Below are positions 1 to 64,000 of a stretch of 64,000 nucleotides of DNA, in pieces (the first letter of the stretch is position 1; each line of letters starts with the position of its first letter). Under the pieces are notes generated by a model. That model saw nothing but the letters and a program-made list of their open reading frames with translations. It was not told where the DNA came from and ran no database searches. Source of the DNA: Sulfurovum sp. (GTDB lineage: Bacteria; Campylobacterota; Campylobacteria; Campylobacterales; Sulfurovaceae); assembly GCA_027049035.1 (NCBI GenBank), contig JALTVI010000018.1, forward strand, positions 124,001 through 188,000, read 5' to 3'. Made by a program: the position numbers and the translations under genes.

Positions 1-481
1 TGGTGTACTCCAGTTCGGAGGTGAGCAGGTACTCCTCTTTCATAGGCTGTGGGCAGTTTTTGGGGTAGATGCACGTCGAGCCCAGGAACATCAGCTTCTT
101 GACACTGTGTTTGAAGCTCTGGTGGATGATGTTGTTCTGTATCTGCAGGTTCTCGTAGATGAAGTCCGCACGGTAGGTGTTGTTGGCGACAATGCCGCCT
201 ACCTTGGCTGCAGCTAGGAAAACAAATTCGGGTTGATGGCGTTCGAAGAAGTCTGCAACTGCCTGAGTATCCAGGAGATCGAGATTTTCCCAGTCTATTG
301 GTGTATTGGTGTATTGGTTATTGGTTACTGGGGGACGGGTGTGGTAATTGGCTATGATGTTGGTGTAACCCTTTTCCAGCAGGTTTTTAATGATGGCTGA
401 GCCTACAAGACCTGTGCCGCCGGCTACAAAAATTTTACTCTTTTTGGTTATTGGTGTATTGGTATATTGGTTATTGGACAT
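1..481 (-). CDS. fcl: GDP-L-fucose synthase, N-terminal part (cut by window start)
   Basis: Predicted NADPH-dependent epimerase/reductase making GDP-L-fucose from the 4-keto sugar produced by Gmd. About 160 residues are visible. The Rossmann motif VAGGTGLVGSA is near residues 19-29, FLAAAKVGGI near 84-93, and the GSTCIYP segment with the catalytic-serine region is near 136-142; all are typical of this SDR family. The first ATG (479-481) lies inside the end of the upstream four-helix-bundle gene, 11 nt before that gene's stop. Two heptad arrays are read as protein: residues 2-13 and about 51-62, both containing the string NNQYTNTPI, which normal family members lack. It lies downstream of gmd with a cassette between them. 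The call is firm; the true start could be any codon just before the Rossmann strand. Confidence 0.88.
   Translation of the reverse strand, partial: MSNNQYTNTPITKKSKIFVAGGTGLVGSAIIKNLLEKGYTNIIANYHTRPPVTNNQYTNTPIDWENLDLLDTQAVADFFERHQPEFVFLAAAKVGGIVANNTYRADFIYENLQIQNNIIHQSFKHSVKKLMFLGSTCIYPKNCPQPMKEEYLLTSELEYT
297..332. repeat. Heptad array inside fcl (ATTGGTGT/ATTGGTT family)
   Basis: Consecutive units of 8, 8, 7 and 7 bp (ATTGGTGT twice, ATTGGTT twice) followed by a degenerate unit. Read on the minus strand it adds a short Asn/Thr/Pro-rich stretch to fcl and keeps the frame. It is the same sequence class as the arrays at 444, 855, 36132, 56841, 61728 and 62331. Confidence 0.85.
444..477. repeat. 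Heptad array, inner flank of cassette 1
   Basis: Units TTGGTTA, TTGGTGTA, TTGGTATA, TTGGTTA, then TTGG (7, 8, 8 and 7 bp, total 30 before the partial unit). It contains the stop codon of the four-helix-bundle gene (471-473) and encodes residues 2-13 of fcl in another frame. Confidence 0.85.
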
Positions 482-839
482 TTGTAGTTTTCCTTTTGAT
501 ACTTTCTATAAAACTGTTAAGCTTTTTGCCTAATGTATTGATATAGTTCATCATCTCTTCGAAGAGTGCTTTGTCAATTAGACTACGCTTGTAAAGCAGA
601 TAGATCCAATGTTTTGACTCCCATAGGGAACCTCTGGCATTGTAGTAGAACTTCATACTGTCTCTATAGTGAAACCTGCCATAACCTTCTGCGATATTTG
701 CACCGATTGAATCGATGGAACGTAAAGTTTGATCACCAATATTGTATTTTAGATTGTTTGGCATGGCCTGATAAATGTTCCATATCTTTTCACTCAGTTT
801 CAATGACAGTTGATAAATTTCCAGATTACCAAGTTCCAA
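471..839 (-). CDS. Four-helix-bundle protein (23S rRNA intervening-sequence protein family)
   Basis: A 122-residue all-helical protein of the TIGR02436/IVS-protein family, also related to the Avd accessory protein of diversity-generating retroelements. Family hallmarks seen are SIGANIAEGYGR near residues 44-55 and FYYNARGSLWES near 64-75. The start is a TTG at 837-839, chosen because AAGGAG lies about 9 nt upstream. The stop lies within the inner heptad array, and the last 11 nt overlap the fcl start, so translational coupling is plausible. No biochemical function is established for free-standing members; related proteins form oligomeric bundles that bind nucleic acid. A second, diverged homologue at 2087-2440 has the same array setting. 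Confidence 0.85.
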   Translation of the reverse strand: MELGNLEIYQLSLKLSEKIWNIYQAMPNNLKYNIGDQTLRSIDSIGANIAEGYGRFHYRDSMKFYYNARGSLWESKHWIYLLYKRSLIDKALFEEMMNYINTLGKKLNSFIESIKRKTTNVQ

Positions 840-854
840 TGCACACTCCTTGTC

Positions 855-882
855 ACCAATAACCAGTAACTAGTAACCAATG
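855..882. repeat. Heptad array, outer flank of cassette 1
   Basis: Exactly four 7-bp units: ACCAATA, ACCAGTA, ACTAGTA, ACCAATG. It is inverted relative to the array at 444-477 and lies just upstream of the RBS of the cassette gene and just downstream of the gmd stop (896). Confidence 0.85.
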
Positions 883-895
883 GCACGATCATGAA

Positions 896-2053
896 TTACT
901 CAAAGTAATTCATGATCGTATATCCGCCTTCTTTCAGATACTGGTCCTTGGTCATCAGGTGCAGGTCCGATTTCATCATATCGTTGACGAGCTCTTCGAG
1001 TTTATATTCGCGTTTCCATCCCAGTTTCTGTTCGGCTTTGGTCGGGTCACCGATGAGCAGGTCGACCTCTGTCGGACGGAAGTAGCGCGGGTCGACGGCG
1101 ACGACCGTCGTTCCGACTAAATCTTGAATGTTGAATGTTGAATTTTGAATGACAGCGTTTGCTCTTTCTACGTCAACAGATTTGACGATACCGACTTCAT
1201 CGATGCCTTCACCTTTGAACTCCAGTTCGATGCCGACATAGGCGAAGGCCATGCGTACAAAGTCTCTGACCGCGGTGGTGACGCCTGTGGCGATGACCCA
1301 GTCTTCGGGTTCGTCCGCCTGGAGGATCATCCACATCATTTTGACGTAGTCCTTCGCATGTCCCCAGTCACGCTTGGCATCGAGGTTGCCCAGGTAGAGT
1401 TTGTCCTGAAGTCCCAGCGCGATTTTGGATGCTGCACGGGTGATCTTTCTGGTAACGAATGTCTCTCCGCGTACGGGAGACTCATGGTTGAAGAGAATGC
1501 CGTTACAGGCGAACATGTCGTACGCCTCCCGGTAGTTGACGGTGATCCAGTAGGCGTACATCTTGGCGACCGCATAGGGGGAACGCGGGTAGAAAGGGGT
1601 GGTCTCGCTCTGCGGCACCTCCTGCACCTTTCCGAAGAGTTCCGAGGTGGATGCCTGGTAGATGCGTGTCTTCTTCTCGAGGCCGAGCAGACGGACCGCT
1701 TCGAGGATACGCAGTGTCCCCGTCCCGTCTGCATTGGCGACATACTCGGGTGTTTCGAAAGAGACGGCAACATGGCTCATGGCAGCCAGATTGTAGATCT
1801 CGTCGGGCTGTACCTCCTGGATGATCCGTGTCAGGTTCATGGAGTCGGTCATCTCTCCGTAGTGCAGGATGAAGTTCCTGTTCTCGACATGCGGATCCTG
1901 GTAGAGATGGTCGATACGGTCGGTGTTGAAGAGGGACGCCCTTCGTTTAATACCGTGGACGATGTATCCTTTTTTCAGAAGGAATTCTGCTAAGTAAGAG
2001 CCATCCTGCCCTGTAATACCCGTAATCAATGCTACTTTTTGTTTTTCTGTCAT
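896..2053 (-). CDS. gmd: GDP-mannose 4,6-dehydratase
   Basis: Converts GDP-mannose to GDP-4-keto-6-deoxymannose, the first step to GDP-fucose and related deoxysugars for surface polysaccharides. This is a cytosolic SDR enzyme of 385 residues. The NADP-binding motif [11 protein letters not shown] is at 11-21, the catalytic Thr/Glu region STSELFG at about 135-141, and the YxxxK motif has Tyr160 and Lys164. The family PRYFRPTEV segment follows an extra stretch at about residues 303-311 (NSTFNIQD), encoded by a four-unit heptad array. The start ATG has an AAGGAAC ribosome-binding site immediately after the array at 2069-2098. It is co-directional with manC upstream and fcl downstream. Confidence 0.95.
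1121..1148. repeat. Heptad array inside gmd
   Basis: Four 7-bp units on the plus strand: ATCTTGA, ATGTTGA, ATGTTGA, ATTTTGA. It is read through in frame on the minus strand, giving a short polar insert before the conserved PRYFRP segment of Gmd. Units match those of the array at 3215-3249 in manC. Confidence 0.85.
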
Positions 2054-2068
2054 TTTGTTCCTTTTTTT

Positions 2069-2098
2069 CGTGTTACGTACTACGTGTTACGTGTTACG
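2069..2098. repeat. Heptad array, inner flank of cassette 2
   Basis: Four units with the second one variant (CGTACTA among CGTGTTA units). It contains the last codons and stop of the four-helix-bundle gene. The gmd RBS follows directly. Confidence 0.85.
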
Positions 2099-2440
2099 AT
2101 TTTTGTTGAGGCTGTTTTTCAGTTTGGACAACATCGAGAGAATGTGATCCGCTTCATCGATCCATCTCTTCCCCTCTTTTTTGTCGATGTAGCCTATATC
2201 CATTCCGATATAGGTCTGCGTCGCAAATTCGGCGGCGGAACCTTTGGCGATGTCCAGGAACCTGAGCTGCTCTTTGATGGACTCTTTCTCCATACCTTCG
2301 GCAATGTTGCTCGGAATGGAGAGACCCGCCCGAGTAATCTGGTCCCTGAAACCGAAATCCCGACAATCACGGAACGCTTTGTAGACATTGGCGGAAAGTC
2401 TGGCACTCTTCTTCCAAACATCCAGTTTCTCACATTTCAT
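2087..2440 (-). CDS. Four-helix-bundle protein (IVS-protein family), second copy
   Basis: A 117-residue member of the same family as 471-839. It shows the conserved SIPSNIAEGMEKES segment (near residues 41-54) and the RFLDIAKGSAAE segment (near 60-71). The two copies share only family motifs, so they are not a recent duplication. The ATG at 2438-2440 follows an AAGGA site. The last residues (NRNT) and the stop are encoded by the flanking heptad array. It sits co-directionally between manC and gmd, so it would be on the polysaccharide transcript. Its function is not established; coupling with the flanking arrays is the main clue. Confidence 0.87.
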   Translation of the reverse strand: MKCEKLDVWKKSARLSANVYKAFRDCRDFGFRDQITRAGLSIPSNIAEGMEKESIKEQLRFLDIAKGSAAEFATQTYIGMDIGYIDKKEGKRWIDEADHILSMLSKLKNSLNKNRNT

Positions 2441-2452
2441 TTTTCATTCCTT

Positions 2453-2480
2453 CGTAACACATAGCACGTAACACGTAACG
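2453..2480. repeat. Heptad array, outer flank of cassette 2
   Basis: Four 7-bp units (CGTAACA, CATAGCA, CGTAACA, CGTAACG), inverted with respect to 2069-2098. It abuts the manC stop codon (2481-2483) exactly. Confidence 0.85.
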
Positions 2481-3986
2481 CTAGGTTCTCTGATAATCAT
2501 CGGAGAGCCTCACAATATCATCTTCCCCCACATACTCGCCCACCTGCGCCTCTATCATGACCAGCGGGATCCTGCCGACGTTCTCGAGGCGGTGGATCTC
2601 ACCCATGGGGATGTAGGTCGATTCGTTCGCACGGACCAGATACTCCTTGTCCCCGCAGGTGACAGTGGCGGTACCGGAGACGACAATCCAGTGTTCTGAG
2701 CGGTGGAAGTGCTTCTGCAGGGAGAGACGCTTGCCCGGCTTGACGACGATACGCTTGACCTTGTAGCCATTCGATTCATCCAGGATGGTGTAGGTCCCCC
2801 AGGGGCGGTGTGCGGTAACATGGATATTGGGCAGTTCAGAATTTCTTTCCTTGAGCTGTGTGACCACCTCTTTGACCTTCTGTGAGCTTCCTTTTCTGGA
2901 AATGAGAAGGGCATCGGCCGTATCCACGATGAGCAGGTCGTCCACATTAACAACGGCAACTTGTTTGTTGGAGATGATCAAGTTGCCTGTTGCGTGATCG
3001 GTAATTGGTAAATGGTGATTGGGATTTTGCTCTTTTTTCGAATCACTAATCACTAATGACGAATTACTATGCTCATCTTTTGGCAGTTCTTCATAGAGGG
3101 CATCGAAACTTCCCAGATCGCTCCAGCCGATGTCGGCGGGTACCACTTTGACATTGTCACTCTTTTCCATCACGGCGTAGTCTATAGACTCAGATGGAAT
3201 GGACTCCATCTGAGAATGTTGAATTCTTAATGTTGAATGTTGAATTTTTTTCTGGTCGAAAGCTTTCTTGCAGGCTTCGTAGATTTCAGGGGCGTGTTTT
3301 TGCAGTTCGTCGAGGAAGATGCCGGCTTTGAAGCAGAACATACCGGAGTTCCAGTAGTACTTTAGTGCTAAGTGCTGCGTGCTAAGTGTTACGTTTTCTG
3401 CAAGGTAGCCTTCGGCAGTTTTTAAATCAGGCTTCTCTTTAAAAGAGACCACATCCAACCCTCCTGTCGTAGCACGTAACCCGTAACCCGTAGCACTCAT
3501 GTCAGGCTCTGCCTGAATATATCCAAACCCTGTTTCCGGGTAGTGCGGAGTGATGCCGAATGTGACGAGGCTGCCCTGTTCTGCCAGCGCTTTGGCCTTG
3601 GCAACGGCTTCAAGGTAGGCGTTTTCATCTTTGATGAGGTGGTCCGATGGGGTGACGAGCACCGTCTCTTCCGGGTCGAGTGCCATACAGGCGAGTGCGA
3701 TGGCGGGGGCTGTGTTGCGGCCGACAGGCTCGAGAAGATAGCGTGATTCGTGACTCGTGATTCGTGATTGGTTTTGGTTGAGTTCTTCGATCTGGTCGAC
3801 TGCCAGGAAATACTGCTCCGCATTGGAGACGATGAACTGCCTGTCACAGGCTTTCTGGTTGCGTGTAACGGTCTTCTGAAAGAGCGATTCGTTCCCGAAG
3901 AGCTTGACAAACTGTTTGGGCATCAGCGTTCGGCTCAGCGGCCACAGACGTGTACCGCTGCCGCCGCACAGTATAATGTTGGTCAT
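2481..3986 (-). CDS. manC: Mannose-1-phosphate guanylyltransferase / mannose-6-phosphate isomerase
   Basis: Bifunctional enzyme: an N-terminal nucleotidyltransferase makes GDP-mannose from GTP and mannose-1-phosphate, and a C-terminal type II cupin isomerase interconverts fructose-6-phosphate and mannose-6-phosphate. The GGSGTRLWPLSR signature is at residues 8-19, GWSDLGS is in the middle, and the isomerase metal-binding region KPGKRLSLQKHFHRSEHW is near the C-terminus. It is 501 residues long, longer than the roughly 455-480 usual for the family. The excess corresponds to six in-frame heptad arrays at about residues 73-82, 164-173, 199-208, 246-258, 307-316 and 322-331, all between recognisable conserved blocks. 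It is the first enzyme of the GDP-fucose branch, upstream of gmd. Whether the interrupted enzyme is fully active is not visible. Confidence 0.93.
   Translation of the reverse strand: MTNIILCGGSGTRLWPLSRTLMPKQFVKLFGNESLFQKTVTRNQKACDRQFIVSNAEQYFLAVDQIEELNQNQSRITSHESRYLLEPVGRNTAPAIALACMALDPEETVLVTPSDHLIKDENAYLEAVAKAKALAEQGSLVTFGITPHYPETGFGYIQAEPDMSATGYGLRATTGGLDVVSFKEKPDLKTAEGYLAENVTLSTQHLALKYYWNSGMFCFKAGIFLDELQKHAPEIYEACKKAFDQKKIQHSTLRIQHSQMESIPSESIDYAVMEKSDNVKVVPADIGWSDLGSFDALYEELPKDEHSNSSLVISDSKKEQNPNHHLPITDHATGNLIISNKQVAVVNVDDLLIVDTADALLISRKGSSQKVKEVVTQLKERNSELPNIHVTAHRPWGTYTILDESNGYKVKRIVVKPGKRLSLQKHFHRSEHWIVVSGTATVTCGDKEYLVRANESTYIPMGEIHRLENVGRIPLVMIEAQVGEYVGEDDIVRLSDDYQRT
2996..3023. repeat. 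Heptad array in manC (units like AATTGGT)
   Basis: Four degenerate 7-bp units (GATCGGT, AATTGGT, AAATGGT, GATTGGG). It faces the array at 3041-3068, 17 bp away, in roughly inverted orientation. The pair looks like a cassette without a gene. Confidence 0.7.
3041..3068. repeat. Heptad array in manC (AATCACT units)
   Basis: Four 7-bp units: AATCACT, AATCACT, AATGACG, AATTACT. Together with 2996-3023 it encodes an Asn/Ser/His-rich insert of roughly 29 residues in ManC. Confidence 0.8.
3189..3214. repeat. Perfect 10-bp inverted repeat inside manC
   Basis: CTCAGATGGA and its reverse complement TCCATCTGAG are separated by 6 bp. It immediately abuts the heptad array at 3215. It encodes the peptide SQMESIPSES in ManC and would form a stable hairpin in the mRNA. 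Confidence 0.75.
3215..3249. repeat. Heptad array in manC (AATGTTG units)
   Basis: Units AATGTTG, AATTCTT, AATGTTG, AATGTTG, then a decayed AATTTTT. It encodes the repeated IQHS motif of the protein (residues about 246-258). The unit is the same as in the gmd array at 1121. Confidence 0.85.
3364..3391. repeat. Heptad array in manC (AGTGCTA units)
   Basis: Four 7-bp units: AGTGCTA, AGTGCTG, CGTGCTA, AGTGTTA. Read in frame as about residues 199-208. Confidence 0.8.
3468..3495. repeat. Heptad array in manC (CGTAACC/CGTAGCA units)
   Basis: Four 7-bp units: CGTAGCA, CGTAACC, CGTAACC, CGTAGCA. Read in frame as about residues 164-173. The unit is close to that of cassette 2 (CGTAACA). Confidence 0.85.
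3742..3769. repeat. Heptad array in manC (CGTGATT units)
   Basis: Four 7-bp units: CGTGATT, CGTGACT, CGTGATT, CGTGATT. It encodes NQSRITSHES near residues 73-82. The second unit is the variant one, as in cassette 2. Confidence 0.88.
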
Positions 3987-4075
3987 ATTCTCATCTCCCT
4001 GGATAATGGCAGTATTATACCATGTTGCAATGATATTTCTTTTGTGAAGATTGGTATGTGGGACACGTATTCATG

Positions 4076-5086
4076 CTAGCAATCCCGCTTCTGCCTCTTG
4101 ATCATGGTGCCGAGTACAAAATAGAGCAGGGCGGTGTTGAGGAGGAAGAGGAGCAGCAGGTAGCCTTCGTCCATCTTCTTGTCCTGCATCAGTCCGGTAA
4201 TGGAGTAGACCGCTTGGAGCATACCGAAGAAGATGACCGTTTTACGGGTATCTTCCATGAAGAAGTGCCTGGCGATATGGTGCATATGGCAGCGGTCGGC
4301 GGAGAATGCCGAACGTCCCCGCAGTTTTCGGCGTACCATGACGATGAGCGTGTCGAAGATGGGGAGTGCTGCGATGAAGAGCACACTGACAGTGGGGAGG
4401 TAGGCCAGTGACTTGATGGCCAGAACGGAGATGATGAAGCCCAGTGTCAGGGAGCCGCTGTCTCCCATGAAGATGGAAGCGGGATGCCAGTTGAAGAGCA
4501 GAAAGGCGGCAAGTGCGGCGATAAACGCCAGAGAGAGAGCCGTCATAAAGGTATCGTGGTGCTGGTAGCCGACAATGAAAAAGGAGCCCAGTATCACGAT
4601 GCTGATGGTAGCCGCCAGCCCGTCCAGGCCGTCGATGAGGTTCAATGCATTGGTAAAGCCGGATACTGCAAAGATCGTGAAGGGGATTGCAAACCAGCCG
4701 AATGAGACGGGTATGCCGAAGAAGCTTCCCACATCGTCGATGATCAGGCCGTCGAAAGAGAGAAATATCGTAGCGATGATGAGTACGATGAATTTGGTCT
4801 TGGGGGAGGTGTCATGATGGTCGTCGAGCACCCCTACGATGAAAACCATAAAGATGGCCAGCAGCGTCCAGATGTACTGGAGCATAAGATCAAAGTGGAA
4901 ACAGGGCAGTACAATGGCGGCTGCCAGAAAGAATCCGATACCTGCGCCGCGGGGGGTATGGTTGACATGGGTACTTCTCTCGTTGGGGATGTCAATCAGC
5001 CCCAGCTTCGGCGCATACTTCCGTACCAGACGGACCAAGAGCCAGGAGAGAAGAAACGTCAACAGGAACTCTATGACAATCGACAC
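4076..5086 (-). CDS. Undecaprenyl-phosphate sugar-1-phosphate transferase (WecA/MraY family)
   Basis: Multi-pass inner-membrane enzyme that transfers a sugar-1-phosphate from a UDP-sugar to undecaprenyl phosphate, starting assembly of an O-antigen or similar glycan. Signature segments seen are ERSTHVNHTPRGAG near the N-terminus, GVLDDHHDTSPKTK (DD motif), NALNLIDGLDGLAA, and FMGDSGSLTLG. All are typical of the WecA/WbpL/MraY glycosyltransferase-4 family. I prefer the GTG at 5084-5086 because AGGGGGAG lies about 8 nt upstream and the first membrane helix follows at once. An ATG at 5143 would add 19 polar residues. It lies 89 bp upstream of manC, co-directional. The substrate sugar cannot be told from sequence. 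Confidence 0.88.
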   Translation of the reverse strand: MSIVIEFLLTFLLSWLLVRLVRKYAPKLGLIDIPNERSTHVNHTPRGAGIGFFLAAAIVLPCFHFDLMLQYIWTLLAIFMVFIVGVLDDHHDTSPKTKFIVLIIATIFLSFDGLIIDDVGSFFGIPVSFGWFAIPFTIFAVSGFTNALNLIDGLDGLAATISIVILGSFFIVGYQHHDTFMTALSLAFIAALAAFLLFNWHPASIFMGDSGSLTLGFIISVLAIKSLAYLPTVSVLFIAALPIFDTLIVMVRRKLRGRSAFSADRCHMHHIARHFFMEDTRKTVIFFGMLQAVYSITGLMQDKKMDEGYLLLLFLLNTALLYFVLGTMIKRQKRDC

Positions 5087-5236
5087 ACTACCGCTCCCCC
5101 TCGTTTTTGTAGTCAGGTGTATTATACCATCCAAAAGTGACATTTGTGTGACATTTTCAAAAAAGTGCCGCCAATTGTAACAATTTCGGCCATCGATGCC
5201 TCAATGGAATAGGGGGTCATTCCAAATAGAGACTTA

Positions 5237-6424
5237 TCAGTATAAAAACCCAAACAACCAAAGCGGCATTGCATTGTCATACCCACTCTCTATATCGTCT
5301 ATCACCAAATAGGCATTTTGCACGCCTATGATCTGCTTGGCATCTTTGGATTTCCCGCCTACCTCCAGTATGATCTTTTCATCGACCAGGAAGTCGCCCT
5401 GATGGTGGTAGTGCACCTGATGAGTGGTTGACAGTTGTGAGACCAAGAAACTCTCCCGTACGGCACCCACATCCGCTTTGGCACACAGGACGGCAAAAAG
5501 GTTGGGATTGTTGAGGAGTATTTTATTGGGGGCTTGAATGGTTTTGTGCCCTTTGCTACCTCTAACGATGTTAAGAAGGGAGCCTTTTTGCATATACTCC
5601 AAGTACTTGGAGAGAGTACTCCATGAGACACCGGCACTCGCAGAAAGCTTAGACTTGTTGACTTCATAGGGGGTCGTACTGCAGAGCATATAGAGCACTT
5701 TTTTAAGCGCATCGAGCTTTTCATAGCTGATGTTGAAAATGGATGCCAGGTCACTGTCTATTGTCGTGTTAACCACTTCTAGCAATCGGTCGCTGTAGGA
5801 GCTAATACCCTCTTTGAAGAAAGGGTATGCACCATGATCCAAATAGTCAGAGAAGTGTTCCAGAGGCTTCACCTCACTGAGTATATCTACGGTGATATCT
5901 TCGTGAGAAGTGACGATCTCATCTAGCGTATATGAGGGAAGACGTGCAATGTTCTTGAGTGCAAGATATTCTCTGAAAGAGAGTACGGGCATTTCATAGA
6001 CCAGGGCTCTTCGTGAAAGATCGCCTATTTCATGTTTGATATTCATCGCAGAGGAGCCGGAGAAGATCACTTGAAGATCGGTAAAGTCATAGATCGCTTT
6101 GATATGTGCAGAGAAGTCCTTGACCTTGTGTATCTCATCGAGCAGAAGCAGCTTGCCGCCGTGGGTATAGAAGTCATCGGCTATGGCATAAATATCTGCA
6201 TTGAGAACAGAAGGGTGGTCGCAGGAGATATAGAGGATTTGGGAAGATTTATACTTGCTTGCCTTTGCATACTGATGCATCAGCGTTGTTTTGCCCGATC
6301 CTCTGCCCCCTACGATACCGATGACCTGGGCGGAAAAATCTATCTGTTCATACAGAAAACGCTTGAATGCGGAGGGTTTTGTACTCAAAAAGCGTTTCGA
6401 AAGCTTACTTAATATAGGTATCAT
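5237..6424 (-). CDS. AAA-type ATPase with DUF4143-like C-terminal domain
   Basis: A 395-residue ATPase of the AAA_14/DUF4143 class. Walker A is GGRGSGKTT at 39-47 and Walker B is LLLLDEIHKV near residue 92-101. A middle segment (roughly 150-280) and a C-terminal region ending in VGGKSKDAKQIIGV resemble the restriction-like fold reported for the family. Members are common in accessory loci and their role is not established. It is followed, at the same strand but with a shorter homologue elsewhere, by 36272-37363. A 34-bp copy of its 3' end is found at 8757-8790, just upstream of the primase-helicase gene, evidence of a former tandem or recombined copy. Confidence 0.8.
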   Translation of the reverse strand: MIPILSKLSKRFLSTKPSAFKRFLYEQIDFSAQVIGIVGGRGSGKTTLMHQYAKASKYKSSQILYISCDHPSVLNADIYAIADDFYTHGGKLLLLDEIHKVKDFSAHIKAIYDFTDLQVIFSGSSAMNIKHEIGDLSRRALVYEMPVLSFREYLALKNIARLPSYTLDEIVTSHEDITVDILSEVKPLEHFSDYLDHGAYPFFKEGISSYSDRLLEVVNTTIDSDLASIFNISYEKLDALKKVLYMLCSTTPYEVNKSKLSASAGVSWSTLSKYLEYMQKGSLLNIVRGSKGHKTIQAPNKILLNNPNLFAVLCAKADVGAVRESFLVSQLSTTHQVHYHHQGDFLVDEKIILEVGGKSKDAKQIIGVQNAYLVIDDIESGYDNAMPLWLFGFLY

Positions 6425-6536
6425 TTTTTCTCTTTTTATATGAAATGCATTTAATAGTTAAAACATTATAGTATAAAATACATTTAATAGCAAATGAGTG
6501 TTATCATTATACTTTAAGCATTAAATTACATAGTGA
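6425..6536. other. AT-rich spacer between ATPase and primase-helicase
   Basis: It holds two near-identical stretches, ATGAAATGCATTTAATAG (6439-6456) and AAATACATTTAATAGC (6476-6491), a degenerate direct repeat that could be an operator for the ATPase gene reading leftward. No gene is seen. Confidence 0.4.
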
Positions 6537-8747
6537 CTAATGATGAAAAAGGCTCCCGCTTGTATTTTCTAATACATATCCCATATTCTTATATGCTTTG
6601 GAGCGTTTAGCGAAACTGGCACGCAGCATAGGCATAAATTCATCTACAAAATCTACGGCAATACACTGTTGTCCTCTTCTTCCAATGCGTCCTAGATACT
6701 GTATCACACGCCCAGAAAAAGATACTGGCATCGTAAAGACTATAGTATCCAAATGTGAAAAATCAATTCCCTCACCAATATAGCTGCTGGTTGAAAGAAT
6801 GATTCTGGCATCTTGTGCCTCTTTTATTGCAGCCTTTTGTATCTTTTGGCTCAAACCACCATGCAGCAGCACGGAATAAATATCTTTTGCATCAAGCATA
6901 TGATAAAGAATATTCAGATGCTCTATACGGTCACTAAGAATAAGGATATTACGATCTGAGAGCTTTTGTATTTCAGCCACAATAAGGCTATTTCGGACTT
7001 CATCCTCTGCCAGTTCATTTAAAATCGAAGAAAAATCTTCATACATCGATTCAAACTCTGTCTGAATTGTAATAAGTCTATGAGTCTGTGACCGTTTCTG
7101 TTTTTTTTCAAACCCGATCTCCCCGCACTGCATGAACATAATCGGGTGCATTCCATCCTGACGTATTGGTGTGGCACTAAGCCCCAGCAAATATTTACCC
7201 CTAAAACGCTTGAGCGGTACCTCAAACGATACAGCAGGGATATGGTGCACTTCATCAACAATGACTTGAGTATACTCTTCTATGAGTTCCGGTCTGTTTT
7301 TGAGTGATTGTAGTGTTGCTACATCAATCATGGATGAAATCCGTTTCTTGCCTTTACCCAGTTGTCCGATCTCTTTTGAATCGATTTCAAAGTACTCACT
7401 CAGTCTTTTAACCCACTGCTCCAGCAGCGTTGTTTTGTGTACCAAGATCAATGTATTGACACTCCGCTTAGAGATGATGGCTGAAGCGATAGCAGTTTTG
7501 CCAAATCCTGGTGGTGCGATCAGTACTCCATAGTCTCTGCTTAGAAGGGCATGAAAGGCATCTATCTGCTCTTCTCTCAATTTTAAATAAAACTTTTTTT
7601 TCTTGATGGAGTGGACTGGTCGTTTGTCTTCAATTGTGAGCATAGCACCGTACTTGTTAAAGAACTGCTGTATTTTGGCAATAAGTCCTCTTGGCAGAAT
7701 AATATACCGCTCATTAAGATCATAAGAGGTAATCACCCGTGGCGTATTGTAGGTTGACTTACGCAGGCTTTGTCTGATATAAAACTCCGGGTTTGTAAAG
7801 GATGCCATACGTTGCAATCGATTCATTACCTCTTTTGTTAATTGTGTTTTTTCAATATAGAGTGCATCATAAAGTACGGCTTTGGTATATTTTGGAAAAA
7901 CCAGGGGTTTCTCCTCTTTAACATCCCACGGCATGAGATTTGACTGACCGTTGGTCATATGAACTGCATGTGTTTTTAAAATAGTGTTTAGCTTTTGCGT
8001 AGAAATGCGTTCTGCATTTCGAAGTATCAACCACTGGTCATCATAGGGTATCAGTGTGTCTACATCAACAAAGATGGTCTTGTTCTCACTTCGTGATCCA
8101 TAATGAAGCGGCAGGGCAATCAGGTTGCCAAGTGCATCCGGTGCAACAAAGTCTTGATTGGGGAACATGCGATCATAGCTTTTCATGTCGATACCGCTGC
8201 TAACATCCATCGCCCTTGTAAGTATCAAATCCCCAAGACGCCTTACATCAACTGCTCTTACAAGGGTGTCAAAGAAGTACCAGATATGTATGCCGTTCCC
8301 TGATTTTGATATTTCGAAAAGTGGTGAAAGCTGTAACTTTTGGGAGACGGCATGAATCGCTCGGGCATCTTCCACAAAGCTCTTTTTATCCAGATCAAGC
8401 ACCAGAAACTTTGCCATCACCTGATCAACGACAGCATAGGTGCCAAGTCGTATTTTCCCCTCCAAATGTTTTCGGATCACATCAGGCGTAAGGGGCTTGT
8501 AATCTGTACCCTTGTATGTATAGGTTTGGGGAAAGTACCCTTTCTTGGTACCATCTCTCTTTACCCAGTACTGCGCATAAACATCTTCTCGTCCGACAAA
8601 GAGCGACTTGAAGAGTGCTATTTTCTCCTCTTTGCTTAGTACAGAATATTTGGATATCTGTTGTTTTATTGCCCTGATTTCCGCTTCGATGATAGCTTTT
8701 TGTGACTCAAGTGCTTTGAGTTTTTGATAGAGTGTATCTACTTGCAT
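6537..8747 (-). CDS. TOTE-type archaeo-eukaryotic primase fused to superfamily 2 helicase
   Basis: A 736-residue two-domain protein. The N-terminal part (about 40-250) matches the AEP primase domain of TOTE conflict systems: the catalytic DxD is LDLDK (Asp118, Asp120), the sxH-like motif is SGNGIHIW (His154), and SYDRMFPNQD with GNLIALPL follows at about 190-214. The C-terminal part (about 390-736) is an SF2 helicase with Walker A PPGFGKT (412-418), DEVHH (498-502), SAT (524-526) and motif VI near YLGRIGRRGQQ. A predicted coiled coil occupies residues 1-35. TOTE systems are predicted, from comparative genomics, to act in conflict between mobile elements and hosts. No transposase or ORC-like partner is nearby, so it may be a stand-alone form. 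The only close partner is the ATPase downstream. Confidence 0.85.
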   Translation of the reverse strand: MQVDTLYQKLKALESQKAIIEAEIRAIKQQISKYSVLSKEEKIALFKSLFVGREDVYAQYWVKRDGTKKGYFPQTYTYKGTDYKPLTPDVIRKHLEGKIRLGTYAVVDQVMAKFLVLDLDKKSFVEDARAIHAVSQKLQLSPLFEISKSGNGIHIWYFFDTLVRAVDVRRLGDLILTRAMDVSSGIDMKSYDRMFPNQDFVAPDALGNLIALPLHYGSRSENKTIFVDVDTLIPYDDQWLILRNAERISTQKLNTILKTHAVHMTNGQSNLMPWDVKEEKPLVFPKYTKAVLYDALYIEKTQLTKEVMNRLQRMASFTNPEFYIRQSLRKSTYNTPRVITSYDLNERYIILPRGLIAKIQQFFNKYGAMLTIEDKRPVHSIKKKKFYLKLREEQIDAFHALLSRDYGVLIAPPGFGKTAIASAIISKRSVNTLILVHKTTLLEQWVKRLSEYFEIDSKEIGQLGKGKKRISSMIDVATLQSLKNRPELIEEYTQVIVDEVHHIPAVSFEVPLKRFRGKYLLGLSATPIRQDGMHPIMFMQCGEIGFEKKQKRSQTHRLITIQTEFESMYEDFSSILNELAEDEVRNSLIVAEIQKLSDRNILILSDRIEHLNILYHMLDAKDIYSVLLHGGLSQKIQKAAIKEAQDARIILSTSSYIGEGIDFSHLDTIVFTMPVSFSGRVIQYLGRIGRRGQQCIAVDFVDEFMPMLRASFAKRSKAYKNMGYVLENTSGSLFHH

Positions 8748-8756
8748 ACAATTATA

Positions 8757-8790
8757 TCAGTATAAAAACCTAAATAGCCACAAAGGTATT
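8757..8790 (-). pseudogene. 3'-end remnant of a second ATPase copy
   Basis: A minus-strand read gives PLWLFRFLY followed by a stop; the intact ATPase at 5237-6424 ends PLWLFGFLY and stop. The 34 bp align almost base for base with 5237-5270. Upstream codons soon reach stops. It shows that an ATPase gene once ended 9 nt before the primase-helicase start, so the two genes probably formed a unit. Confidence 0.6.
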
Positions 8791-9013
8791 TTACACTACT
8801 TTTATCCAGCATAGCGCCTCTTTTTGTAAGTGTTTATGGTCATTTACAATTTTAACAGTTTTTTTACTTTGTAAATGCTTATATACATATACACTATACC
8901 AGAAGCTGAATCGGTTTTCGAGATTTGGTTAGCAATAGGTTAGCAAAGTATTTTTGAGATTTTTGTAAAATCGCTTGAAAGCTCGATGATATCAGTGTTT
9001 GTGAAGATTGTAA
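8791..9013. other. Gene-free AT-rich stretch left of the island core
   Basis: No gene is seen. It contains GGTTAGCAATAGGTTAGCAA at 8928-8947, about 80 bp left of the core at 9014. A matching element (GGTTGGAAATAGGTTGGAA) stands at the same distance left of the right core at 29801. Confidence 0.5.
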
Positions 9014-9040
9014 AAAATGGATGGCCGGGAGAGGGGGATT
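9014..9040. repeat. Left attachment core (attL) of the island
   Basis: Copy of the 3' end of tRNA-Ser(UGA), including the CCA, discriminator, acceptor strand and part of the T arm, without the rest of the tRNA. Identical over 27 bp to 29801-29827. Confidence 0.88.
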
Positions 9041-9333
9041 TGTCGAGTTTATTTTATTCGGCTTCAGTCATAGTTTTTCATAGGTATTCACATTTAGCTT
9101 TATTTCGGGATCATGGGCTCTTATGAGCTTTAACTGCATTATCATATTCATTCAATCATATTCAAATTTTGTCTTATTTATTCTTTTTATGTTGGAATAT
9201 GTTGGAAAAAGTGTTACCTTGAGTTTGTCATATTCGTTCATACTTTATCATACATTATCAGCCTTATAAAAACAAAAAAACGCTTAAGAAATTCTCTTCT
9301 ATCATGGTTATATATCATATCCAAGGATAACTA
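9041..9333. promoter_or_regulatory. Integrase upstream region with repeated arm-like motifs
   Basis: TCATATTC occurs three times (9142, 9156, 9228) with related ATCATACATT motifs near 9247, and a 10-bp direct repeat TATGTTGGAA occurs at 9189 and 9199. Such short repeats beside an att core are typical of integrase arm-type or excisionase sites; this role is inferred. Confidence 0.45.
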
Positions 9334-10446
9334 ATGAGTAAATCAAAACAGAGAATAAAAACCAAATATACAGGTGTGTTTTATCGTGAATCAATTACCA
9401 ATGGTAAAACAGATAAAACATTTTATGTAGTATATCGTGATCAGGGAAAAGTAAAAGAATATAAGGTTGGTAAGTTCAGTGAAGGTATGCGGGTTGAGAG
9501 AGCCAATGCAATCAGGATTTCAATTATTAATAGTGTACGTTTAGGATCAGATGCTCCAGATATATTAGGCAGATCCAAGAAAAAAGTAGTGACCTTTGAT
9601 GAAGTTGCCATGCAATATTTTAAAACCAAGGAGCTTCACAATAAAACAAATGCGCAGGCTAAAAGTAAATACAAGAGTCAGTTGAAGCCTTATATAGGGC
9701 ATAAAGACTTAAATAATATTACAAAAAAAGATGTATTACATATTCAAGCTGAAATGGCAAAAACAAAAGCACCCAAAACAGTAAATCAATATATTCAATT
9801 CATACGTACAATTTTTTACTATGCGATGGAAGAAGAGTTGTATAGCGGAAAAAATCCTGCGAAAGGAGTAAAAGAGCAAAAAGTTGATAATAGGCGTGAA
9901 AGATTTTTAACCGTAGATGAAGTCAAGCTTTTATTAAAAACTGTAAAAAAGGATCACCAGCTTTATCTTTTCACACTACTTTCATTATCAACAGGCTCTA
10001 GATCAGGAGGTATTCTAAGTATTACAAAAAAAGATGTGGAAATTAGTAATTCCGTTTTACAAATTAAAGATTCAAAAAATAATTCAACCTATGCAGGTTT
10101 TTTTAATGGAGAACTCCAACAAATTCTTGCAAATGAAATAAAAGATTTAAAAAAGAATGACTCAATTATTACACTTCCGCCAAGAACTTTAAGGCGGAAA
10201 ATGAAAAAAGTACTTGATCGTCTCTTTAATGAAGGACTGGAAAAAGATGATCGAAAAAATAGGGTTGTAATCCATACTTTAAGACATACATTCGCAAGTC
10301 AATTAGCAATTAATGGTACACCCATATATACAATACAGAAACTTTTGAATCATAAAGATATTAAGCAGACGCAACGATATGCTAAACTTGCACCAGATAG
10401 TGGGATGGACATGGTTCGGTCAATGATGAAGAATTATTTTGAATAG
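9334..10446 (+). CDS. int: Tyrosine integrase of the island
   Basis: Site-specific recombinase of 370 residues. It has an N-terminal arm-binding-like region (1-80), a SAM-like core-binding domain (about 85-180) and a catalytic domain (about 190-365). Catalytic residues seen are Arg223 (GSRSGG), His314 and Arg317 in HTLRHTF, His340 and Tyr349 (TQRYAKL). An AAGGA site precedes the ATG. It lies 294 bp inside the left core, and its product is expected to recombine the tRNA-Ser core sequences to insert and excise the island. No separate excisionase was recognised nearby. Confidence 0.95.
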   Translation: MSKSKQRIKTKYTGVFYRESITNGKTDKTFYVVYRDQGKVKEYKVGKFSEGMRVERANAIRISIINSVRLGSDAPDILGRSKKKVVTFDEVAMQYFKTKELHNKTNAQAKSKYKSQLKPYIGHKDLNNITKKDVLHIQAEMAKTKAPKTVNQYIQFIRTIFYYAMEEELYSGKNPAKGVKEQKVDNRRERFLTVDEVKLLLKTVKKDHQLYLFTLLSLSTGSRSGGILSITKKDVEISNSVLQIKDSKNNSTYAGFFNGELQQILANEIKDLKKNDSIITLPPRTLRRKMKKVLDRLFNEGLEKDDRKNRVVIHTLRHTFASQLAINGTPIYTIQKLLNHKDIKQTQRYAKLAPDSGMDMVRSMMKNYFE

Positions 10447-10876
10447 AAATAAGATAACTATTTTAAAAATGATATGTAAGATAGTGCTAAAACTGTAAAG
10501 TCCTCTGTAAACTTTTGTAAACTAGTCTGTAAAATAAATAAATTTATTTTTTTGTATTTTACAGCAGCAGGCCTAGTATTAGGAGGGTATTCAAATAGAC
10601 CAAGGTATAAGGAAACGGGTATTTTTTTAAAATGTCTTCAAAAGATTGCTGCCCCACTCTTCCCTTTACACTTAAAACCTGTTACTATTTTCATATGTTT
10701 TATAGATGACCTATATCTTAAAATAGGGTTCATGGTGAAAGTTACACCATCTTCACCGATGTCCTAAATAAAATGGGCGATTAGCACGACTAGAGTGAAA
10801 GATCAACTTGGGATGCTACAAGGTTCAAGAGCAGATTGACTTAACTGAAAATTACCCAATAAGGGACAAAAATAAC
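10447..10876. other. Spacer between the two recombinase genes
   Basis: No convincing gene. TGTAAA recurs four times between about 10493 and 10535 at irregular 10-15 bp spacing, possibly protein-binding repeats. A small hairpin ATGGTG/CACCAT lies near 10731-10749. A 71-codon open frame at 10552-10767 has no good RBS and no recognisable family. Confidence 0.4.
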
Positions 10877-11800
10877 ATGAGAGGAAGTGTATATTATCAG
10901 ACATCACAGTTAGCAAAACAGATCTTCGTTGAAGGTGCTAAAAAATATGAGAAGACAGACCCTAATCATGATCATTATCAATGTGTCTCCTCCTATAAAA
11001 CCATGGAGTCCTACAGAAATGTTTGGAACAACTTTGGAAACTACCTAAAAGAGCACTGGAAACTCAAAGACTTTGAACAAATCACTACTGAACATGTGGA
11101 TGCCTATATCTCTTACAAGATCGAATATTACCCTTCTACACAATACCTCGAAAAGATAGTTTCTGCCCTTGGTAAACTTGAAATCGCATTGGAGAAGTTC
11201 TCTCTCAATATCAAAGGAAAATACAAGGAATACAACTTTGAGATACGGAAAAACAAACTTCATTATGCAAAAGTACAAAATCTTGTAGCAGATGGCTACC
11301 ACAACAGGGTTTATGCCAATCCAGAAAAGATAATTAACAGCTTGAGTCAGTTCAAACATAGAATTGCAGGGGCCATACAATACCTTGGAGGTGCTCGCAG
11401 TGAAGGGGTGACGCTCATCAAACCCGACCAGGTCCATCGTGCAGATACCCCTGATGAAATGGAAAACTTTTTAACCCATATTATCATTACCAAGGAAAAA
11501 GGTGGAAAGGAAGGGGCTGTATGGATCAATGTTAATGTTTATAATGCTTTAATGAATCATTTTGAGGAGCATAACGGCATCTTTAGAGTTTCCTATCCTG
11601 AATATGCAAAAGATATACGTCAAACTTGCTTATGTTTGGGCATCTCTCCTCATGGCTCACATGGCTTCAGGTGGACTTTTGCTCAACGTAGAGTCAGAGC
11701 ATACCAAAATCATGGATACAGTTATGAACAGGCACTCCAGGGGGTCAGCTGGGAGATGAAGCATTTTAGGGCCAGTATTACTGAGCATTATTTGGGATAA
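10877..11800 (+). CDS. Second tyrosine-recombinase-like protein
   Basis: About 307 residues. The N-terminal half resembles a SAM-like core-binding domain (YKTMESYRNVWNNFGNYL). The C-terminal half carries a candidate catalytic set: Arg in GARSEGV, His and Arg in HGFRWTF, a WEMKH segment and a terminal Tyr in EHYLG. It is clearly different from the island integrase. I prefer the ATG at 10877 (AAGGGA about 10 nt upstream) over 10808, which would add 23 residues. It could be a plasmid-type resolvase, a second integrase from a nested element, or an accessory recombinase. Activity is not certain because spacing between motifs is compressed. Confidence 0.75.
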   Translation: MRGSVYYQTSQLAKQIFVEGAKKYEKTDPNHDHYQCVSSYKTMESYRNVWNNFGNYLKEHWKLKDFEQITTEHVDAYISYKIEYYPSTQYLEKIVSALGKLEIALEKFSLNIKGKYKEYNFEIRKNKLHYAKVQNLVADGYHNRVYANPEKIINSLSQFKHRIAGAIQYLGGARSEGVTLIKPDQVHRADTPDEMENFLTHIIITKEKGGKEGAVWINVNVYNALMNHFEEHNGIFRVSYPEYAKDIRQTCLCLGISPHGSHGFRWTFAQRRVRAYQNHGYSYEQALQGVSWEMKHFRASITEHYLG

Positions 11801-11893
11801 ATATGCAGGCTTTAAATGCACTAAAAAATAGTCCATTCAGCTCACGCACCAATTTTTAAATAGAGTCAGATTAGTACTCTTCACTGCTCATGG

Positions 11894-12367
11894 CTACATA
11901 CTAAGCAATCTTAAGGTGTGTGTATGCGATCGGCAACCAGTCGAAGAACCCAATGAACATGACTTGTCAAAAAGAAATAACGCTTTTTTATAATTAATAG
12001 GAACACCTTTCCCAGTCGCATGCATTAAGCCAGCTAAGCTACAACCATTCGCATTGTTATATTTACATGATAACTCATAATATGTTAGTGCTTTACTATA
12101 ATTAGCAGGGAAATCCAATCCCTTCTCATATATGTAGCCTACACCGAAACATCCAAGGCCATTTTTGTATTTGCAGGCTATGTCATAATATTCATAAGCC
12201 ATCCTGAAATTTTTTTCATTAAGATATACATCACCAAGATCCATACAAACAGTATCATTTCCATGCATACAGGCTCGCTCCTGTATCACTATAGGGTCTT
12301 GAGAAAACAATTCACCCGATAAAATAAAAGTGGAACAAAACAAAAAGAAAGATATATACTTCAACAT
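11894..12367 (-). CDS. Secreted Sel1/Hcp-like cysteine-rich repeat protein, probably shortened
   Basis: 157 residues with a signal peptide (about 1-22) followed by helical repeats, each carrying two Cys seven residues apart (CMHGNDTVC, CKYKNGLGC, CKYNNANGC, CSLGSSTGC). This is the arrangement of Helicobacter cysteine-rich Hcp proteins, where each pair forms a disulphide. The role is periplasmic or secreted and not specifically known. The last dozen residues (SHTHTLRLLSM) do not continue the repeat, so the 3' end may be frameshifted or truncated. It starts 9 nt after the stop of the lipoprotein gene upstream and is probably co-transcribed with it. Confidence 0.75.
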   Translation of the reverse strand: MLKYISFFLFCSTFILSGELFSQDPIVIQERACMHGNDTVCMDLGDVYLNEKNFRMAYEYYDIACKYKNGLGCFGVGYIYEKGLDFPANYSKALTYYELSCKYNNANGCSLAGLMHATGKGVPINYKKALFLFDKSCSLGSSTGCRSHTHTLRLLSM

Positions 12368-12376
12368 AAGTACAAC

Positions 12377-13045
12377 CTAATAAGTATTATATTTTGCAAT
12401 AGCCGCATTAGTACATTTATTAATTGCTAAATTTTTGTGATCTGGATATTCTAAACCTGCTTTTTTACATTCTTTTCGTATATAGCTTAAAGCTTTAGAA
12501 CGATTATGTCCATATCTTCCAATAGCTATTGTTCCATATATATTGCCCATTGATGAAGCACCAGCAGCAACAAGGTAAGAAGCATTTGCACCATATGATG
12601 CTTTTATGTTCGTGTTATTTGACTTTATAATACTTTCATTTTTAGCAACTACAGTTTTCCTCTGTACAGTAAGTGTAAGTTTCATTTCATCAAGGTACCC
12701 CTGATATTTGTTGGGAGATACACGGTTTAAGAAGATCGGAGGTGAATAAATAATATGTTTAATCAGGATAGCAATGTCCCCTTTCTTGTTAATAAAATAA
12801 CGGCCAAAATATGACTTTCTTCCATTTTTTCTACTGATCGAGTACAAGTCATTTGTAGTCGAGCCAATTAGATAATAGTTCTTTTTTTTCCCATCAGCCA
12901 TAAACTCAAGTTTATCTGACTTGGAAAATATAACCTTTGTAAACCACTGACTATTCACTTTAGATTTTGGTGTATCTAGTTGCTTATTTATTGTTCCACA
13001 GCCCATAATAAGAAAGGATATTAAAATTGATATTATTAATTTCAT
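12377..13045 (-). CDS. Predicted lipoprotein of unknown function
   Basis: 222 residues, with a type II signal peptide whose lipobox is LIMGCG (Cys16). The mature part is rich in Lys, Asn and Ser with several beta-like stretches, and a short Ala/Gly-rich segment (ASYLVAAGASSMG) lies near residues 153-165. No family is recognised. It is the first gene of a two-gene unit with the cysteine-rich repeat protein and is encoded inside the island. Confidence 0.65.
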   Translation of the reverse strand: MKLIISILISFLIMGCGTINKQLDTPKSKVNSQWFTKVIFSKSDKLEFMADGKKKNYYLIGSTTNDLYSISRKNGRKSYFGRYFINKKGDIAILIKHIIYSPPIFLNRVSPNKYQGYLDEMKLTLTVQRKTVVAKNESIIKSNNTNIKASYGANASYLVAAGASSMGNIYGTIAIGRYGHNRSKALSYIRKECKKAGLEYPDHKNLAINKCTNAAIAKYNTY

Positions 13046-13428
13046 AATTCTCGCCTAATAAAAAGTTCAAAAATTTTAGCAAAAGAAAACTTTAAGTTTA
13101 TAGATAAGGGAAGGATTATCAAAATCAAAAATATACTATGTTTCGTTTATGATCGTATAAAATAAAGCAGAGGAGGGTAGAGAAATATTAGTATATTGTT
13201 GTATTGCAACATGTAAAGCTTTTAGTCACTTTCCAAATTAGAGTAAGTTGAAATTATCGTTCATGTTTTTAGCTATTTGACAATTTGATATATCTAAGCA
13301 AAAATCATAAAATAATGATAAAATATTTAGAAAGAATGGATTATGTCATTTTGTTTTATTCAAATCAGAACTACCAATAAAAGGCGGCCATATATCATGG
13401 TATTCCACATTCTAGGAGACAGGCTATC
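13046..13428. other. Intergenic region between divergent island genes
   Basis: AT-rich 383 bp. It must hold the promoters for the leftward lipoprotein unit and the rightward membrane protein (RBS AGGAGA at about 13412). No gene is seen. Confidence 0.5.
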
Positions 13429-13812
13429 ATGACCGTATTTGGGGCTATACTGGGATTAACCATACTTGGTGGCTTTGTCTATGGTGTTATTAAGCTAAAT
13501 GCCTATAGTGAGGTGACATACGGCTATACCCCGGTAAATATGATAAATATACTACTGGGGTTTATTCCCTGGGCAATTATTGTTGCAGGTATCTATGGTG
13601 AAAATCACGGAGAAGCAGACTCGCTTGCCTTAGGAATCTTCTTTGCTGCGATCGCAGCAATCTTCATTTTTCGTGGTGTTGCCAAAAAGACATCTGTAAG
13701 CATAGCTATCGCAACGGTGTTTTTCGTGATGACGATCAACATTGCTATACTTTTACTAGCAATGGGTGAAGAAGCGCGCCGAACCAATAATTACTATTAT
13801 GACGATGATTAA
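13429..13812 (+). CDS. Small four-helix membrane protein, unknown
   Basis: 127 residues with four hydrophobic segments (about 4-22, 37-55, 66-84, 92-112) and an acidic/Tyr tail (NNYYYDDD). AGGAGA precedes the ATG. No family is recognised. The next gene begins 18 nt downstream with its own strong RBS, so the two are likely co-transcribed. Confidence 0.6.
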   Translation: MTVFGAILGLTILGGFVYGVIKLNAYSEVTYGYTPVNMINILLGFIPWAIIVAGIYGENHGEADSLALGIFFAAIAAIFIFRGVAKKTSVSIAIATVFFVMTINIAILLLAMGEEARRTNNYYYDDD

Positions 13813-13830
13813 GCTGAAGGAGAAAAACAG

Positions 13831-14073
13831 ATGAAAAAAATATTTTCTTACAAAAATAGTGCCTATGGCTACGAAGTGATTAATGGTGAAGTCTGTACCA
13901 GAAAACTTCCAAGTTCAAAGCAAAAGGATGTTGAGACAATGGGCATATTTCTGGAAAAGATGATTTGTGAAACCACAACAAACGCAGTCTTTGAAGATAT
14001 TTTGGACGAACTCAAATATATGCGTGAGTCACAAGAAGAAGATGAGTTCCGAGATCTTGAAAAACTTCATTAG
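13831..14073 (+). CDS. Small soluble protein, unknown
   Basis: 80 residues, acidic C-terminal helix (ESQEEDEFRDLEKL), no recognised domain. GAAGGAG lies 9 nt before the ATG. It is paired with the membrane protein upstream, and its function is unknown. Confidence 0.55.
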   Translation: MKKIFSYKNSAYGYEVINGEVCTRKLPSSKQKDVETMGIFLEKMICETTTNAVFEDILDELKYMRESQEEDEFRDLEKLH

Positions 14074-14096
14074 CTAACCAAAAGTCCCATACTGCT

Positions 14097-14210
14097 TTAC
14101 TTTGTTTTGCTCTTGCAACTCATAAAATCATTAATTGATTTAAGAAACCAGAGAATCGCCCCTGTAAACACTATAGTTCCAACAAGAGCTATTATTTCAT
14201 TTATAGACAT
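14097..14210 (-). CDS. 37-residue single-pass membrane peptide (candidate)
   Basis: The minus strand reads ATG at 14210, then about 20 hydrophobic residues (IIALVGTIVFTGAILWFL) followed by a Lys-rich tail, and a stop at 14097-14099. The size and topology resemble small membrane toxins or regulatory peptides, but no RBS is convincing and no antitoxin RNA was identified. Low-to-moderate support. Confidence 0.35.
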   Translation of the reverse strand: MSINEIIALVGTIVFTGAILWFLKSINDFMSCKSKTK

Positions 14211-14318
14211 TTTACAACTTTTTTGCACATTTTATCATATAATAAAACAAAAGGGTTTGCATATTTTATTTAGCTACTAATTTAGTAGGATGAACTACAA
14301 CCTTGATGGTACAGAAGT

Positions 14319-14349
14319 TGCATGACTTGCCTATTGAGCCAGTCATGCA
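14319..14349. repeat. 9-bp inverted repeat
   Basis: TGCATGACT and its complement AGTCATGCA with a 13-bp loop, in a gene-free stretch between converging small genes. No T-tract follows, so it is a weak terminator candidate or a binding site. Confidence 0.45.
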
Positions 14350-14430
14350 TAGTGAGTGTATAAAAAATGATAATATTGCTGTCTTGTAAGTCTTAACTTA
14401 TCAAGAGTCATAATTAACACATTCTATAAC

Positions 14431-14676
14431 TTACTTTTTATTTTTTTCGATTTCTTTCTCAATGAACTTCGCTGCAGCCATATTTAGCCAAAATTTTTCT
14501 GCCTTATAGTCGGGAGGGTATTTCTTACTTATTTTTTCCAATCTAAGCATCCTTTTAGGCTCTTTTCTGCGCGCTAGTGCACGATCTATCATTCTACCAA
14601 GAATGGGGCGAACTATGGTTAGTGTGACTATGGTAGCAATAGCAACACTAATAACTATTGTAACTGGTGATAACAT
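14431..14676 (-). CDS. Small membrane protein, unknown
   Basis: 81 residues with one N-terminal membrane segment (about 3-23) and a very basic cytoplasmic tail. AAAGG precedes the ATG at 14676. It is third in a tight minus-strand trio with 15154-15570 and 14679-15161. No family recognised. Confidence 0.5.
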   Translation of the reverse strand: MLSPVTIVISVAIATIVTLTIVRPILGRMIDRALARRKEPKRMLRLEKISKKYPPDYKAEKFWLNMAAAKFIEKEIEKNKK

Positions 14677-14678
14677 TA

Positions 14679-15161
14679 TTAACCTTTCATTTTTTTAATA
14701 AACGTCGCAACATATGAATGTGACACCTCTAGTCGATGATATCGATATAAGAAATTTGAAATTTGTCGATATGATAGGCCTTCTTGATCTTTTAGTACTA
14801 ATATTTTATTTTTAAGATTTAATAATTTGTCCCATTTATCACTATCTATGTGTTTTTTGAATTGTTTTGCCTGCATAGATGTGGGGTTTTTTACGCTGTA
14901 TATATTTTGTGACCTATTTTTTCCTTTTTGCATTTTCAGCAAATCATAGATTTCACGGGCAGCAAGAGTGCAAGCAGCTAAATAAAGTAGCGACTGGTTC
15001 TCGTCTTTGTATTTGCTTAACTCAAAATAATATTTTTTTTGTAAGACAAATGCCTCTAACTGAAGCTCTTCGCTCTGCCGAAAAAGCCAACGAAGTTTTT
15101 TTTGTCGTTGTTCTTGAGAAAGCTTGACATATTTGTCAAGCTTTTTGTTCAAATTATCCAT
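14679..15161 (-). CDS. Basic helical protein with possible C-terminal helix-turn-helix
   Basis: 160 residues, strongly basic. The C-terminal segment (LSYRQISNFLYRYHRLEVSH, about 132-151) reads like a helix-turn-helix seen in mobilisation and replication accessory proteins. The start overlaps the end of the upstream gene by 8 nt and the next gene follows after 2 nt, so the three are translationally linked. A role in mobilisation or element maintenance is a guess from context. Confidence 0.5.
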   Translation of the reverse strand: MDNLNKKLDKYVKLSQEQRQKKLRWLFRQSEELQLEAFVLQKKYYFELSKYKDENQSLLYLAACTLAAREIYDLLKMQKGKNRSQNIYSVKNPTSMQAKQFKKHIDSDKWDKLLNLKNKILVLKDQEGLSYRQISNFLYRYHRLEVSHSYVATFIKKMKG

Positions 15162-15570
15162 GTCTTGTTTCCAGTATTCGGGATAAAGATGGCTTCATGA
15201 ATGGTTTAATTGGGTTAGATTGAAGATACAAAACAGCAGCAACTTCAATTTGGGGATAATATGTTTTTATATTTTTTTTCAGATTTATTGGATGAGGGCC
15301 CCAAACCGGCTTTCCTTTTCGCAGTTCTTCTTTTTGTCTTGCAGCGGTCGCAGCTGAAAAATTCTTAAGTACAGCACATGTCTCTTCGATATCATATGCG
15401 AAGTCATCACCGATAAGATCCTTTATTTTCTCTCTTTCGTCTGCTGTAGTAACTCGAATAATATCCTTAATGCTCATAGGTATCCCAAGTAAATAAAGCT
15501 CCTGCTTACACTCGGCCATGCTCATTATATTTTTTTCCTCAACAAAATTCTCCAGTTCCGCCTTTGTCAT
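15154..15570 (-). CDS. Hypothetical protein, unknown
   Basis: 138 residues, mostly helical, with no recognised domain. AAAGGAAAA lies just before the ATG at 15570. First gene of the overlapping minus-strand trio; divergent from the regulator-like gene at 15644. Confidence 0.5.
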   Translation of the reverse strand: MTKAELENFVEEKNIMSMAECKQELYLLGIPMSIKDIIRVTTADEREKIKDLIGDDFAYDIEETCAVLKNFSAATAARQKEELRKGKPVWGPHPINLKKNIKTYYPQIEVAAVLYLQSNPIKPFMKPSLSRILETRHG

Positions 15571-15643
15571 ATTTTTCCTTTTTTATTCTTTTTATTTAAG
15601 TATATTGGAAATATATCATAGCTTATATTATTAAGTCAAGTGA

Positions 15644-16240
15644 TTGAAGAATAATAAGACAAAATTGTGTATCATTTTAGAAAAGTGTAGGAAATATTTT
15701 CAAAAAAGGAAACTTGTGAAGTCATCTATCGCTAAGCTCTTGAGCGTTACTGATCGAAGTGTTTATAATTGGTCCCAGGAAAAAAGGCCTATTATTTCAT
15801 TTTTATATAAATACTTTTCGGAACAGGATATTGAAGATTATTTGAAGTTCGGAAAAATCGAAAAGCTCGAATTTTTAAACTTGTCTGAGCCTATTAGTTT
15901 ATATGAGTTTGAATCTTTATCAATTATTTTATATAAGATAGAAGAGTATACACGGATGAATAAGAAGGTTAATCGTGAAGGCTTTTTAATTAAGATATAC
16001 CGTACATTGAGAGACTTTAATGGTGATCCTAAGGACTATGTTCCTTTTTTATCTTCCTATAATATGCACACATTTGAATCTCTAAGAAATGTATTGTATG
16101 GTTCTACACTAGATGATATTATTGAGTTTTACGAGAATTATTTATCAGGAGCAGAACGAAAACTACTTTTTGAAAAAAAGTTTTACATAATGCCTACGCT
16201 TAAAGCAATGAGAAAACACAATGCTCATTTAAAAGATTGA
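15644..16240 (+). CDS. Helix-turn-helix protein, unknown
   Basis: 198 residues. The segment SIAKLLSVTDRSVYNWSQEKRPI near residues 28-50 looks like a DNA-binding helix-turn-helix. The rest is helical and unrecognised. The annotated start is TTG at 15644 without a clear Shine-Dalgarno, so the N-terminus is uncertain. It is divergent from the trio ending at 15570 and converges on the restriction operon; it may regulate one of them. Confidence 0.55.
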   Translation: MKNNKTKLCIILEKCRKYFQKRKLVKSSIAKLLSVTDRSVYNWSQEKRPIISFLYKYFSEQDIEDYLKFGKIEKLEFLNLSEPISLYEFESLSIILYKIEEYTRMNKKVNREGFLIKIYRTLRDFNGDPKDYVPFLSSYNMHTFESLRNVLYGSTLDDIIEFYENYLSGAERKLLFEKKFYIMPTLKAMRKHNAHLKD

Positions 16241-16242
16241 TT

Positions 16243-16998
16243 TTAGACTATCTGTTCTAACTTCCTCTTTCGATCTTTCCAGTCCGGCATAATGAGATCA
16301 AGGTAGCTGTAGAATTTTGTGCTGTGGTCTGCATGTATCAAATGGGCCAACTCGTGAAGGACCACATACTCAATGCACTCCGTCGGCTTCTCGATCAGCC
16401 TCAAATTGAGATTGATATATCCTTTCGTCGGGTTACAGCTTCCCCATCTTGTTTTCATCTCCCGTATGCAGACGCGGTCGATTTCTCTTTTGACAATAGT
16501 CTGGTATTTTTCAATCGCTTTTTGGAAGTGTATCTCTGCTTTGGCAGTGTACCACGCCTTCAACAGTCTCTTTTTCTTTTCGGTATGCGTTTTGTCCCGC
16601 ACAAAAACCTGAAGGTACCCTCTTTGGAGTTTAACCCCCTCATCAAGACTCTCAATGACTTTTAGCCGGTAATTCCGCCCCAGGTAAGAGAAGTTCTCGC
16701 CACTGACATATTCTTTTTCGACCACCTGGTTATGTGTCTTGAAATAGGCGATCTTTTTGTCTATCCATTCAGATCTTTTTTTCAACACATAGTCGATATC
16801 CCGCTGTGTGCAGGCTCTGGGGGCAGTAAGCACTACCTCTCCTGTCGGCCTGACTTTCAGATTGATATGCTTGACGTCTTTTTTGATAATGACAACTACA
16901 GGGGACGCGACTTTAGTCGCGTTTGCATCACTCTTTTTTTCAGCGACTGCACCTAAAGGCATACGCTTCGATAAAGTCGCTGCCCCTTTCTCAGGCAT
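16243..16998 (-). CDS. YgjP-like zinc metallopeptidase (DUF45) with repeat-derived N-terminus
   Basis: 251 residues. The zinc-binding motif HELAHLIHADH near residues 215-225 and MKTRWGSCNPTKGYINLNL (about 183-201) mark the YgjP/DUF45 family, often found in type I restriction operons. Its start overlaps the hsdR stop by 8 nt. Residues 1-33 are not part of the family; they are encoded by two hairpin-forming repeats (16906-16921 and 16941-16982), so a repeat seems to have been inserted at the 5' end. No nearer start codon is obvious. The role in the restriction operon is unknown. Confidence 0.85.
   Translation of the reverse strand: MPEKGAATLSKRMPLGAVAEKKSDANATKVASPVVVIIKKDVKHINLKVRPTGEVVLTAPRACTQRDIDYVLKKRSEWIDKKIAYFKTHNQVVEKEYVSGENFSYLGRNYRLKVIESLDEGVKLQRGYLQVFVRDKTHTEKKKRLLKAWYTAKAEIHFQKAIEKYQTIVKREIDRVCIREMKTRWGSCNPTKGYINLNLRLIEKPTECIEYVVLHELAHLIHADHSTKFYSYLDLIMPDWKDRKRKLEQIV
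16906..16982. repeat. REP-like double hairpin in the 5' end of the YgjP gene
   Basis: CGCGACT-TT-AGTCGCG (16906-16921) is a perfect 7-bp stem. CAGCGACT (16941-16948) and AGTCGCTG (16975-16982) form an 8-bp stem with a 26-bp loop. Both share CGACT/AGTCG, like paired REP (REPIN) sequences. They are translated as the N-terminal extension of the metallopeptidase. Confidence 0.65.
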
Positions 16999-19900
16999 AA
17001 TTGTTCACCCCTATTTGCTGGATCATAGCCAACAGTTCGTCACTGTTGTCGAACTTCATGCCGTATGTATCTTCAATATCCCACAGAATGTCTTCTATCT
17101 TCCCTTCTATTTTGTTGCGCATGTCACTGTTGTTTTTCCAGTCAGGCTTTTTGGAGGCTTCTTCAAATATTTCCGTGATCTTTAGTACGGTCCGTGTCAG
17201 CAGGTCTTCCTGCGGCCTGTTGCAGTAACTGCTCTCTTCAGCCACCATAATGCGCTCATCCACATTGTTCATGGCTTTGGAGAAAAGCTCCTGAAGATTA
17301 TCGTAAAACGCTCTTGCATGGGTATTCTTCCTGATACTTTCAGGGTAGTTCCGCGTCTCTTCCGCCTCCTCTTTCAGAAGCATTTCCCGTATCTCTTTGG
17401 CATGTTTGAGTTTTTCCTCTTCACTGAGTCTTTTCTCTTTATACTCCTCGATAATCTCCGCAATGCGTTTGGAGAGCCTGTCATAGTAAGCCGGGTTGCT
17501 CTCCCGTTTTTCGGTAATGACCGCAGTCGTTGCACTCAATATGGCATCGGCCCTGGCATTGTCCCCGACGATACGTTCTATCTCCGCTTCAAACTCCTCG
17601 TCGAAAATATTGACCAGTTTTGTCAGCTGGTTCACTTCATCGGCGGAAATGAACGTATCAAGCAGCTTTTGCATCTGTTTTTCATACTTTCCGAAATCCA
17701 CCTGTTCATAGTAGCGTATGCGTACCGCTTTGCGAAGTTCGGCATAGAATTTCATTTTCTCCTTATACTCGACGATCTGTCCAGAGGTGAACACATCTTC
17801 GATCTTTTCACTGGAGAGTGCCAGTTTCAGTGCCCTTGCATAATGGGAAAGGTAATCATAGAACAGCTTGCGCTTCTCAACATCGGCCAAAAAGACTTCA
17901 TAGCTCTCCTGGTCGCTTTTATTCTCCACCTCCCTGAAGAGTTCTTCAAGGTAGTCATAGTAAGTCTTGACCCGTGCAATCTCCTCTTTGATGTCAAACA
18001 CCGCACCGGCAATATCCTCTTCATCGAAGTCCGCCAGCCCGGAGTAATCGTTGAGTGCCTTGTCCAGGTCCCCAAGCAGACCACGGTAATCTACGATAAA
18101 TCCAAAATCTTTTCCCTCGTAAAGGCGGTTTACCCTCGCAATGGCCTGTAAAAGATTGTGTTCTTTGAGCAGTTTGTCTATGTACAGCACTGACGCTCTG
18201 GGTGCGTCAAAGCCTGTCAGCAGTTTATCGACCACGATGAGCAGCTCTATCTCGTCTCCGTTGATGAATTCGTCTTTGATCTTGTCAAGGTACTTTTCCT
18301 CATCGCCGTACTTCTTCATCATTTTGCTCCACTCTTCCTGAATGAAAGCCTTGTTCTCGTCATCTACTTCCGAGTATCCTTCCCTGCTGTCAGGAGCCGA
18401 AATGACGAAAGCCGTACGGACATCGCCCATCTCCTCGAAGAGTTTGTGGTATTTGATGGCTTCATACTTGGAAGAGGTGGCCAGCATCGCTTTAAAGCCG
18501 GTTCCCTGCAGCCGCTTTTTGATATCTTCGTTGATATCCAGCATGATCATCTCGAGACGCCGCTCGCTGGAGGCGACTTTCTGGAAACGTGCCCATTTCT
18601 TTTTAAGGTCAAGCTTCTGCTCGTCGTTCAGATATCTGGCTATCTGTTCAAAACGTCTGTCCAGCCCCTTTTCGTCATTGACCCACTGGTCCACCAGTCT
18701 GCCTTCATACAGCAGCGGCAGTACCGCTTTGTCTTCGACTGCCTGATCTATGGTATAGCGGTGTATCTCACCGCCGAACTTCGCAAAAGAGTTCTTCTCT
18801 CTTCGCATAAGTGGCGTTCCGGTAAAACCGAGATAGCAGGCTTCGGGAAAGACCTTGCGCATGGCTTTGTGCATATCGCCACCCTGCGTACGGTGCGACT
18901 CATCGACGAGTATGAAGGTATTGGGGTCGTGCAGTACTACATTTTCATTTTTGACTTTTTCAAACTTGTTTATGATCGTGGTAATGACACTTTTGCCCGA
19001 CTGCAGCAGCTCTATGAGATGCCTGCCGGACTTGGCCCGTTCCGCCTTGACCTCCGAATTGTTGAAGGTGTTGTGTATCTGTTTGTCCAGGTCTTTTCTG
19101 TCGGTGACGATGACCACTTTGGAATTGACGATCTCGCGTTTTATCACCTTGGCAAGCATCACCATGGTAAGAGATTTTCCCGATCCCTGTGTATGCCAGA
19201 TGAGTCCGCCGTGCCGTCTACCTGTGGCATCCAGTTTGCCGATGCGATCCATGATCTTCTCTATGGCGAAGTACTGCTGATAGCGTGCGATCTTCTTCAC
19301 TTTTCCATCAAAGATGATGAACGAATGCAGCAGCTCCACCACCCTCTCCTTATGAAAGAGTGCATAGATGCTTTTATCCAATGCTGAAGGGGTTCGGTCT
19401 TTGACCAGAGAAGACAGATCCAGCTCTTTCTCTTTCCAGACCGCATAAAACTTTTTAGGTGTTCCCGTCGTTCCGTACTGTGGCGAGTGGTTGTTCCCTG
19501 CCAGTGTAATCTGCACATACTTGAAAAGGTTGGGTATCTCATTCTGACTCTGGTTGCGTAACATCTGAGAGATGCCTTCCTCTGTTGAAACAGAAGACTT
19601 TTTCAGCTCGACAACCCCAAAGGGGATACCGTTGATGAACAGCACCAGGTCAGGCCGTCTAGTCTTAACCTTCTCCTGCTGATTGATCCTATCCACCACA
19701 AACTCTTCGGTGACATGAAACACATTGTTCTCGGGATTTTTGAAATCAATGTAGTGCAGCGAAAAGCTCTTCTTCACCCCATCGATAAGCTCTTCGCTGT
19801 AGGAGTTCCCAAGCAAAAGCTGGTCGCTGATCTTCTGATTGGCTGTCATCAGCCCTTCGTTGAGAGAAACATTCAGATCGTCCACAGCTTTTGCGATGTT

Positions 19901-20107
19901 TTTTGCAGAAAATGGGTACTGTGTGCTTTTGTACTCAAAGCCGTTGAGCTTTTGGAGCTGTTTAAGCAAGATATCTTTGAGGACCACTTGCCTCGTGCTG
20001 CTTCTGTGCTGTGGCATCTCCTCTGGAGATATGTAGGTATAGCCCATATTTTTCAGGAGGTCTATGGTGTTGTTTTGAATTTGCGTTTCGTTTGTGTTTG
20101 GGGTCAT
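16991..20107 (-). CDS. hsdR: Type I restriction endonuclease subunit R
   Basis: Motor and nuclease subunit of a type I restriction-modification complex, cleaving unmethylated DNA after ATP-driven translocation. 1038 residues, normal length. An N-terminal nuclease segment carries PDLVLFINGIPFGVVELKK (Asp and ExK). The SF2 motor follows, with Walker A TQGSGKSLT, DESHR box and FTGTPL motif III, and the ARVNRLYEGKDFG motif further on. It is separated from hsdM and hsdS by four genes on the same strand. The start overlaps the stop of the unknown gene upstream (ATGA), which ties that gene to the restriction operon. Confidence 0.95.
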   Translation of the reverse strand: MTPNTNETQIQNNTIDLLKNMGYTYISPEEMPQHRSSTRQVVLKDILLKQLQKLNGFEYKSTQYPFSAKNIAKAVDDLNVSLNEGLMTANQKISDQLLLGNSYSEELIDGVKKSFSLHYIDFKNPENNVFHVTEEFVVDRINQQEKVKTRRPDLVLFINGIPFGVVELKKSSVSTEEGISQMLRNQSQNEIPNLFKYVQITLAGNNHSPQYGTTGTPKKFYAVWKEKELDLSSLVKDRTPSALDKSIYALFHKERVVELLHSFIIFDGKVKKIARYQQYFAIEKIMDRIGKLDATGRRHGGLIWHTQGSGKSLTMVMLAKVIKREIVNSKVVIVTDRKDLDKQIHNTFNNSEVKAERAKSGRHLIELLQSGKSVITTIINKFEKVKNENVVLHDPNTFILVDESHRTQGGDMHKAMRKVFPEACYLGFTGTPLMRREKNSFAKFGGEIHRYTIDQAVEDKAVLPLLYEGRLVDQWVNDEKGLDRRFEQIARYLNDEQKLDLKKKWARFQKVASSERRLEMIMLDINEDIKKRLQGTGFKAMLATSSKYEAIKYHKLFEEMGDVRTAFVISAPDSREGYSEVDDENKAFIQEEWSKMMKKYGDEEKYLDKIKDEFINGDEIELLIVVDKLLTGFDAPRASVLYIDKLLKEHNLLQAIARVNRLYEGKDFGFIVDYRGLLGDLDKALNDYSGLADFDEEDIAGAVFDIKEEIARVKTYYDYLEELFREVENKSDQESYEVFLADVEKRKLFYDYLSHYARALKLALSSEKIEDVFTSGQIVEYKEKMKFYAELRKAVRIRYYEQVDFGKYEKQMQKLLDTFISADEVNQLTKLVNIFDEEFEAEIERIVGDNARADAILSATTAVITEKRESNPAYYDRLSKRIAEIIEEYKEKRLSEEEKLKHAKEIREMLLKEEAEETRNYPESIRKNTHARAFYDNLQELFSKAMNNVDERIMVAEESSYCNRPQEDLLTRTVLKITEIFEEASKKPDWKNNSDMRNKIEGKIEDILWDIEDTYGMKFDNSDELLAMIQQIGVNNYA

Positions 20108-21222
20108 AACTTATTTTCCTTAATCACATTGTCTATTACACTACAAAACTTGTCCTCAATGATTTGACTAACTTGTTCAACACCTGTTTCAAAAATATTA
20201 ATTTCTTGATCTCTTATTTCCTCAAGAATAGAATTTAAAAATTGTTGTTCTCTTGAAATTTTCACAAACTCATTAAAGTCAATTTGAACTATACTCTCTT
20301 TATTCACTGTATTATGAAAGATATAATATACGATACTTTTTTCTATCATATTTTTAAAATTTTCATCTTCAATAAATGTATACATTACGATAGTTAAATA
20401 GTGAAAAGTAGGCCTGCTTCTAATAAATGGAGTAACTCCTGTTAGTACTGCTGTAATCAAAATATCACTAATTTGAGTGACATAATTTTGAAGTGATAAA
20501 ATAAATTTTTCTGCTTCAGATTTTCCCTCTGTTAAAGTACGTATTAAATTTTGTGAATTAATATAAGTTTCTACTTTTGTTTCTAGTGAAAAACCTTGGT
20601 CACTATATTCATCAAAAGTTAAGTTTTTTTTGAAAAATGATGTCATTCTATTTTCAATTTCAGAATAAGTATTATATTTTTTAAAGAACCCATCTACTTG
20701 TTCAAAATCTTCATTCAATGCTGTATTCAAAAAATTCAAAAAAAACTTTTGTAATAATTCAATATTCTCATTTTCATCATTAATCGCCAAAATTTTTATA
20801 GGCATAATATAGAAACTATTTTGAATTTGCATAAGAATATCCATTGTATCTCGAAATGCTCTCCTAAAAAGCTCAATAGACTCTTGATTAAATATATGTA
20901 TTGGAACTCGAAAGAAAGGTTCCAGCTTTAATAGTGGATCAGAAATAATATGTTCTTCTCCTAACGCCTTAAATATGTAATGTTCATTGTCGTTGATATC
21001 TAAATATACAGCACCACTAAGCATTACACAATCTCGATGCGAAGTAAGACTGTTAAGCTCGATTCTTAAAATATCTTTTTTATCAAGCCAAAAACATAAT
21101 ACTTCATCTAGAATCATTGCAATATCTTGCTGATTAATATCATCCGAAAAGATTTTATTTTTAAAACTCTTAACTAATTCAAAATATTCTTGTTGAGATT
21201 TTTGTATATTTCTAATAGTCAT
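20104..21222 (-). CDS. Unknown protein within the restriction operon
   Basis: 372 residues, acidic, largely helical, with no signal peptide or membrane segment and no recognisable catalytic motif. It is very AT-rich compared with hsdR. Its stop overlaps the hsdR start, and the DUF5677-like gene ends 2 bp before its start, so the three are transcribed together. The two unknowns look like an inserted pair within the type I operon. A role in anti-phage defence is suggested only by this position. Confidence 0.6.
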   Translation of the reverse strand: MTIRNIQKSQQEYFELVKSFKNKIFSDDINQQDIAMILDEVLCFWLDKKDILRIELNSLTSHRDCVMLSGAVYLDINDNEHYIFKALGEEHIISDPLLKLEPFFRVPIHIFNQESIELFRRAFRDTMDILMQIQNSFYIMPIKILAINDENENIELLQKFFLNFLNTALNEDFEQVDGFFKKYNTYSEIENRMTSFFKKNLTFDEYSDQGFSLETKVETYINSQNLIRTLTEGKSEAEKFILSLQNYVTQISDILITAVLTGVTPFIRSRPTFHYLTIVMYTFIEDENFKNMIEKSIVYYIFHNTVNKESIVQIDFNEFVKISREQQFLNSILEEIRDQEINIFETGVEQVSQIIEDKFCSVIDNVIKENKL

Positions 21223-21224
21223 AA

Positions 21225-22655
21225 TTAATATTCTTCATCGATTAAGTGAGAAAATTTCTCTATTATTTTATAAATATCATTATTTACTGAAGTCATTTTT
21301 TGCTCAAAGTTAATATCTGGAAGTGAATGATACTTATGTGCTGCATTATTGCAATGAAGCATAGAACTTTCTCTTACCGCTCCCCAAAAACCATGAATAA
21401 AATTATTATCATACTCATAAAGAACTTCATATAAATGTTTTTCTCCAACCTCTTCAAATTTTTCTTTAACTTTCTTTTTATCAAAATATCTTACATCTAT
21501 ATCTACAAATTCTTCCCAAAGTATTTCATTAATAAGTATATCAACAATTGGTTCTACAAAATGGATATCATTACTTGTATCTACATTCTCTCGTTCTTTT
21601 AAAAGAGGTAATTTATATTTTCCTATACCATATAATTTATATTCTTCCCAAATATTAGGTTTTTCACTTTCAATTTTTAATAAATACTTTATATTAATAT
21701 AGGATTCTAATATTGTTCTATATGCATGTCGTCCTAATATACTATCATCTAAACCTTTTTCAACTACATCATTAAAAATTTTCAACGCATATGTTGCTGT
21801 CCCTATAATAACATCAAATTTATCATCCATTAGAGAATTTTCTTTGAACTCATTTAATAAATAATTTAATTTGTCTTGAACCTCTACAATATATTTTTTG
21901 TAGTCCATTTCTTCATCCTTCTTATTAAAGCCTATTATTGTAGGTGAACAATCTGTTTTCATCCCAATCTCTTCCCAAAAGTTATTTATAAAGTGCTTAT
22001 TAGGTGAATTTCCAATATCCATCATTTCGGTAGCTCTGATAGAGGGTCGATACATTTTCATTTTTTCATCATCATGATTAGTATATGGATAATTTGAGAA
22101 TGCTTCTGGTATTCTACTTCCTTCATGAACGTGAAGTTTGCCTTGAAATATCATCATTGATAACACTACGAATCTTAAATCTGTAGCTGCATATGATTGA
22201 TGATCATAGTATAATTTAATAGCTTCACTAAGAATATTGATTCTATTGCTTATAGGCATTTCAGGAATATTGAAATATTTATTAAAAATTGAGTGTGTTG
22301 AATTTCTATAAATAACTGTTAATGGTGCTAGAATTTTTGGATTTACTTCATTATAAATTATGTTATAAACTTCTTCCTGCTCTATTTCAGAGAGAGACAA
22401 AATTACAGATAGTTTAGGCTTTATGATTGAATCATTTATTTGAGATATTTCTTTTAAAATCTTTCCTACTTTTTCAATACCATCAGTCCGTTCATAACTC
22501 ATCAAAATTAATCCAAGCCATAAATACTCTGGTAATCTATCATTCGTCCAAGATACTGGTTGATTGTTTTCAAGAGTATTCATTGGTGGCTGGATTAAAC
22601 CTTTTTTATATGTATGACTTTTTAAATCACTAATCATCCCATTTTTCTTTTTCAT
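21225..22655 (-). CDS. DUF5677-like protein
   Basis: 476 residues. The segment GRHAYRTILESYINIKYLL (about 307-325), followed by a Trp-Glu-Glu-Tyr stretch and a late FIHG/RESS segment, resembles the DUF5677 family, which is found in accessory and defence loci. It is AT-rich like its partner 20104-21222, whose start lies 2 bp from this stop. The first ~170 residues are not recognised. Family assignment is by eye and moderate; the function is unknown. Confidence 0.55.
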   Translation of the reverse strand: MKKKNGMISDLKSHTYKKGLIQPPMNTLENNQPVSWTNDRLPEYLWLGLILMSYERTDGIEKVGKILKEISQINDSIIKPKLSVILSLSEIEQEEVYNIIYNEVNPKILAPLTVIYRNSTHSIFNKYFNIPEMPISNRINILSEAIKLYYDHQSYAATDLRFVVLSMMIFQGKLHVHEGSRIPEAFSNYPYTNHDDEKMKMYRPSIRATEMMDIGNSPNKHFINNFWEEIGMKTDCSPTIIGFNKKDEEMDYKKYIVEVQDKLNYLLNEFKENSLMDDKFDVIIGTATYALKIFNDVVEKGLDDSILGRHAYRTILESYINIKYLLKIESEKPNIWEEYKLYGIGKYKLPLLKERENVDTSNDIHFVEPIVDILINEILWEEFVDIDVRYFDKKKVKEKFEEVGEKHLYEVLYEYDNNFIHGFWGAVRESSMLHCNNAAHKYHSLPDINFEQKMTSVNNDIYKIIEKFSHLIDEEY

Positions 22656-22707
22656 TCTTCCCCACCACTTTCACGGTCACATTGAGTGATATACCCTATC
22701 TTTAGAT

Positions 22708-23469
22708 TCACTTCCTTTTTCCTCTAAATCTTCGCTTTTTCTTTGCCAAGACATTATTGCCTCTCAACTGTTTCCGTATAAAATATTTTTCTTCTTGCAT
22801 ATACTGAAAATCATCAAACATGACAGTTAATGCTTGCATATCTTGATTTATCCAACCAAGTACTTCGATAATGTCTTCATGTATTTGTACGAGATTGGGT
22901 TGATTAAATACAGGTTCATAGTGAAAAATACGATTTCTAAAGGTTCGGATATTATCAATTTTTCGGCCGACTACGTTTTTATCTCGATCTATCGAGTTTT
23001 GTACTTGATAGCTGGGAAAAACATCTGAAAAAATAGTACGCCACATATTTGTGTATTTTCGATCTGTTGATAATAATAGTTTGGTCCAAAATCCAAAATT
23101 TAATTCTGCTATGATTTTCCCATCATTCAATATTGTGTTTCGCAGGTTATACTTTGCTCCACAAATCATCTTCCAACATTCTCTATCATGGTTTTCTTGT
23201 CTTCTTTGGTATCTATCTCTTCTTGGGTTGGTTGCATGTGTAAAAAAGAAATCTCTGTGAGGATAATGTTTTTTAAAAGCATCATAAATAGCATTTCTTA
23301 GTGCTACTTCAAGATTCTGAAGAAGGAAGTAAAAATTTTCAGATATTTTTGCATTAAAAATATAATTTGCAATAAGCTGAGTATCATTACTTGCTGTATG
23401 ATTTCTATAGGTAGACAATCTCGCACTAGAAATACTTTTTTCTATACTTTCAAATACATTTTTCTTCAC
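22708..23469 (-). CDS. Abi-like protein with HEPN RNase motif
   Basis: 253 residues, of the Abi (abortive infection) family. The segment RNRIFHYEPVF near residues 184-194 supplies the RxxxxH motif of HEPN ribonucleases, and LENLEVALRN-like NLEVALRNAIYDAF lies near residues 48-61, as in Abi_2/Abi-like proteins. A very basic tail (KKKRRFRGKRK) ends the protein. Expected to be an RNA-cleaving abortive-infection or toxin-type effector. No separate antitoxin is recognised. It lies between the AlbA_2 gene and the unknown pair. Confidence 0.75.
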   Translation of the reverse strand: MKKNVFESIEKSISSARLSTYRNHTASNDTQLIANYIFNAKISENFYFLLQNLEVALRNAIYDAFKKHYPHRDFFFTHATNPRRDRYQRRQENHDRECWKMICGAKYNLRNTILNDGKIIAELNFGFWTKLLLSTDRKYTNMWRTIFSDVFPSYQVQNSIDRDKNVVGRKIDNIRTFRNRIFHYEPVFNQPNLVQIHEDIIEVLGWINQDMQALTVMFDDFQYMQEEKYFIRKQLRGNNVLAKKKRRFRGKRK

Positions 23470-23587
23470 ATCTTCTCCGTTAACCTCTAGTTAAACTTAT
23501 TATAGTATCATTCTTCTAATGGATCCCGATATCACCCGAAGATTTAAGTAGGGCTTGCCTCTCAACGATGCTGGTCGGGATACTGAC
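23470..23587. other. Spacer with an ATCCCGA/TCGGGAT inverted repeat
   Basis: ATCCCGA near 23523 and TCGGGAT near 23575 frame about 45 bp containing GCCTCTCAACGATGC. A cruciform or decayed repeat is possible. It separates the AlbA_2 stop from the Abi gene start. Confidence 0.35.
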
Positions 23588-24631
23588 TTATTCATCTCTT
23601 AATCTCCTAACAATAAAATCAAGTGCTTCATCATTATATAAACTTGGTGTAGCTTGTGGGATTATTCCTGACTCTTTATATTTATCTTCATGTGTTTTAG
23701 TTCTAAAGTTATATGCAGAATATTTTGGATTATCTTTTAAATTATTCTCTGAAATTATTCTATGAATATGATGTTGATTCAAGCTTGGTAGTTGAGCTAA
23801 TATCTTCTTTTTCATCTCTGTAAATGAATACGGATATTGTTGCGTCAAATTCTGTTTTTTAATTTTGACAATTTCAACCTGATCAATAGGATGAACCTCG
23901 CCAACAAGTTTTAAAGTTTGAGCCCCTTTCTTTTCTGAAAATTCACCCTCTTTAATAAACTTTATTTTAGGGATAAGCTCTTCATCCAATACTAAAATAT
24001 TATCTTTGTCTTTCTCCAAAACTCCTCTTTCTACATCTAATACAGCAGCATTGGAAGGACCAATCTCTGAAATTTTTGATAACAATGATTTTATCTGATC
24101 TGTATTTTCTTTAATCCTATTTTCAATAATCTCGTTCAACTCACCATACTCTATTTTTTGTACACGCCCAGAATATCTATAGTATATTTCACCATTTTTA
24201 ATAGACCCTTCATCCTGCTTGGCAATCACAGGTTTTATATTTCCTCTATAAACATAAATAATACCAAACGGCTTATCAAATGCTATCACTAACTGTTTTT
24301 CCCAATTAATCGTAGGAGCAAAAAGTTTATTGATCTCCCCACTAATATACTCTTCATCAATAAAATCAAACATTTCAGCAGCACGTTCATTCAGGCCAAT
24401 AGGCTCTTTAGGTCTGTCTTTTACACCAAAAACAATATACCCACCATCATTATTCGCAAATGCTGCAAAATTTCTTAGGTATTCATCCCAACCTGCATGA
24501 TTAAATGATTCTTTGTATTCAATATTTTTACTTTCTCTATGAAAAATATATCTTTTTGATACATCTAAACGTAATAGCTCTGCAATCATTTCACTGGATA
24601 GTGGATTTTCGGTATCTATTTTTAAACTCAC
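23588..24631 (-). CDS. AlbA_2 (Schlafen-type) ATP-binding protein
   Basis: 347 residues. The N-terminal AlbA_2 domain (roughly 30-160) shows the motif ESKNIEYKESF followed by NFAAFANNDGGYIVFGVKD, typical of Schlafen-like nucleic-acid-binding proteins that accompany type I restriction and other defence genes. The C-terminal half is unrecognised. It starts with GTG overlapping the hsdS stop (GTGTGA), so translation is coupled. The biochemical role is unknown; RNase or DNA-binding activity is possible. Confidence 0.82.
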   Translation of the reverse strand: MSLKIDTENPLSSEMIAELLRLDVSKRYIFHRESKNIEYKESFNHAGWDEYLRNFAAFANNDGGYIVFGVKDRPKEPIGLNERAAEMFDFIDEEYISGEINKLFAPTINWEKQLVIAFDKPFGIIYVYRGNIKPVIAKQDEGSIKNGEIYYRYSGRVQKIEYGELNEIIENRIKENTDQIKSLLSKISEIGPSNAAVLDVERGVLEKDKDNILVLDEELIPKIKFIKEGEFSEKKGAQTLKLVGEVHPIDQVEIVKIKKQNLTQQYPYSFTEMKKKILAQLPSLNQHHIHRIISENNLKDNPKYSAYNFRTKTHEDKYKESGIIPQATPSLYNDEALDFIVRRLRDE

Positions 24632-25809
24632 ACCTTCACCCTCACTTCCCCAGTCAACAACCTCTGCATCAACCCACGCTTCTGCTCTTTGAGTACTTCA
24701 AGCTCCTTTTTGAGTAGCTCTATCTCTTTGTCTGCTGTGGTAAGGACTTGGGCTATTTTTTGCTGTTCTACAGGAGAAGGAATTTTTTCTTTTATTTTTA
24801 AAAAATCTGATTCATGAATTTTCCACTGTCCATATATAACACCTTGTCTATATCTTATCATTTTATGTAATAGTCTTTTACTAACTAAAAAACTACCCAT
24901 AAATTGATAGTTGTGAGGTTCTTGTATCTGGAAAATACTATAAACTGGTGAAATACTTGCAGACCCATAAAGATTTAAACCTATAGATCCTGTTTCAAGA
25001 TTATTAGAACTGTAAATAAAATCCCCATATTCAGTTTGTTTGTATTTTTTATTATCACTATCATTAACTAAAAATTCACGATTATATCTTTCACCTTTGT
25101 GTGCCACACCCTTCTCTGCAACAAAAGCCATTAGAGGATATTCTCTACTTTTTGGAGCTTTAATATTCCTTTCAGTTAGAAAATCGCCCAACCTAACCTC
25201 TTCCCACTCCCCATCAAACCCAGCAAACCGAACCTCCCCACTCAAAAGCTTCTGCATCAACCCTTTTTTGAGCTGCTCTTTCTCGGCAATAAGTGCTTCC
25301 TGTTTGCTAATAGCTTCATCCCATGTGGTGAGGATTTGGGCTATTTTTTGTTGTTCTTTTAGGGGTGGTACATCAAAAGGGATTTCAGCCATATATTTCC
25401 AGTCAGCTCTAGGCATTTTTGAACCACTTGAGACATTTGCAATTTGATTAAACTTATTAGTTTGTATAAATTGAAACAGATAATCATTGGTAACACTTTT
25501 TCCATTTAAAACCCATATTTCAGTCGAACAAACCCCTTCAAAGTCCGCCTTCCAATATTTTTTAAGATATGGTCTTAGTTTTCCAAATAAGACTTGATCC
25601 TTTTTAAAAACATTTTTGATACTTTGTTGTTCATTTGAATTGGTATATCCCAATAATTTACCTGTTTCTTGAGAAATATGCTCAAGTTCAATACATTTTT
25701 TAATTTCGTTCGTCGTTTTGGGGTTGAATTTACATTTTGAAATCTCAAGGATATGTGAAAGCTCCATCTTTCGCCATTCCTTATTTCTCATTGCTATTTC
25801 CTCATTCAT
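24628..25809 (-). CDS. hsdS: Type I restriction specificity subunit S
   Basis: 393 residues with two target recognition domains, each followed by the conserved helical spacer: PPLKEQQKIAQILTTWDEAI (about 154-173) and SPVEQQKIAQVLTTADKEIE (about 350-369). Each domain recognises one half of a bipartite site. The start among three nearby ATGs is uncertain. A separate half-size specificity-like gene lies upstream of hsdM, so the complex may change specificity. The gene is followed immediately by the AlbA_2 gene. Confidence 0.92.
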   Translation of the reverse strand: MNEEIAMRNKEWRKMELSHILEISKCKFNPKTTNEIKKCIELEHISQETGKLLGYTNSNEQQSIKNVFKKDQVLFGKLRPYLKKYWKADFEGVCSTEIWVLNGKSVTNDYLFQFIQTNKFNQIANVSSGSKMPRADWKYMAEIPFDVPPLKEQQKIAQILTTWDEAISKQEALIAEKEQLKKGLMQKLLSGEVRFAGFDGEWEEVRLGDFLTERNIKAPKSREYPLMAFVAEKGVAHKGERYNREFLVNDSDNKKYKQTEYGDFIYSSNNLETGSIGLNLYGSASISPVYSIFQIQEPHNYQFMGSFLVSKRLLHKMIRYRQGVIYGQWKIHESDFLKIKEKIPSPVEQQKIAQVLTTADKEIELLKKELEVLKEQKRGLMQRLLTGEVRVKV

Positions 25810-25858
25810 ATTGTCACCCCGACTTTGATCTGCTTATGCCCCTCTCTAACCTTGCTCA

Positions 25859-26848
25859 TCAAATATTTCCCTCATAAAGCATATTCATCACCAGTCTGAT
25901 GATGATCTCTTTCTGTTCAGGTGCAGAGGTGGCTACCAACAGCGCCAACGATGCCAAGGCATTATCGTTTATCTTCGGTTCGCCGTTGGGTTGGTGGAGG
26001 ATACCGTTTTTGTGCAGGAAAAGCACAAACAGATACGCCCCTATACGTTTGTTGCCATCGTTAAACGGATGTCCTTTGATAATGTAGTAAAGAAGGTTCG
26101 CCGCTTTTTGTTCTACACTTGGCAGCAACTCTTCACCGCCGAAACTCTGATAGATGTTCAGCAGGTTGCCTTTGAACTCCCCTGCTTTCTCCTGCCCGAA
26201 AAGCTCCGTCGCTTCCCCTTTGGCGATGAGCACACGCTTGAGTTCTGCAATGGCTTCGAGTGCTTCATCATAGTCGAGAATAAAGCGCTGTTCTTTGGTC
26301 TGCGCCACCTCCTGCAAACTCTGCTCATCATACCCCTGAAGCAGCGCCCAGCTTCGGGCATAGTCACTGACTATCTCCACAAAGCCTTTGGCTTCTGTAA
26401 TACTCAATACGTTATTGTCCAAACCCTGCTTGATAAGCTGTAAAGTCTGTGTTAACTCTTCGAGCTTTTGGTGTTGTAGTCTCTCTTGGTTGAGAACATA
26501 CCCCTCTACGATATACTGTTTCAATATATCCGTCGCCCAGATACGAAACTGTGTCGCCCGCTTGCTGTTGACACGATATCCTACAGCTATAACTATATCC
26601 AGATTGAAAAACTCCTGTTCTCTTCTCACCTCTCGGCTGCCTTCTTTTTGAACTGTTTCCATTTTGGAAACAGTTGCCTCAGGTGAGAGCTCTCCACTAC
26701 TGTAAATATTTTTGATATGCTTGGAAATTGCCGGCACATTCACATCAAACAGTTCTGCTATCTGCTTTCTGTTGAGCCAAAGTGTTTCATACTCTACCCT
26801 CGCATCTATTGCGACACGTCCATCTTCGTAAAGAACTACATCACTCAT
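25859..26848 (-). CDS. RhuM-Fic fusion protein
   Basis: 329 residues. The N-terminal RhuM-type domain (LWLNRKQIAELFDVNVPAISKHI, about 24-46) carries a helix-turn-helix. The C-terminal Fic domain shows HPFNDGNKRIG (about 266-276), the HxFxxGNxR active-site motif of AMP-transferases. Its start overlaps the hsdM stop (ATGA). This fusion is common in type I operons and is thought to modify a host or operon protein; the target is unknown here. No separate Fic inhibitor was seen. Confidence 0.87.
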   Translation of the reverse strand: MSDVVLYEDGRVAIDARVEYETLWLNRKQIAELFDVNVPAISKHIKNIYSSGELSPEATVSKMETVQKEGSREVRREQEFFNLDIVIAVGYRVNSKRATQFRIWATDILKQYIVEGYVLNQERLQHQKLEELTQTLQLIKQGLDNNVLSITEAKGFVEIVSDYARSWALLQGYDEQSLQEVAQTKEQRFILDYDEALEAIAELKRVLIAKGEATELFGQEKAGEFKGNLLNIYQSFGGEELLPSVEQKAANLLYYIIKGHPFNDGNKRIGAYLFVLFLHKNGILHQPNGEPKINDNALASLALLVATSAPEQKEIIIRLVMNMLYEGNI

Positions 26849-28332
26849 AACCCAAGCTCCTCCAGATACGCCTGCATCTGCTTTTTCACCTCCGAAAGCT
26901 CTGCCTCGATCCGGGCGATGTTGGCTTTGGTCTCTTCAATGTTTACCGGCTCTTCCTCCTCGAAGGTATCGACGTAACGGGGAATGTTAAGGTTGTAGTC
27001 ATTCTCTTCTATCTCTTCGAGGGTAGCGACATGGCTGTACTTGTCTACTTCTGTTCGGTTGCGGTAAGTCCCAAGGATTTTTTCAATATGCCTCTCATCG
27101 ATACTGTTTTGGTTTTTGTCTTTGTTGAACTCCCGACTGGCATCGATGAAGAGAACATCTTTGTTCTCTCTGTTCTTTTTGAAGATCAGTATCACCGCGG
27201 GAATACCCGTACCGAAAAAGAGGTTTGCCGGCAGGCCGATGACCGCGTCGAGCAGGTTGTCGGCAATAATACCTTTACGAATCTTCCCTTCGCTGGCACC
27301 CCTGAAGAGCACACCATGCGGCAACACAACCCCCATACGCCCCTGGGCATTGAGACTCGCCAGCATATGCTGTATGAATGCGTAATCACCTTTGGACTTG
27401 GGAGGCAGGCCGTAGACAAATCGGTTGTAGTGATCGTTCGCCAACTCTTCCGCTCCCCATTTGTCAAGGGAGAACGGCGGATTGGCCACGACGACATCGA
27501 ACTTCAGCAAATGGTCGTTCTCGATGTGCAGAGGATTGCGCAGCGTATCGCCCCAGGCAATGTTGGCATCGTTGATCTCATGCAGAAACATGTTCATTTT
27601 ACAGAGTGCATGGGTCTGGCCGTTCCGCTCCTGTCCGTAAATGGCGAAGTTGGGATTTCCCACCTCCTTGCTTGCCTTGATAAGCAGGGAGCCGGAACCG
27701 CAGGTGGGGTCATAGATGCGGTCCCCCTCTTTGGCCTCGACCAGCTTGGCAAGCAGCGTAGAAACACTTGACGGAGTAAAGAACTCTCCACCCTTCTTTC
27801 CTGCATCACTTGCAAAATGGGATATGAGATACTCATAGGCATCGCCTATGACATCATTTCCTTTGAGCATGGAGGGACGAAGGTCAAGCTTCTCATTGGC
27901 AAAATCTTCCAGAAGATGCTTGAGGATACTGTTTCGCTCTTTGGTCTTTCCCAGTTTCGTATCGGAATTGAAATCCACATTGCGGAAAATCCCTTCGAGC
28001 TTCTCTTTGTTGTCCTCTTCAATGCGCTCCAACGCCTTGTTGATCACCTCTCCTATATTGGGTGCCTCTTTGTGCTTAAGCAGGTAGTCAAAGGTACAGC
28101 TCTCATCCAGCACGAACTTTTCACGCTTCAGACTTTTGGCAATCCGCTCTTCATTACCCTGGTATTTCCTATGCAGCTCTTCCAGCTTCTCTTTGTAAAA
28201 GTCGGAGAGGTATTTGACAAAAAGCATCGTCAGAACATAATCTTTGTACTCGCTGCTGTCCATTGTGCCTCGGAATGTATCACACGCCTTCCATACGATG
28301 TTGTTTATGGTTTCCTGGGTGGTTTTCTGCAT
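26845..28332 (-). CDS. hsdM: Type I restriction methyltransferase subunit M
   Basis: 495 residues. An N-terminal HsdM_N helical domain (about 5-140) is followed by a Rossmann N6-adenine methyltransferase with YDPTCGSGSLL (AdoMet motif) and VVANPPFSLDKW (the NPPF catalytic motif). It methylates the recognition site with two M per S and partners hsdR. The ATG directly follows the stop of the upstream half-specificity gene, and its own stop overlaps the RhuM-Fic start. Confidence 0.95.
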   Translation of the reverse strand: MQKTTQETINNIVWKACDTFRGTMDSSEYKDYVLTMLFVKYLSDFYKEKLEELHRKYQGNEERIAKSLKREKFVLDESCTFDYLLKHKEAPNIGEVINKALERIEEDNKEKLEGIFRNVDFNSDTKLGKTKERNSILKHLLEDFANEKLDLRPSMLKGNDVIGDAYEYLISHFASDAGKKGGEFFTPSSVSTLLAKLVEAKEGDRIYDPTCGSGSLLIKASKEVGNPNFAIYGQERNGQTHALCKMNMFLHEINDANIAWGDTLRNPLHIENDHLLKFDVVVANPPFSLDKWGAEELANDHYNRFVYGLPPKSKGDYAFIQHMLASLNAQGRMGVVLPHGVLFRGASEGKIRKGIIADNLLDAVIGLPANLFFGTGIPAVILIFKKNRENKDVLFIDASREFNKDKNQNSIDERHIEKILGTYRNRTEVDKYSHVATLEEIEENDYNLNIPRYVDTFEEEEPVNIEETKANIARIEAELSEVKKQMQAYLEELGL

Positions 28333-28923
28333 CTATTTGTCCTTCATACTGTTGGTTACTATTTTATCTAAAACGGCTTGGGAAAACTGTTCTTTCTGCT
28401 GCGTGAGTTTTTCTGTCAGTTCAATCTCTTTTGCAGCAAGCCTCATCAGTTCTGCCGTTTTGTTCTGAACTTCAAGAGAGGGCAGAACGACATCGATATT
28501 CTCCAGATCTTTTGTCTTGATCATAGGGATGGTCGTTCCCTTGATCTCCCGCTCCAACATTTTTCTTACCGGAGTAGAGTTCAGATAGTGCGCCAGATAA
28601 GCACTGTTCACACTACTCTCTTTAACTCTGACAATACACATGAGAGAGGGAATGACCAGACCGGCACTCTTTTCATCAATATACACTGCCACATTTGGCT
28701 TGCGAAGCCTTACCACAACATCCCCTGGCCTGGAGATATACTTGTCGTCTATGCTTTCAGTAGAGAGGAACTCGTCAAAGTACTGTCTTTGTAGAGTAGT
28801 TGTGTTTGAAAATGATTTGAGTGTGATCTGCTGATAACGCTTCTTTCGCTCATCATAAGGAGATGCTTTTTTACGTGAAAGTACAAGGCCGGTTCTGATG
28901 GTGGCGATCTCTTTTAACTTCAA
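28333..28923 (-). CDS. Half-size type I specificity (single TRD) protein
   Basis: 196 residues: one target-recognition domain (about 1-145), then one conserved spacer helix (PSLEVQNKTAELMRLAAKEIE). Full HsdS has two such units; this is one. It could pair as a dimer, as shown for some half-S proteins, or be an alternative specificity module. It is first in the minus-strand operon, directly abutting hsdM (stop then ATG). The sequence is distinct from both halves of the hsdS at 24628-25809. Confidence 0.8.
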   Translation of the reverse strand: MKLKEIATIRTGLVLSRKKASPYDERKKRYQQITLKSFSNTTTLQRQYFDEFLSTESIDDKYISRPGDVVVRLRKPNVAVYIDEKSAGLVIPSLMCIVRVKESSVNSAYLAHYLNSTPVRKMLEREIKGTTIPMIKTKDLENIDVVLPSLEVQNKTAELMRLAAKEIELTEKLTQQKEQFSQAVLDKIVTNSMKDK

Positions 28924-29000
28924 AAGCCACTCCTTTTAATTGATTATTATTGGAATAATACAATATTATATTTGTTTGTCAAGTGTATTATTATCAGAAT
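28924..29000. promoter_or_regulatory. Putative operator upstream of the restriction operon
   Basis: Two related stretches face each other: GATTATTATTGGAATAATAC (about 28940-28959) and GTATTATTATCAGAATAAAC (about 28983-29004). They look like inverted copies of TTATTNNNATAATAC and sit just upstream of the first gene of the operon, a typical place for a repressor site. Inference. Confidence 0.45.
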
Positions 29001-29800
29001 AAACATCTTTTATATGTGCCGTGTTACCCCATTGCACAGTGATTTAGTCCAGTTTAGTCACACTTATTCACACTATGTCAATGAAAAAAAATTGCTTGTT
29101 TTGGTGCTTTTTTTATGGATAATATAGTAGTAATGATTTTTCGTGTGATTTTCAATAAACGGAAGAAGTAGCAAGTTAAAGGTGCCCTGAATTGAGACCT
29201 CAATCACCTTTAACTTACATTGTAAGAAGTATAGCAAAACTATATTTTTAAATCAATGCCATTGACAGATATATGCTCTACTTCAAATACTCCATAAAAA
29301 TCTCATAACACCCTCCGGGGGTTCGGCCTTATCCCGATCTAAGTCATTTGATATGATTGGGGCTGGCATTATGGGCGGGAAACCGTTCTAGAGTTGATAG
29401 CACATATGCCGTGTTTTCAGTCATGTATGGCAGGGATATATTTTTGGGATCTATGACAGACTGAGACGTTCCATCAAAAAGCTGACTCAAGACCTTCCAA
29501 GCTGCGAAAGCAATCTCTAATCAAATCGGAACACCTGAATTAAGAGACCTCATAAGGATAGGAAGTGCATATTAGCTATCGATAGATATGCATCTGATGA
29601 TAAACGCCGTGCGACGGATTTATACTTCAGTGTTTGGGGCCCGATAGTATCTTTTGGAATATTGGGCTCAAGTGCTCTTTCAAATTGCACTTAATGCTCA
29701 AGATTATATATCGGGTTGGAAATAGGTTGGAATTTTTTTATAAAAAGAAAACAGAAAGTTTTTTAGATTACGCTGTACTGGGGCTTAGCTTGGATTGTTT
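29001..29800. other. Right end of the island, no convincing gene
   Basis: It holds a 12-bp perfect inverted repeat (29173-29184 / 29205-29216) with a nested ATTGAG/CTCAAT, and a related CCTGAATT...AGACCTCA motif at 29187 and 29533. An open frame without a start codon runs about 29542-29694 on the plus strand and may be a gene remnant. GGTTGGAAATAGGTTGGAA stands at 29715-29733, about 80 bp left of the right core. Nothing here was recognised as a family. Confidence 0.4.
29173..29216. repeat. 12-bp perfect inverted repeat with nested hairpin
   Basis: AAGTTAAAGGTG and CACCTTTAACTT with a 20-bp loop containing ATTGAG-AC-CTCAAT. No T-tract follows. It could be a transposon end, a protein site, or an RNA hairpin. 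Confidence 0.7.
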
Positions 29801-29827
29801 AAAATGGATGGCCGGGAGAGGGGGATT
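29801..29827. repeat. Right attachment core (attR) of the island
   Basis: 27 bp identical to 9014-9040, covering the 3' end of the tRNA-Ser(UGA) gene and its downstream side. Confidence 0.88.
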
Positions 29828-29896
29828 CGAACCCCCGGAGGTGTTACCCTCACCGGTTTTCAAGACCGGCACATTCGACCACTCTGACATCTCCCG
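29809..29896 (-). tRNA. tRNA-Ser (anticodon UGA)
   Basis: 88 nt with encoded CCA. The acceptor stem is CGGGAGA/TCTCCCG with discriminator G; the anticodon stem is CCGGT/ACCGG with loop CTTGAAA, giving UGA. A long variable arm is present. Target site of the genomic island. Last of a four-tRNA group on the minus strand. Confidence 0.95.
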
Positions 29897-29954
29897 ACAG
29901 TAAAAAGAGGTATGCAATTCTATCTTAAAAAGATAAGGGTTGCATAAAGTTATA

Positions 29955-30030
29955 TGGAGGAACCAGCCGGACTCGAACCGGCGAATAGCAGCTTTGCAGG
30001 CTGCGGCCTTACCAACTTGGCGATGGTTCC
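29955..30030 (-). tRNA. tRNA-Cys (anticodon GCA)
   Basis: 76 nt with encoded CCA. Acceptor stem GGAACCA/TGGTTCC with discriminator U, as required for Cys; anticodon stem GCAGC/GCTGC with loop CTGCAAA. Confidence 0.95.
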
Positions 30031-30044
30031 GTTAAAGAGGTGGG

Positions 30045-30131
30045 TGGTACCCGGAGCCGGACTTGAACCGGCACGGTCACAATGACCGGGGGATTTTAAG
30101 TCCCCTGTGTCTACCATTCCACCACCCGGGC
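30045..30131 (-). tRNA. tRNA-Leu (anticodon UAA)
   Basis: 87 nt with CCA. Acceptor stem GCCCGGG/TCCGGGT, discriminator A, anticodon stem GGGGA/TCCCC with loop CTTAAAA, long variable arm. Confidence 0.95.
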
Positions 30132-30225
30132 TTCAAGGTACCCTATAACTGTTTTGTTTAAAGAACGTCAAACTTATGGTTAGAAAGTCTGATGATTGTT
30201 TTTTTAGGCAAGTTGTTTGCATTTA

Positions 30226-30300
30226 TGGAGCGGGCGAAGGGATTCGAACCCTCGGCCCTCACCTTGGCAAGGTGATGCTCTACCCCTGAGCTACGCCCGC
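30226..30300 (-). tRNA. tRNA-Gly (anticodon GCC)
   Basis: 75 nt with CCA. Acceptor stem GCGGGCG/CGCCCGC, anticodon stem CACCT/AGGTG with loop TGCCA inside TTGCCAA. First in the minus-strand Gly-Leu-Cys-Ser order. Confidence 0.95.
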
Positions 30301-30421
30301 ATATCCATACCGCTTTCAAGTGGTATACCTGAAATTGGAGTGCGATTATAACCAATTTTTTTTTAAATGTAAATAGTAAATGTGCTATAATCGACAAAAT
30401 TTTTAAAAAAGGCGCAAAACT

Positions 30422-32110
30422 ATGAGAAGTGACGAGATAAAAAAGGGGCATAACCGTGCTCCACACCGAAGTCTGCTGCGGGCAACCGGACTGAGAGACG
30501 AAGATTTCGACAAACCCTTTATCGGGGTGGCCAACTCATTTATAGAGCTGATCCCCGGGCACTATTTCCTGAACAAGGTAGGAGAGATCATCAAAGAGGA
30601 GATCCGTGCCAACGGCTGTGTTCCTTTTGAGTTCAACACCATTGGTGTCGATGATGGTATCGCGATGGGGCATGACGGAATGCTCTACTCCCTGCCAAGC
30701 CGTGAAATCATCGCCAACTCCATAGAGACGGTAATGAACGCGCACAAGCTTGACGCGATGATTGCTGTACCGAACTGCGACAAGATCGTTCCGGGGATGA
30801 TTATGGGAGCGCTGCGTGTCGATGTGCCCACGGTATTTGTCTCCGGCGGTCCTATGGCCGCAGGACACAAGGCTGACGGTACGCCGATCGACCTTGCTAC
30901 GGCATTTGAGGCGGTAGGACAGTTTGAAGCGGGCGAGATCGATGAAGCGGAACTGACCGATATCGAGTGTAATGCCTGCCCGAGTGGCGGAAGCTGTTCG
31001 GGAATGTTTACGGCCAACTCTATGAACACGCTTATGGAGGCGATGGGTATCGCGCTGCCGGGCAACGGTACCATTCTTGCGCTTACGCCTGAGCGTGAAG
31101 AGCTCTACCGCAAAGCGGCACGCCGTATCTGCGAGATTGCCAAGATGGAAGCGGCAGAGCGTGAGAAGTTCAGACTGCGCAACATTCTGAACGAAAATGC
31201 CGTACGCAACGCCTTTGCCGTCGATATGGCGATGGGCGGAAGCTCCAACACTGTTCTGCATATGCTGGCCATTGCCAATGAAGCGGGGGTAGATTTCAAC
31301 CTGCAGGACATCAATGCTATCAGCAAGCGCGTCTCGCACATTGCAAAGATCTCTCCGTCGTTGACAACGGTGCATATGGAAGATATCAACAAAGCCGGCG
31401 GGGTGAGTGCCGTGATGCACGAGATGAAAAAGCGTGGTGATGACATTCTCATTGACAACCCGACTGTAACAGGGGAGTCTCTTTATGAGCGAATCAAAGA
31501 TGCAAAGATCCTCGATACGGAGATCATCCATACCATCGACAACCCCTACTCCGAAGTGGGCGGGCTTGCCATCCTCTACGGTAACCTTGCAGAGCAGGGC
31601 GCAGTCATCAAAACCGCAGGGATTACCGGTGAGCGTGTTTTTACCGGAACGGCTGTCTGTTTCAACTCGCAGGATGAAGCCATCGAGGGGATCATCAGCG
31701 GCAAGGTGAAAGCCGGCAACGTCGTTGTCATCCGCTATGAAGGGCCGCGTGGGGGACCTGGAATGCAGGAGATGCTTTCACCGACCTCTCTCATCATGGG
31801 TATGGGGCTTGGCGATAAGGTCGCACTCATTACCGACGGACGCTTCTCCGGCGCTACCAGAGGGGCCAGCATTGGGCATGTCAGCCCTGAAGCGGCTGAA
31901 GGCGGGATGATCGGACTTCTCGAAGATGGTGACGAAATACATATCGATGTGGACAACTACATTTTGGAGGTGCATCTGAGCGACGAAGAGATCGCCAAAC
32001 GCCGTGAAAATTTCAAGCCGGTTGTCAAACAGCTCAAGAGCCGCTGGCTCAAGCAGTACCGCGCACTGGTCACCAACGCCAGCAGCGGTGCGGTGCTCGA
32101 AGCAGAGTAG
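30422..32110 (+). CDS. ilvD: Dihydroxy-acid dehydratase
   Basis: Fe-S dehydratase for the third common step of valine, isoleucine and pantothenate precursor synthesis: 2,3-dihydroxy acid to 2-keto acid. 562 residues, usual length. CDKIVPGM (cluster cysteine) and [20 protein letters not shown] (second cluster region) are visible, with the late [20 protein letters not shown] active-site block. AAGGCG precedes the ATG. It stands alone, divergent from the tRNA group. Confidence 0.97.
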
Positions 32111-32420
32111 CACATTACTCTTATCTTTTAAGGATGCGTGAATTTAAGAAGTGTATACCGTTAGGTGAATTTACGCCAGGGGCCGGAAATAAATTTCCGG
32201 TTCCGATATGCTTTCGATCGATATGCTACTTATCAATAACTCCAACCCGCATCGCAGTAAGATTCTAGATCAAGTTTACTGTTACGTGTTTTATTGCTAT
32301 TCCGTGACTACACGAATATTCATACAGACAAAGTATAAGTTACAGTTTTTTGGGCAAGAGGAAAGAAAAGTAGCGTAAATGTGCAGAAGAGAATCTCCCG
32401 CTTTGCATGGGCAGTATCGC
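32111..32420. other. Intergenic, between converging ilvD and LysM peptidase genes
   Basis: A perfect palindrome CCGGAAAT-AA-ATTTCCGG (32183-32200) may act as a bidirectional terminator, though no T-tract follows. The reverse complement of this region shares GGAACCGGAAATTTA with 36187-36201, so it is a dispersed sequence. No gene is seen. Confidence 0.45.
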
Positions 32421-33395
32421 TTAGAGCGATGCAACCCTGCGTGCGCCTTTGAAGCGCTGTGAGTAGAACGGTTTTTTGAGGCTGGTGATGACCACCTTCT
32501 TCTTTGCCGAACTTGCATGGATAAACTTGCCGTTGCCGATGTAGATACCGACATGGTTGACGTAGCCTCTGCGCTGCTTGGAGGTATCGAAGAAGATGAG
32601 GTCGCCAGGCTTGAGTTCACTGCGTTTGACCGGCTTGCCGACTTTGGACTGCTCGATGGCGCGTCGTGGGATCTTAATGCCGTTTACCTTGCAGACGTAA
32701 CTGGTCAAGCCTGAGCAGTCAAAGGTATTTTTCTGCCCTGTCGCTCCCCATACATAGCGTCTTCCGAGCTTCTTTTTCGCAATTTCGATCATTCTCTGTG
32801 ATTTTTTGGAGAGTTTTCCGTTGAAGCGGTCGCTGCCAAAAACCAGATCACTGAGTGTGAATTTTTTTGATTTTTTGACATGGACTTTTGCAATTTTGGT
32901 ACCCTTGGCACGCTTGAGTGCACGAGCCAGTCTCTTATCCGATTTTTTCGTTACCCTTTTTGCAACTTTTGTTTTCTTCGCTGCATGGTGTACGCTGCCT
33001 CCCGGAATAGAGAGCGTATGGCCGGGTTTCAGTGTTGCATCTTTTTTCAAGTGGTTTGCTTTGGTGAGTGCTGCAAGTGAAATGTGGTGTTTTTTTGCGA
33101 TGCCGGAGAGGGTATCGCCTCTCTTAATGGTATAGTGTGCCGCTTTCTTTGTTGTGTGTTTTGCTGTTTTGGTACTTTTGGAAGCAGGTACCTTGAGTGC
33201 TTTGCCGGCTTTGAGTACACTGTTCTTTGTGATACCGTTGAGTTTGCAAAGTGTGTCAACGGTTGTATGGTTCTTTTTTGCGATCGTGTAGAGTGATTCA
33301 CCACTCTTTATGGTGTGTTTGACTGTTTTGGTCGCTGCATGTGCGGTGACAGTAGCGATAGAGATGGGAAGCAGTAGTTTATAGATACGTTTCAA
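32421..33395 (-). CDS. Secreted LysM/NlpC-P60 peptidoglycan endopeptidase
   Basis: Periplasmic cell-wall hydrolase cutting peptide stems of peptidoglycan. Signal peptide (about 1-20, ending TAHA); two LysM domains (SGESLYTIAKKNHTTVDTLCKL and the RGDTLSGIAKKHHISLAALTKA repeat), a Lys-rich linker, and a C-terminal NlpC/P60 domain with catalytic Cys in TFDCSGLTSYV, His in VNHVGIYIG and a third polar residue near the end. I place the start at TTG 33395 because AGGAGG lies 6 nt upstream of it; an ATG at 33416 would put the RBS inside the gene. Confidence 0.9.
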   Translation of the reverse strand: MKRIYKLLLPISIATVTAHAATKTVKHTIKSGESLYTIAKKNHTTVDTLCKLNGITKNSVLKAGKALKVPASKSTKTAKHTTKKAAHYTIKRGDTLSGIAKKHHISLAALTKANHLKKDATLKPGHTLSIPGGSVHHAAKKTKVAKRVTKKSDKRLARALKRAKGTKIAKVHVKKSKKFTLSDLVFGSDRFNGKLSKKSQRMIEIAKKKLGRRYVWGATGQKNTFDCSGLTSYVCKVNGIKIPRRAIEQSKVGKPVKRSELKPGDLIFFDTSKQRRGYVNHVGIYIGNGKFIHASSAKKKVVITSLKKPFYSQRFKGARRVASL

Positions 33396-33781
33396 TTCAA
33401 TCCTCCTCAAGATCAAAAGTGGATACGTATTCTTTAGCAGAATATTCTCATACTAAAAAATATGTAACCGACTGTTGTAGCAATTGTAGCTGTATTCGAT
33501 TAATAAAAAATAAACGAACAGTTAAATATAACTTAAAGATATATTTCTATCATTCGCTTCTTTTGGAGATGAAAAAGTAGTATTGCATAGTAAATCAATA
33601 TTGGCAACCTGGCGATCTGCGTGAGACCCATGGCTTTCCGTCCCCTTCTCGCGAAAGGTTTGGCTTTTTCAATATCTCCGTGCAGTAATAATAGCGTTGC
33701 CACGATTAAAGAAAAATAAAATTCATGACAATATGACATTTTTTTTATGAGGCGGAGATAGATCTTCCTATACTTACGGGT
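33396..33781. other. Intergenic between LysM peptidase and radC
   Basis: AT-rich region that should carry both divergent promoters. A minus-strand frame (33533-33739 from an internal ATG) gives about 68 hydrophobic/basic residues without an RBS; I do not count it as a gene. Confidence 0.45.
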
Positions 33782-34441
33782 ATGAAACGTGTAACAGATA
33801 TGTATGAGAAGGACAGGCCTAGAGAGAAGCTGATGCACAAAGGGGCAGCGGCACTGAAGAACGAGGAGTTGTTGGCGGTGCTGCTCGGTTCAGGTGTGCA
33901 GGGGAAAGATGTTAGAAAACTCTCCCGTGAAGTGGTGGCACTGCTTGAAGAGGATTTTGGGAGGCTCACTTTGGAAAAGCTCTGTGCCGTCCATGGGCTT
34001 GGGCCGGCAAAGGCGTCACAGATTCTTGCTGCGATCGAACTGAGCAGACGTTTTTTGTTGAAGCAGAACCGGAAAATCACCTCCGCTGCGGATGTATATG
34101 ATGAGTTACGTAGTTATGCGGATCGTGCGCAGGAGTATTTTCTTACTATCTCTCTGGATGGTGCTTCCCATATCATCGAGGTACGTACAGTCTTTATCGG
34201 TACACTGAACCAGTCTCTTGTCCATCCGCGTGAAGTGTTTGCCGATGCCATCTGTGACAGGGCAGCGGGGATCATTGTCGCCCATAACCACCCATCCGGT
34301 ACGTTGACACCAAGCCGGGCTGATATTCAGATTACGGAGAGGCTCAAAGAGGTGGCGAAACTGGTGGGTATTGAGCTGCTTGACCATGTGATCCTCACCA
34401 GGGCGGGGTATTACAGTTTTTCAGATGAGGGGTTGCTCTGA
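33782..34441 (+). CDS. radC: RadC family JAMM metalloprotein
   Basis: 219 residues. An N-terminal helix-hairpin-helix (VHGLGPAKASQIL, about 62-74) is followed by an MPN/JAMM domain with HNHPSGTLTPSRADIQIT (His-x-His ... Asp metal motif, about 162-179). Despite the name, members are not shown to be DNA repair proteins; a deubiquitinase-like hydrolase fold is known, substrate unknown. It ends 7 bp from the converging gene at 34449. Confidence 0.95.
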   Translation: MKRVTDMYEKDRPREKLMHKGAAALKNEELLAVLLGSGVQGKDVRKLSREVVALLEEDFGRLTLEKLCAVHGLGPAKASQILAAIELSRRFLLKQNRKITSAADVYDELRSYADRAQEYFLTISLDGASHIIEVRTVFIGTLNQSLVHPREVFADAICDRAAGIIVAHNHPSGTLTPSRADIQITERLKEVAKLVGIELLDHVILTRAGYYSFSDEGLL

Positions 34442-34448
34442 AAAAGGA

Positions 34449-34805
34449 TTACGCTTCTTCTTTCAGCGTGTAGGCAGTATCAGGATGGGAAATGGCATAA
34501 ATTTTGTATACAGAGAGCGCATCCTTGGTGGCAGCAGTTTCAAAGCCCATATCAAGGGCCAGTGATTTGAGGGCCGGGACTGTTGCGGGATCCATTGTCG
34601 TGACCTGGATGATGAGGTCCCCTTTGTAGCCTGCATAGGTGCGGATATCAATGATGTCATATGACAATACTTTTCTTATATAGGCTTTCCGTTCATCACT
34701 CATACTGAAGTCTGATGAGGGGAGGTTGGCAACGGGTTTGCCGTGTACCCATACATTCTCTTCAAGTGTGCTGCTGTGGATAATCTCCTCTTCGTCCTGT
34801 GCCAT
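34449..34805 (-). CDS. Conserved hypothetical protein, unknown
   Basis: 118 residues with no recognised domain. The second half (DIIDIRTYAGYKGDLIIQVT, then a beta-alpha-beta-like stretch) may be a small ferredoxin-like fold. GGAGAGA lies before the ATG at 34805. Convergent with radC and divergent from the DUF1566 pair. Confidence 0.6.
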   Translation of the reverse strand: MAQDEEEIIHSSTLEENVWVHGKPVANLPSSDFSMSDERKAYIRKVLSYDIIDIRTYAGYKGDLIIQVTTMDPATVPALKSLALDMGFETAATKDALSVYKIYAISHPDTAYTLKEEA

Positions 34806-34941
34806 GAATCTCTCCTTACTGTATATTATGATAGAAAATTATACCATATCCGGTATCTCCGCTTTTGGATGCCAGGAATCGTACTGTATGTCATTGTGAA
34901 ATAGTGTATAATAGGTGTAAAATGTGAAGGAGAGAGGTGAA

Positions 34942-35388
34942 ATGATGAGATTGACCATAGTGTATCTGCTCCTGTTATCGGGGATGCTGCTGGCGGCGGG
35001 GAAGCCTGATGTGGTTCTGGATGAACGCAACCATATCTACTGGCAGGACAATGCGGAGTCAGCACAAAGTTCGGAAGACTGGGAAGATGCTGTCAACTAT
35101 TGTCGGACATTGATACTTGACGGGATGAGCGGCTGGCGGCTGCCAACCTTTTGGGAGCTACTCTCCATTGTCGATTTTGGAAAAGTGAATCCTGCGGTAC
35201 TGGATGTTTTTGCACATACGGCAGATGGCACCTACTGGACAGGAACTCCGTTTGCTGCCAATGCTTCCCGGGCTTGGACCATCGATTTTCGTTCGGGTGT
35301 CACCTACTACAGCTACAAGAGCACCAACCATGCGGTACGATGTGTAAAAGACATTCCCGCCGTAAAAACGGCAAAGGAGCCAAAATGA
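34942..35388 (+). CDS. Secreted DUF1566 (Lcl-type) protein
   Basis: About 148 residues, with a signal peptide (1-20) and a DUF1566 domain: WQDNAESAQ, AVNYCRTLILDGMSGWRLPTFWELLSI, and the closing HAVRCVKD. Such domains occur in surface or periplasmic proteins and resemble C-type-lectin-like folds; ligands are unknown. The start ATG at 34942 follows AGGAGAGAGG; an ATG at 34924 is upstream of the RBS. Its stop overlaps the start of the paralogue downstream (ATGA). Confidence 0.85.
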   Translation: MMRLTIVYLLLLSGMLLAAGKPDVVLDERNHIYWQDNAESAQSSEDWEDAVNYCRTLILDGMSGWRLPTFWELLSIVDFGKVNPAVLDVFAHTADGTYWTGTPFAANASRAWTIDFRSGVTYYSYKSTNHAVRCVKDIPAVKTAKEPK

Positions 35389-35792
35389 AGCGATTGACTC
35401 TGTTGACACTGCTCTGCAGCGTATTAGTATTTGGCGCTACTTCCAAAATGGATGAGAAGACGGGACTGGTCTGGCAGGACAATGCGGCTGTTGCTGTTGA
35501 AAGCAAAAGTTATGCGGAAGCCAAAGCCTATTGTGTCGCACTAAACGTTGACGGCTTCAGTGACTGGCGTTTACCGACACTTCGGGAACTCTACACCATT
35601 GCAGACCTCAAACGGGACCGTCCCGCCCTCAAAAGCGGATTTGCTGTCCGTTCCGATGCATGGTTCTGGAGTGCGACACCCTATGCCGGCGACCCCGAGC
35701 GTGAAGCGTGGCAGCTCTCATTCGCCTACGGCGAAGCGGAACATGTCAGAATGGACAGAGAATTGCGTGTGAGGTGTGTGCGTGAACGGTGA
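35385..35792 (+). CDS. Secreted DUF1566 (Lcl-type) protein, paralogue
   Basis: About 135 residues: signal peptide (1-18), then WQDNAAVAVESKSYAEAKAYC, GFSDWRLPTLRELYTIAD and RVRCVRER, parallel to the gene just upstream. The ATG at 35385 overlaps the previous stop and follows AAAGGAG. The pair is translationally coupled, suggesting the two proteins act together in the periplasm or on the surface. Confidence 0.85.
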   Translation: MKRLTLLTLLCSVLVFGATSKMDEKTGLVWQDNAAVAVESKSYAEAKAYCVALNVDGFSDWRLPTLRELYTIADLKRDRPALKSGFAVRSDAWFWSATPYAGDPEREAWQLSFAYGEAEHVRMDRELRVRCVRER

Positions 35793-35858
35793 CTGTTTAG
35801 CTGCGATAAAGTAGTGAGTTTTGCTTATTTGTGATGAGGTGCAAATTGTAGGCAGTAA

Positions 35859-35947
35859 TGGCAGACAGGAAGGGATTCGAACCCTCGAGGGCTATTAACC
35901 CTACACGAGTTCCAGTCGTGCGCCTTCGACCACTCGGCCACCTGTCT
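35859..35947 (-). tRNA. tRNA-Ser (anticodon GGA)
   Basis: 89 nt with CCA. Acceptor stem AGACAGG/CCTGTCT with discriminator G; anticodon stem CACGA/TCGTG with loop CTGGAAC; long variable arm. It follows the SRP RNA on the same strand, perhaps in one transcript. Confidence 0.95.
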
Positions 35948-35956
35948 GCAGTTGTA

Positions 35957-36053
35957 AGACCTCTCCCCAGATGGCTGCGGCACACGAGAAAGAGGGGTGG
36001 GCTGCTACGTTCCCGTCCTGACCCGTTGTCCCTCAGTCCCGTTGCACAGGTCT
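35957..36053 (-). ncRNA. ffs: Signal recognition particle RNA (4.5S)
   Basis: About 97 nt on the minus strand. The conserved SRP Alu-less apical domain is visible as GGGTCAGGACGGGAACG followed by TAGCAGCCCA, matching the bacterial GGTCAGG...AGCAGCC signature bound by Ffh. The ends AGACCT and AGGTCT pair to close the rod. It targets membrane proteins to the translocon. Exact ends are estimated. A TATAAT box is at 36070-36075 (reading leftward). Confidence 0.88.
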
Positions 36054-36069
36054 GAAAAGAGGCACGCGA

Positions 36070-36075
36070 ATTATA
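36070..36075 (-). promoter_or_regulatory. -10 box of the SRP RNA promoter
   Basis: TATAAT on the minus strand, about 17-22 nt upstream of the RNA's estimated 5' end, within GCTATAATTCGCG. Confidence 0.6.
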
Positions 36076-36131
36076 GCAGAGGGAAGCTTATAGCAATACG
36101 CGGTGGAATGTTCAATACATTATATCATGTA

Positions 36132-36162
36132 GTTATTTGTAACTGGTGTATTGGTTATTGGG
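36132..36162. repeat. Heptad array, GGTTATTGG family, intergenic
   Basis: Degenerate units GTTATTT, GTAACTG, GTGTATTG, GTTATTG. It is the same family as at 444 and 56841. Not in a gene here. Confidence 0.65.
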
Positions 36163-36218
36163 TGTTTGTTGCTTTTCAGCTCTTTGGAACCGGAAATTTA
36201 ACGAAGTGTATACTTTAA

Positions 36219-36237
36219 GTTTTGCTTCAGGCAAAAC
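36219..36237. repeat. Small hairpin GTTTTGC/GCAAAAC
   Basis: 7-bp perfect stem with a 5-bp loop, between two heptad arrays and downstream of the ATPase gene; may serve as its terminator. Confidence 0.45.
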
Positions 36238-36250
36238 ATACAAAATTTCC

Positions 36251-36285
36251 TCACTCCTCACTCCTCACTCCTCACTCCTCACTCT
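36251..36285. repeat. TCACTCC heptad array at the end of the ATPase gene
   Basis: Five 7-bp units (TCACTCC four times, then TCACTCT). The gene's stop (36272) lies within it, and its last residues (ESEE) are array-encoded. Confidence 0.88.
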
Positions 36286-37363
36286 CTGTGTGTGCGATGC
36301 TCCACTCATGAAAGGGGATCGCTTCGAAGCGGATCTTTTCGATGTCGAAGGCGTAGGTGTTGGTGACGGTGACGACGGTGACTTTGGCAATACCGTGCTT
36401 TTTGAAGATGGAGAACTTGTTCTGCGCTTTGACCCAGAAAGCCTCTTCGCTCTCAAACGGGGCGGGGATGATAAGCTCTTTATTATTGGTAACGTATCCG
36501 TGCACGCCAAGTGTTTTGAAAGCTACAGCGTGCTTGATGAGGGTAAGGGCCACCATACTGTCGAACTGGATGCCGAAGGGCTGTCCGGCGGCGAGGTATT
36601 TAGCAAAGGCGAAGTCGTAAAGGATTATCTTTTTGCCGCTGCGCCTGATGGCATTGTCGATGAAGTAGAGCAGCCCCTCTTCCTGGAAGCGTTTGATGGC
36701 ACCGTAGACGAAATCTTTGGAGATGCGGAAATGCTCCTTGGTGAAGCTGTAGATCTGGTGGGTGGTCATCGGCTGGGTGTTGTAGCGCGCCAGAATGAGG
36801 ATGAGCGACTGTTCGTTGGGCGAGAACTGCTGCTGGAAGAACTGCTTCATCGCCAGTGTCGTGTTCCTCGCATGGCGCGCCATGGCCGGCAGGGTACCGC
36901 TCTTTAGAAAGTGGTTGAAGGCAACGGTTGCGGCATTGGCGTGTTCGAAGGCGATGAACTCCTCATAGTCAAGCGGAAAGAGCTGCACCTGCGCAAAGCG
37001 TGCTTCATCCAGCGGTGTACGGCTGATGACGATGAGGCGTGCAACTTTTGGGAACTCATCGAGCATTCCCTCTTCATAGTGGTCGAGAATGAGGGTCTCT
37101 ATCTCCTCTTCTTCTATATAAGCCTGCAGAGGAAGGGTGTCGAGCGTGTTGAGGATGAGACTTGGGTCCTCCAGGTCGATGTAGAGCGTCTTCTCATCCT
37201 GCTGTGCAAGGAAATCAAGCACCAGCGCGGTCTTGCCGCAGCCTCTGGCACCGTAGAGGTTGACATCGCCGCTTTCAGGCAGGGTCGTTTTGCGCAGAAT
37301 GTAGTGGTCGTTTCGCGGGGGATGGCTGTGAAAATGCTCGAGAAGATCCATAAAATACTCCAT
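36272..37363 (-). CDS. AAA_14-type ATPase, second family member
   Basis: 363 residues. Walker A is GARGCGKTALVL (about 34-45) and Walker B TLILDHYEE-like (about 89-97). The C-terminal half, with NKELIIPAPFESEEAFWVKAQNKFS, resembles the family's restriction-fold-like region. It is shorter than, and distant from, the ATPase at 5237-6424. AAAGGAAACT precedes the ATG. The last codons are supplied by a TCACTCC heptad array, so the natural C-terminus may have been replaced. Function unknown. Confidence 0.75.
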   Translation of the reverse strand: MEYFMDLLEHFHSHPPRNDHYILRKTTLPESGDVNLYGARGCGKTALVLDFLAQQDEKTLYIDLEDPSLILNTLDTLPLQAYIEEEEIETLILDHYEEGMLDEFPKVARLIVISRTPLDEARFAQVQLFPLDYEEFIAFEHANAATVAFNHFLKSGTLPAMARHARNTTLAMKQFFQQQFSPNEQSLILILARYNTQPMTTHQIYSFTKEHFRISKDFVYGAIKRFQEEGLLYFIDNAIRRSGKKIILYDFAFAKYLAAGQPFGIQFDSMVALTLIKHAVAFKTLGVHGYVTNNKELIIPAPFESEEAFWVKAQNKFSIFKKHGIAKVTVVTVTNTYAFDIEKIRFEAIPFHEWSIAHTESEE

Positions 37364-37422
37364 AGTTTCCTTTTTATAAGGAAATATATTTTCAAATTGT
37401 AGCGAGTTTGGACTGAAAAGTG

Positions 37423-37451
37423 TTGCACGTTTGAGAAAGTTTGGATATAAT
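37423..37451 (+). promoter_or_regulatory. Main promoter of the S10 operon
   Basis: TTGCAC (37423-37428) and TATAAT (37446-37451), spaced 17 bp, near-perfect sigma-70 form. The transcript would have a leader of about 80 nt before rpsJ with a GC-rich hairpin (CCCCGTTTTGCGGTGTGCGGCC...), possibly for autoregulation by a ribosomal protein. Confidence 0.75.
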
Positions 37452-37540
37452 TCGCGTTCCTAAATTTATGTTAGGTGTCCTCAATGCCCCGTTTTGCGGT
37501 GTGCGGCCAGGGCCTCTAACGAGTTCTTTAAAGGGTAAAA

Positions 37541-37852
37541 ATGGAAAAAATCAGATTGAAGCTTAAAGCTTATGATCACCGCGTGTTAGACAGATCAGTT
37601 GCTGCTATCGTAGATGCAGTCAAGCGTACAGGTGCAGAGATTAGAGGGCCAATTCCAATGCCAACTAAGATCAAGCGTTACACCGTACTTAAATCACCAC
37701 ACGTGAACAAAGATTCTCGCGAGCAGTTCGAGATCAGAATTCACGGAAGAATGATCGACATCGTTTCGGCGACTTCGGATACAATCGATTCACTGATGAA
37801 GCTGGATCTTGCACCCGAGATCGAAGTTGAGATCAGATCAATGGACAAGTAG
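37541..37852 (+). CDS. rpsJ: 30S ribosomal protein S10
   Basis: 103 residues, normal length. [24 protein letters not shown] and the IPMPTKI loop mark S10 (NusE), which also takes part in antitermination. First gene of the S10 cluster, 90 nt after the promoter, RBS AAAGGG. Confidence 0.98.
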
Positions 37853-37861
37853 GAGTAGGGA

Positions 37862-38443
37862 ATGGAATTTATCGTAGAAAAAATTGGTATGAGCAGAACC
37901 ATCGACGTACCAAGTGTTCCAGTTACACTTCTCAAAGTCGTTGATGCGAAGGTGTGTGAAGTACGTGAAGACGGAAAAGCACTGGTTGCGTATAACAGCA
38001 GCAAGAAGATCAACAAGGCCATCGAAGGTCAGCAGAACAAGTTTGGTATCTCCAAAGAGTTCAACAAGTTCATGACTATCGAAGTGGCTGAAGGTACCGA
38101 AGCGGGTGACCTGAACCCTGCTCCTCTGGCGGAAGCGGCTGTCGTCAAGACATCGCTCAACACCAAGGGTAGAGGTTTCCAGGGTGGTATGAAGCGTCAC
38201 GGATTCGGCGGCGGACCAGGTTCACACGGACACAGATTCGGTAGACGTATCGGTTCTATCGGTAACGCCGAGTGGCCAGGACGTGTACAGAAGGGTAAAA
38301 AGATGCCCGGACAGTACGGCAACACCAAAGTAACAGTAAAAAATGAAGTGATTTCATTCGATGCTGAGAACGGCATCCTAGTATTAAAAGGTTCAATTCC
38401 TGGTCACAACGGTGCCAGAGGATTGGTAAGGATCGTTAAATGA
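37862..38443 (+). CDS. rplC: 50S ribosomal protein L3
   Basis: 193 residues. The family loop [23 protein letters not shown] (in part) near 102-125 is seen. Binds 23S rRNA domain VI near the peptidyl-transferase centre. The stop overlaps the rplD start. Confidence 0.98.
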
Positions 38444-39033
38444 GCAATGTAACAACTATTAAAACAACAGACCTTCCACAGAAGTTCCTGGAAGTTCACC
38501 CGCACAACCTTTACCTCTACTGTAAAGCGTATGCGTCTGGACTCAGAGCGAACACCGCGCAGACAAAGAACAGATCTGCAGTAAGCGGTGGTGGTAGAAA
38601 GCCGTTCGCACAAAAAGGTGGCGGACGTGCAAGACAGGGTTCAATCAGAGCACCTCACTTCAGAGGCGGTGGTGTGGTATTCGGTCCGAGCACGGACAGA
38701 AACTACGACCTCAAAGTCAACAAGAAGCAGAAGAAGCTTGCACTCTACCACGCACTGGCAGAGAAAGCGGCTAACGATGCACTCTTCGTTGTAGACAGCG
38801 TAGTGATCGAATCAGGAAAGACAAAAGATGCATCTGCATTCGTCAACGGTCTTGGCCAGAGAGATGTACTGGTTGTCAAAGAGATGATCGACGACAAGAC
38901 ATTCCTGGCATTCAGAAACCTTCAGAATGCATACCTGATCGAAGCAAACGAGCTCAACGCATACCTTGCAGCGGCATATCACTCTGTAGTGATCGAAAAA
39001 GCTGTATTTGACAAATTGACACAAGAGGCTTAA
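38440..39033 (+). CDS. rplD: 50S ribosomal protein L4
   Basis: 197 residues. The extended loop with [19 protein letters not shown] lines the exit tunnel. In many bacteria L4 represses the S10 operon; the short leader here could be its target, untested. ATG overlaps the rplC stop by 4 nt. Confidence 0.98.
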
Positions 39034-39034
39034 G

Positions 39035-39316
39035 ATGGCAGATATTACAGATATTAAATCAATTATGTATACAGAGAAGAGCCTTGCTCTTCAGGAAGAC
39101 GGTGTCATCGTAGTTCAGACAACTCCAAGAATGACTAAAAACGGTCTTAAAGAGGTCTTCAAAGAGTTCTTCGGGATCACACCACTCAAAGTCAACTCCA
39201 TGAGAGTCAACGGAAAAGTGAAAAGATTCAAAGGTATCGAAGGGAAGCGCCCTGACACGAAGAAGTTCTATGTCAAGCTGCCTGAAGATGCGAAGATCGA
39301 AAGCTTAGCGGTATAA
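39035..39316 (+). CDS. rplW: 50S ribosomal protein L23
   Basis: 93 residues. TEKSL and [13 protein letters not shown] are L23 marks. It forms part of the nascent-chain factor docking site at the exit. Follows rplD after 1 nt. Confidence 0.97.
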
Positions 39317-39325
39317 GGATAAGAA

Positions 39326-40153
39326 ATGGCAATTAAATCATATAAACCATATACACCTTCCAGAAGGTACATGACAAACCTTGACAGCAGTGACATTACC
39401 GCTAAGGCAAGCGTAAGATCACTGCTCGTGAACATCCCGAGAAAAGCGGGTAGAAACAGCAACGGTAGAATCACTTCACGCCACAAAGAAGCGGGTGCGA
39501 AGAAGCTCTACAGAATCATCGACTTCAAAAGAAACAAGTTCGGTGTAGAGGGTACTGTTGCGACAGTCGAGTACGATCCGTACAGAAACTGTAGAATCTG
39601 TCTGGTCAAGTACACAGACGGTGACAGAAGATACATCCTTCAGCCAAAGGGCCTCAATGTCGGTGACAAGATCATGTCTGCCGAAGCTGGACTTGACATC
39701 AAGACCGGTAACGCAATGAAGCTGAAGAACATTCCTGTCGGTACACTGGTACACAACATCGAGCTCAGCCCGGGTCACGGCGGACAGATCGCACGTTCAG
39801 CGGGCGGTTACGCACAGATCATGGGTAGAGACGGAAAGTACGTCTCTCTCAGACTCCCGTCAGGCGAGATGAGATACGTGCTTGGTGAGTGTCTTGCAAC
39901 CATCGGTACTGTCGGTAACGAAGACTTTGCAAACATCGTCATCGGTAAGGCAGGTAGAAGCAGACACCTGGGGATCAGACCTCAGACACGTGGTTCTGCG
40001 ATGAACCCGATCGATCACCCGCACGGTGGTGGTGAAGGTAAGACAAACTCAGGTCGTCACCCGGTATCTCCTTGGGGTATGCCAACGAAGGGTTACAAGA
40101 CTCGTAAGAAGAAGGCGAGCGACAAGCTCATCATCAGCAAGAGAAAAAAGTAA
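39326..40153 (+). CDS. rplB: 50S ribosomal protein L2
   Basis: 275 residues, usual length. The signature [15 protein letters not shown] near 226-240 includes the conserved His needed for peptidyl transfer structure. Confidence 0.98.
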
Positions 40154-40164
40154 GGGGCTAAGAT

Positions 40165-40443
40165 ATGGCAAGATCGTTAAAAAAAGGTCCATTCATCGAT
40201 GGTCACCTAATGAAAAAAGTACTGAAAGCAAAAGAAGAGGGCTCAAGCAAGCCGATCAAAACCTGGTCAAGAAGATCTGTGATCTTCCCGGAGTTCATCG
40301 GTCTGACTATCAACGTACACAACGGACGTCAGTTCGTACCTGTATTCATTACAGAGAACCACGTTGGATACAAGCTTGGAGAATTCGCACCAACAAGAAC
40401 ATTCAAGGGCCACAAAGGTTCTGTTCAGAAGAAGGTAGGGTAA
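40165..40443 (+). CDS. rpsS: 30S ribosomal protein S19
   Basis: 92 residues. [13 protein letters not shown] and the [14 protein letters not shown] tail are diagnostic. Sits in the 30S head with S13. Confidence 0.98.
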
Positions 40444-40444
40444 G

Positions 40445-40783
40445 ATGAGTAGAGCACTATTGAAATTTGTAAGAGTATCACCTACAAAAGCAAGACTGAT
40501 CGCAAGAGAAGTTCAGGGAATGAATGCCGAGCTGGCACTCGCTTCACTGGAGTTCATGCCGAACAAGGCTGCAGGCATCATCTCGAAAGTGATCGCGTCT
40601 GCGGTTGCAAACGGTGACTACGAGCCTGAAGAAGTCGAAATCACTTCATGCAGAGTCGACAAAGCGGCAGTAATGAAAAGATGGAGACCCAGAGCAAGAG
40701 GTACTGCGTCAAGAATCATTAAACCAACGGCACACATTCTTGTAGAAGTTGCGCCGGCGAAAAAAGATGGAAAGGAAGCATAA
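40445..40783 (+). CDS. rplV: 50S ribosomal protein L22
   Basis: 112 residues. The C-terminal hairpin [15 protein letters not shown] reaches the exit tunnel (macrolide site). ATG follows rpsS by 1 nt. Confidence 0.98.
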
Positions 40784-41482
40784 ATGGGTCAGAAAGTCAA
40801 TCCGATAGGTCTTAGACTCGGAATCAACAGAAACTGGGAGTCAAGATGGTTCCCGGCCAAAACAAGAGCAGCTGATTTCATCGCAGAAGATCACAAGATC
40901 AGAAAATTCCTGAAAAAAGAGCTCTTCTATGCGGGTGTTTCCAACATCATCATCGAAAGAACTGTCAAGAAGCTCAGAATCAACATCGTTACTGCACGCC
41001 CCGGTATCATCATCGGTAAAAAAGGTGCTGACATCGAGAAGCTCAAAGCGACGCTGACCAAGATGCTCGGAAAAGATGTTGCTATCAACATTAAAGAAGA
41101 GAAGCGTCCTCAGGCATCTGCACAACTTGCAGCCGAGAACGTAGCAACTCAACTCGAGCGTCGTGTTGCCTTCAGACGTGCGATGAAGAAAGTGATCCAG
41201 GGTGCACTCAAATCAGGTGCAAAAGGGATCAAAATTTCTGTATCAGGTAGACTTGGTGGTGCTGAAATGGCAAGAACCGAGTGGTACCTCGAGGGTCGTG
41301 TACCTCTGCATACGCTTAGAGCAAAGATCGATTACGGTTTTGCAGAAGCGCACACTACATACGGAATCATCGGTATCAAAGTATGGATCTTCAAAGGTGA
41401 AGTCCTTGCAAAAGGGATCCAGGCTGAGCCGAAAGAAGAGAAAAAGGGCGGTCGCAGACCTTCCAGAAAGAGAGGTGAATAA
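40784..41482 (+). CDS. rpsC: 30S ribosomal protein S3
   Basis: 232 residues. KH motif [14 protein letters not shown] near 74-87 and the [17 protein letters not shown] block are seen. A Lys/Arg-rich tail follows. Part of the mRNA entry helicase. Confidence 0.98.
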
Positions 41483-41484
41483 CC

Positions 41485-41910
41485 ATGTTGATGCCTAAAA
41501 GAACCAAATGGAGAAAGCAGCAGAAGGGTCGTAACCGCGGTAAGTCTTTCAGAGGGAACAAGATCGAATTCGGCGATATCGCGATTAAAGCGGTAGAAGC
41601 CGGACGTATCGACTCCCGCCAGATCGAAGCGGCGCGTATTACGATGACAAGAAAGATCAGCAGAACCGGTAAGACATGGATTCGTGTTTTCCCTGACAAG
41701 CCTCTTACAGCCAAACCACTTGAAACGAGAATGGGTAAAGGTAAAGGTGCTGTTGATAGATGGGTGATGAACATCAAGCCCGGACGTATCATCTTTGAAA
41801 TGGCAGGTGTTGAAGAGTCTCTCGCACGTGAGGCGTTGACACTGGCAATCCATAAACTGCCATTCAAGTGTAAAATCATCACTTCAAAGGACAGTAATGA
41901 AATATATTGA
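41485..41910 (+). CDS. rplP: 50S ribosomal protein L16
   Basis: 141 residues. [19 protein letters not shown] start and [13 protein letters not shown] are typical. Near the A-site tRNA elbow. The next gene starts inside its end (14-nt overlap). Confidence 0.98.
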
Positions 41911-42088
41911 TTTGAAAGATAAGAGCGAAGCAGAACTGCTTGAAATGCTCAAAGAGAAGAAACTGGAACTGTTTACACTGAATGCAAAGTTGAAGACGAT
42001 GCAGCTGACAAACACTTCAGAGTTGAGAACAGCGAAAAAAGACATCGCCAGAATCCAGACAGCGCTGACTGCTGTAAGATCGAAGTAA
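41897..42088 (+). CDS. rpmC: 50S ribosomal protein L29
   Basis: 63 residues of two antiparallel helices ([20 protein letters not shown]). It lies beside L23 at the exit. Overlaps rplP by 14 nt. Confidence 0.96.
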
Positions 42089-42098
42089 GGGGTCACTT

Positions 42099-42347
42099 AT
42101 GCCAAAAAGACAAATACAAGGAACTGTGATCAAAAAGGCTGGAGACAAGACTGCAACCGTACTGGTTGAGCGTCGTGTCCTCCACCCAAGATATCACAAG
42201 ACAGTAAAGAGATTCAAGAAATATCTTGTTCACGATGAGAAGAACGATGTGAATGTCGGAGACACGATCACTGCGATCGAGTGTAGACCGCTTTCCAAGA
42301 ACAAAAGCTTCAGACTTCTTGAAATCGTGAAGAGAGGAGAGCTGTAA
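42099..42347 (+). CDS. rpsQ: 30S ribosomal protein S17
   Basis: 82 residues. [21 protein letters not shown] and the [11 protein letters not shown] end are diagnostic. Early-assembly protein of the 30S body. Confidence 0.97.
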
Positions 42348-42715
42348 TGATCCAGGGATTTACTAGACTGAATGTAGCGGACAACTCCGGTGCAAAAGAG
42401 ATTATGTGTATCAAGGTCCTCGGCGGATCGAAAAGAAGATACGCATCTGTAGGTGACGTGATCGTTGCTTCTGTAAAGAAAGCGCTCCCGACAGGTAAAG
42501 TGAAAAAAGGTAAGGTTGTCAAAGCGGTTGTCGTAAGAACGAAAAAAGAGATCCAGAGAGAAAACGGATCACTCATCAGATTCGACGACAACGCGGCGGT
42601 AATCATCGACGACAAGAAGGAGCCGATCGGTACACGTATCTTCGGACCTGTCAGTCGTGAAACAAGATATGCAGGGTTTATGAAGATCGTATCCCTCGCA
42701 CCGGAGGTATGGTAA
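42347..42715 (+). CDS. rplN: 50S ribosomal protein L14
   Basis: 122 residues. [27 protein letters not shown] is the standard N-terminus. Its stop and the next start overlap (TAATG). Confidence 0.98.
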
Positions 42716-42948
42716 TGGCTAAGAAATTCAAGATCAAAAAGGGTGATCAGGTCATGATCATCGCTGGTGACGACAAAGGCAAGACCGGAGAGGTTCTCCA
42801 GGTACTTACCAAGAAAGATGCTGTGATCGTAGCAGGCTGCAAGGTGGCGAAAAAAGCTGTCAAGCCTAGCGAGCAGAACAAAGAGGGTGGATTTGCCAAC
42901 AAAGAGATGCCGATCCATATCTCAAACGTAAAAAAAGTAGAGGGTTAA
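42715..42948 (+). CDS. rplX: 50S ribosomal protein L24
   Basis: 77 residues from the ATG at 42715, which I prefer over 42709 because GGAGG lies about 7 nt upstream. The KOW motif [20 protein letters not shown] is present. Assembly initiator of the 50S. Confidence 0.96.
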
Positions 42949-42952
42949 TCCT

Positions 42953-43498
42953 ATGAGTAGAATGAAGCAAAAGTACAATGACATCGTACCTGCACTGCGC
43001 GAAGAGTGCGGGGTGAAAAACCCGATGCAGACACCGAAGCTTGAAAAGATCGTCATCTCTGTCGGTGCCGGTGAAGAGGGAAGAGATTCTAAACTCATCG
43101 CCAATATGGCAGATACTATCTCTCTTATCGCAGGACAGAAAGCGGTTATCGTCAACGCCAAGAAATCCGTTGCTGGATTTAAAGCAAGAGAAGGTGCGCC
43201 GTCAGGGATCAGAGTGACACTCAGAGGAGAGAATATGTATAACTTCTTTGACAAGCTCGTCTCCATCGCACTGCCGAGAGTGAAAGACTTCAGAGGAGTG
43301 CCGAGAAAAGGCTTTGACGGTCGTGGTAACTATAACTTCGGTCTTCAGGAGCAGCTGATGTTCCCGGAAGTCGATTATGACAGTATTATCAAGACACATG
43401 GTATGAACATCACGATTGTCACCAACACTGAAGATGACAAAGAAGCATTCACGCTTTTAGAGAAGCTTGGTATGCCTTTCGCTAAAGGGAGAAACTAA
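42953..43498 (+). CDS. rplE: 50S ribosomal protein L5
   Basis: 181 residues. [19 protein letters not shown] and [17 protein letters not shown] are seen. Contacts 5S rRNA and S13 at the inter-subunit bridge. Confidence 0.98.
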
Positions 43499-43683
43499 TG
43501 GCTAAGAAATCGATGATTGCAAAGCAGAAGAGAAAACCTAAGTTCGCTGTTCAGGCGTACACCAGATGTAACATCTGCGGAAGACCGCACTCTGTCTACA
43601 GAGACTTCGGTATCTGCCGTATTTGTTTGAGAAAAATGGCCAATGAAGGTCTTATTCCCGGAATGCGTAAAGCAAGCTGGTAA
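43498..43683 (+). CDS. rpsN: 30S ribosomal protein S14, zinc-binding type
   Basis: 61 residues with four cysteines, CNICGRP and CRICLRK, the C+ form that binds zinc. ATG overlaps the rplE stop by one nucleotide. Confidence 0.97.
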
Positions 43684-43696
43684 GGAGAAGTAAAAG

Positions 43697-44092
43697 ATGA
43701 TGACAGATATAATTGCAGACTCACTGACTCGTATCAGAAACGCTGCGCAGAGAAAACTGGATGTTACGACACTTCTTCACTCCAATATGATCGAGGCGAT
43801 TGTACAGATCTTTGTTGACAAAGGGTACCTCGAGAGTTACAAAGTGAAAGAAGACGGCAACAAGAAGACGATCAAAGTCGTACTGAAGTATGACGAGAAC
43901 GAAAAGAGCGTGATCAACGAGATCACAAAGATCTCCAAGCCCGGAAGACGTGTTCACAAGGGTAAAGACGAGATCAGAACATTCAAGAACGGTTACGGTA
44001 CACTGGTTGTTTCTACAAGCCAAGGCGTACTTGCCAACGATGAAGCGTACAAGCGCGGTATCGGCGGCGAAGTAATCTGTAGTATTTGGTAA
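43697..44092 (+). CDS. rpsH: 30S ribosomal protein S8
   Basis: 131 residues. [14 protein letters not shown] and the late [11 protein letters not shown] end are diagnostic. S8 is the usual spc-operon regulator in other bacteria. Two adjacent ATGs at the start. Confidence 0.98.
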
Positions 44093-44101
44093 GGAGACAA
44101 G

Positions 44102-44638
44102 ATGTCAAGAATAGGAAAAAGACCAGTAACTGTCGCTAGCGGTATTGAGGTATCTCTCGACGGTACGACTCTCGTGGCTAAAAAAGGCAATCTTGAAAAG
44201 AGACTTGAGACACACGGACGTGTCGGTGTGAACATCGACGGCAACGAAGTGACTTTCATCAGAAAAGGTGACGACAAGCAGTCCGCCGCTTTCTGGGGAA
44301 CCTACAGAGCGCTTTTCAACAATATCATCATCGGTCTTGACAAGGGCTTCCAGAAGTCACTCGAGATCAACGGTGTCGGTTACAGAGCGGCAGTCCAGGG
44401 CAAAACACTCAACCTGCAGCTTGGGTTCTCGCACGACATCAACTTCGAGATTCCCGAAGGGCTCGAAATCACTGTCGACAAGAACATCATTACCATCAAG
44501 GGTACTGACAAGCAGGCAGTAGGACAGGCAGCAGCCGAGATCAGAGCATACAGACCACCTGAGCCTTACAAAGGAAAAGGTGTGAAGTACACAGATGAAG
44601 TTATCATCAGAAAAGCCGGTAAAGCGGCCGGTAAGTAA
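44102..44638 (+). CDS. rplF: 50S ribosomal protein L6
   Basis: 178 residues of two similar domains. [11 protein letters not shown] and the [11 protein letters not shown] signature near the C-terminus are present. Confidence 0.98.
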
Positions 44639-44648
44639 GGGGCGATAG

Positions 44649-45005
44649 ATGTTAAAAAGTATTCAGAAAAGAAAAAACAAACTTCGCGCTCAGAGAAAAG
44701 CAAGGGTAAGAGGCAAGATCTTCGGTACAGCCGAACTGCCTAGACTCTCAATCTACAAGTCAAACAAGCACGTCTACGCTCAGGCGATCGATGACAATGC
44801 AGGTGCGACACTTGCTGCAGTTGACGGTAGAAAGCTTGGACTCAAAGCGAACAGAGAAGACGCGAAGAAAGTGGCTGCCGAAATGGCAAAAGCCCTTGCT
44901 TCTAAAAACATTGAGACAGTTGTATTTGACAGAAACGGTTACCTCTACCATGGTGTCGTTGCCGCATTCGCAGATGGCCTCAGAGAAGCCGGAATTAAGT
45001 TTTAA
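44649..45005 (+). CDS. rplR: 50S ribosomal protein L18
   Basis: 118 residues. [16 protein letters not shown] start and [23 protein letters not shown] end are typical. Binds 5S rRNA. Confidence 0.97.
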
Positions 45006-45014
45006 GGAAGCATG

Positions 45015-45461
45015 ATGGAAAATCAAGAAATCGAAAAAGAATTCGAAGAAGTGATCGTAAACATCGGTCGTGTTACCAAGGTTGTCAAGGGTGGTAGACG
45101 ATTCAGATTCACCGCACTTGTCGTCATCGGTGACAAAAAAGGTAACGTCGGTTACGGATACGGAAAAGCCAAAGAGGTTCCCGACGCGATCAAGAAAGCG
45201 GTTGATGATGCACACAAGAACCTTGTGAAAGTCAACATCAAGGGAACGACGATCGCACACGACATCGAGCACAAGTTCAATGCAAGCCGCATCGTTCTGC
45301 GCCCGGCGAGTGAAGGTACAGGGGTTATCGCAGGTGGAGCTGCACGTCCGGTACTCGAACTTGCAGGTGTACAGGACGTTCTGTGCAAATCGATCGGTTC
45401 AAACAACCCAAATAACCTGGTAAGATGTACGATTCAGGCGCTTACCAGAATCAAATCGTAA
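45015..45461 (+). CDS. rpsE: 30S ribosomal protein S5
   Basis: 148 residues. [26 protein letters not shown] (in part) and [14 protein letters not shown] are S5 marks. Of two adjacent ATGs I choose 45015 for better distance from AAGGA. The following gene is rplO; rpmD (L30) is absent, as usual for this phylum. Confidence 0.96.
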
Positions 45462-45471
45462 GGGGTCTAGT

Positions 45472-45870
45472 ATGGGTCTACATAATTTACAGCCGGCACC
45501 CGGTTCTACTCGCAACAGAAAGAGAGTAGGCCGCGGTCAGGGTTCAGGTACAGGTAAGACAGCAGGTCGCGGTAACAAGGGTCAGAAAGCAAGATCCGGT
45601 TACAGCAAGAAAAGAGGTTTCGAGGGTGGTCAGATGCCACTGCAGAAGAGACTTCCAAAAGTCGGATTCACCTCAAAAGTTGAAAAGCCGTACGTTATCA
45701 ACGTCGACAAGATCAAAGCGGTAGCAGCACTTGATGAGATCACACTTGAAACAATCAAGGGTATACACAAACTGCAAAAAACTGTAACCAGAGTCAAACT
45801 CATCGGTACATCTGCAAAAGATCTTGCAAGCAAGATCAAAGATGACGCTGTTACTACAAGCGGAAAATAA
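45472..45870 (+). CDS. rplO: 50S ribosomal protein L15
   Basis: 132 residues. [24 protein letters not shown] start (in part) and the [15 protein letters not shown] block are diagnostic. secY follows after 2 nt. Confidence 0.97.
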
Positions 45871-45872
45871 CC

Positions 45873-47135
45873 ATGGGTAACGCTTTAACTCAAAAAATCC
45901 TGATTACATTGGGATTCCTTTTTGCGTACAGAGTTTTAGCCTATATTCCTACTCCGGGAGTTGATTTGAATGTTATCAAAGAGTTCTTTGACAACAACTC
46001 GAACAACGCCCTCGGGATGATGAACATGTTCTCCGGTAATGCCGTGAGCAGACTGAGCATCATCTCGTTAGGTATTATGCCTTACATCACTGCTTCCATC
46101 GTTATGGAACTCCTCGCAGCAACCTTCCCTACACTTGGCCAGATGAAAAAAGAGCGTGACGGTATGCAGAAGTATATGCAGATCATCCGTTATTTCACCA
46201 TCTTCATTACCGTCGTTCAGGCGATCGGTGTATCGATGGGACTGCAGAGTATGACAGGACGCGGAGGCGAGAGTGCCGTAATGATCGACCCTATCACCTT
46301 TACCGTTCTTGCAACCTTCTCGATGCTGACAGGTACGATGCTGCTGATGTGGATCGGTGAGCAGATTACCCAGAAGGGTATCGGTAACGGTATCTCTCTG
46401 ATCATCTTCGCCGGTATCGTTTCGGGAATCCCTGCAGCGATCGGCAACACGATCCGTGCGGTCAACGCCGGTGAGATGAACTTCCTGCTGGTGCTGGCGA
46501 TTTTGGCGGTCGTACTTGTGACGATCCTTGCGATCATCTACGTGGAACTGGGAGAGCGCCGTGTGCCCATCTCCTATTCTCGTAAAACGATCATGCAGAA
46601 CCAGACTAAGCGTGTGATGAACTACATCCCGATCAAAGTGAACCTCTCCGGGGTCATTCCTCCGATCTTCGCTTCGGCAGTGTTGATGTTCCCTCTGACG
46701 ATGCTTCAGGCAAGCAGCAACCCGATTTTGACAGCGATTGCCGATGCGCTTTCACCAGGCGGCATTGTCTTTAACATCGCGACATTCATTCTGGTTGTCT
46801 TCTTTGCATTCTTTTACGCTTCAATCGCGTTCAATGCCAAAGATATCGCCGACAACCTGAAGCGTCAGGGTGGATTCATTCCGGGTGTAAGACCCGGTGA
46901 GCACACCAAAGAGTTCCTTAACGAGGTGGCAAGCCGTCTGACAGTATGGGGTGCGATCTATCTCGGTATCATCTCCACAGTACCGTTTGCAATCATCTCC
47001 GGAATGGGTGCGAGCTTCTACTTCGGTGGGGTTTCCGTACTGATTATTGTCCAGGTTGCACTTGACACAATGCGAAAGATAGAAGCGCAGCGTACGATGA
47101 ACCAGTATGATACACTGGGTAACGTAGGTCTCTAA
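45873..47135 (+). CDS. secY: Protein translocase subunit SecY
   Basis: 420 residues, ten membrane helices. Pore-forming subunit of the SecYEG channel for export and membrane insertion. Recognised by PTPGVDLNV near the start, GIMPYITASIV, ERRVPISYSRK and FIPGVRPGEHT blocks. It slightly overlaps map. Confidence 0.97.
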   Translation: MGNALTQKILITLGFLFAYRVLAYIPTPGVDLNVIKEFFDNNSNNALGMMNMFSGNAVSRLSIISLGIMPYITASIVMELLAATFPTLGQMKKERDGMQKYMQIIRYFTIFITVVQAIGVSMGLQSMTGRGGESAVMIDPITFTVLATFSMLTGTMLLMWIGEQITQKGIGNGISLIIFAGIVSGIPAAIGNTIRAVNAGEMNFLLVLAILAVVLVTILAIIYVELGERRVPISYSRKTIMQNQTKRVMNYIPIKVNLSGVIPPIFASAVLMFPLTMLQASSNPILTAIADALSPGGIVFNIATFILVVFFAFFYASIAFNAKDIADNLKRQGGFIPGVRPGEHTKEFLNEVASRLTVWGAIYLGIISTVPFAIISGMGASFYFGGVSVLIIVQVALDTMRKIEAQRTMNQYDTLGNVGL

Positions 47136-47902
47136 TGGCTATTGCAATTCGAAAACCCGACGAGATCGCCAAGCTCAAAGCAGCCGGCGAGATTGTCGGC
47201 AATACACTTCAGTATCTCCAATCTATTGTAAAACCCGGTATGACACTCAAAGAGATCGATGAACTTGGGGAAGCCTACATCCGTGAAGCGGGAGCCGTTC
47301 CCTCTTTCAAGGGACTCTACGGCTTTACCGGCTCGGTCTGTACCTCACTCAACGAAGTCTGTATTCACGGTGTTCCCGACAATACGGTCGTCAAAGAGGG
47401 TGACATTCTGGGGCTGGATATCGGTACGAAACTCGACGGTTACTACGGCGATGCGGCAATTACGATGCCAATCGGTGAAGTGCCTGAACCCGACACAAAG
47501 CTCATTGCATGTGCTAAAGGCGCACTCTATCATGCCATCGAGCAGATCAAACCCGGAATGCGCTTCAAAGAGCTTACCAAGATTCTGGAAGACTACATTA
47601 CCGAAGCGGGATTCGTACCGCTTCGCGACTACTGCGGTCACGGCATCGGCACCAAGCCGCATGACGAACCAAACATCCCCAACTATCTTGAGGGTAAACC
47701 CAACCAGGGACCCAAGATAAAGAACGGGATGGTCTTCTGTCTCGAGCCTATGGTGTGCCAGAAGAGTGGCAACCCGGTGCTGCTTGAGGATGAGTGGTCG
47801 GTAGTGAGTGACGACGGTCTTCGGACCGCGCACTATGAGCATCAGGTAGCGGTGGTTGACGGCAAGGCTGTCATCCTCACGGAAGCAACGGCTTCTTCGT
47901 AA
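47135..47902 (+). CDS. map: Type I methionine aminopeptidase
   Basis: 255 residues. Removes the initiator Met from nascent chains. Metal ligands appear in the segments [30 protein letters not shown] (Asp, Asp), [13 protein letters not shown] (His) and FCLEPM (Glu). ATG overlaps the secY stop (TAATG). Confidence 0.97.
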
Positions 47903-47921
47903 ACGAAAAAGGATAGACGAC

Positions 47922-48140
47922 ATGGCAAAAGATGACGTAATCGAAATCGACGGAAAAGTGGTAGAAGCGTTGCCCAACGCAACCTTCAGAGTAGAGCTGG
48001 ATAACGGACATGTGGTACTCTGCCACATCGCCGGAAAGATGCGTATGCACTACATCAAGATCCTCCCCGGCGACAAGGTAAAAGTTGAACTGACTCCATA
48101 CAGCCTTGACAAAGGTCGTATCACTTTTAGGTACAAATAA
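47922..48140 (+). CDS. infA: Translation initiation factor IF-1
   Basis: 72 residues from ATG 47922 (RBS AAAGGATAG); single OB fold. [22 protein letters not shown] and [13 protein letters not shown] are standard. It is the last gene before the inserted module and is followed by a hairpin. Confidence 0.97.
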
Positions 48141-48146
48141 AACCGC

Positions 48147-48168
48147 ATGGTGCGTGGCAACGCACCAT
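48147..48168 (+). terminator. Hairpin after infA
   Basis: ATGGTGCGT-GGCA-ACGCACCAT, a perfect 9-bp stem with 4-nt loop starting 7 nt after the infA stop. No clear T-tract, so termination may be partial. It separates the ribosomal operon from the inserted module. Confidence 0.6.
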
Positions 48169-48257
48169 ATATGCAATGTTTGCAAAGTTATAAGTGATGT
48201 AAGCTTTGGACATATTGCCTTAATATTTGTTAGTATATAATACATAGAAGGATGAAT

Positions 48258-50549
48258 ATGACAACTTTGGATAAAGGCATCTTTGATTTACCGGTACTAC
48301 AAGAATATTATCGTTCAACAGAAAATATTAATCGTTTATATAACTATAAACGTGAACAGCTAACTGATGAGTGGATAGATTTTAATACTGATATTGCAAA
48401 GTCGTTAGTGTATTTATATTCCTATTTTATTTGTTTAGATAAAGAGGTACAAGATAAGTTTTCAAATAAAGAAGAAAAAATCATATCCAGTAGGTATCTT
48501 TCATTTTATTATGATTTCATAGTTTCAAAACCATCAAACACTATTTTTACAGAAACTCAAAAGAAATCACTTAAAGATCCGTATCCGTTAAATGCAGTAG
48601 GGATTAGTAAGATAGCCAAAGAACTTTATGTGTATGTTAATAATGCACCTACTCAATTCAATTTAATAGTTGATCAACATTTCAATGCACTACTTCATAA
48701 GCTATTCCACAAGGCATTTTCTTTTTATGAATTTATTTTTTCAGGAAATGAAGGTGTCTTTGCAAAATTTGAATATAACCATATACTATTCGATAGGATT
48801 GCTAGCTTTTATCAAAAAAGCATAGAAAATTTGGGTAGTAGTATTAAATTAAGAGATTTGTGCAGTAAAGCAATTGTAGTCAATATTGAAATGGCGATAT
48901 CGAAACAAGCACCAAGTAACTTAAATGCTATTTCTTATAAAGAAGTCTATACTAAATATGTAGAGTTATCAAAAAATAAAAACGATGTAGCCAAACTTGA
49001 GATATTTACTTATATTTTGGCAAATAAATTATGGAAAGTAGATAAAATATTTCAAAATAGTCTTGAAGATCCATTAAATAATGAAAATAAGCAGATTCAA
49101 TACTTAGAGAAATTAACCAAGTATATAGATCAATACCTTTCAGTAATTAGACAATTTTATGACAAGATTATTACTGAAAGAACCCTTTATGTTGAAGTCG
49201 CAAAACTTGATCGAGATTTTATTCATGAGTATATTTTAGAGAAATTTTTAAAGGATATAGAAGAAAGCCCATTGAACACGATAGAAGATATTTCAAGCAC
49301 AAATAGTCAATCTTTTCGAAACTATGTAGTAGAGAATGGTTTAAATACTGTTAGTTATATCAATAAGTATGCGATCAATAACAGGGAACACGAAAGATTT
49401 AAATTTTATAGAGTGATAGCCAAAGCAAAGGATTGGAACGAAATATCAATATTTATTGATTTGATGCATGCAAAGATAAAATCACAATATAGTCCAGACG
49501 ATTTTGAAAAAATACATTATATGGGGATTTTACGTTCAGGTTCATTTTTGGCACATGCGTTAAATATACTAAAAATGAATGGAAAAAATACACAAATATC
49601 AGAGTCAATGTTGAATCACCCCTATCTTACTATTATACCTCGTCATTTGTTTGATAGGGAAAGTAATAATGATCACATAGTAGTATATATTGATGAGGCG
49701 ATAAAAACAGGTTATGGAGTGACAATATCTCATCTATATAGAAAAAAAATGTTACAAAAATATGGATATAATGTAAACACCAAAGATAGCATATTTGTTA
49801 TAGCAAATTTTGATGATTATAAGGAAAAAATAAACTTAAAAATTGACTCAATTAAGTGCAGTCAGTATAGTAATGGCATAGTTCCATCATCGTTAAAATA
49901 TAATTATTTACTTAATTGTTATCGAGATGAAAGGAAGGGAAACGGACACGAATTAATATGTCCTTCGTCTCAACAAGTAAAGTTATCAGAGAGTGATCAA
50001 ATCTTTGACTGGCTCACATACTTAAAGAAATTAAAAATAAATGAGACAGATGACAGATCACAAAAAGAAATGCTTAAAGAGAAAGTTTTAACTTATGCCA
50101 AAGCTGGAGATAATATTTATGATTTTACGAAAGTGATATCAAATAGCTTATTATTGTTTATAATTTGCAAATATTTTGCAAAAAAACTATATGATGATTA
50201 CTACTCTAAAAGTAAATTGGTTTTTTATGCTGGGTCTATTGAAGGTAAGTTACTGATAGATATAACTGTTTTTGTCTATAAGGTATTATATGGAGAAAAA
50301 AGCAAAGATCAAACATTTTATATTAATGGAAAAACATTTTCAGCTGAAACTGATGAGGATACTGCATTATTGTTTTTTGATTTAACATATATGTCTGGTG
50401 CAACATGTAAAAAAATATTTGATTTAGATGTACATAAAAATTCAAAAAAAAATAAAACTGATTTTGATGTGATTTTTGTATTATTTAGTCAAAAAAGTGA
50501 AATAATATCGGTATGTTATCAAGAGGACATAAAACGTGTTTCTGAATGA
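48258..50549 (+). CDS. Large protein with two phosphoribosyltransferase-like motifs, inserted in the ribosomal operon
   Basis: About 763 residues, strikingly AT-rich compared with neighbours. The first ~400 residues are helical and unrecognised. Residues about 421-500 contain YMGILRSGSFLAHAL followed by HIVVYIDEAIKTGYGVTIS, which matches the PRPP-binding loop of type I phosphoribosyltransferases. A second similar pair is LVFYAGSIEGKLLIDI (about 656-671) and ALLFFDLTYMSGATCKK (about 705-721). It has no signal peptide or clear membrane segment. It may act on nucleotides or RNA-linked ribose, as PRTase domains in conflict systems are thought to. Start ATG 48258 is preferred over 48252 for RBS distance. 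It overlaps the membrane protein downstream. Function not established. Confidence 0.65.
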   Translation: MTTLDKGIFDLPVLQEYYRSTENINRLYNYKREQLTDEWIDFNTDIAKSLVYLYSYFICLDKEVQDKFSNKEEKIISSRYLSFYYDFIVSKPSNTIFTETQKKSLKDPYPLNAVGISKIAKELYVYVNNAPTQFNLIVDQHFNALLHKLFHKAFSFYEFIFSGNEGVFAKFEYNHILFDRIASFYQKSIENLGSSIKLRDLCSKAIVVNIEMAISKQAPSNLNAISYKEVYTKYVELSKNKNDVAKLEIFTYILANKLWKVDKIFQNSLEDPLNNENKQIQYLEKLTKYIDQYLSVIRQFYDKIITERTLYVEVAKLDRDFIHEYILEKFLKDIEESPLNTIEDISSTNSQSFRNYVVENGLNTVSYINKYAINNREHERFKFYRVIAKAKDWNEISIFIDLMHAKIKSQYSPDDFEKIHYMGILRSGSFLAHALNILKMNGKNTQISESMLNHPYLTIIPRHLFDRESNNDHIVVYIDEAIKTGYGVTISHLYRKKMLQKYGYNVNTKDSIFVIANFDDYKEKINLKIDSIKCSQYSNGIVPSSLKYNYLLNCYRDERKGNGHELICPSSQQVKLSESDQIFDWLTYLKKLKINETDDRSQKEMLKEKVLTYAKAGDNIYDFTKVISNSLLLFIICKYFAKKLYDDYYSKSKLVFYAGSIEGKLLIDITVFVYKVLYGEKSKDQTFYINGKTFSAETDEDTALLFFDLTYMSGATCKKIFDLDVHKNSKKNKTDFDVIFVLFSQKSEIISVCYQEDIKRVSE

Positions 50550-51330
50550 CATAAGAAAACAATGCTGCATAGCACGTAGCATAGAAGAGAAATGTGCTGA
50601 TGTAGACAATAAATGCTTAGATTGTGCACAAAAAAAAGAAATACTTTTAAATGGTAAAAAGTTTTCAGACTATGAGACGTATGAAGTGCTAGTTCAAGCA
50701 TCGTTACTTCTACCTTTTTTGATTATTTTTTTAACACAAATAATTTTGATGTCAATAACAAAGAGTAGAGTTGACATATATACTTCTTGGGCGTATACAG
50801 TGTTTTTTGCAGCTTTTACTTATGTGGTATATTTAGTAATAGATGCAAGGCACAACAAAGAGTATAAAATTAATAATCTTCTGATTTCAATAGGTGCAAT
50901 ATTACTTATGTTGATAGCATTTCTACATATAAATGATTTTTTAACGATAGTTACAGAGTATAAATATTGGATTATTCTTTTTTTACTTTACATCATTTAT
51001 GTAAATTGGGCTGTTTGGAAACGGAATAAAGAAGGTTGCAAGAAGCAAGATATAGTAACAACATTTTTTATAGACTTGTTATATGGTGCGATATCGGTTC
51101 AACTTTTTTTGTGTTGCTATGTAGACAGAAAAGAATTAGGATTCAATTATGCGTATTGGACAGTATTTCTGTTGTATATGTTTATGACAGCAATTCTTTT
51201 TTTTCATAATAAATTACTAAGTTTGATAAAAAGTAATGATGATAGAATAGAAATGTTTAGAAGAATAAATGGTGACTATATTAAAGGCGAATTAGACACC
51301 GTGTATGATGGTGAGAGTAAGCCATATTAA
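50536..51330 (+). CDS. Multi-pass membrane protein with Cys-rich N-terminus, partner of the PRTase-like protein
   Basis: 264 residues. A short cytoplasmic N-terminus holds five Cys, including CADVDNKCLDC, a possible metal site or redox switch. About six hydrophobic segments follow (roughly 56-75, 83-105, 115-133, 139-156, 170-192, 199-221), then a charged tail. Starts with GTG at 50536, overlapping the previous gene by 14 nt, with AGAGG 9 nt upstream. No family recognised. The pairing and overlap suggest one functional unit; being inside an essential operon suggests it arrived as a cassette. Confidence 0.6.
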   Translation: MFLNDIRKQCCIARSIEEKCADVDNKCLDCAQKKEILLNGKKFSDYETYEVLVQASLLLPFLIIFLTQIILMSITKSRVDIYTSWAYTVFFAAFTYVVYLVIDARHNKEYKINNLLISIGAILLMLIAFLHINDFLTIVTEYKYWIILFLLYIIYVNWAVWKRNKEGCKKQDIVTTFFIDLLYGAISVQLFLCCYVDRKELGFNYAYWTVFLLYMFMTAILFFHNKLLSLIKSNDDRIEMFRRINGDYIKGELDTVYDGESKPY

Positions 51331-51615
51331 CTCATTCATAAGGCATACCAATAATATACGCATACATACTATATTGACCGTTGATTATATAGCTACTTCA
51401 ATTGGTGATACTGTATTGCAAGACACTCTACACAAAACAACCATCTCTCAGAAAAATTCAAGAAACATTTCGGTATAATCCCTGTCCCTATTACTATAGG
51501 TAGTGGGAAACTGCGCGAAGAATCTTTGATTGATTCGCACCGATCACTCAAGGGTTGGACGGCCTAAACTCGGTCATCCACGCAAACCAGGGTGCAAAAA
51601 TTTACAGGAGTCACC
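51331..51615. other. Intergenic with a restored ribosomal-operon promoter and leader
   Basis: It holds TATAAT at 51474-51479 and a ~130-nt GC-richer leader before rpmJ with potential stems (GCGAA...TTCGC near 51520 and GGACGG...TCATCC near 51558). The left half is AT-rich like the inserted module, the right half like the ribosomal genes, so the boundary lies near 51450. Confidence 0.5.
51474..51479 (+). promoter_or_regulatory. -10 box for rpmJ and the alpha operon
   Basis: TATAAT in CGGTATAATCCC; a -35 is poor (TTCAAG about 17 bp upstream). It could drive rpmJ-rplQ independently of the interrupted upstream operon. Confidence 0.5.
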
Positions 51616-51729
51616 ATGAAGGTCAGACCATCAGTTAAGAAGATGTGCGATGATTGCAAGATCATCAAGCGCAAAGGTATTGTACGCGTGATTTGTAAAA
51701 ATCCAAAACATAAACAGAGACAAGGATAA
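51616..51729 (+). CDS. rpmJ: 50S ribosomal protein L36, zinc-binding type
   Basis: 37 residues: [19 protein letters not shown] start, third Cys in [10 protein letters not shown], and a His: the zinc-binding C+ form. GGAG is 9 nt upstream. In undisturbed operons this gene normally follows infA closely. Confidence 0.97.
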
Positions 51730-51731
51730 AC

Positions 51732-52094
51732 ATGGCACGTATCGCAGGTGTTGATTTACCACAGAAGAAGAGAATGGAGTATGCACTGACATACATCTAC
51801 GGTATCGGTTTGACAACGTCAAGAAAGATCCTTGACAGAACCGGCATCAGCTATGACAAGAGAGTTCACGAGCTCACAGATGCGGAAGCGGCGACAATCC
51901 GTAACGACATCCAGGAGAACGTCATGGTGGAAGGTGACCTTCGCAAGAAAGTCGCAATGGACATCAAAGCGTTGATGGACCTTGGTAACTACAGAGGCCT
52001 CAGACACAGAAGAGGACTTCCTGTTCGTGGACAAAAAACGAAGACAAACGCGCGTACCCGTAAAGGTAAGCGTAAAACTGTCGGCGCAGCGTAA
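51732..52094 (+). CDS. rpsM: 30S ribosomal protein S13
   Basis: 120 residues. [26 protein letters not shown] (in part) and the RTNARTRKG-like tail ([13 protein letters not shown]) are typical. Two nt after rpmJ. Confidence 0.98.
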
Positions 52095-52107
52095 GGAGTA
52101 GCGAAGT

Positions 52108-52482
52108 ATGGCTAAGAAAAAAGCAAAAAAGAGTATTGCTAAAGGTGTCGTTTACGTAGCGGCTACTTTCAACAATACGGTAATCACTGTAACAGACGAG
52201 ATGGGTAACGTTATCTCTTGGAGCTCAGCGGGAGCACTCGGATTCAAGGGTTCTAAAAAATCGACTCCGTTCGCGGCGACTGAAGCGGTTGCGGATGCAA
52301 TGGCAAAAGCGAAAGAGAACGGCATCAAAGAGGTCGGAATCAAAGTTCAGGGTCCAGGATCCGGTAGAGATACAGCGGTTAAAGCGATCGGTGCGACTGA
52401 GGGAATCCGTGTGACATTCCTCAAGGACATCACTCCGCTTCCACACAATGGTTGTAGACCACCTAAGAAGAGAAGGGTATAA
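52108..52482 (+). CDS. rpsK: 30S ribosomal protein S11
   Basis: 124 residues. [20 protein letters not shown] and [11 protein letters not shown] end are diagnostic. Platform protein near the E site. Confidence 0.98.
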
Positions 52483-52484
52483 GC

Positions 52485-53111
52485 ATGGCAAGATATAGAG
52501 GTCCAGTTGAAAAACTAGAAAGAAGACTTGGTGTTGACCTTGGTCTGAAGGGTGAGAGAAGACTTGCCGGTAAATCGGCTTTGGAAAAGCGTCCATACGC
52601 ACCGGGTCAGCACGGTCAGAGACGTACAAAGATCAGTGAATACGGCCTTCAGCTTCAGGAGAAGCAGAAAGCGAAGTTCATGTACGGTGTTTCCGAAAAG
52701 CAGTTTAGAGCGCTTTTCCAGGAAGCGAACAGAAGAGAGGGTAACACCGGTGCCATCCTGATTCAGCTGCTCGAGCAGAGACTCGACAACGTTGTTTACA
52801 GAATGGGATTTGCCACAACAAGAGCATCTGCAAGACAGTTTGTCAACCACGGACACATCCTTGTTGACGGCAAGCGTGTTGACATCCCATCTTACAGAGT
52901 GAAGCCTGGCCAGAAAATCGAGATCAGAGAGAAGAGCAAAAACAACCCTCAGATCCTCAGAGCGATCGAGTTGACAAACCAGACCGGTATGGTTGAGTGG
53001 GTTGACGTCGACAAAGAAAAACTCTTCGGAATCTTTACGAGAATTCCAGAAAGAGATGAGATTTCAATTCCTGTGGAAGAGCGTCTAATCGTCGAGCTGT
53101 ACTCTAAATAA
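52485..53111 (+). CDS. rpsD: 30S ribosomal protein S4
   Basis: 208 residues. [12 protein letters not shown] and the S4 RNA-binding domain ([31 protein letters not shown] in part) are seen. Lacks the zinc finger form at its N-terminus. Starts 2 nt after rpsK. Confidence 0.98.
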
Positions 53112-53130
53112 TCGTAGTAAAGGCTAGTTA

Positions 53131-54132
53131 ATGAGAAAAATCAAAGTTGCACCATCTATGCCGACAGAAGTGGAAGTCAACGAGATCAGCGCAAACCGCG
53201 CCGAGATCGTCGCCTACCCTTTTGAGAGCGGTTATGCTGTTACACTCGCACATCCGCTGAGAAGACTCATCCTGGGTTCTTCCATCGGATATGCACCGAT
53301 CTCCATCAAGATCGAAGGGGCGGCACACGAGTTCGATACGATCAGGGGTATGCATGAAGATGTTGCCGTATTTATTATCAACCTCAAGAACATCCGCTTC
53401 AAGATCAAGGACGAGAGTGACAGAGTGGAGCTGAACTACAGCTTCTCGGGTCACAAAGAGGTTACTGCACAGGATCTGAACAACGATCAGGTCGAAGTGG
53501 TCAACGGTGACCTGCCTTTGGCGACACTGAACGAAGATGCGGAGCTGAACTTCACCGTAGTGATTGCAAGAGGTATCGGTTACGTTCCGAGTGAAGAGCT
53601 CAGAGATGAAGTCGATCCTGAAGCGATCGCGCTGGATGCCTTCTTTACACCGGTAAGAAAGGCGAACTACAAGATCGAGCCTGTCCTTGTCGAGGATAAC
53701 CCGAACTTCGAGAAGATCGTGTTTGACATCGAAACAGATGCACAGATCGGTCCTGTTGAAGCGTTTACGAACGCGCTGGAAGTGATGAACAAGCAGCTCT
53801 CCGTATTCAACGGTGTGCTCGATGTGGACATCTCCTCTCCCGCACCCCGCAGAGGCGGTGACGAGAGCGAGATCAAGCCGTTCCTTCAGCCGGTAGACTC
53901 TCTTGGACTGAGCGCACGTTCGTTCAACTCGCTGGACAGAGCGGGCATCAAGTATCTTGGTGAACTGGTACTGATGAGCGAGACTGAGATCAAGAATATC
54001 AAGAATCTGGGCAAAAAGTCACTTGACGAGATCAACGAGTGTCTTGTTGAGCACGGCTTCGGTCCGGAGTTTGAACTTGCAGAGAGCACAAGAGCGACTC
54101 TTGTGAAAAAATTAGAGCAGCTGAAAGCGTAA
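53131..54132 (+). CDS. rpoA: RNA polymerase alpha subunit
   Basis: 333 residues. N-terminal dimerisation and assembly domain (LAHPLRRLILGS near 43-54), linker, and C-terminal domain with the DNA- and activator-contacting block LSARSFNSLDRAGIKYLGEL and KNLGKKSLDEI. Position after rpsD is standard. Confidence 0.98.
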   Translation: MRKIKVAPSMPTEVEVNEISANRAEIVAYPFESGYAVTLAHPLRRLILGSSIGYAPISIKIEGAAHEFDTIRGMHEDVAVFIINLKNIRFKIKDESDRVELNYSFSGHKEVTAQDLNNDQVEVVNGDLPLATLNEDAELNFTVVIARGIGYVPSEELRDEVDPEAIALDAFFTPVRKANYKIEPVLVEDNPNFEKIVFDIETDAQIGPVEAFTNALEVMNKQLSVFNGVLDVDISSPAPRRGGDESEIKPFLQPVDSLGLSARSFNSLDRAGIKYLGELVLMSETEIKNIKNLGKKSLDEINECLVEHGFGPEFELAESTRATLVKKLEQLKA

Positions 54133-54154
54133 GCTGCCCCAATAAAGGAAAGAT

Positions 54155-54505
54155 ATGAGACACAAGCACGGATATCGTAAACTGAACAGAACTTCTGCTC
54201 ATAGAGCGGCACTGCTCAAAAACCTCGCGATCGCCCTGACAAAAGAGGGAAGAATCGAGACGACACTGCCGAAAGCAAAAGAGCTTAGAAGCTACTATGA
54301 GAAACTGATCACCAAGGCGTCTGCCGGTGATTTCAATGCACACAGAGCGGTTTTCGCACTGCTGCAGGACAAAGCGTGCACCAACAAGATCGTCAACGAG
54401 ATCGCACCTGAGTATGCAGACAGAAACGGCGGATATACACGTATCATCAAGACACGTACAAGAAGAGGTGATGCAGCACCTATGGCGATTATCGAACTCG
54501 TATAA
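54155..54505 (+). CDS. rplQ: 50S ribosomal protein L17
   Basis: 116 residues. [24 protein letters not shown] (in part) is diagnostic. Last gene of the alpha operon. Confidence 0.98.
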
Positions 54506-54523
54506 TCGCTCTGCACTCCGTAT

Positions 54524-54538
54524 CCCGGACTCTCCGGG
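54524..54538 (+). terminator. Hairpin after rplQ
   Basis: CCCGGA-CTC-TCCGGG, a 6-bp GC-rich stem with 3-nt loop, 19 nt after rplQ; weakly T-rich sequence follows. Likely end of the ribosomal transcript. Confidence 0.6.
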
Positions 54539-54681
54539 TACACACTTTCCAAAACTCTTTAAAAAACCCAAACATTTCATTGACAAAACAAGCGTTTTAG
54601 TGTATAAACACAGTAACCAAACCGCTATTACAGGTTTGTTTTGAAAATCTGATATAATAATAAAAATAAGAAGGAGCAACA

Positions 54682-54960
54682 TTGATCCCGTTTACAGATG
54701 AAGAGCTGTTGCCGCCGGTAAAAGATGTGATCGAAAAGGTCAGACCTTCCATTAAACTCGATGGCGGAGATATTGAACTGATCGATATTAAAGACGGAGT
54801 GGTCTATGTGCAGCTGCAGGGTGCCTGTGTAGGGTGCGGCAGCAGCGGTACGACCCTGAAGTTCGGTGTAGAGCAGCAGCTGAAGACACTGATTCATCCG
54901 GAGCTGAGAGTGGTGAATGTCCCCCACGGCTTCGAAGACAAACTGGATCAATTAGGATAA
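54682..54960 (+). CDS. NifU-like iron-sulfur scaffold protein
   Basis: 92 residues. The NifU C-terminal domain: SIKLDGGDIELIDIKDGVVYVQLQG and the cluster-binding CxxC in GACVGCGSSGTTLK (about 52-65). It assembles and delivers Fe-S clusters. Start is a TTG (54682) with AAGGAG 8 nt upstream. Followed by the helical protein and murE within one unit. Confidence 0.92.
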   Translation: MIPFTDEELLPPVKDVIEKVRPSIKLDGGDIELIDIKDGVVYVQLQGACVGCGSSGTTLKFGVEQQLKTLIHPELRVVNVPHGFEDKLDQLG

Positions 54961-54961
54961 G

Positions 54962-55543
54962 ATGAGCAAAGTGAACCCTGATCTCTTACTGGAGCGTGCC
55001 GAGCGTGAATTCCTCGAAGGCGACTACCAGATGGCGCTGCAGACCTACGGGCTGCTGCTGAAGGACTATCCTACGCTTGAAGAGGCGAAGGTCGGCGTCT
55101 ATCTGAGTGATCTCGGTATCGAGAGCGAGGAGGAAGCGCAGGCACTCTTTGATTACTATCATGTCATCAAACAGGAGCGCGAGAATGCCGCCGATATCAT
55201 CGACGGCCTGATCGAATCGCTCTCGACAACGAAGATGCAGCTTAGCGAGCTGCTGGTCGACCCCGTTCAGGAGCAGGTGGAGTATGGTGACGGCATACGC
55301 TACAGCGACTTCCTCGAGCTTGTCAAGAGTCGCGGCAGCTTCAAAAAGGCCTTTGAGGACATTATGTTCTCTACTAAAGTCGTCATCACCGACAAGGACC
55401 AGTTCATCGACTTTGTCACTCGTCTGGCCCAGGAGGGTTTCGATGAGATGGCACTGAACTACCTCGATGCGACAACAAGTCTCTTCGGCGACGACCAGGA
55501 TGTGCTGGCACTCTACAATGTGGTAAAAGGAATGAAAGCGTGA
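54962..55543 (+). CDS. TPR-like hypothetical protein
   Basis: 193 residues, acidic, with a tetratricopeptide-like N-terminus (REFLEGDYQMALQTYGLLLKDYP near 15-37). No enzyme motif. Lies between the NifU-like gene (1 nt) and murE (overlap GTGA), so it is co-expressed with murE. Conserved position in related genomes is likely but not checked. Confidence 0.7.
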   Translation: MSKVNPDLLLERAEREFLEGDYQMALQTYGLLLKDYPTLEEAKVGVYLSDLGIESEEEAQALFDYYHVIKQERENAADIIDGLIESLSTTKMQLSELLVDPVQEQVEYGDGIRYSDFLELVKSRGSFKKAFEDIMFSTKVVITDKDQFIDFVTRLAQEGFDEMALNYLDATTSLFGDDQDVLALYNVVKGMKA

Positions 55544-56838
55544 AACTCCCTTTCGATATGAAGGGATACGCCTTCATCACAGACGATACAACCAAGCTGG
55601 GCAGTGATACCCTCTTTCTTAAAACTACGCAGAACACCCCCTATTTCGAACAACTCGATACCAAGCCCGAATACATCACCTCCAAAGAGCTCATAGCGCT
55701 CTGGGGACTTGATGATATGCGCGTAGTGGGGGTAACGGGTACCAACGGCAAAACAACCGTCACTGCGGCGATCTACTCCTTTCTGCTGGACCTTGGGGAA
55801 AAACCGGCACTGCAGGGTACCAGAGGCCTTTTTGCCGAGGAGCAGCGCATCGAAGAGAAGAGTATGACCACGCCGTCCATACTTGAAACCCTGCACAATA
55901 TGAAGCAGACACATGACCTTGGCTGCAACTACTTCATTATGGAGGTAAGCTCCCATGCGATCCATCAGGAGCGTATCGAGGGGATCACCTTCGCACTGAA
56001 AGTACACACCAATGTCACGCAGGACCACCTCGACTACCATGGTACGATCGAAGAGTACCGCCGTGTCAAGAGCCTCTTCTTTGCAGACGATACGATGAAG
56101 CTGCTGAACAAGGATGACATCAAGAGTATCACCTTCAACCCAAGAAATGCCTACAGCTACGGTGTGGACGAGCCGGCAACCTACAAGGTGCAGGCATTCT
56201 CGCTGATCAACGGCATCACGGCAGGCATCAAACACCTGCGGGAAGAGGCGACCTTCCACTCTCCGATGGTGGGGCTTTTCAACCTCTTCAACCTGATGGC
56301 AGCCATTGGTTCGGTACATCTGCTCACCAAGCGCCCGCTGCAGGAGATATGTGATGTCGTCGAGAACTTTGCCGGTGTTGCGGGACGCATGGAGGTTGTC
56401 AGCACAGATCCGTTGGTCATTGTAGACTTCGCCCATACCGATGACGGTATCCGCGCAGTGCTTGAATCGATGAAAGACCGCGATATCAGCGTGGTCTTCG
56501 GTGCGGGAGGCAACCGCGACAAAGACAAACGCCCCAAAATGGGTGCCGTTGCCGGACGCTATGCCAACAAGATCTACGTTACCTCCGACAACCCGCGAGA
56601 CGAAGTACCGGAGATGATTTTGGAAGATATTCTAAGAGGGCTTGTCGGCAAAGAGAACGTTACTGCATGCCCGGATAGACGCCTTGCCATCAAACTCGCA
56701 CTCGATGCACTCGAACCCAACGAAGTGCTGCTGATACTCGGCAAAGGCGATGAGGACTACCAGGAGATCAAGGGTGTCAAGCACCCCTTTGACGACCGTG
56801 AAGTGGTGCGGGAGCTGTTGGCGGGAAAAGAGGCGTAG
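55540..56838 (+). CDS. murE: UDP-MurNAc-L-Ala-D-Glu:meso-diaminopimelate ligase
   Basis: 432 residues. Adds meso-DAP to the peptidoglycan precursor, using ATP, in the cytoplasm. P-loop GVTGTNGKTTVTA (about 63-75), SSHAIHQERI, AGRMEVV and the DAP-specific DNPRDE motif are all seen. GTG start at 55540 overlapping the previous stop. Followed at once by a heptad array and a REP-like hairpin. Confidence 0.95.
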   Translation: MKLPFDMKGYAFITDDTTKLGSDTLFLKTTQNTPYFEQLDTKPEYITSKELIALWGLDDMRVVGVTGTNGKTTVTAAIYSFLLDLGEKPALQGTRGLFAEEQRIEEKSMTTPSILETLHNMKQTHDLGCNYFIMEVSSHAIHQERIEGITFALKVHTNVTQDHLDYHGTIEEYRRVKSLFFADDTMKLLNKDDIKSITFNPRNAYSYGVDEPATYKVQAFSLINGITAGIKHLREEATFHSPMVGLFNLFNLMAAIGSVHLLTKRPLQEICDVVENFAGVAGRMEVVSTDPLVIVDFAHTDDGIRAVLESMKDRDISVVFGAGGNRDKDKRPKMGAVAGRYANKIYVTSDNPRDEVPEMILEDILRGLVGKENVTACPDRRLAIKLALDALEPNEVLLILGKGDEDYQEIKGVKHPFDDREVVRELLAGKEA

Positions 56839-56840
56839 CC

Positions 56841-56875
56841 GTTATTGGTTACTGGTGTATTGATTATTGGTACTG
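56841..56875. repeat. Heptad array, GGTTATTGG family, after murE
   Basis: Units GTTATTG, GTTACTG, GTGTATTG, ATTATTG, GTACTG, starting 2 nt after the murE stop. It is followed 4 bp later by the CCCGCA...TGCGGG hairpin, the same order as at 61728-61803. Confidence 0.7.
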
Positions 56876-56878
56876 TAT

Positions 56879-56911
56879 CATCCCGCACTTGATGCGGGAT
56901 CTTGACGTTTT
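56879..56911. repeat. REP-like hairpin ATCCCGCA/TGCGGGAT
   Basis: Perfect 8-bp stem with CTTGA loop, followed by CTTGACGTTTTT. Close copies at 61772-61804 and 61950-61980. A dispersed palindromic element. Confidence 0.75.
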
Positions 56912-56976
56912 TTACTTAAGCAACACAAAGATTTCAAAGGTGGTTAAGGTTCACTTCAGTAAAGCTTTGCAAAATT

Positions 56977-57043
56977 CTCTTAACTCTTAACTCTTAACTC
57001 TTAACTCTTAACTCTTAACTCTTAACCCTTAACCCTTAACCCT
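56977..57043. repeat. Long CTCTTAA heptad array
   Basis: Seven perfect CTCTTAA units, then CCCTTAA twice and a degenerate CCCTC (about 9.5 units), overlapping the stop of the NnrS gene. Longest array in the window; unlike the four-unit arrays elsewhere. Confidence 0.92.
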
Positions 57044-58328
57044 CTGCCTCCGGCATTGACATCTCAAACTTCTCCCCCGTTTTCTGCGTATGTATGTAGA
57101 GTTCCCACGCATGGATGATCTGCCACAGCATCCAGCCAAAGGAGAGTATCAGCAGGGAGCCTGCAAGGTAGATGGCCGGTGCGTAATAGATCGAGACCAG
57201 AAAAGCCGCAAGGGTGGCAAGGTGGATGTAGAGGTGTTTCATCGCCGTTTTTGGATGGATCACTTCATGCATCATCGGGGCGGTGAAGTAGCCCTGCGCA
57301 TTGAGGTGGAACCAGGTCAGAAAGGGAACGATCTTGTAGAACATCGCAAAGACGATGCTAAGCGCAAACCCCGCAAAGAAGATGTAGTTGATCGCCTGAA
57401 GCGACGCGACGGGGTAAAAGCGTGTGGTCAGCGTTGCCGAGGCGCTGAGTGTCAGCAGCACCATGCCGGTGCGCCAAAGCCACACCGTTGCATCGGCGAT
57501 GGGGCGTTTGCGCTGTGAGAGGCGGCGCAAGGTCATCAGGGCGTAGCAGAGCAGAAAGATGACAATGGCGATGTCGACGAAGAACCAGCTCTGTGCAAAG
57601 AAAAAGGCTCCGATGCTTCCTAGAAGCAGCAGCCCAAAGAGGCGCATCGGCAGCGATTTGCTGATGAAGTTCGGGTAGGCAGGGGTGACATAGAACATCT
57701 CGATCACCTGAAAGGAGATGGAGATGATCAGCAGCGCGATCCACCCAAAGAGGCCAAAAGAGTAATGGGCCGTTTTGACTTCGCTGTATCCCGCACCGCT
57801 CCAGAGTCCGGAGAGGGTTCCTGTCATGTAGAGTGCCAGCAGGGTAAGCAGGGTGAGTGAAACGAGTGCGACGGTCATGCCTCTTGAGGAGTTGCTGTGG
57901 TTAGGCAGAGCAAGCAGGTTTTTGAGCATCACTGCTGCAATGCCCAGAATGGTGCCGCCAAGCAGCACGGATGCGCTAATGAAAAGCGGCGCTTTGCCAG
58001 TTTCAAAGGCAGAAAGCAACAGCACGACACCAAGTACGAAAGGGTACTGTACAAGCGCTGCCTTTTTTGTCGGTGCGGTGAGTTTGACGCCGGCGATGAC
58101 CGGCAGCATCTGAAACAGTGCTCCGAACATGAACGAGAGCATAGCGCCCAGTGTCAGGGTGTGGGTGAGTATGAGTGCTTGGGGTGTGTCGGCGTTGAAT
58201 ATCTCTGTGCCAAAAAGGAGTACGAGTACGCCTGCAAGCAGACCAAAGAGACTGCCGGAGAGAAAGAAACGGAAAACGACCGATATAGGCGGCGCCTGAT
58301 CGAGCGAGAGACCGTTTTGATTAAACAT
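57036..58328 (-). CDS. nnrS: NnrS family membrane protein
   Basis: About 430 residues with some twelve membrane helices; heme- and copper-linked family protecting from nitric oxide and other N-oxide stress. Recognised by FRFFLSGSLFGLLAG start, HTLTLGAMLSFMFGALFQMLPVIAG (in part) and the SFGLFGWIALLIISISFQVIEMFYV block (in part). ATG 58328 overlaps the DUF2249 gene stop; a longer start at 58349 is possible. Last gene of the FNR-boxed operon. Its final residues come from the CTCTTAA array. Confidence 0.93.
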   Translation of the reverse strand: MFNQNGLSLDQAPPISVVFRFFLSGSLFGLLAGVLVLLFGTEIFNADTPQALILTHTLTLGAMLSFMFGALFQMLPVIAGVKLTAPTKKAALVQYPFVLGVVLLLSAFETGKAPLFISASVLLGGTILGIAAVMLKNLLALPNHSNSSRGMTVALVSLTLLTLLALYMTGTLSGLWSGAGYSEVKTAHYSFGLFGWIALLIISISFQVIEMFYVTPAYPNFISKSLPMRLFGLLLLGSIGAFFFAQSWFFVDIAIVIFLLCYALMTLRRLSQRKRPIADATVWLWRTGMVLLTLSASATLTTRFYPVASLQAINYIFFAGFALSIVFAMFYKIVPFLTWFHLNAQGYFTAPMMHEVIHPKTAMKHLYIHLATLAAFLVSIYYAPAIYLAGSLLILSFGWMLWQIIHAWELYIHTQKTGEKFEMSMPEAEG

Positions 58329-58581
58329 CGCACAGCGCCTCGAGGTCAAGTGAAGTGTCGCGTGCGATCAGAATGTGCCAGGTGCCATGCTCATCTTCTC
58401 TATTGAGTACTTCAAGCCCCTGCTCTTTTGCCAGTTCGATGAGCGGAATGGGGTTTTTGCGGTGAATCATGTAGAAGTAGTTTCCCTCTCCCAGTTCGCG
58501 GATGGCGGCAATGGCGCGCTCAAGCGGGATGGGGTGCTCCAGTTCGCGTGCATCGAGAAAGATCTTGTCTGTTTTGGGCAT
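58321..58581 (-). CDS. DUF2249 domain protein
   Basis: 86 residues from ATG 58581; a TusA-like small fold. DARELEHPIPLERAIAAI and the YFYMIHRKNPIPLIELAKEQG block mark DUF2249, frequently found with NO-related and hemerythrin genes. A longer start at 58656 would overlap the hemerythrin gene. Role unknown, perhaps in heme or sulfur handling. Confidence 0.85.
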   Translation of the reverse strand: MPKTDKIFLDARELEHPIPLERAIAAIRELGEGNYFYMIHRKNPIPLIELAKEQGLEVLNREDEHGTWHILIARDTSLDLEALCDV

Positions 58582-58586
58582 GGCGC

Positions 58587-59027
58587 TTAAAGCTCCACCT
58601 GCTTCATTTTGTTGAGTGTCTCCTCTTTGAGGTCCGGCGGCAGCAGCCGTTCGCACATCGCGTAGAGCATCTGCTCCTCTTTCATATTGTGCTGCTGCAG
58701 CAGGATCATCATCGATTCACAGAGTGAAAGGTAGGCGTCTCTGTCCTGCGCTTCAAGTGCCTCAGCCAGCTTGCCGATCAGCCCTTTGACCTGCTCATGC
58801 TCGTAGCGCATCACCTGTGTCGGCCCCTGTGTATTGCCTGTCTGGGTTTCAAAGGCAGGGAAGAGTTCATCCTCTTCGCGTTTGAAGTGGGTGAGGGTGT
58901 CGTTGGAAAAAGCGAGAAACTCCTTTTCCGCCGTCTCCCAGTCACCGTTGACTGCTGCCTGCTCGGCTGCTGCGAAGTGGTCGTCACACGCTCTGTGTTC
59001 GTCGGTCATAAATTGTGAAATACCCAT
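58587..59027 (-). CDS. Hemerythrin-like diiron protein
   Basis: 146 residues, four-helix hemerythrin domain with DEHRACDDHF, FKREEDELFPAFE, YEHEQVKGLI and LQQHNMKEEQMLY giving His and Glu/Asp ligands for two irons. Related proteins detoxify NO or sense O2. Second gene of the FNR-boxed operon. Confidence 0.92.
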   Translation of the reverse strand: MGISQFMTDEHRACDDHFAAAEQAAVNGDWETAEKEFLAFSNDTLTHFKREEDELFPAFETQTGNTQGPTQVMRYEHEQVKGLIGKLAEALEAQDRDAYLSLCESMMILLQQHNMKEEQMLYAMCERLLPPDLKEETLNKMKQVEL

Positions 59028-59030
59028 TGT

Positions 59031-59654
59031 TTACTCCTTTGTTTCGTGGATGGTGATCATCTGGTCCCAGAGACCTGGTGAGAGCAGAATGCGCTCAACA
59101 CGTCCCTGCCAGAGTCGCTTGAAGTGTGCCTTCTCCTCTTCGCTCGCACTGCCCTGAAGGCTTTTTGCCATCAGCGGTTTCATAGCCGGATCCCCCGGGA
59201 TAATGGAGGTATCATAGGAGAGGACAACACGCTGCCCTGTCGCCAGCCGTGTCAGTGTCACCTCCCCGTTCATCGGTACACCGTAGGCAACAAGGTTGTC
59301 GCGCGAGAAGTGGCCGCCTATGCCCTTGAAGCCGCTTTTGCCGTTTGCGCCGACGATAAAGGAGATGACATTGCAGACGACACCCGTTACACCGTCGGTC
59401 TCCGCATCACGCATCGCGACATGGATGTGTCCGCGCTGGGGCAGCACACCCTCCTCTTTGGGGTAGAGAGCTTCAAGCCCCTTGAGTGCCATAAGGTAGG
59501 CACCGGCAACGGTGGGACAGGAGTGCCCGGCAAGCTTGACACACTCGAGGTAGGAGATCTCCAGCTCTCCCGCTTCGAACGCTCCAAGAAAGTCACTGAG
59601 GGGGTCTTGCAGCATAATGGCGGGAACCTTGTCGAAAAAGTCTGGATAGCGCAT
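59031..59654 (-). CDS. FmdE-domain protein
   Basis: 207 residues from ATG 59654 (GAGGAG 5 nt upstream). The FmdE-type domain shows CVKLAGHSCPTVAGAYLMALKGL (in part), with the Cys-His-Cys set that may bind a metal. Family members flank molybdenum and NO-related genes; the exact role is unknown. First gene of a four-gene minus-strand operon: FmdE, hemerythrin, DUF2249, NnrS. A TATAAT and FNR-like box lie upstream. Confidence 0.85.
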   Translation of the reverse strand: MRYPDFFDKVPAIMLQDPLSDFLGAFEAGELEISYLECVKLAGHSCPTVAGAYLMALKGLEALYPKEEGVLPQRGHIHVAMRDAETDGVTGVVCNVISFIVGANGKSGFKGIGGHFSRDNLVAYGVPMNGEVTLTRLATGQRVVLSYDTSIIPGDPAMKPLMAKSLQGSASEEEKAHFKRLWQGRVERILLSPGLWDQMITIHETKE

Positions 59655-59681
59655 AAGTGCTCCTCGGGAAATGTTGGTGTG

Positions 59682-59723
59682 ATTATAATTGAAAATGGCA
59701 AATAATCCGTTGATATGTGTCAA
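59682..59723 (-). promoter_or_regulatory. Class II FNR/CRP-type site and -10 box of the FmdE-nnrS operon
   Basis: Reading leftward, TTGAC-ACAT-ATCAA (59710-59723) matches the TTGAT-N4-ATCAA consensus with one change, and TATAAT lies at 59682-59687. The site's centre is about 41.5 bp upstream of the expected start, exactly the class II activator position. This suggests control by low oxygen or NO through an FNR/NssR-like regulator. It is also near the divergent ferredoxin gene. Confidence 0.72.
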
Positions 59724-59796
59724 TCGTACATTAATCCTCGTTTAAGTAAATCAGAGTAAAATACTCCTAATTAAAAATCATATCAAAGGATGAACC

Positions 59797-60174
59797 ATGA
59801 TGCAAGGTGTACCACAACCAGCCTTCTATATTTTCAAATGCCAGCAGTCGGCACCTCCGGGAATGCCGAAACCAAGCTGTGTCAGCCAGAACGACCCCGA
59901 ATCGCAGCAGCTCTTTCAGCATTTGGCACAGCAGCTGATGATGAAAGGGATCATCGGAACGGTACAGCCGGTACAGACCGGATGTCTCAACCGCTGTCAG
60001 CAGGGTCCGGTAATGCTCGTAGAGCCCGGCCACACGATGTATGTCGGATTGACCAAAGAGAAGATCGACCGTATCATCGATGAGCATATCATCGGCGGTA
60101 AAGTTGTTGAAGAGTATGTGATCCCCGAAGAGATGTGGGCAGAGCCTGTGCCTCCGTCTCAGATGGCGCGCTAA
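59797..60174 (+). CDS. [2Fe-2S] thioredoxin-like ferredoxin
   Basis: 125 residues. Cys in FKCQQSA, SCVSQ, and the pair CLNRC, with GPVMLVEPGHTMYVGL following, as in small (2Fe-2S) ferredoxins of thioredoxin fold. Electron carrier of unknown partner. Divergent from the FNR-boxed operon, 73 bp from its site. Confidence 0.85.
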   Translation: MMQGVPQPAFYIFKCQQSAPPGMPKPSCVSQNDPESQQLFQHLAQQLMMKGIIGTVQPVQTGCLNRCQQGPVMLVEPGHTMYVGLTKEKIDRIIDEHIIGGKVVEEYVIPEEMWAEPVPPSQMAR

Positions 60175-60287
60175 TCGCATTAACGGCGGGCACACGCTCT
60201 GCCGCTTCCCATTCTCTTCACAATTACTGTATAATATAGTGCAAATGCGGTATAATTCCGACAATCAATAAATCAGGTAGGATGATT

Positions 60288-60656
60288 ATGAACATTACCA
60301 TGCTTTATTCCAAGCTGCACAGAGCGACCGTGACCGATGCGAATCTCAACTATGTCGGCTCCATCACCATTGACCAGGATCTTCTCGATGCTGCGAAGAT
60401 GCGTGTAGGGCAGAAGATCGACATTGTCAATATCAACAACGGTGAGCGCTTCTCCACCTATATCATCTCCGGAGAGCGCGGCAAGGGTGACATCTGCCTC
60501 AACGGTGCAGCGGCACGGAAGGTACACAAGGGTGACAAGATCATTATCATCGCCTATGCAAGCATGAGTGAAGAGGAAGCGGAGAGCTACAAGCCGAAAA
60601 TTATCATCCTCAACGATGACAATACGATTGCGCAGGCGTTCGAGGGGTTGGAGTGA
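60288..60656 (+). CDS. panD: Aspartate 1-decarboxylase
   Basis: 122 residues. Makes beta-alanine for pantothenate. It self-cleaves at Gly-Ser in NYVGSITID to form the pyruvoyl group; [12 protein letters not shown] and the [17 protein letters not shown] block are seen. ATG 60288 preferred over 60282 for RBS distance. Overlaps ybaB. Confidence 0.96.
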
Positions 60657-60970
60657 TGTTCGGCAACGGATTGGATATGGGAAAGATGACTGAGATGATG
60701 TCTCAGATGCAGAAGAAGGCCAAGGAACTGCAGGAGCAGGCGAAAAATGTCGAGCTTACGGCAAAAGCGGGCGGCGGTATGGTTGAAGTACGTGCCAACG
60801 GTGCGGGTGAGATTATTGATATCAACATTGACGATTCGCTGCTTGATGACAAGGAGTCGCTGCAGATACTGCTGATCTCGGCAATGAACGATGTGAACAA
60901 GATGGTAGAAGATAATAGAAAGTCCCAGGCGATGGGAATGCTTGGCGGGATGAACCCCTTTGGCGGGTAG
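60656..60970 (+). CDS. ybaB: YbaB/EbfC nucleoid-associated protein
   Basis: 104 residues. MQKKAKELQEQAKNVELTAKAGGG and VEVRANGAGEIIDINID are family marks. Forms dimers that bind DNA. The ATG shares one base with the panD stop (TGATG). Confidence 0.93.
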   Translation: MFGNGLDMGKMTEMMSQMQKKAKELQEQAKNVELTAKAGGGMVEVRANGAGEIIDINIDDSLLDDKESLQILLISAMNDVNKMVEDNRKSQAMGMLGGMNPFGG

Positions 60971-61096
60971 TCAACGTCGGGTATCGACAAGATAGTCGAA
61001 CTCTTTTGTCTTTTTCAGGCGCAGGATCTTTCTTGTGCTGATGCTTCTGCTTCCTTCGGCTTTGGCCGTGCGTGCAATGACTTGTTTGAGCCTCAT
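60971..61096 (-). CDS. Small basic protein, 41 residues
   Basis: MRLKQVIARTAKAEGSRSIS start; 41 residues, strongly basic, no recognised family. AAAGGAG lies 6 nt upstream of the ATG, an excellent RBS, which supports it as real. It converges tail to tail with ybaB (adjacent stops). Function unknown. Confidence 0.5.
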   Translation of the reverse strand: MRLKQVIARTAKAEGSRSISTRKILRLKKTKEFDYLVDTRR

Positions 61097-61195
61097 CGTT
61101 TCTCCTTTCTCAAAATATTTTAACGTTCCAAATAGTGGAACAGCGCCATCATAACGATGATTGGCAACACAATGGTAACAGACCAAGGAGTGACC

Positions 61196-61723
61196 ATGAA
61201 CAAAGTAACAGAAGTGATAGAGAACGACTCCATTGCCGGACTTAAAGCCCTCATCAAAGAGGGGGTGGACCTCAACAAGCCCATTCTCATAGGTGAAGAG
61301 TACGAACTGGAAGACTATGACGACATCAGTCCGCTCTTCTACGCCATCAGAAAATACGCGTCACTCGAATTCATCAAGACGATGCTTGAAAACGGGGTCG
61401 ACCTCTTTCAGACAGACAGCGACGGCGTTTCGGCACTCGATATGGCCATCAAGTTCAAACGCAAAGATGTCATAGACTACTGCATAGAACAGGGGTTTGA
61501 CCTCAACGCGACAACACGAAAAAGCGGCATTACCCCTGTGATGCTTGCTGCATGCTTTTCCGATACGGAGATGATGCAGATGCTGCTTGATGCCGGCGGT
61601 GATATCAACGCGGTAGACAACAGCGGTATGAGCCCGCTGGACTACTCCCGTAAACTGGGTCAGAAAAAGATGAAAGCATATCTTGAAGAGCGCGGCGCGA
61701 AGCACTCGGCGTATCGGGATTAA
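61196..61723 (+). CDS. Ankyrin-repeat protein
   Basis: 175 residues from ATG 61196 (AAGGAG upstream). About four ankyrin repeats, e.g. DGVSALDMAIKFKRKDVIDYCIEQG and SGMSPLDYSRKLGQKKMKAYL. Protein-protein binding role, partner unknown. Its stop is followed by a heptad array and the REP-like hairpin. Confidence 0.88.
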   Translation: MNKVTEVIENDSIAGLKALIKEGVDLNKPILIGEEYELEDYDDISPLFYAIRKYASLEFIKTMLENGVDLFQTDSDGVSALDMAIKFKRKDVIDYCIEQGFDLNATTRKSGITPVMLAACFSDTEMMQMLLDAGGDINAVDNSGMSPLDYSRKLGQKKMKAYLEERGAKHSAYRD

Positions 61724-61727
61724 AAGC

Positions 61728-61756
61728 GTTACTGGTGTATTGGTTATTGGTGATTT
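61728..61756. repeat. Heptad array, GGTTATTGG family, after the ankyrin gene
   Basis: Units GTTACTG, GTGTATTG, GTTATTG, GTGATTT. It is followed by a REP-like hairpin, the same pair as after murE. Confidence 0.7.
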
Positions 61757-61771
61757 GTTTTTTTCTTCTTG

Positions 61772-61804
61772 TCATCCCGCACTTGATGCGGGATCTTGAC
61801 GTTT
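61772..61804. repeat. REP-like hairpin, second copy
   Basis: ATCCCGCA-CTTGA-TGCGGGAT with trailing CTTGACGTTTTT, near identical to 56879-56911. A third, slightly diverged copy starts at about 61950 (ATCCCGTACCTGATGCGGGA). Confidence 0.75.
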
Positions 61805-62330
61805 TTCAACTAATTGACGCAAAGATTTCCGCTTCTCTTGGAATCGGAGGCTTCAGCCCCGCCAATATTTTTTGCTCTTACAACGTATATCCGAAGCTAT
61901 ACCCAAGGGTATACATTTCAATAAAGCCTTCGGTTCCTTTCTCTTTGTCATCCCGTACCTGATGCGGGATCTTGATGTTTATTTTTTGTTTAGCGTGCTT
62001 CTTCATTTCTTTTTTCTTTGTAGCAGCACAAAGAAAAAGAGAAACGAAGCAAAGAAAAAAGAAAAGCTGATGCCCTGACGGGTTGTCAAATACCTGCCTT
62101 TCTCTGGAAAGATGCTATGACAATCAGTATGTGGATAAGCCAATAGTTGTTTCTCTCGTTTGTCTTGGGGTTTGATGCAAAGGTTCCTGCTTTTCTTGGA
62201 ATCGGAGGTTTGATCGTAGTGTATCCCCTTGCGGGATAATTTTTGAAGTGTTTGTGAAAAATCATCGTTATTTCTGCCACTCTACGTCTCAAAGGTGTGA
62301 GATTTCGCACCCTACGCAAAAGAACCATCT
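61805..62330. other. Repeat-rich intergenic region without genes
   Basis: Related stretches TTCTCTTGGAATCGGAGG (near 61835) and TTTTCTTGGAATCGGAGG (near 62193) suggest a degraded dispersed element of about 35 bp. A third REP-like hairpin is near 61950. No gene is convincing in this 525-bp stretch. Confidence 0.5.
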
Positions 62331-62358
62331 CCAATGACCAATACACCAATAACCAATT
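62331..62358. repeat. Heptad array, CCAATAA family, before the porin gene
   Basis: Units CCAATGA, CCAATACA, CCAATAA, CCAATTT: the inverse orientation of the GGTTATTGG family. It lies about 88 bp before the porin start. Confidence 0.7.
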
Positions 62359-62445
62359 TCGGTTCCTCACTCCCTCCTTTGTAATAAATTTGTTACCCTT
62401 TTTTTCTATACTTCCGCCATCTAAACAAAACAAGGAATCAAAAAT

Positions 62446-63627
62446 ATGAAAAGAATCATCTTGTCAATGGCAGCGGTATCGGCAGCAGCAACACTATCTA
62501 TGGGTGACGCATATGTTGAGCATCCGCATGAGCGAATCGATGAAAAGAAGCAGAAGATTGCAGAAACGGAAGACCATGTACCGGTAGCTGAAAAGAGTGT
62601 GCTTGAGAGAGTGCATTTCAAAGGTGATCTGAGACTTAGGTATGAGAGTATCGAGAGAGACGATAAAGATAACACATATAGAAATCGTTACCGCTTGAGA
62701 CTTGGGCTGACGCTCGATCTTACAGACAAGCTTCATTTTGATGTGGGGATGCGTTCTGGTTTTGGTAATCCTACTTCAGGAAACCAGACATTTCTTGATG
62801 ATCAACCGTTGAGTGACTACTTTTTTCAGTCGTTGAGATTTAATGTACTGGGATTTACCTATAAAGATGGCAATTCCGTCTTGAAAATAGGTAGAGAACC
62901 CTATATGATGTACAGACCGGTCAAGTCACAGCTTGTATGGGATAACGATGTCTCGATGAACGGGGTGAACTATCAGTACAAGGATGACTCCAGAATCATC
63001 ACTCTGGGGATAAACCAGCCTACACTGGAAGAGAATGCTTTGGATGAAGCCGATACGGTCAATCTTTTCATCGCACAGTATGTACAGAAGTTGGCGCTAG
63101 AGAGTGCAAAACTCAATCTGGGTGCTGGCTTCTACTACTATGACGGGTTGAAGGGGAACATTCCTCTCTTCGGGAAGGACAAAGGAAATACACTTGATGC
63201 TAACGGATTGTATGCGAACAACTATCACATCGTTGAGGGGTTTGCGGAGTTGCAGTTTGGTGACGTCTTTGGAATGCCGCTGAAAGCTGCGGCAGGCGTA
63301 GTCTATAACTTCGGGGCAGATGACAACAACTTCGGATACGACCTGGCGATCAAGCTGGGTAAAGCCAAGAAGGTTGGCGACTGGCAGGTAAAATACTCCT
63401 ATACAGACCTTCAGGAAGACGCAACGTTTGGTGCCTACTCCGACTCGGACAACTTTGGCGGCGGTACCGGGGCAAAAGGACATGCGATCAGAGCGAAGTA
63501 CAAGGCGGGCAAGCATCTCTACCTTGCCGGCAGTTTCTTCTTTGACACACTCTATGCAAGCAAAAGCCATACGGGGGAAGAGGCAGACTATGAACGTGTC
63601 CAGCTGGATATGATCTATAAATTCTAA
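62446..63627 (+). CDS. Outer-membrane porin (Porin_5-like)
   Basis: 393 residues: signal peptide (1-21), a Lys/Glu-rich linker, then a beta-barrel of alternating amphipathic strands ending in Phe (LDMIYKF). GDLRLRYESIERDDKDNTYRNRYRLRLG (in part) is typical of campylobacterial porins. Allows diffusion of small solutes. AAGGAA precedes the ATG. A 10-bp hairpin terminates the gene. Confidence 0.85.
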   Translation: MKRIILSMAAVSAAATLSMGDAYVEHPHERIDEKKQKIAETEDHVPVAEKSVLERVHFKGDLRLRYESIERDDKDNTYRNRYRLRLGLTLDLTDKLHFDVGMRSGFGNPTSGNQTFLDDQPLSDYFFQSLRFNVLGFTYKDGNSVLKIGREPYMMYRPVKSQLVWDNDVSMNGVNYQYKDDSRIITLGINQPTLEENALDEADTVNLFIAQYVQKLALESAKLNLGAGFYYYDGLKGNIPLFGKDKGNTLDANGLYANNYHIVEGFAELQFGDVFGMPLKAAAGVVYNFGADDNNFGYDLAIKLGKAKKVGDWQVKYSYTDLQEDATFGAYSDSDNFGGGTGAKGHAIRAKYKAGKHLYLAGSFFFDTLYASKSHTGEEADYERVQLDMIYKF

Positions 63628-63655
63628 GTTCTTCTTTCAAATTTTCTTCTCTTTA

Positions 63656-63679
63656 ATGTGCCGATTTTTATCGGCACAT
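63656..63679 (+). terminator. Hairpin after the porin
   Basis: ATGTGCCGAT-TTTT-ATCGGCACAT, perfect 10-bp stem, 29 nt after the stop. No T-tract, yet a strong terminator candidate. Confidence 0.7.
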
Positions 63680-63782
63680 CATCAAAAGCCACCCTAAAAT
63701 GTAATTTCTGTATTATTAGCAAAGCAAAAGTATGACACTTTTCTGTGCCACAGTGGTAGAAAAGGTGAGTAAAGGACAAGGT

Positions 63783-64000
63783 ATGAAGAACGGTTTGAAG
63801 GTGGGGCTTGGGGCGCTCTTTGCCCTGGCGGTGGCATGGTATGCACAGGGGCTCGGCGGCGGTGTCGCAAATGGCGGTTTTTTGGTCATGGCAGCGATCT
63901 TCGGTGCCTATATGGCGATGAACATCGGTGCGAACGATGTGGCCAACAATGTCGGCCCGGCCTACGGTGCGGGAGCAATCTCTATGGGCGGCGTCATCGT
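63783..64000 (+). CDS. PiT family inorganic phosphate transporter, N-terminal part (cut by window end)
   Basis: About 72 residues visible. The first membrane segments and the family block MNIGANDVANNVGPAYGAGA identify a PiT/PHO4 low-affinity phosphate (or sulfate) symporter of the inner membrane. The rest lies outside the window. AAGGACAAGGT precedes the ATG. Confidence 0.85.
   Translation, partial: MKNGLKVGLGALFALAVAWYAQGLGGGVANGGFLVMAAIFGAYMAMNIGANDVANNVGPAYGAGAISMGGVI

What the first reader, a model, noticed from the sequence alone, without database searches (positions are those of the whole stretch)
5237..8790. TOTE-type primase-helicase beside a DUF4143-type ATPase
A protein with AEP catalytic residues (DxD and His154) fused to an SF2 helicase lies without known TOTE partners. 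A remnant shows that an ATPase gene formerly also ended just before it, suggesting the two form a recurring unit.
Basis: partly seen in the sequence, partly recalled or inferred. Interest (0 to 1): 0.55.

Follow-up and report, generated by a model that had tools for sequence, protein, structure and literature searches.

The report
Primase-helicase gene with swappable toxin partners
A bacterial gene for a combined DNA primase and helicase usually sits right behind one of several interchangeable toxin-type genes or an ATPase gene, and the copy read here has lost its ATPase partner by a deletion whose scar is still visible.

Summary
ORF 6537-8747(-) is an AEP-TOTE primase (D118, D120 and H154 present) fused to an XPB-like SF2 helicase. 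ORF 5237-6424(-) is an AAA_14/DUF4143-like ATPase. The remnant is real: window 8738-8893 keeps the promoter region, start codon and last 11 codons of an ATPase gene that is intact in relatives G064 and G015, where it ends 9 nt before the AEP start codon.

The survey supports recurrence and changes its meaning. In 28 Campylobacterota loci with the upstream side visible, the slot directly before the AEP gene holds a DUF4143 ATPase (6 intact, 2 remnants), AbiEi/AbiEii (7), a zeta-toxin module (4) or RelB/YafQ (1); two more have a divergent HigBA. Near relatives that differ in partner become homologous again at the AEP start codon. Fourteen of 25 distant loci show the same (HigBA, AbiE, Fic, PIN, DUF4143 or DUF234 ATPases). 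One of 75 random neighbour genes and 0 of 17 Arcobacteraceae core orthologues do. Those orthologues have lost the primase triad.

So the ATPase occupies a slot otherwise filled mainly by toxin-antitoxin genes. The ATPase now lying downstream is a separate mobile gene, not the conserved partner. A defence role is inferred, not shown. I call it a new variant of a known kind.

The parts
6537..8747 (-). AEP primase-polymerase fused to XPB/UvsW-like SF2 helicase, 736 aa, intact
7983..8627 (-). AEP-TOTE domain (aa 41-255); D118 at 8394-8396, D120 at 8388-8390, H154 at 8286-8288
   Evidence: coordinates computed from residue numbers
6672..7586 (-). SF2 helicase core (aa 388-692): Walker A K417, DEVHH 498-502, SATP 524-527, QYLGRIGR 683-690
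8757..8792 (-). last 11 codons plus stop of the lost upstream ATPase gene (KIPLWLFRFLY*)
8738..8812 (-). 24-codon mini-ORF made by the deletion (start MLDK..., out of frame with the ATPase end); its stop overlaps the AEP start region
8841..8877 (-). retained inverted repeat (arms 8869-8877 and 8841-8849, CATTTACAA/TTGTAAATG) in the old ATPase promoter region, also in G064 and G015; operator role inferred
5237..6424 (-). AAA_14/DUF4143-like ATPase; a separate single-gene cassette (DNA homology to G035 and G003 spans 5236-6496)

Best explanation
The AEP-helicase is the constant last gene of a small operon. The slot in front of it is filled by one of several interchangeable toxin-antitoxin modules, or by a DUF4143/DUF234-type ATPase. 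SHOWN by sequence: tight co-directional spacing; recurrence; repeated partner change at the AEP start codon; near absence of a Shine-Dalgarno-like site of its own when the AEP gene follows a co-directional partner; universal retention of the primase residues in the mobile forms; loss of the primase triad in the toxin-free core orthologues of Arcobacteraceae; and in the window, loss of the ATPase partner by an internal deletion that left the promoter region. INFERRED: the partner cassette supplies an autoregulated promoter and translational coupling, so that AEP-helicase and partner are made together. The AEP-helicase acts on abnormal or foreign DNA (unwinding, priming, copying). The partner is a growth-arrest back-up or addiction module, swapped when it is evaded. 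The DUF4143 ATPase would be a toxin-like equivalent.
For: Upstream slot: 20 of 28 Campylobacterota loci (6 intact ATPases, ATPase remnants in the window and G038, 7 AbiE, 4 zeta, 1 RelB/YafQ) plus 2 with divergent HigBA; 14 of 25 distant loci. Control: 1 of 75 random genes from the same loci is related to any slot toxin or ATPase, and 0 of 17 Arcobacteraceae core orthologues has one (five upstream genes checked by Pfam). Breakpoints: L093 (ATPase) against L082 (AbiE), 86% identity starting one base before the ATG; L078 (YafQ) against L092 (zeta), 86% from the ATG; L079 against L078 from the ATG. G004 and G060 share the upstream chromosomal flank but have ATPase and HigBA. Partner labels need at least 12 changes on the AEP tree, 0 of 200 shuffles as low. 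AEP-linked ATPases need at least 4 changes among lone ones. SD-like site: 1 of 19 coupled AEP genes, 2 of 2 with a divergent partner, 23 of 31 ATPases. DxD present in 53 of 53 mobile copies that cover it; D118 in 0 of 15 Arcobacteraceae orthologues that have the domain.
Against: Eight of 28 Campylobacterota loci and 11 of 25 distant ones do not have such a gene co-directional in the slot. E. coli, alphaproteobacterial, Streptomyces and Lacticaseibacillus homologues mostly have no toxin gene directly upstream. The window copy is intact after losing its partner, so the partner is dispensable for keeping the gene. The DUF4143 ATPases are mostly found without an AEP gene. No functional data, and no paper found on this pairing. 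The inverted-repeat enrichment at ATPase promoters is modest (7 of 28 against 3 of 65).
Confidence: 0.5

Rival explanations
1. Addiction only. The toxin or ATPase cassette stabilises a mobile unit, and the AEP-helicase is a replication or repair gene carried along, without joint action.
For: Toxin families are diverse, as in plasmid addiction; 88 plasmid records hold a match over at least 80% of the protein; window and G038 AEP genes lie behind remnants of a lost partner.
Against: Fixed order and spacing, junction at the start codon, and the lack of an own ribosome site tie AEP expression to the partner.
Confidence: 0.25
2. Genome-repair enzyme. The AEP-helicase is a general repair or replication-restart protein, as suggested by the core version in Arcobacteraceae; toxin genes gather nearby because both sit in islands.
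For: Core orthologues with conserved neighbours in Arcobacteraceae; fold matches to XPB and T4 UvsW.
Against: Core orthologues are primase-dead by residue and have no toxin partner; island clustering does not give 20 of 28 against a control of 1 of 75.
Confidence: 0.15
3. The ATPase next to the gene today, 5237-6424, is its functional partner and the upstream remnant is an older duplicate.
For: Same family; it lies 112 nt downstream on the same strand.
Against: Orthologues in G035 and G003 lie alone elsewhere; I saw no other locus with the ATPase directly after the AEP gene among those listed.
Confidence: 0.05

Closest known systems
AEP-TOTE family (Pfam PF22548; RefSeq product 'TOTE conflict system archaeo-eukaryotic primase domain-containing protein')
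   Same: AEP domain at E 1.4e-67 followed by an SF2 helicase; RefSeq gives the name to E. coli homologues
   Different: Interchangeable toxin or ATPase partner directly upstream. I could not read how TOTE systems were defined: no held paper matched
CRISPR-associated Prim-Pol, CAPP_A helicase type (PMC8211822, section 6 read)
   Same: Prim-Pol followed by helicase; that paper says this layout is the most prevalent among non-CRISPR CAPP relatives; predicted fold matches CAPP 7nqe (target TM 0.81)
   Different: NCBIfam CAPP type A1 model 101.8 bits against a cut-off of 200; no Cas genes seen among the window ORFs listed (read by eye) or in the neighbours listed
Toxin-antitoxin-chaperone (TAC) systems (recalled, no call)
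   Same: A constant third gene behind varying toxin-antitoxin modules
   Different: The third gene here is a primase-helicase, not a SecB-like chaperone
PDC-S01 ATPases (PADLOC candidate family)
   Same: Window ATPase 3.9e-30; partner ATPases L063 3.2e-25, L064 6.1e-24, L151 3.5e-76
   Different: Here it stands in the toxin slot before an AEP-helicase; that PDC-S01 is a single-gene defence candidate is read from its name and recalled

Membership tests
AEP-TOTE (PF22548) | AEP domain above the curated cut-off | tested here: met
   228.1 bits against 27
AEP-TOTE (PF22548) | catalytic DxD and His | tested here: met
   D118, D120, H154
TOTE conflict system | further system genes as defined by its authors | not testable with these tools
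   definition not in the held library
CRISPR-associated Prim-Pol (CAPP) | equivalog-level score | tested here: not met
   101.8 bits against 200
CRISPR-associated Prim-Pol (CAPP) | operon with Cas1/Cas2 | tested here: not met
   none recognised by eye among the window ORFs; no search for Cas genes in the rest of the genome was made
Toxin-antitoxin module (for the ATPase) | toxicity neutralised by a partner | not testable with these tools
   needs an experiment
Toxin-antitoxin module (for the ATPase) | occupies the same operon slot as known toxin-antitoxin modules | tested here: met
DUF4143 (PF13635) | score above cut-off | tested here: inconclusive
   window ATPase 21.9 against 28.1 bits; L151 78.1

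The most novel reading that the evidence does not exclude
A modular immune system: a fixed AEP-helicase detects or processes foreign DNA, and its operon carries a replaceable killer, with AbiE, zeta, YafQ, HigB, Fic or PIN toxins and the uncharacterised DUF4143/DUF234 ATPases as functional equivalents. The widespread orphan DUF4143 ATPases would then be toxin-like abortive-infection genes.
Probability: 0.3. Interest if true: 0.8.

Novelty: new variant of a known kind. Interest (0 to 1): 0.58.

Why it matters
If true, it gives a working lead for two uncharacterised families at once: DUF4143-type ATPases, which stand where toxins stand, and AEP-TOTE helicases, which would be the fixed half of a toxin-coupled unit. 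The set of closely related AEP genes with different partners is a natural swap experiment, and the core orthologues in Arcobacteraceae that lack the primase residues are a natural contrast for separating primase from helicase function.

Tried and rejected
Att-site idea: the repeat TTTTTATACTGATA at 5235 and 8755 looked like the ends of an integrated element. Rejected: both copies are the 3' ends of homologous ATPase genes, and the order (remnant, AEP, intact ATPase) does not fit insertion into an ATPase 3' end. Literature: ten searches; I found no paper on DUF4143 with toxin-antitoxin (0 papers) or on TOTE conflict systems (0). PMC5862659, PMC10345425 and PMC11035748 were read as passages only; of PMC8211822 passages and section 6. 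A global MAFFT alignment of all AEP rows could have misled on the Arcobacteraceae AEP domain, so it was repeated on the N-terminal parts with the same result. Phage records: 455 match, 0 of 455 cover 80% of the protein; the rows shown match the helicase part only. Viral contigs: 80 loci kept, 2 of them (L212, L213) near full length at 35%; not followed. The ATPase model is of medium quality (pLDDT 71) and its PDB matches are general AAA proteins, so no nuclease fold is claimed.

Rows dropped before counts: L068, L081, L094 (no upstream sequence), L101 (no AEP ORF), L067 (fragment without the gene start, same genome as L099), and duplicate loci L072, L073, L085, L086, L098. Of the matches I fetched 20 places. 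The 45-member case set was chosen by hand (some genes are divergent or second upstream, loci without a candidate left out), so the strict counts in the report rest. Of the 17 Arcobacteraceae upstream genes, 5 were checked by Pfam, the rest recognised by eye.
Full report
OBSERVATION. The window lies in a genome whose nearest named AEP relatives are Sulfurovum MAGs. ORF 6537-8747(-) encodes 736 aa with an AEP-TOTE domain (aa 41-255, E 1.4e-67), ResIII and Helicase_C. Sequence and fold searches put the helicase nearest XPB and T4 UvsW, and the AEP domain near the Prim-Pol domain of CAPP (7nqe, target TM 0.81; model pLDDT 84). ORF 5237-6424(-) is an AAA_14 ATPase with a sub-threshold DUF4143 match and a PADLOC PDC-S01 match.

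THE REMNANT. Upstream of the AEP start codon the window keeps KIPLWLFRFLY plus a stop, 9 nt before the ATG. G064 and G015 have an intact ATPase gene ending 9 nt before their AEP ATG. Window 8820-8893 is 86% identical to the region before the G064 ATPase start, and homology resumes at 8793. So about 1.16 kb of ATPase coding sequence is missing in the window. The scar leaves a 24-codon mini-ORF whose stop overlaps the AEP start. G038, the closest relative (84%), keeps only the last 26 ATPase codons at a contig edge, and its AEP gene carries an internal stop. The ATPase now downstream (5237-6424) has orthologues in G035 (89%) and G003 (86%) in other surroundings, with DNA homology limited to window 5236-6496. 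It is therefore read as a separate mobile gene.

THE RECURRING UNIT. AEP-helicase relatives: 9 of 78 genomes of the genus by strong match, 30 loci in named genomes, 56 of 398 genomes of the order. After removing duplicates and loci without upstream sequence, 28 Campylobacterota loci of the mobile clade remain. Directly upstream and co-directional: intact DUF4143-type ATPase in 6 (L063, L064, L069, L091, L093, L095), ATPase remnant in 2 (window, L062), AbiEi/AbiEii in 7 (L076, L077 with 185 nt spacing, L082, L083, L084, L130, and L088 with one small ORF between), zeta toxin with or without a called 61-aa ORF in 4 (L075, L079, L080, L092), RelB/YafQ in 1 (L078). That is 20 of 28. Two more (L065, L066) have a divergent Gp49/HTH (HigBA-like) pair. 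L131 has a ParE gene about 770 nt away. L074, L087, L089, L090 and L099 have none of these. Families were checked by Pfam on representatives and on a hand-chosen set of 45 neighbours (AbiEii 9, AAA_14 9, DUF4143 7, zeta 4, Gp49 4, Fic 3).

DISTANT RELATIVES. Of 25 distant loci (L096, L097, L100, L150, L151, L192-L211), 14 have a toxin-antitoxin or ATPase gene co-directional within about 200 nt: Fic (L097, L203, L211), AbiEii (L100, L204), ATPase_2/DUF234 (L150, L194), AAA_14/DUF4143 (L151), HigBA-like (L192, L205-L208, the last four nearly alike), PIN (L200, behind a 72-aa ORF). On plasmids I looked at 18 of 104 records: 4 of the 5 Arcobacteraceae ones viewed have AbiE upstream and one has AbiE downstream; an Acinetobacter plasmid has HigBA about 25 nt upstream and another an Xre-type antitoxin. 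In Pantoea and E. albertii the gene sits next to a recombinase gene, with a Tn3-family transposase gene behind it in E. albertii; E. coli, alphaproteobacterial and other records mostly show no toxin gene in the slot. So the association is strong in Campylobacterota and patchy beyond.

CONTROLS. Among 75 genes drawn at random from the same loci, none of the slot families is among those matched by two members, and one gene (in L202) was related to a slot protein of toxin or ATPase kind. Seventeen Arcobacteraceae orthologues lie behind bactofilin-, FolC- or EngA-like genes, none behind a toxin or ATPase of these kinds.

SWAPS. On an AEP tree of 33 rows (29 labelled), the partner labels need at least 12 changes (shuffled mean 17.9, 0 of 200 as low) and the ATPase label 6. 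Homology between relatives with different partners begins at or one base before the AEP ATG: L093 (ATPase) against L082 (AbiE), L078 (YafQ) against L092 (zeta), L079 against L078. L082 against L083, with the same partner, stays homologous across AbiEi, AbiEii and AEP (8336-12178). G004 and G060 share the chromosomal flank upstream but carry an ATPase and HigBA. AEP-linked ATPases are scattered among unlinked ones (at least 4 changes; the place of L093 and L095 is unsure).

EXPRESSION. A Shine-Dalgarno-like tetramer lies before 1 of 19 AEP genes that follow a co-directional partner or its remnant, 2 of 2 with a divergent partner, 23 of 31 ATPases and 101 of 189 ORFs of 200 aa or more with naive starts. 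This fits translational coupling. Seven of 28 ATPase promoters have an inverted repeat with arms of 9 or more, against 3 of 65 control genes and a shuffled mean of 1.5; this is suggestive only.

CATALYSIS. D118 and D120 are present in all 53 mobile copies that cover them, and the helicase residues in nearly all; L062 and L095 have broken ORFs. The Arcobacteraceae core orthologues keep the AEP domain by sequence (E 5.5e-50 for L140) but 0 of 15 keep D118 and none keeps the triad; two helicase-only forms (L153, L155) lack the domain, and L156, also without it, is cut by a contig edge. One genome, G368, has both kinds.

READING. Architecture and swapping are shown. That the unit is a conflict or defence system, that the ATPase is toxin-like, and that AEP-helicase and partner act together are inferences. 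The link to toxin genes and PADLOC families makes defence the likeliest role, but addiction with a carried repair gene is not excluded.

Noticed in passing
L140-L159 (Arcobacteraceae, family f8): Core AEP-helicase orthologues with conserved neighbours, primase triad lost and helicase intact; two helicase-only forms (L153, L155)..
   Followed up: partly
window 48252-51330 (+): Two low-GC ORFs (765 and 264 aa, no Pfam match) inside a ribosomal protein gene cluster; GC about 0.27-0.31 against 0.45-0.5 around them..
   Followed up: partly
window 36272-37363 (-): Another AAA_14 ATPase ORF (363 aa, E 2.2e-9) just upstream of a ribosomal protein S6-like ORF (by eye)..
   Followed up: no
window 9334-28923: Low-GC island with an integrase-like gene at 9334 and type I restriction-modification-like genes (by eye), ending near a tRNA cluster at 29.8-30.3 kb..
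   Followed up: no
window 471-839 (-) and 2087-2440 (-): 23S rRNA intervening-sequence-type protein (E 7.6e-29) and a similar-looking second ORF flanking GDP-mannose-type genes (by eye)..
   Followed up: no
L296 and L305: Enterobacterial plasmids carry the AEP-helicase between a recombinase gene and a transposase-type gene, as a possible transposon passenger..
   Followed up: no
E. coli genomes (L310-L312): 681 of 5426 E. coli genomes hold at least 80% of the E. coli homologue; the three places viewed lie behind Gp2- or YagK/YfjJ-type genes..
   Followed up: partly
L076, L082, L083, L084, L077, L088, L130: AbiE-AEP operons may be leaderless: a TATAAT-like box lies within about 15 nt of the AbiEi start codon..
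   Followed up: no
C-terminus of the ATPase family (A7): Nearly invariant C-terminal end PLWLFGFLY in linked and unlinked ATPases; role unknown..
   Followed up: no
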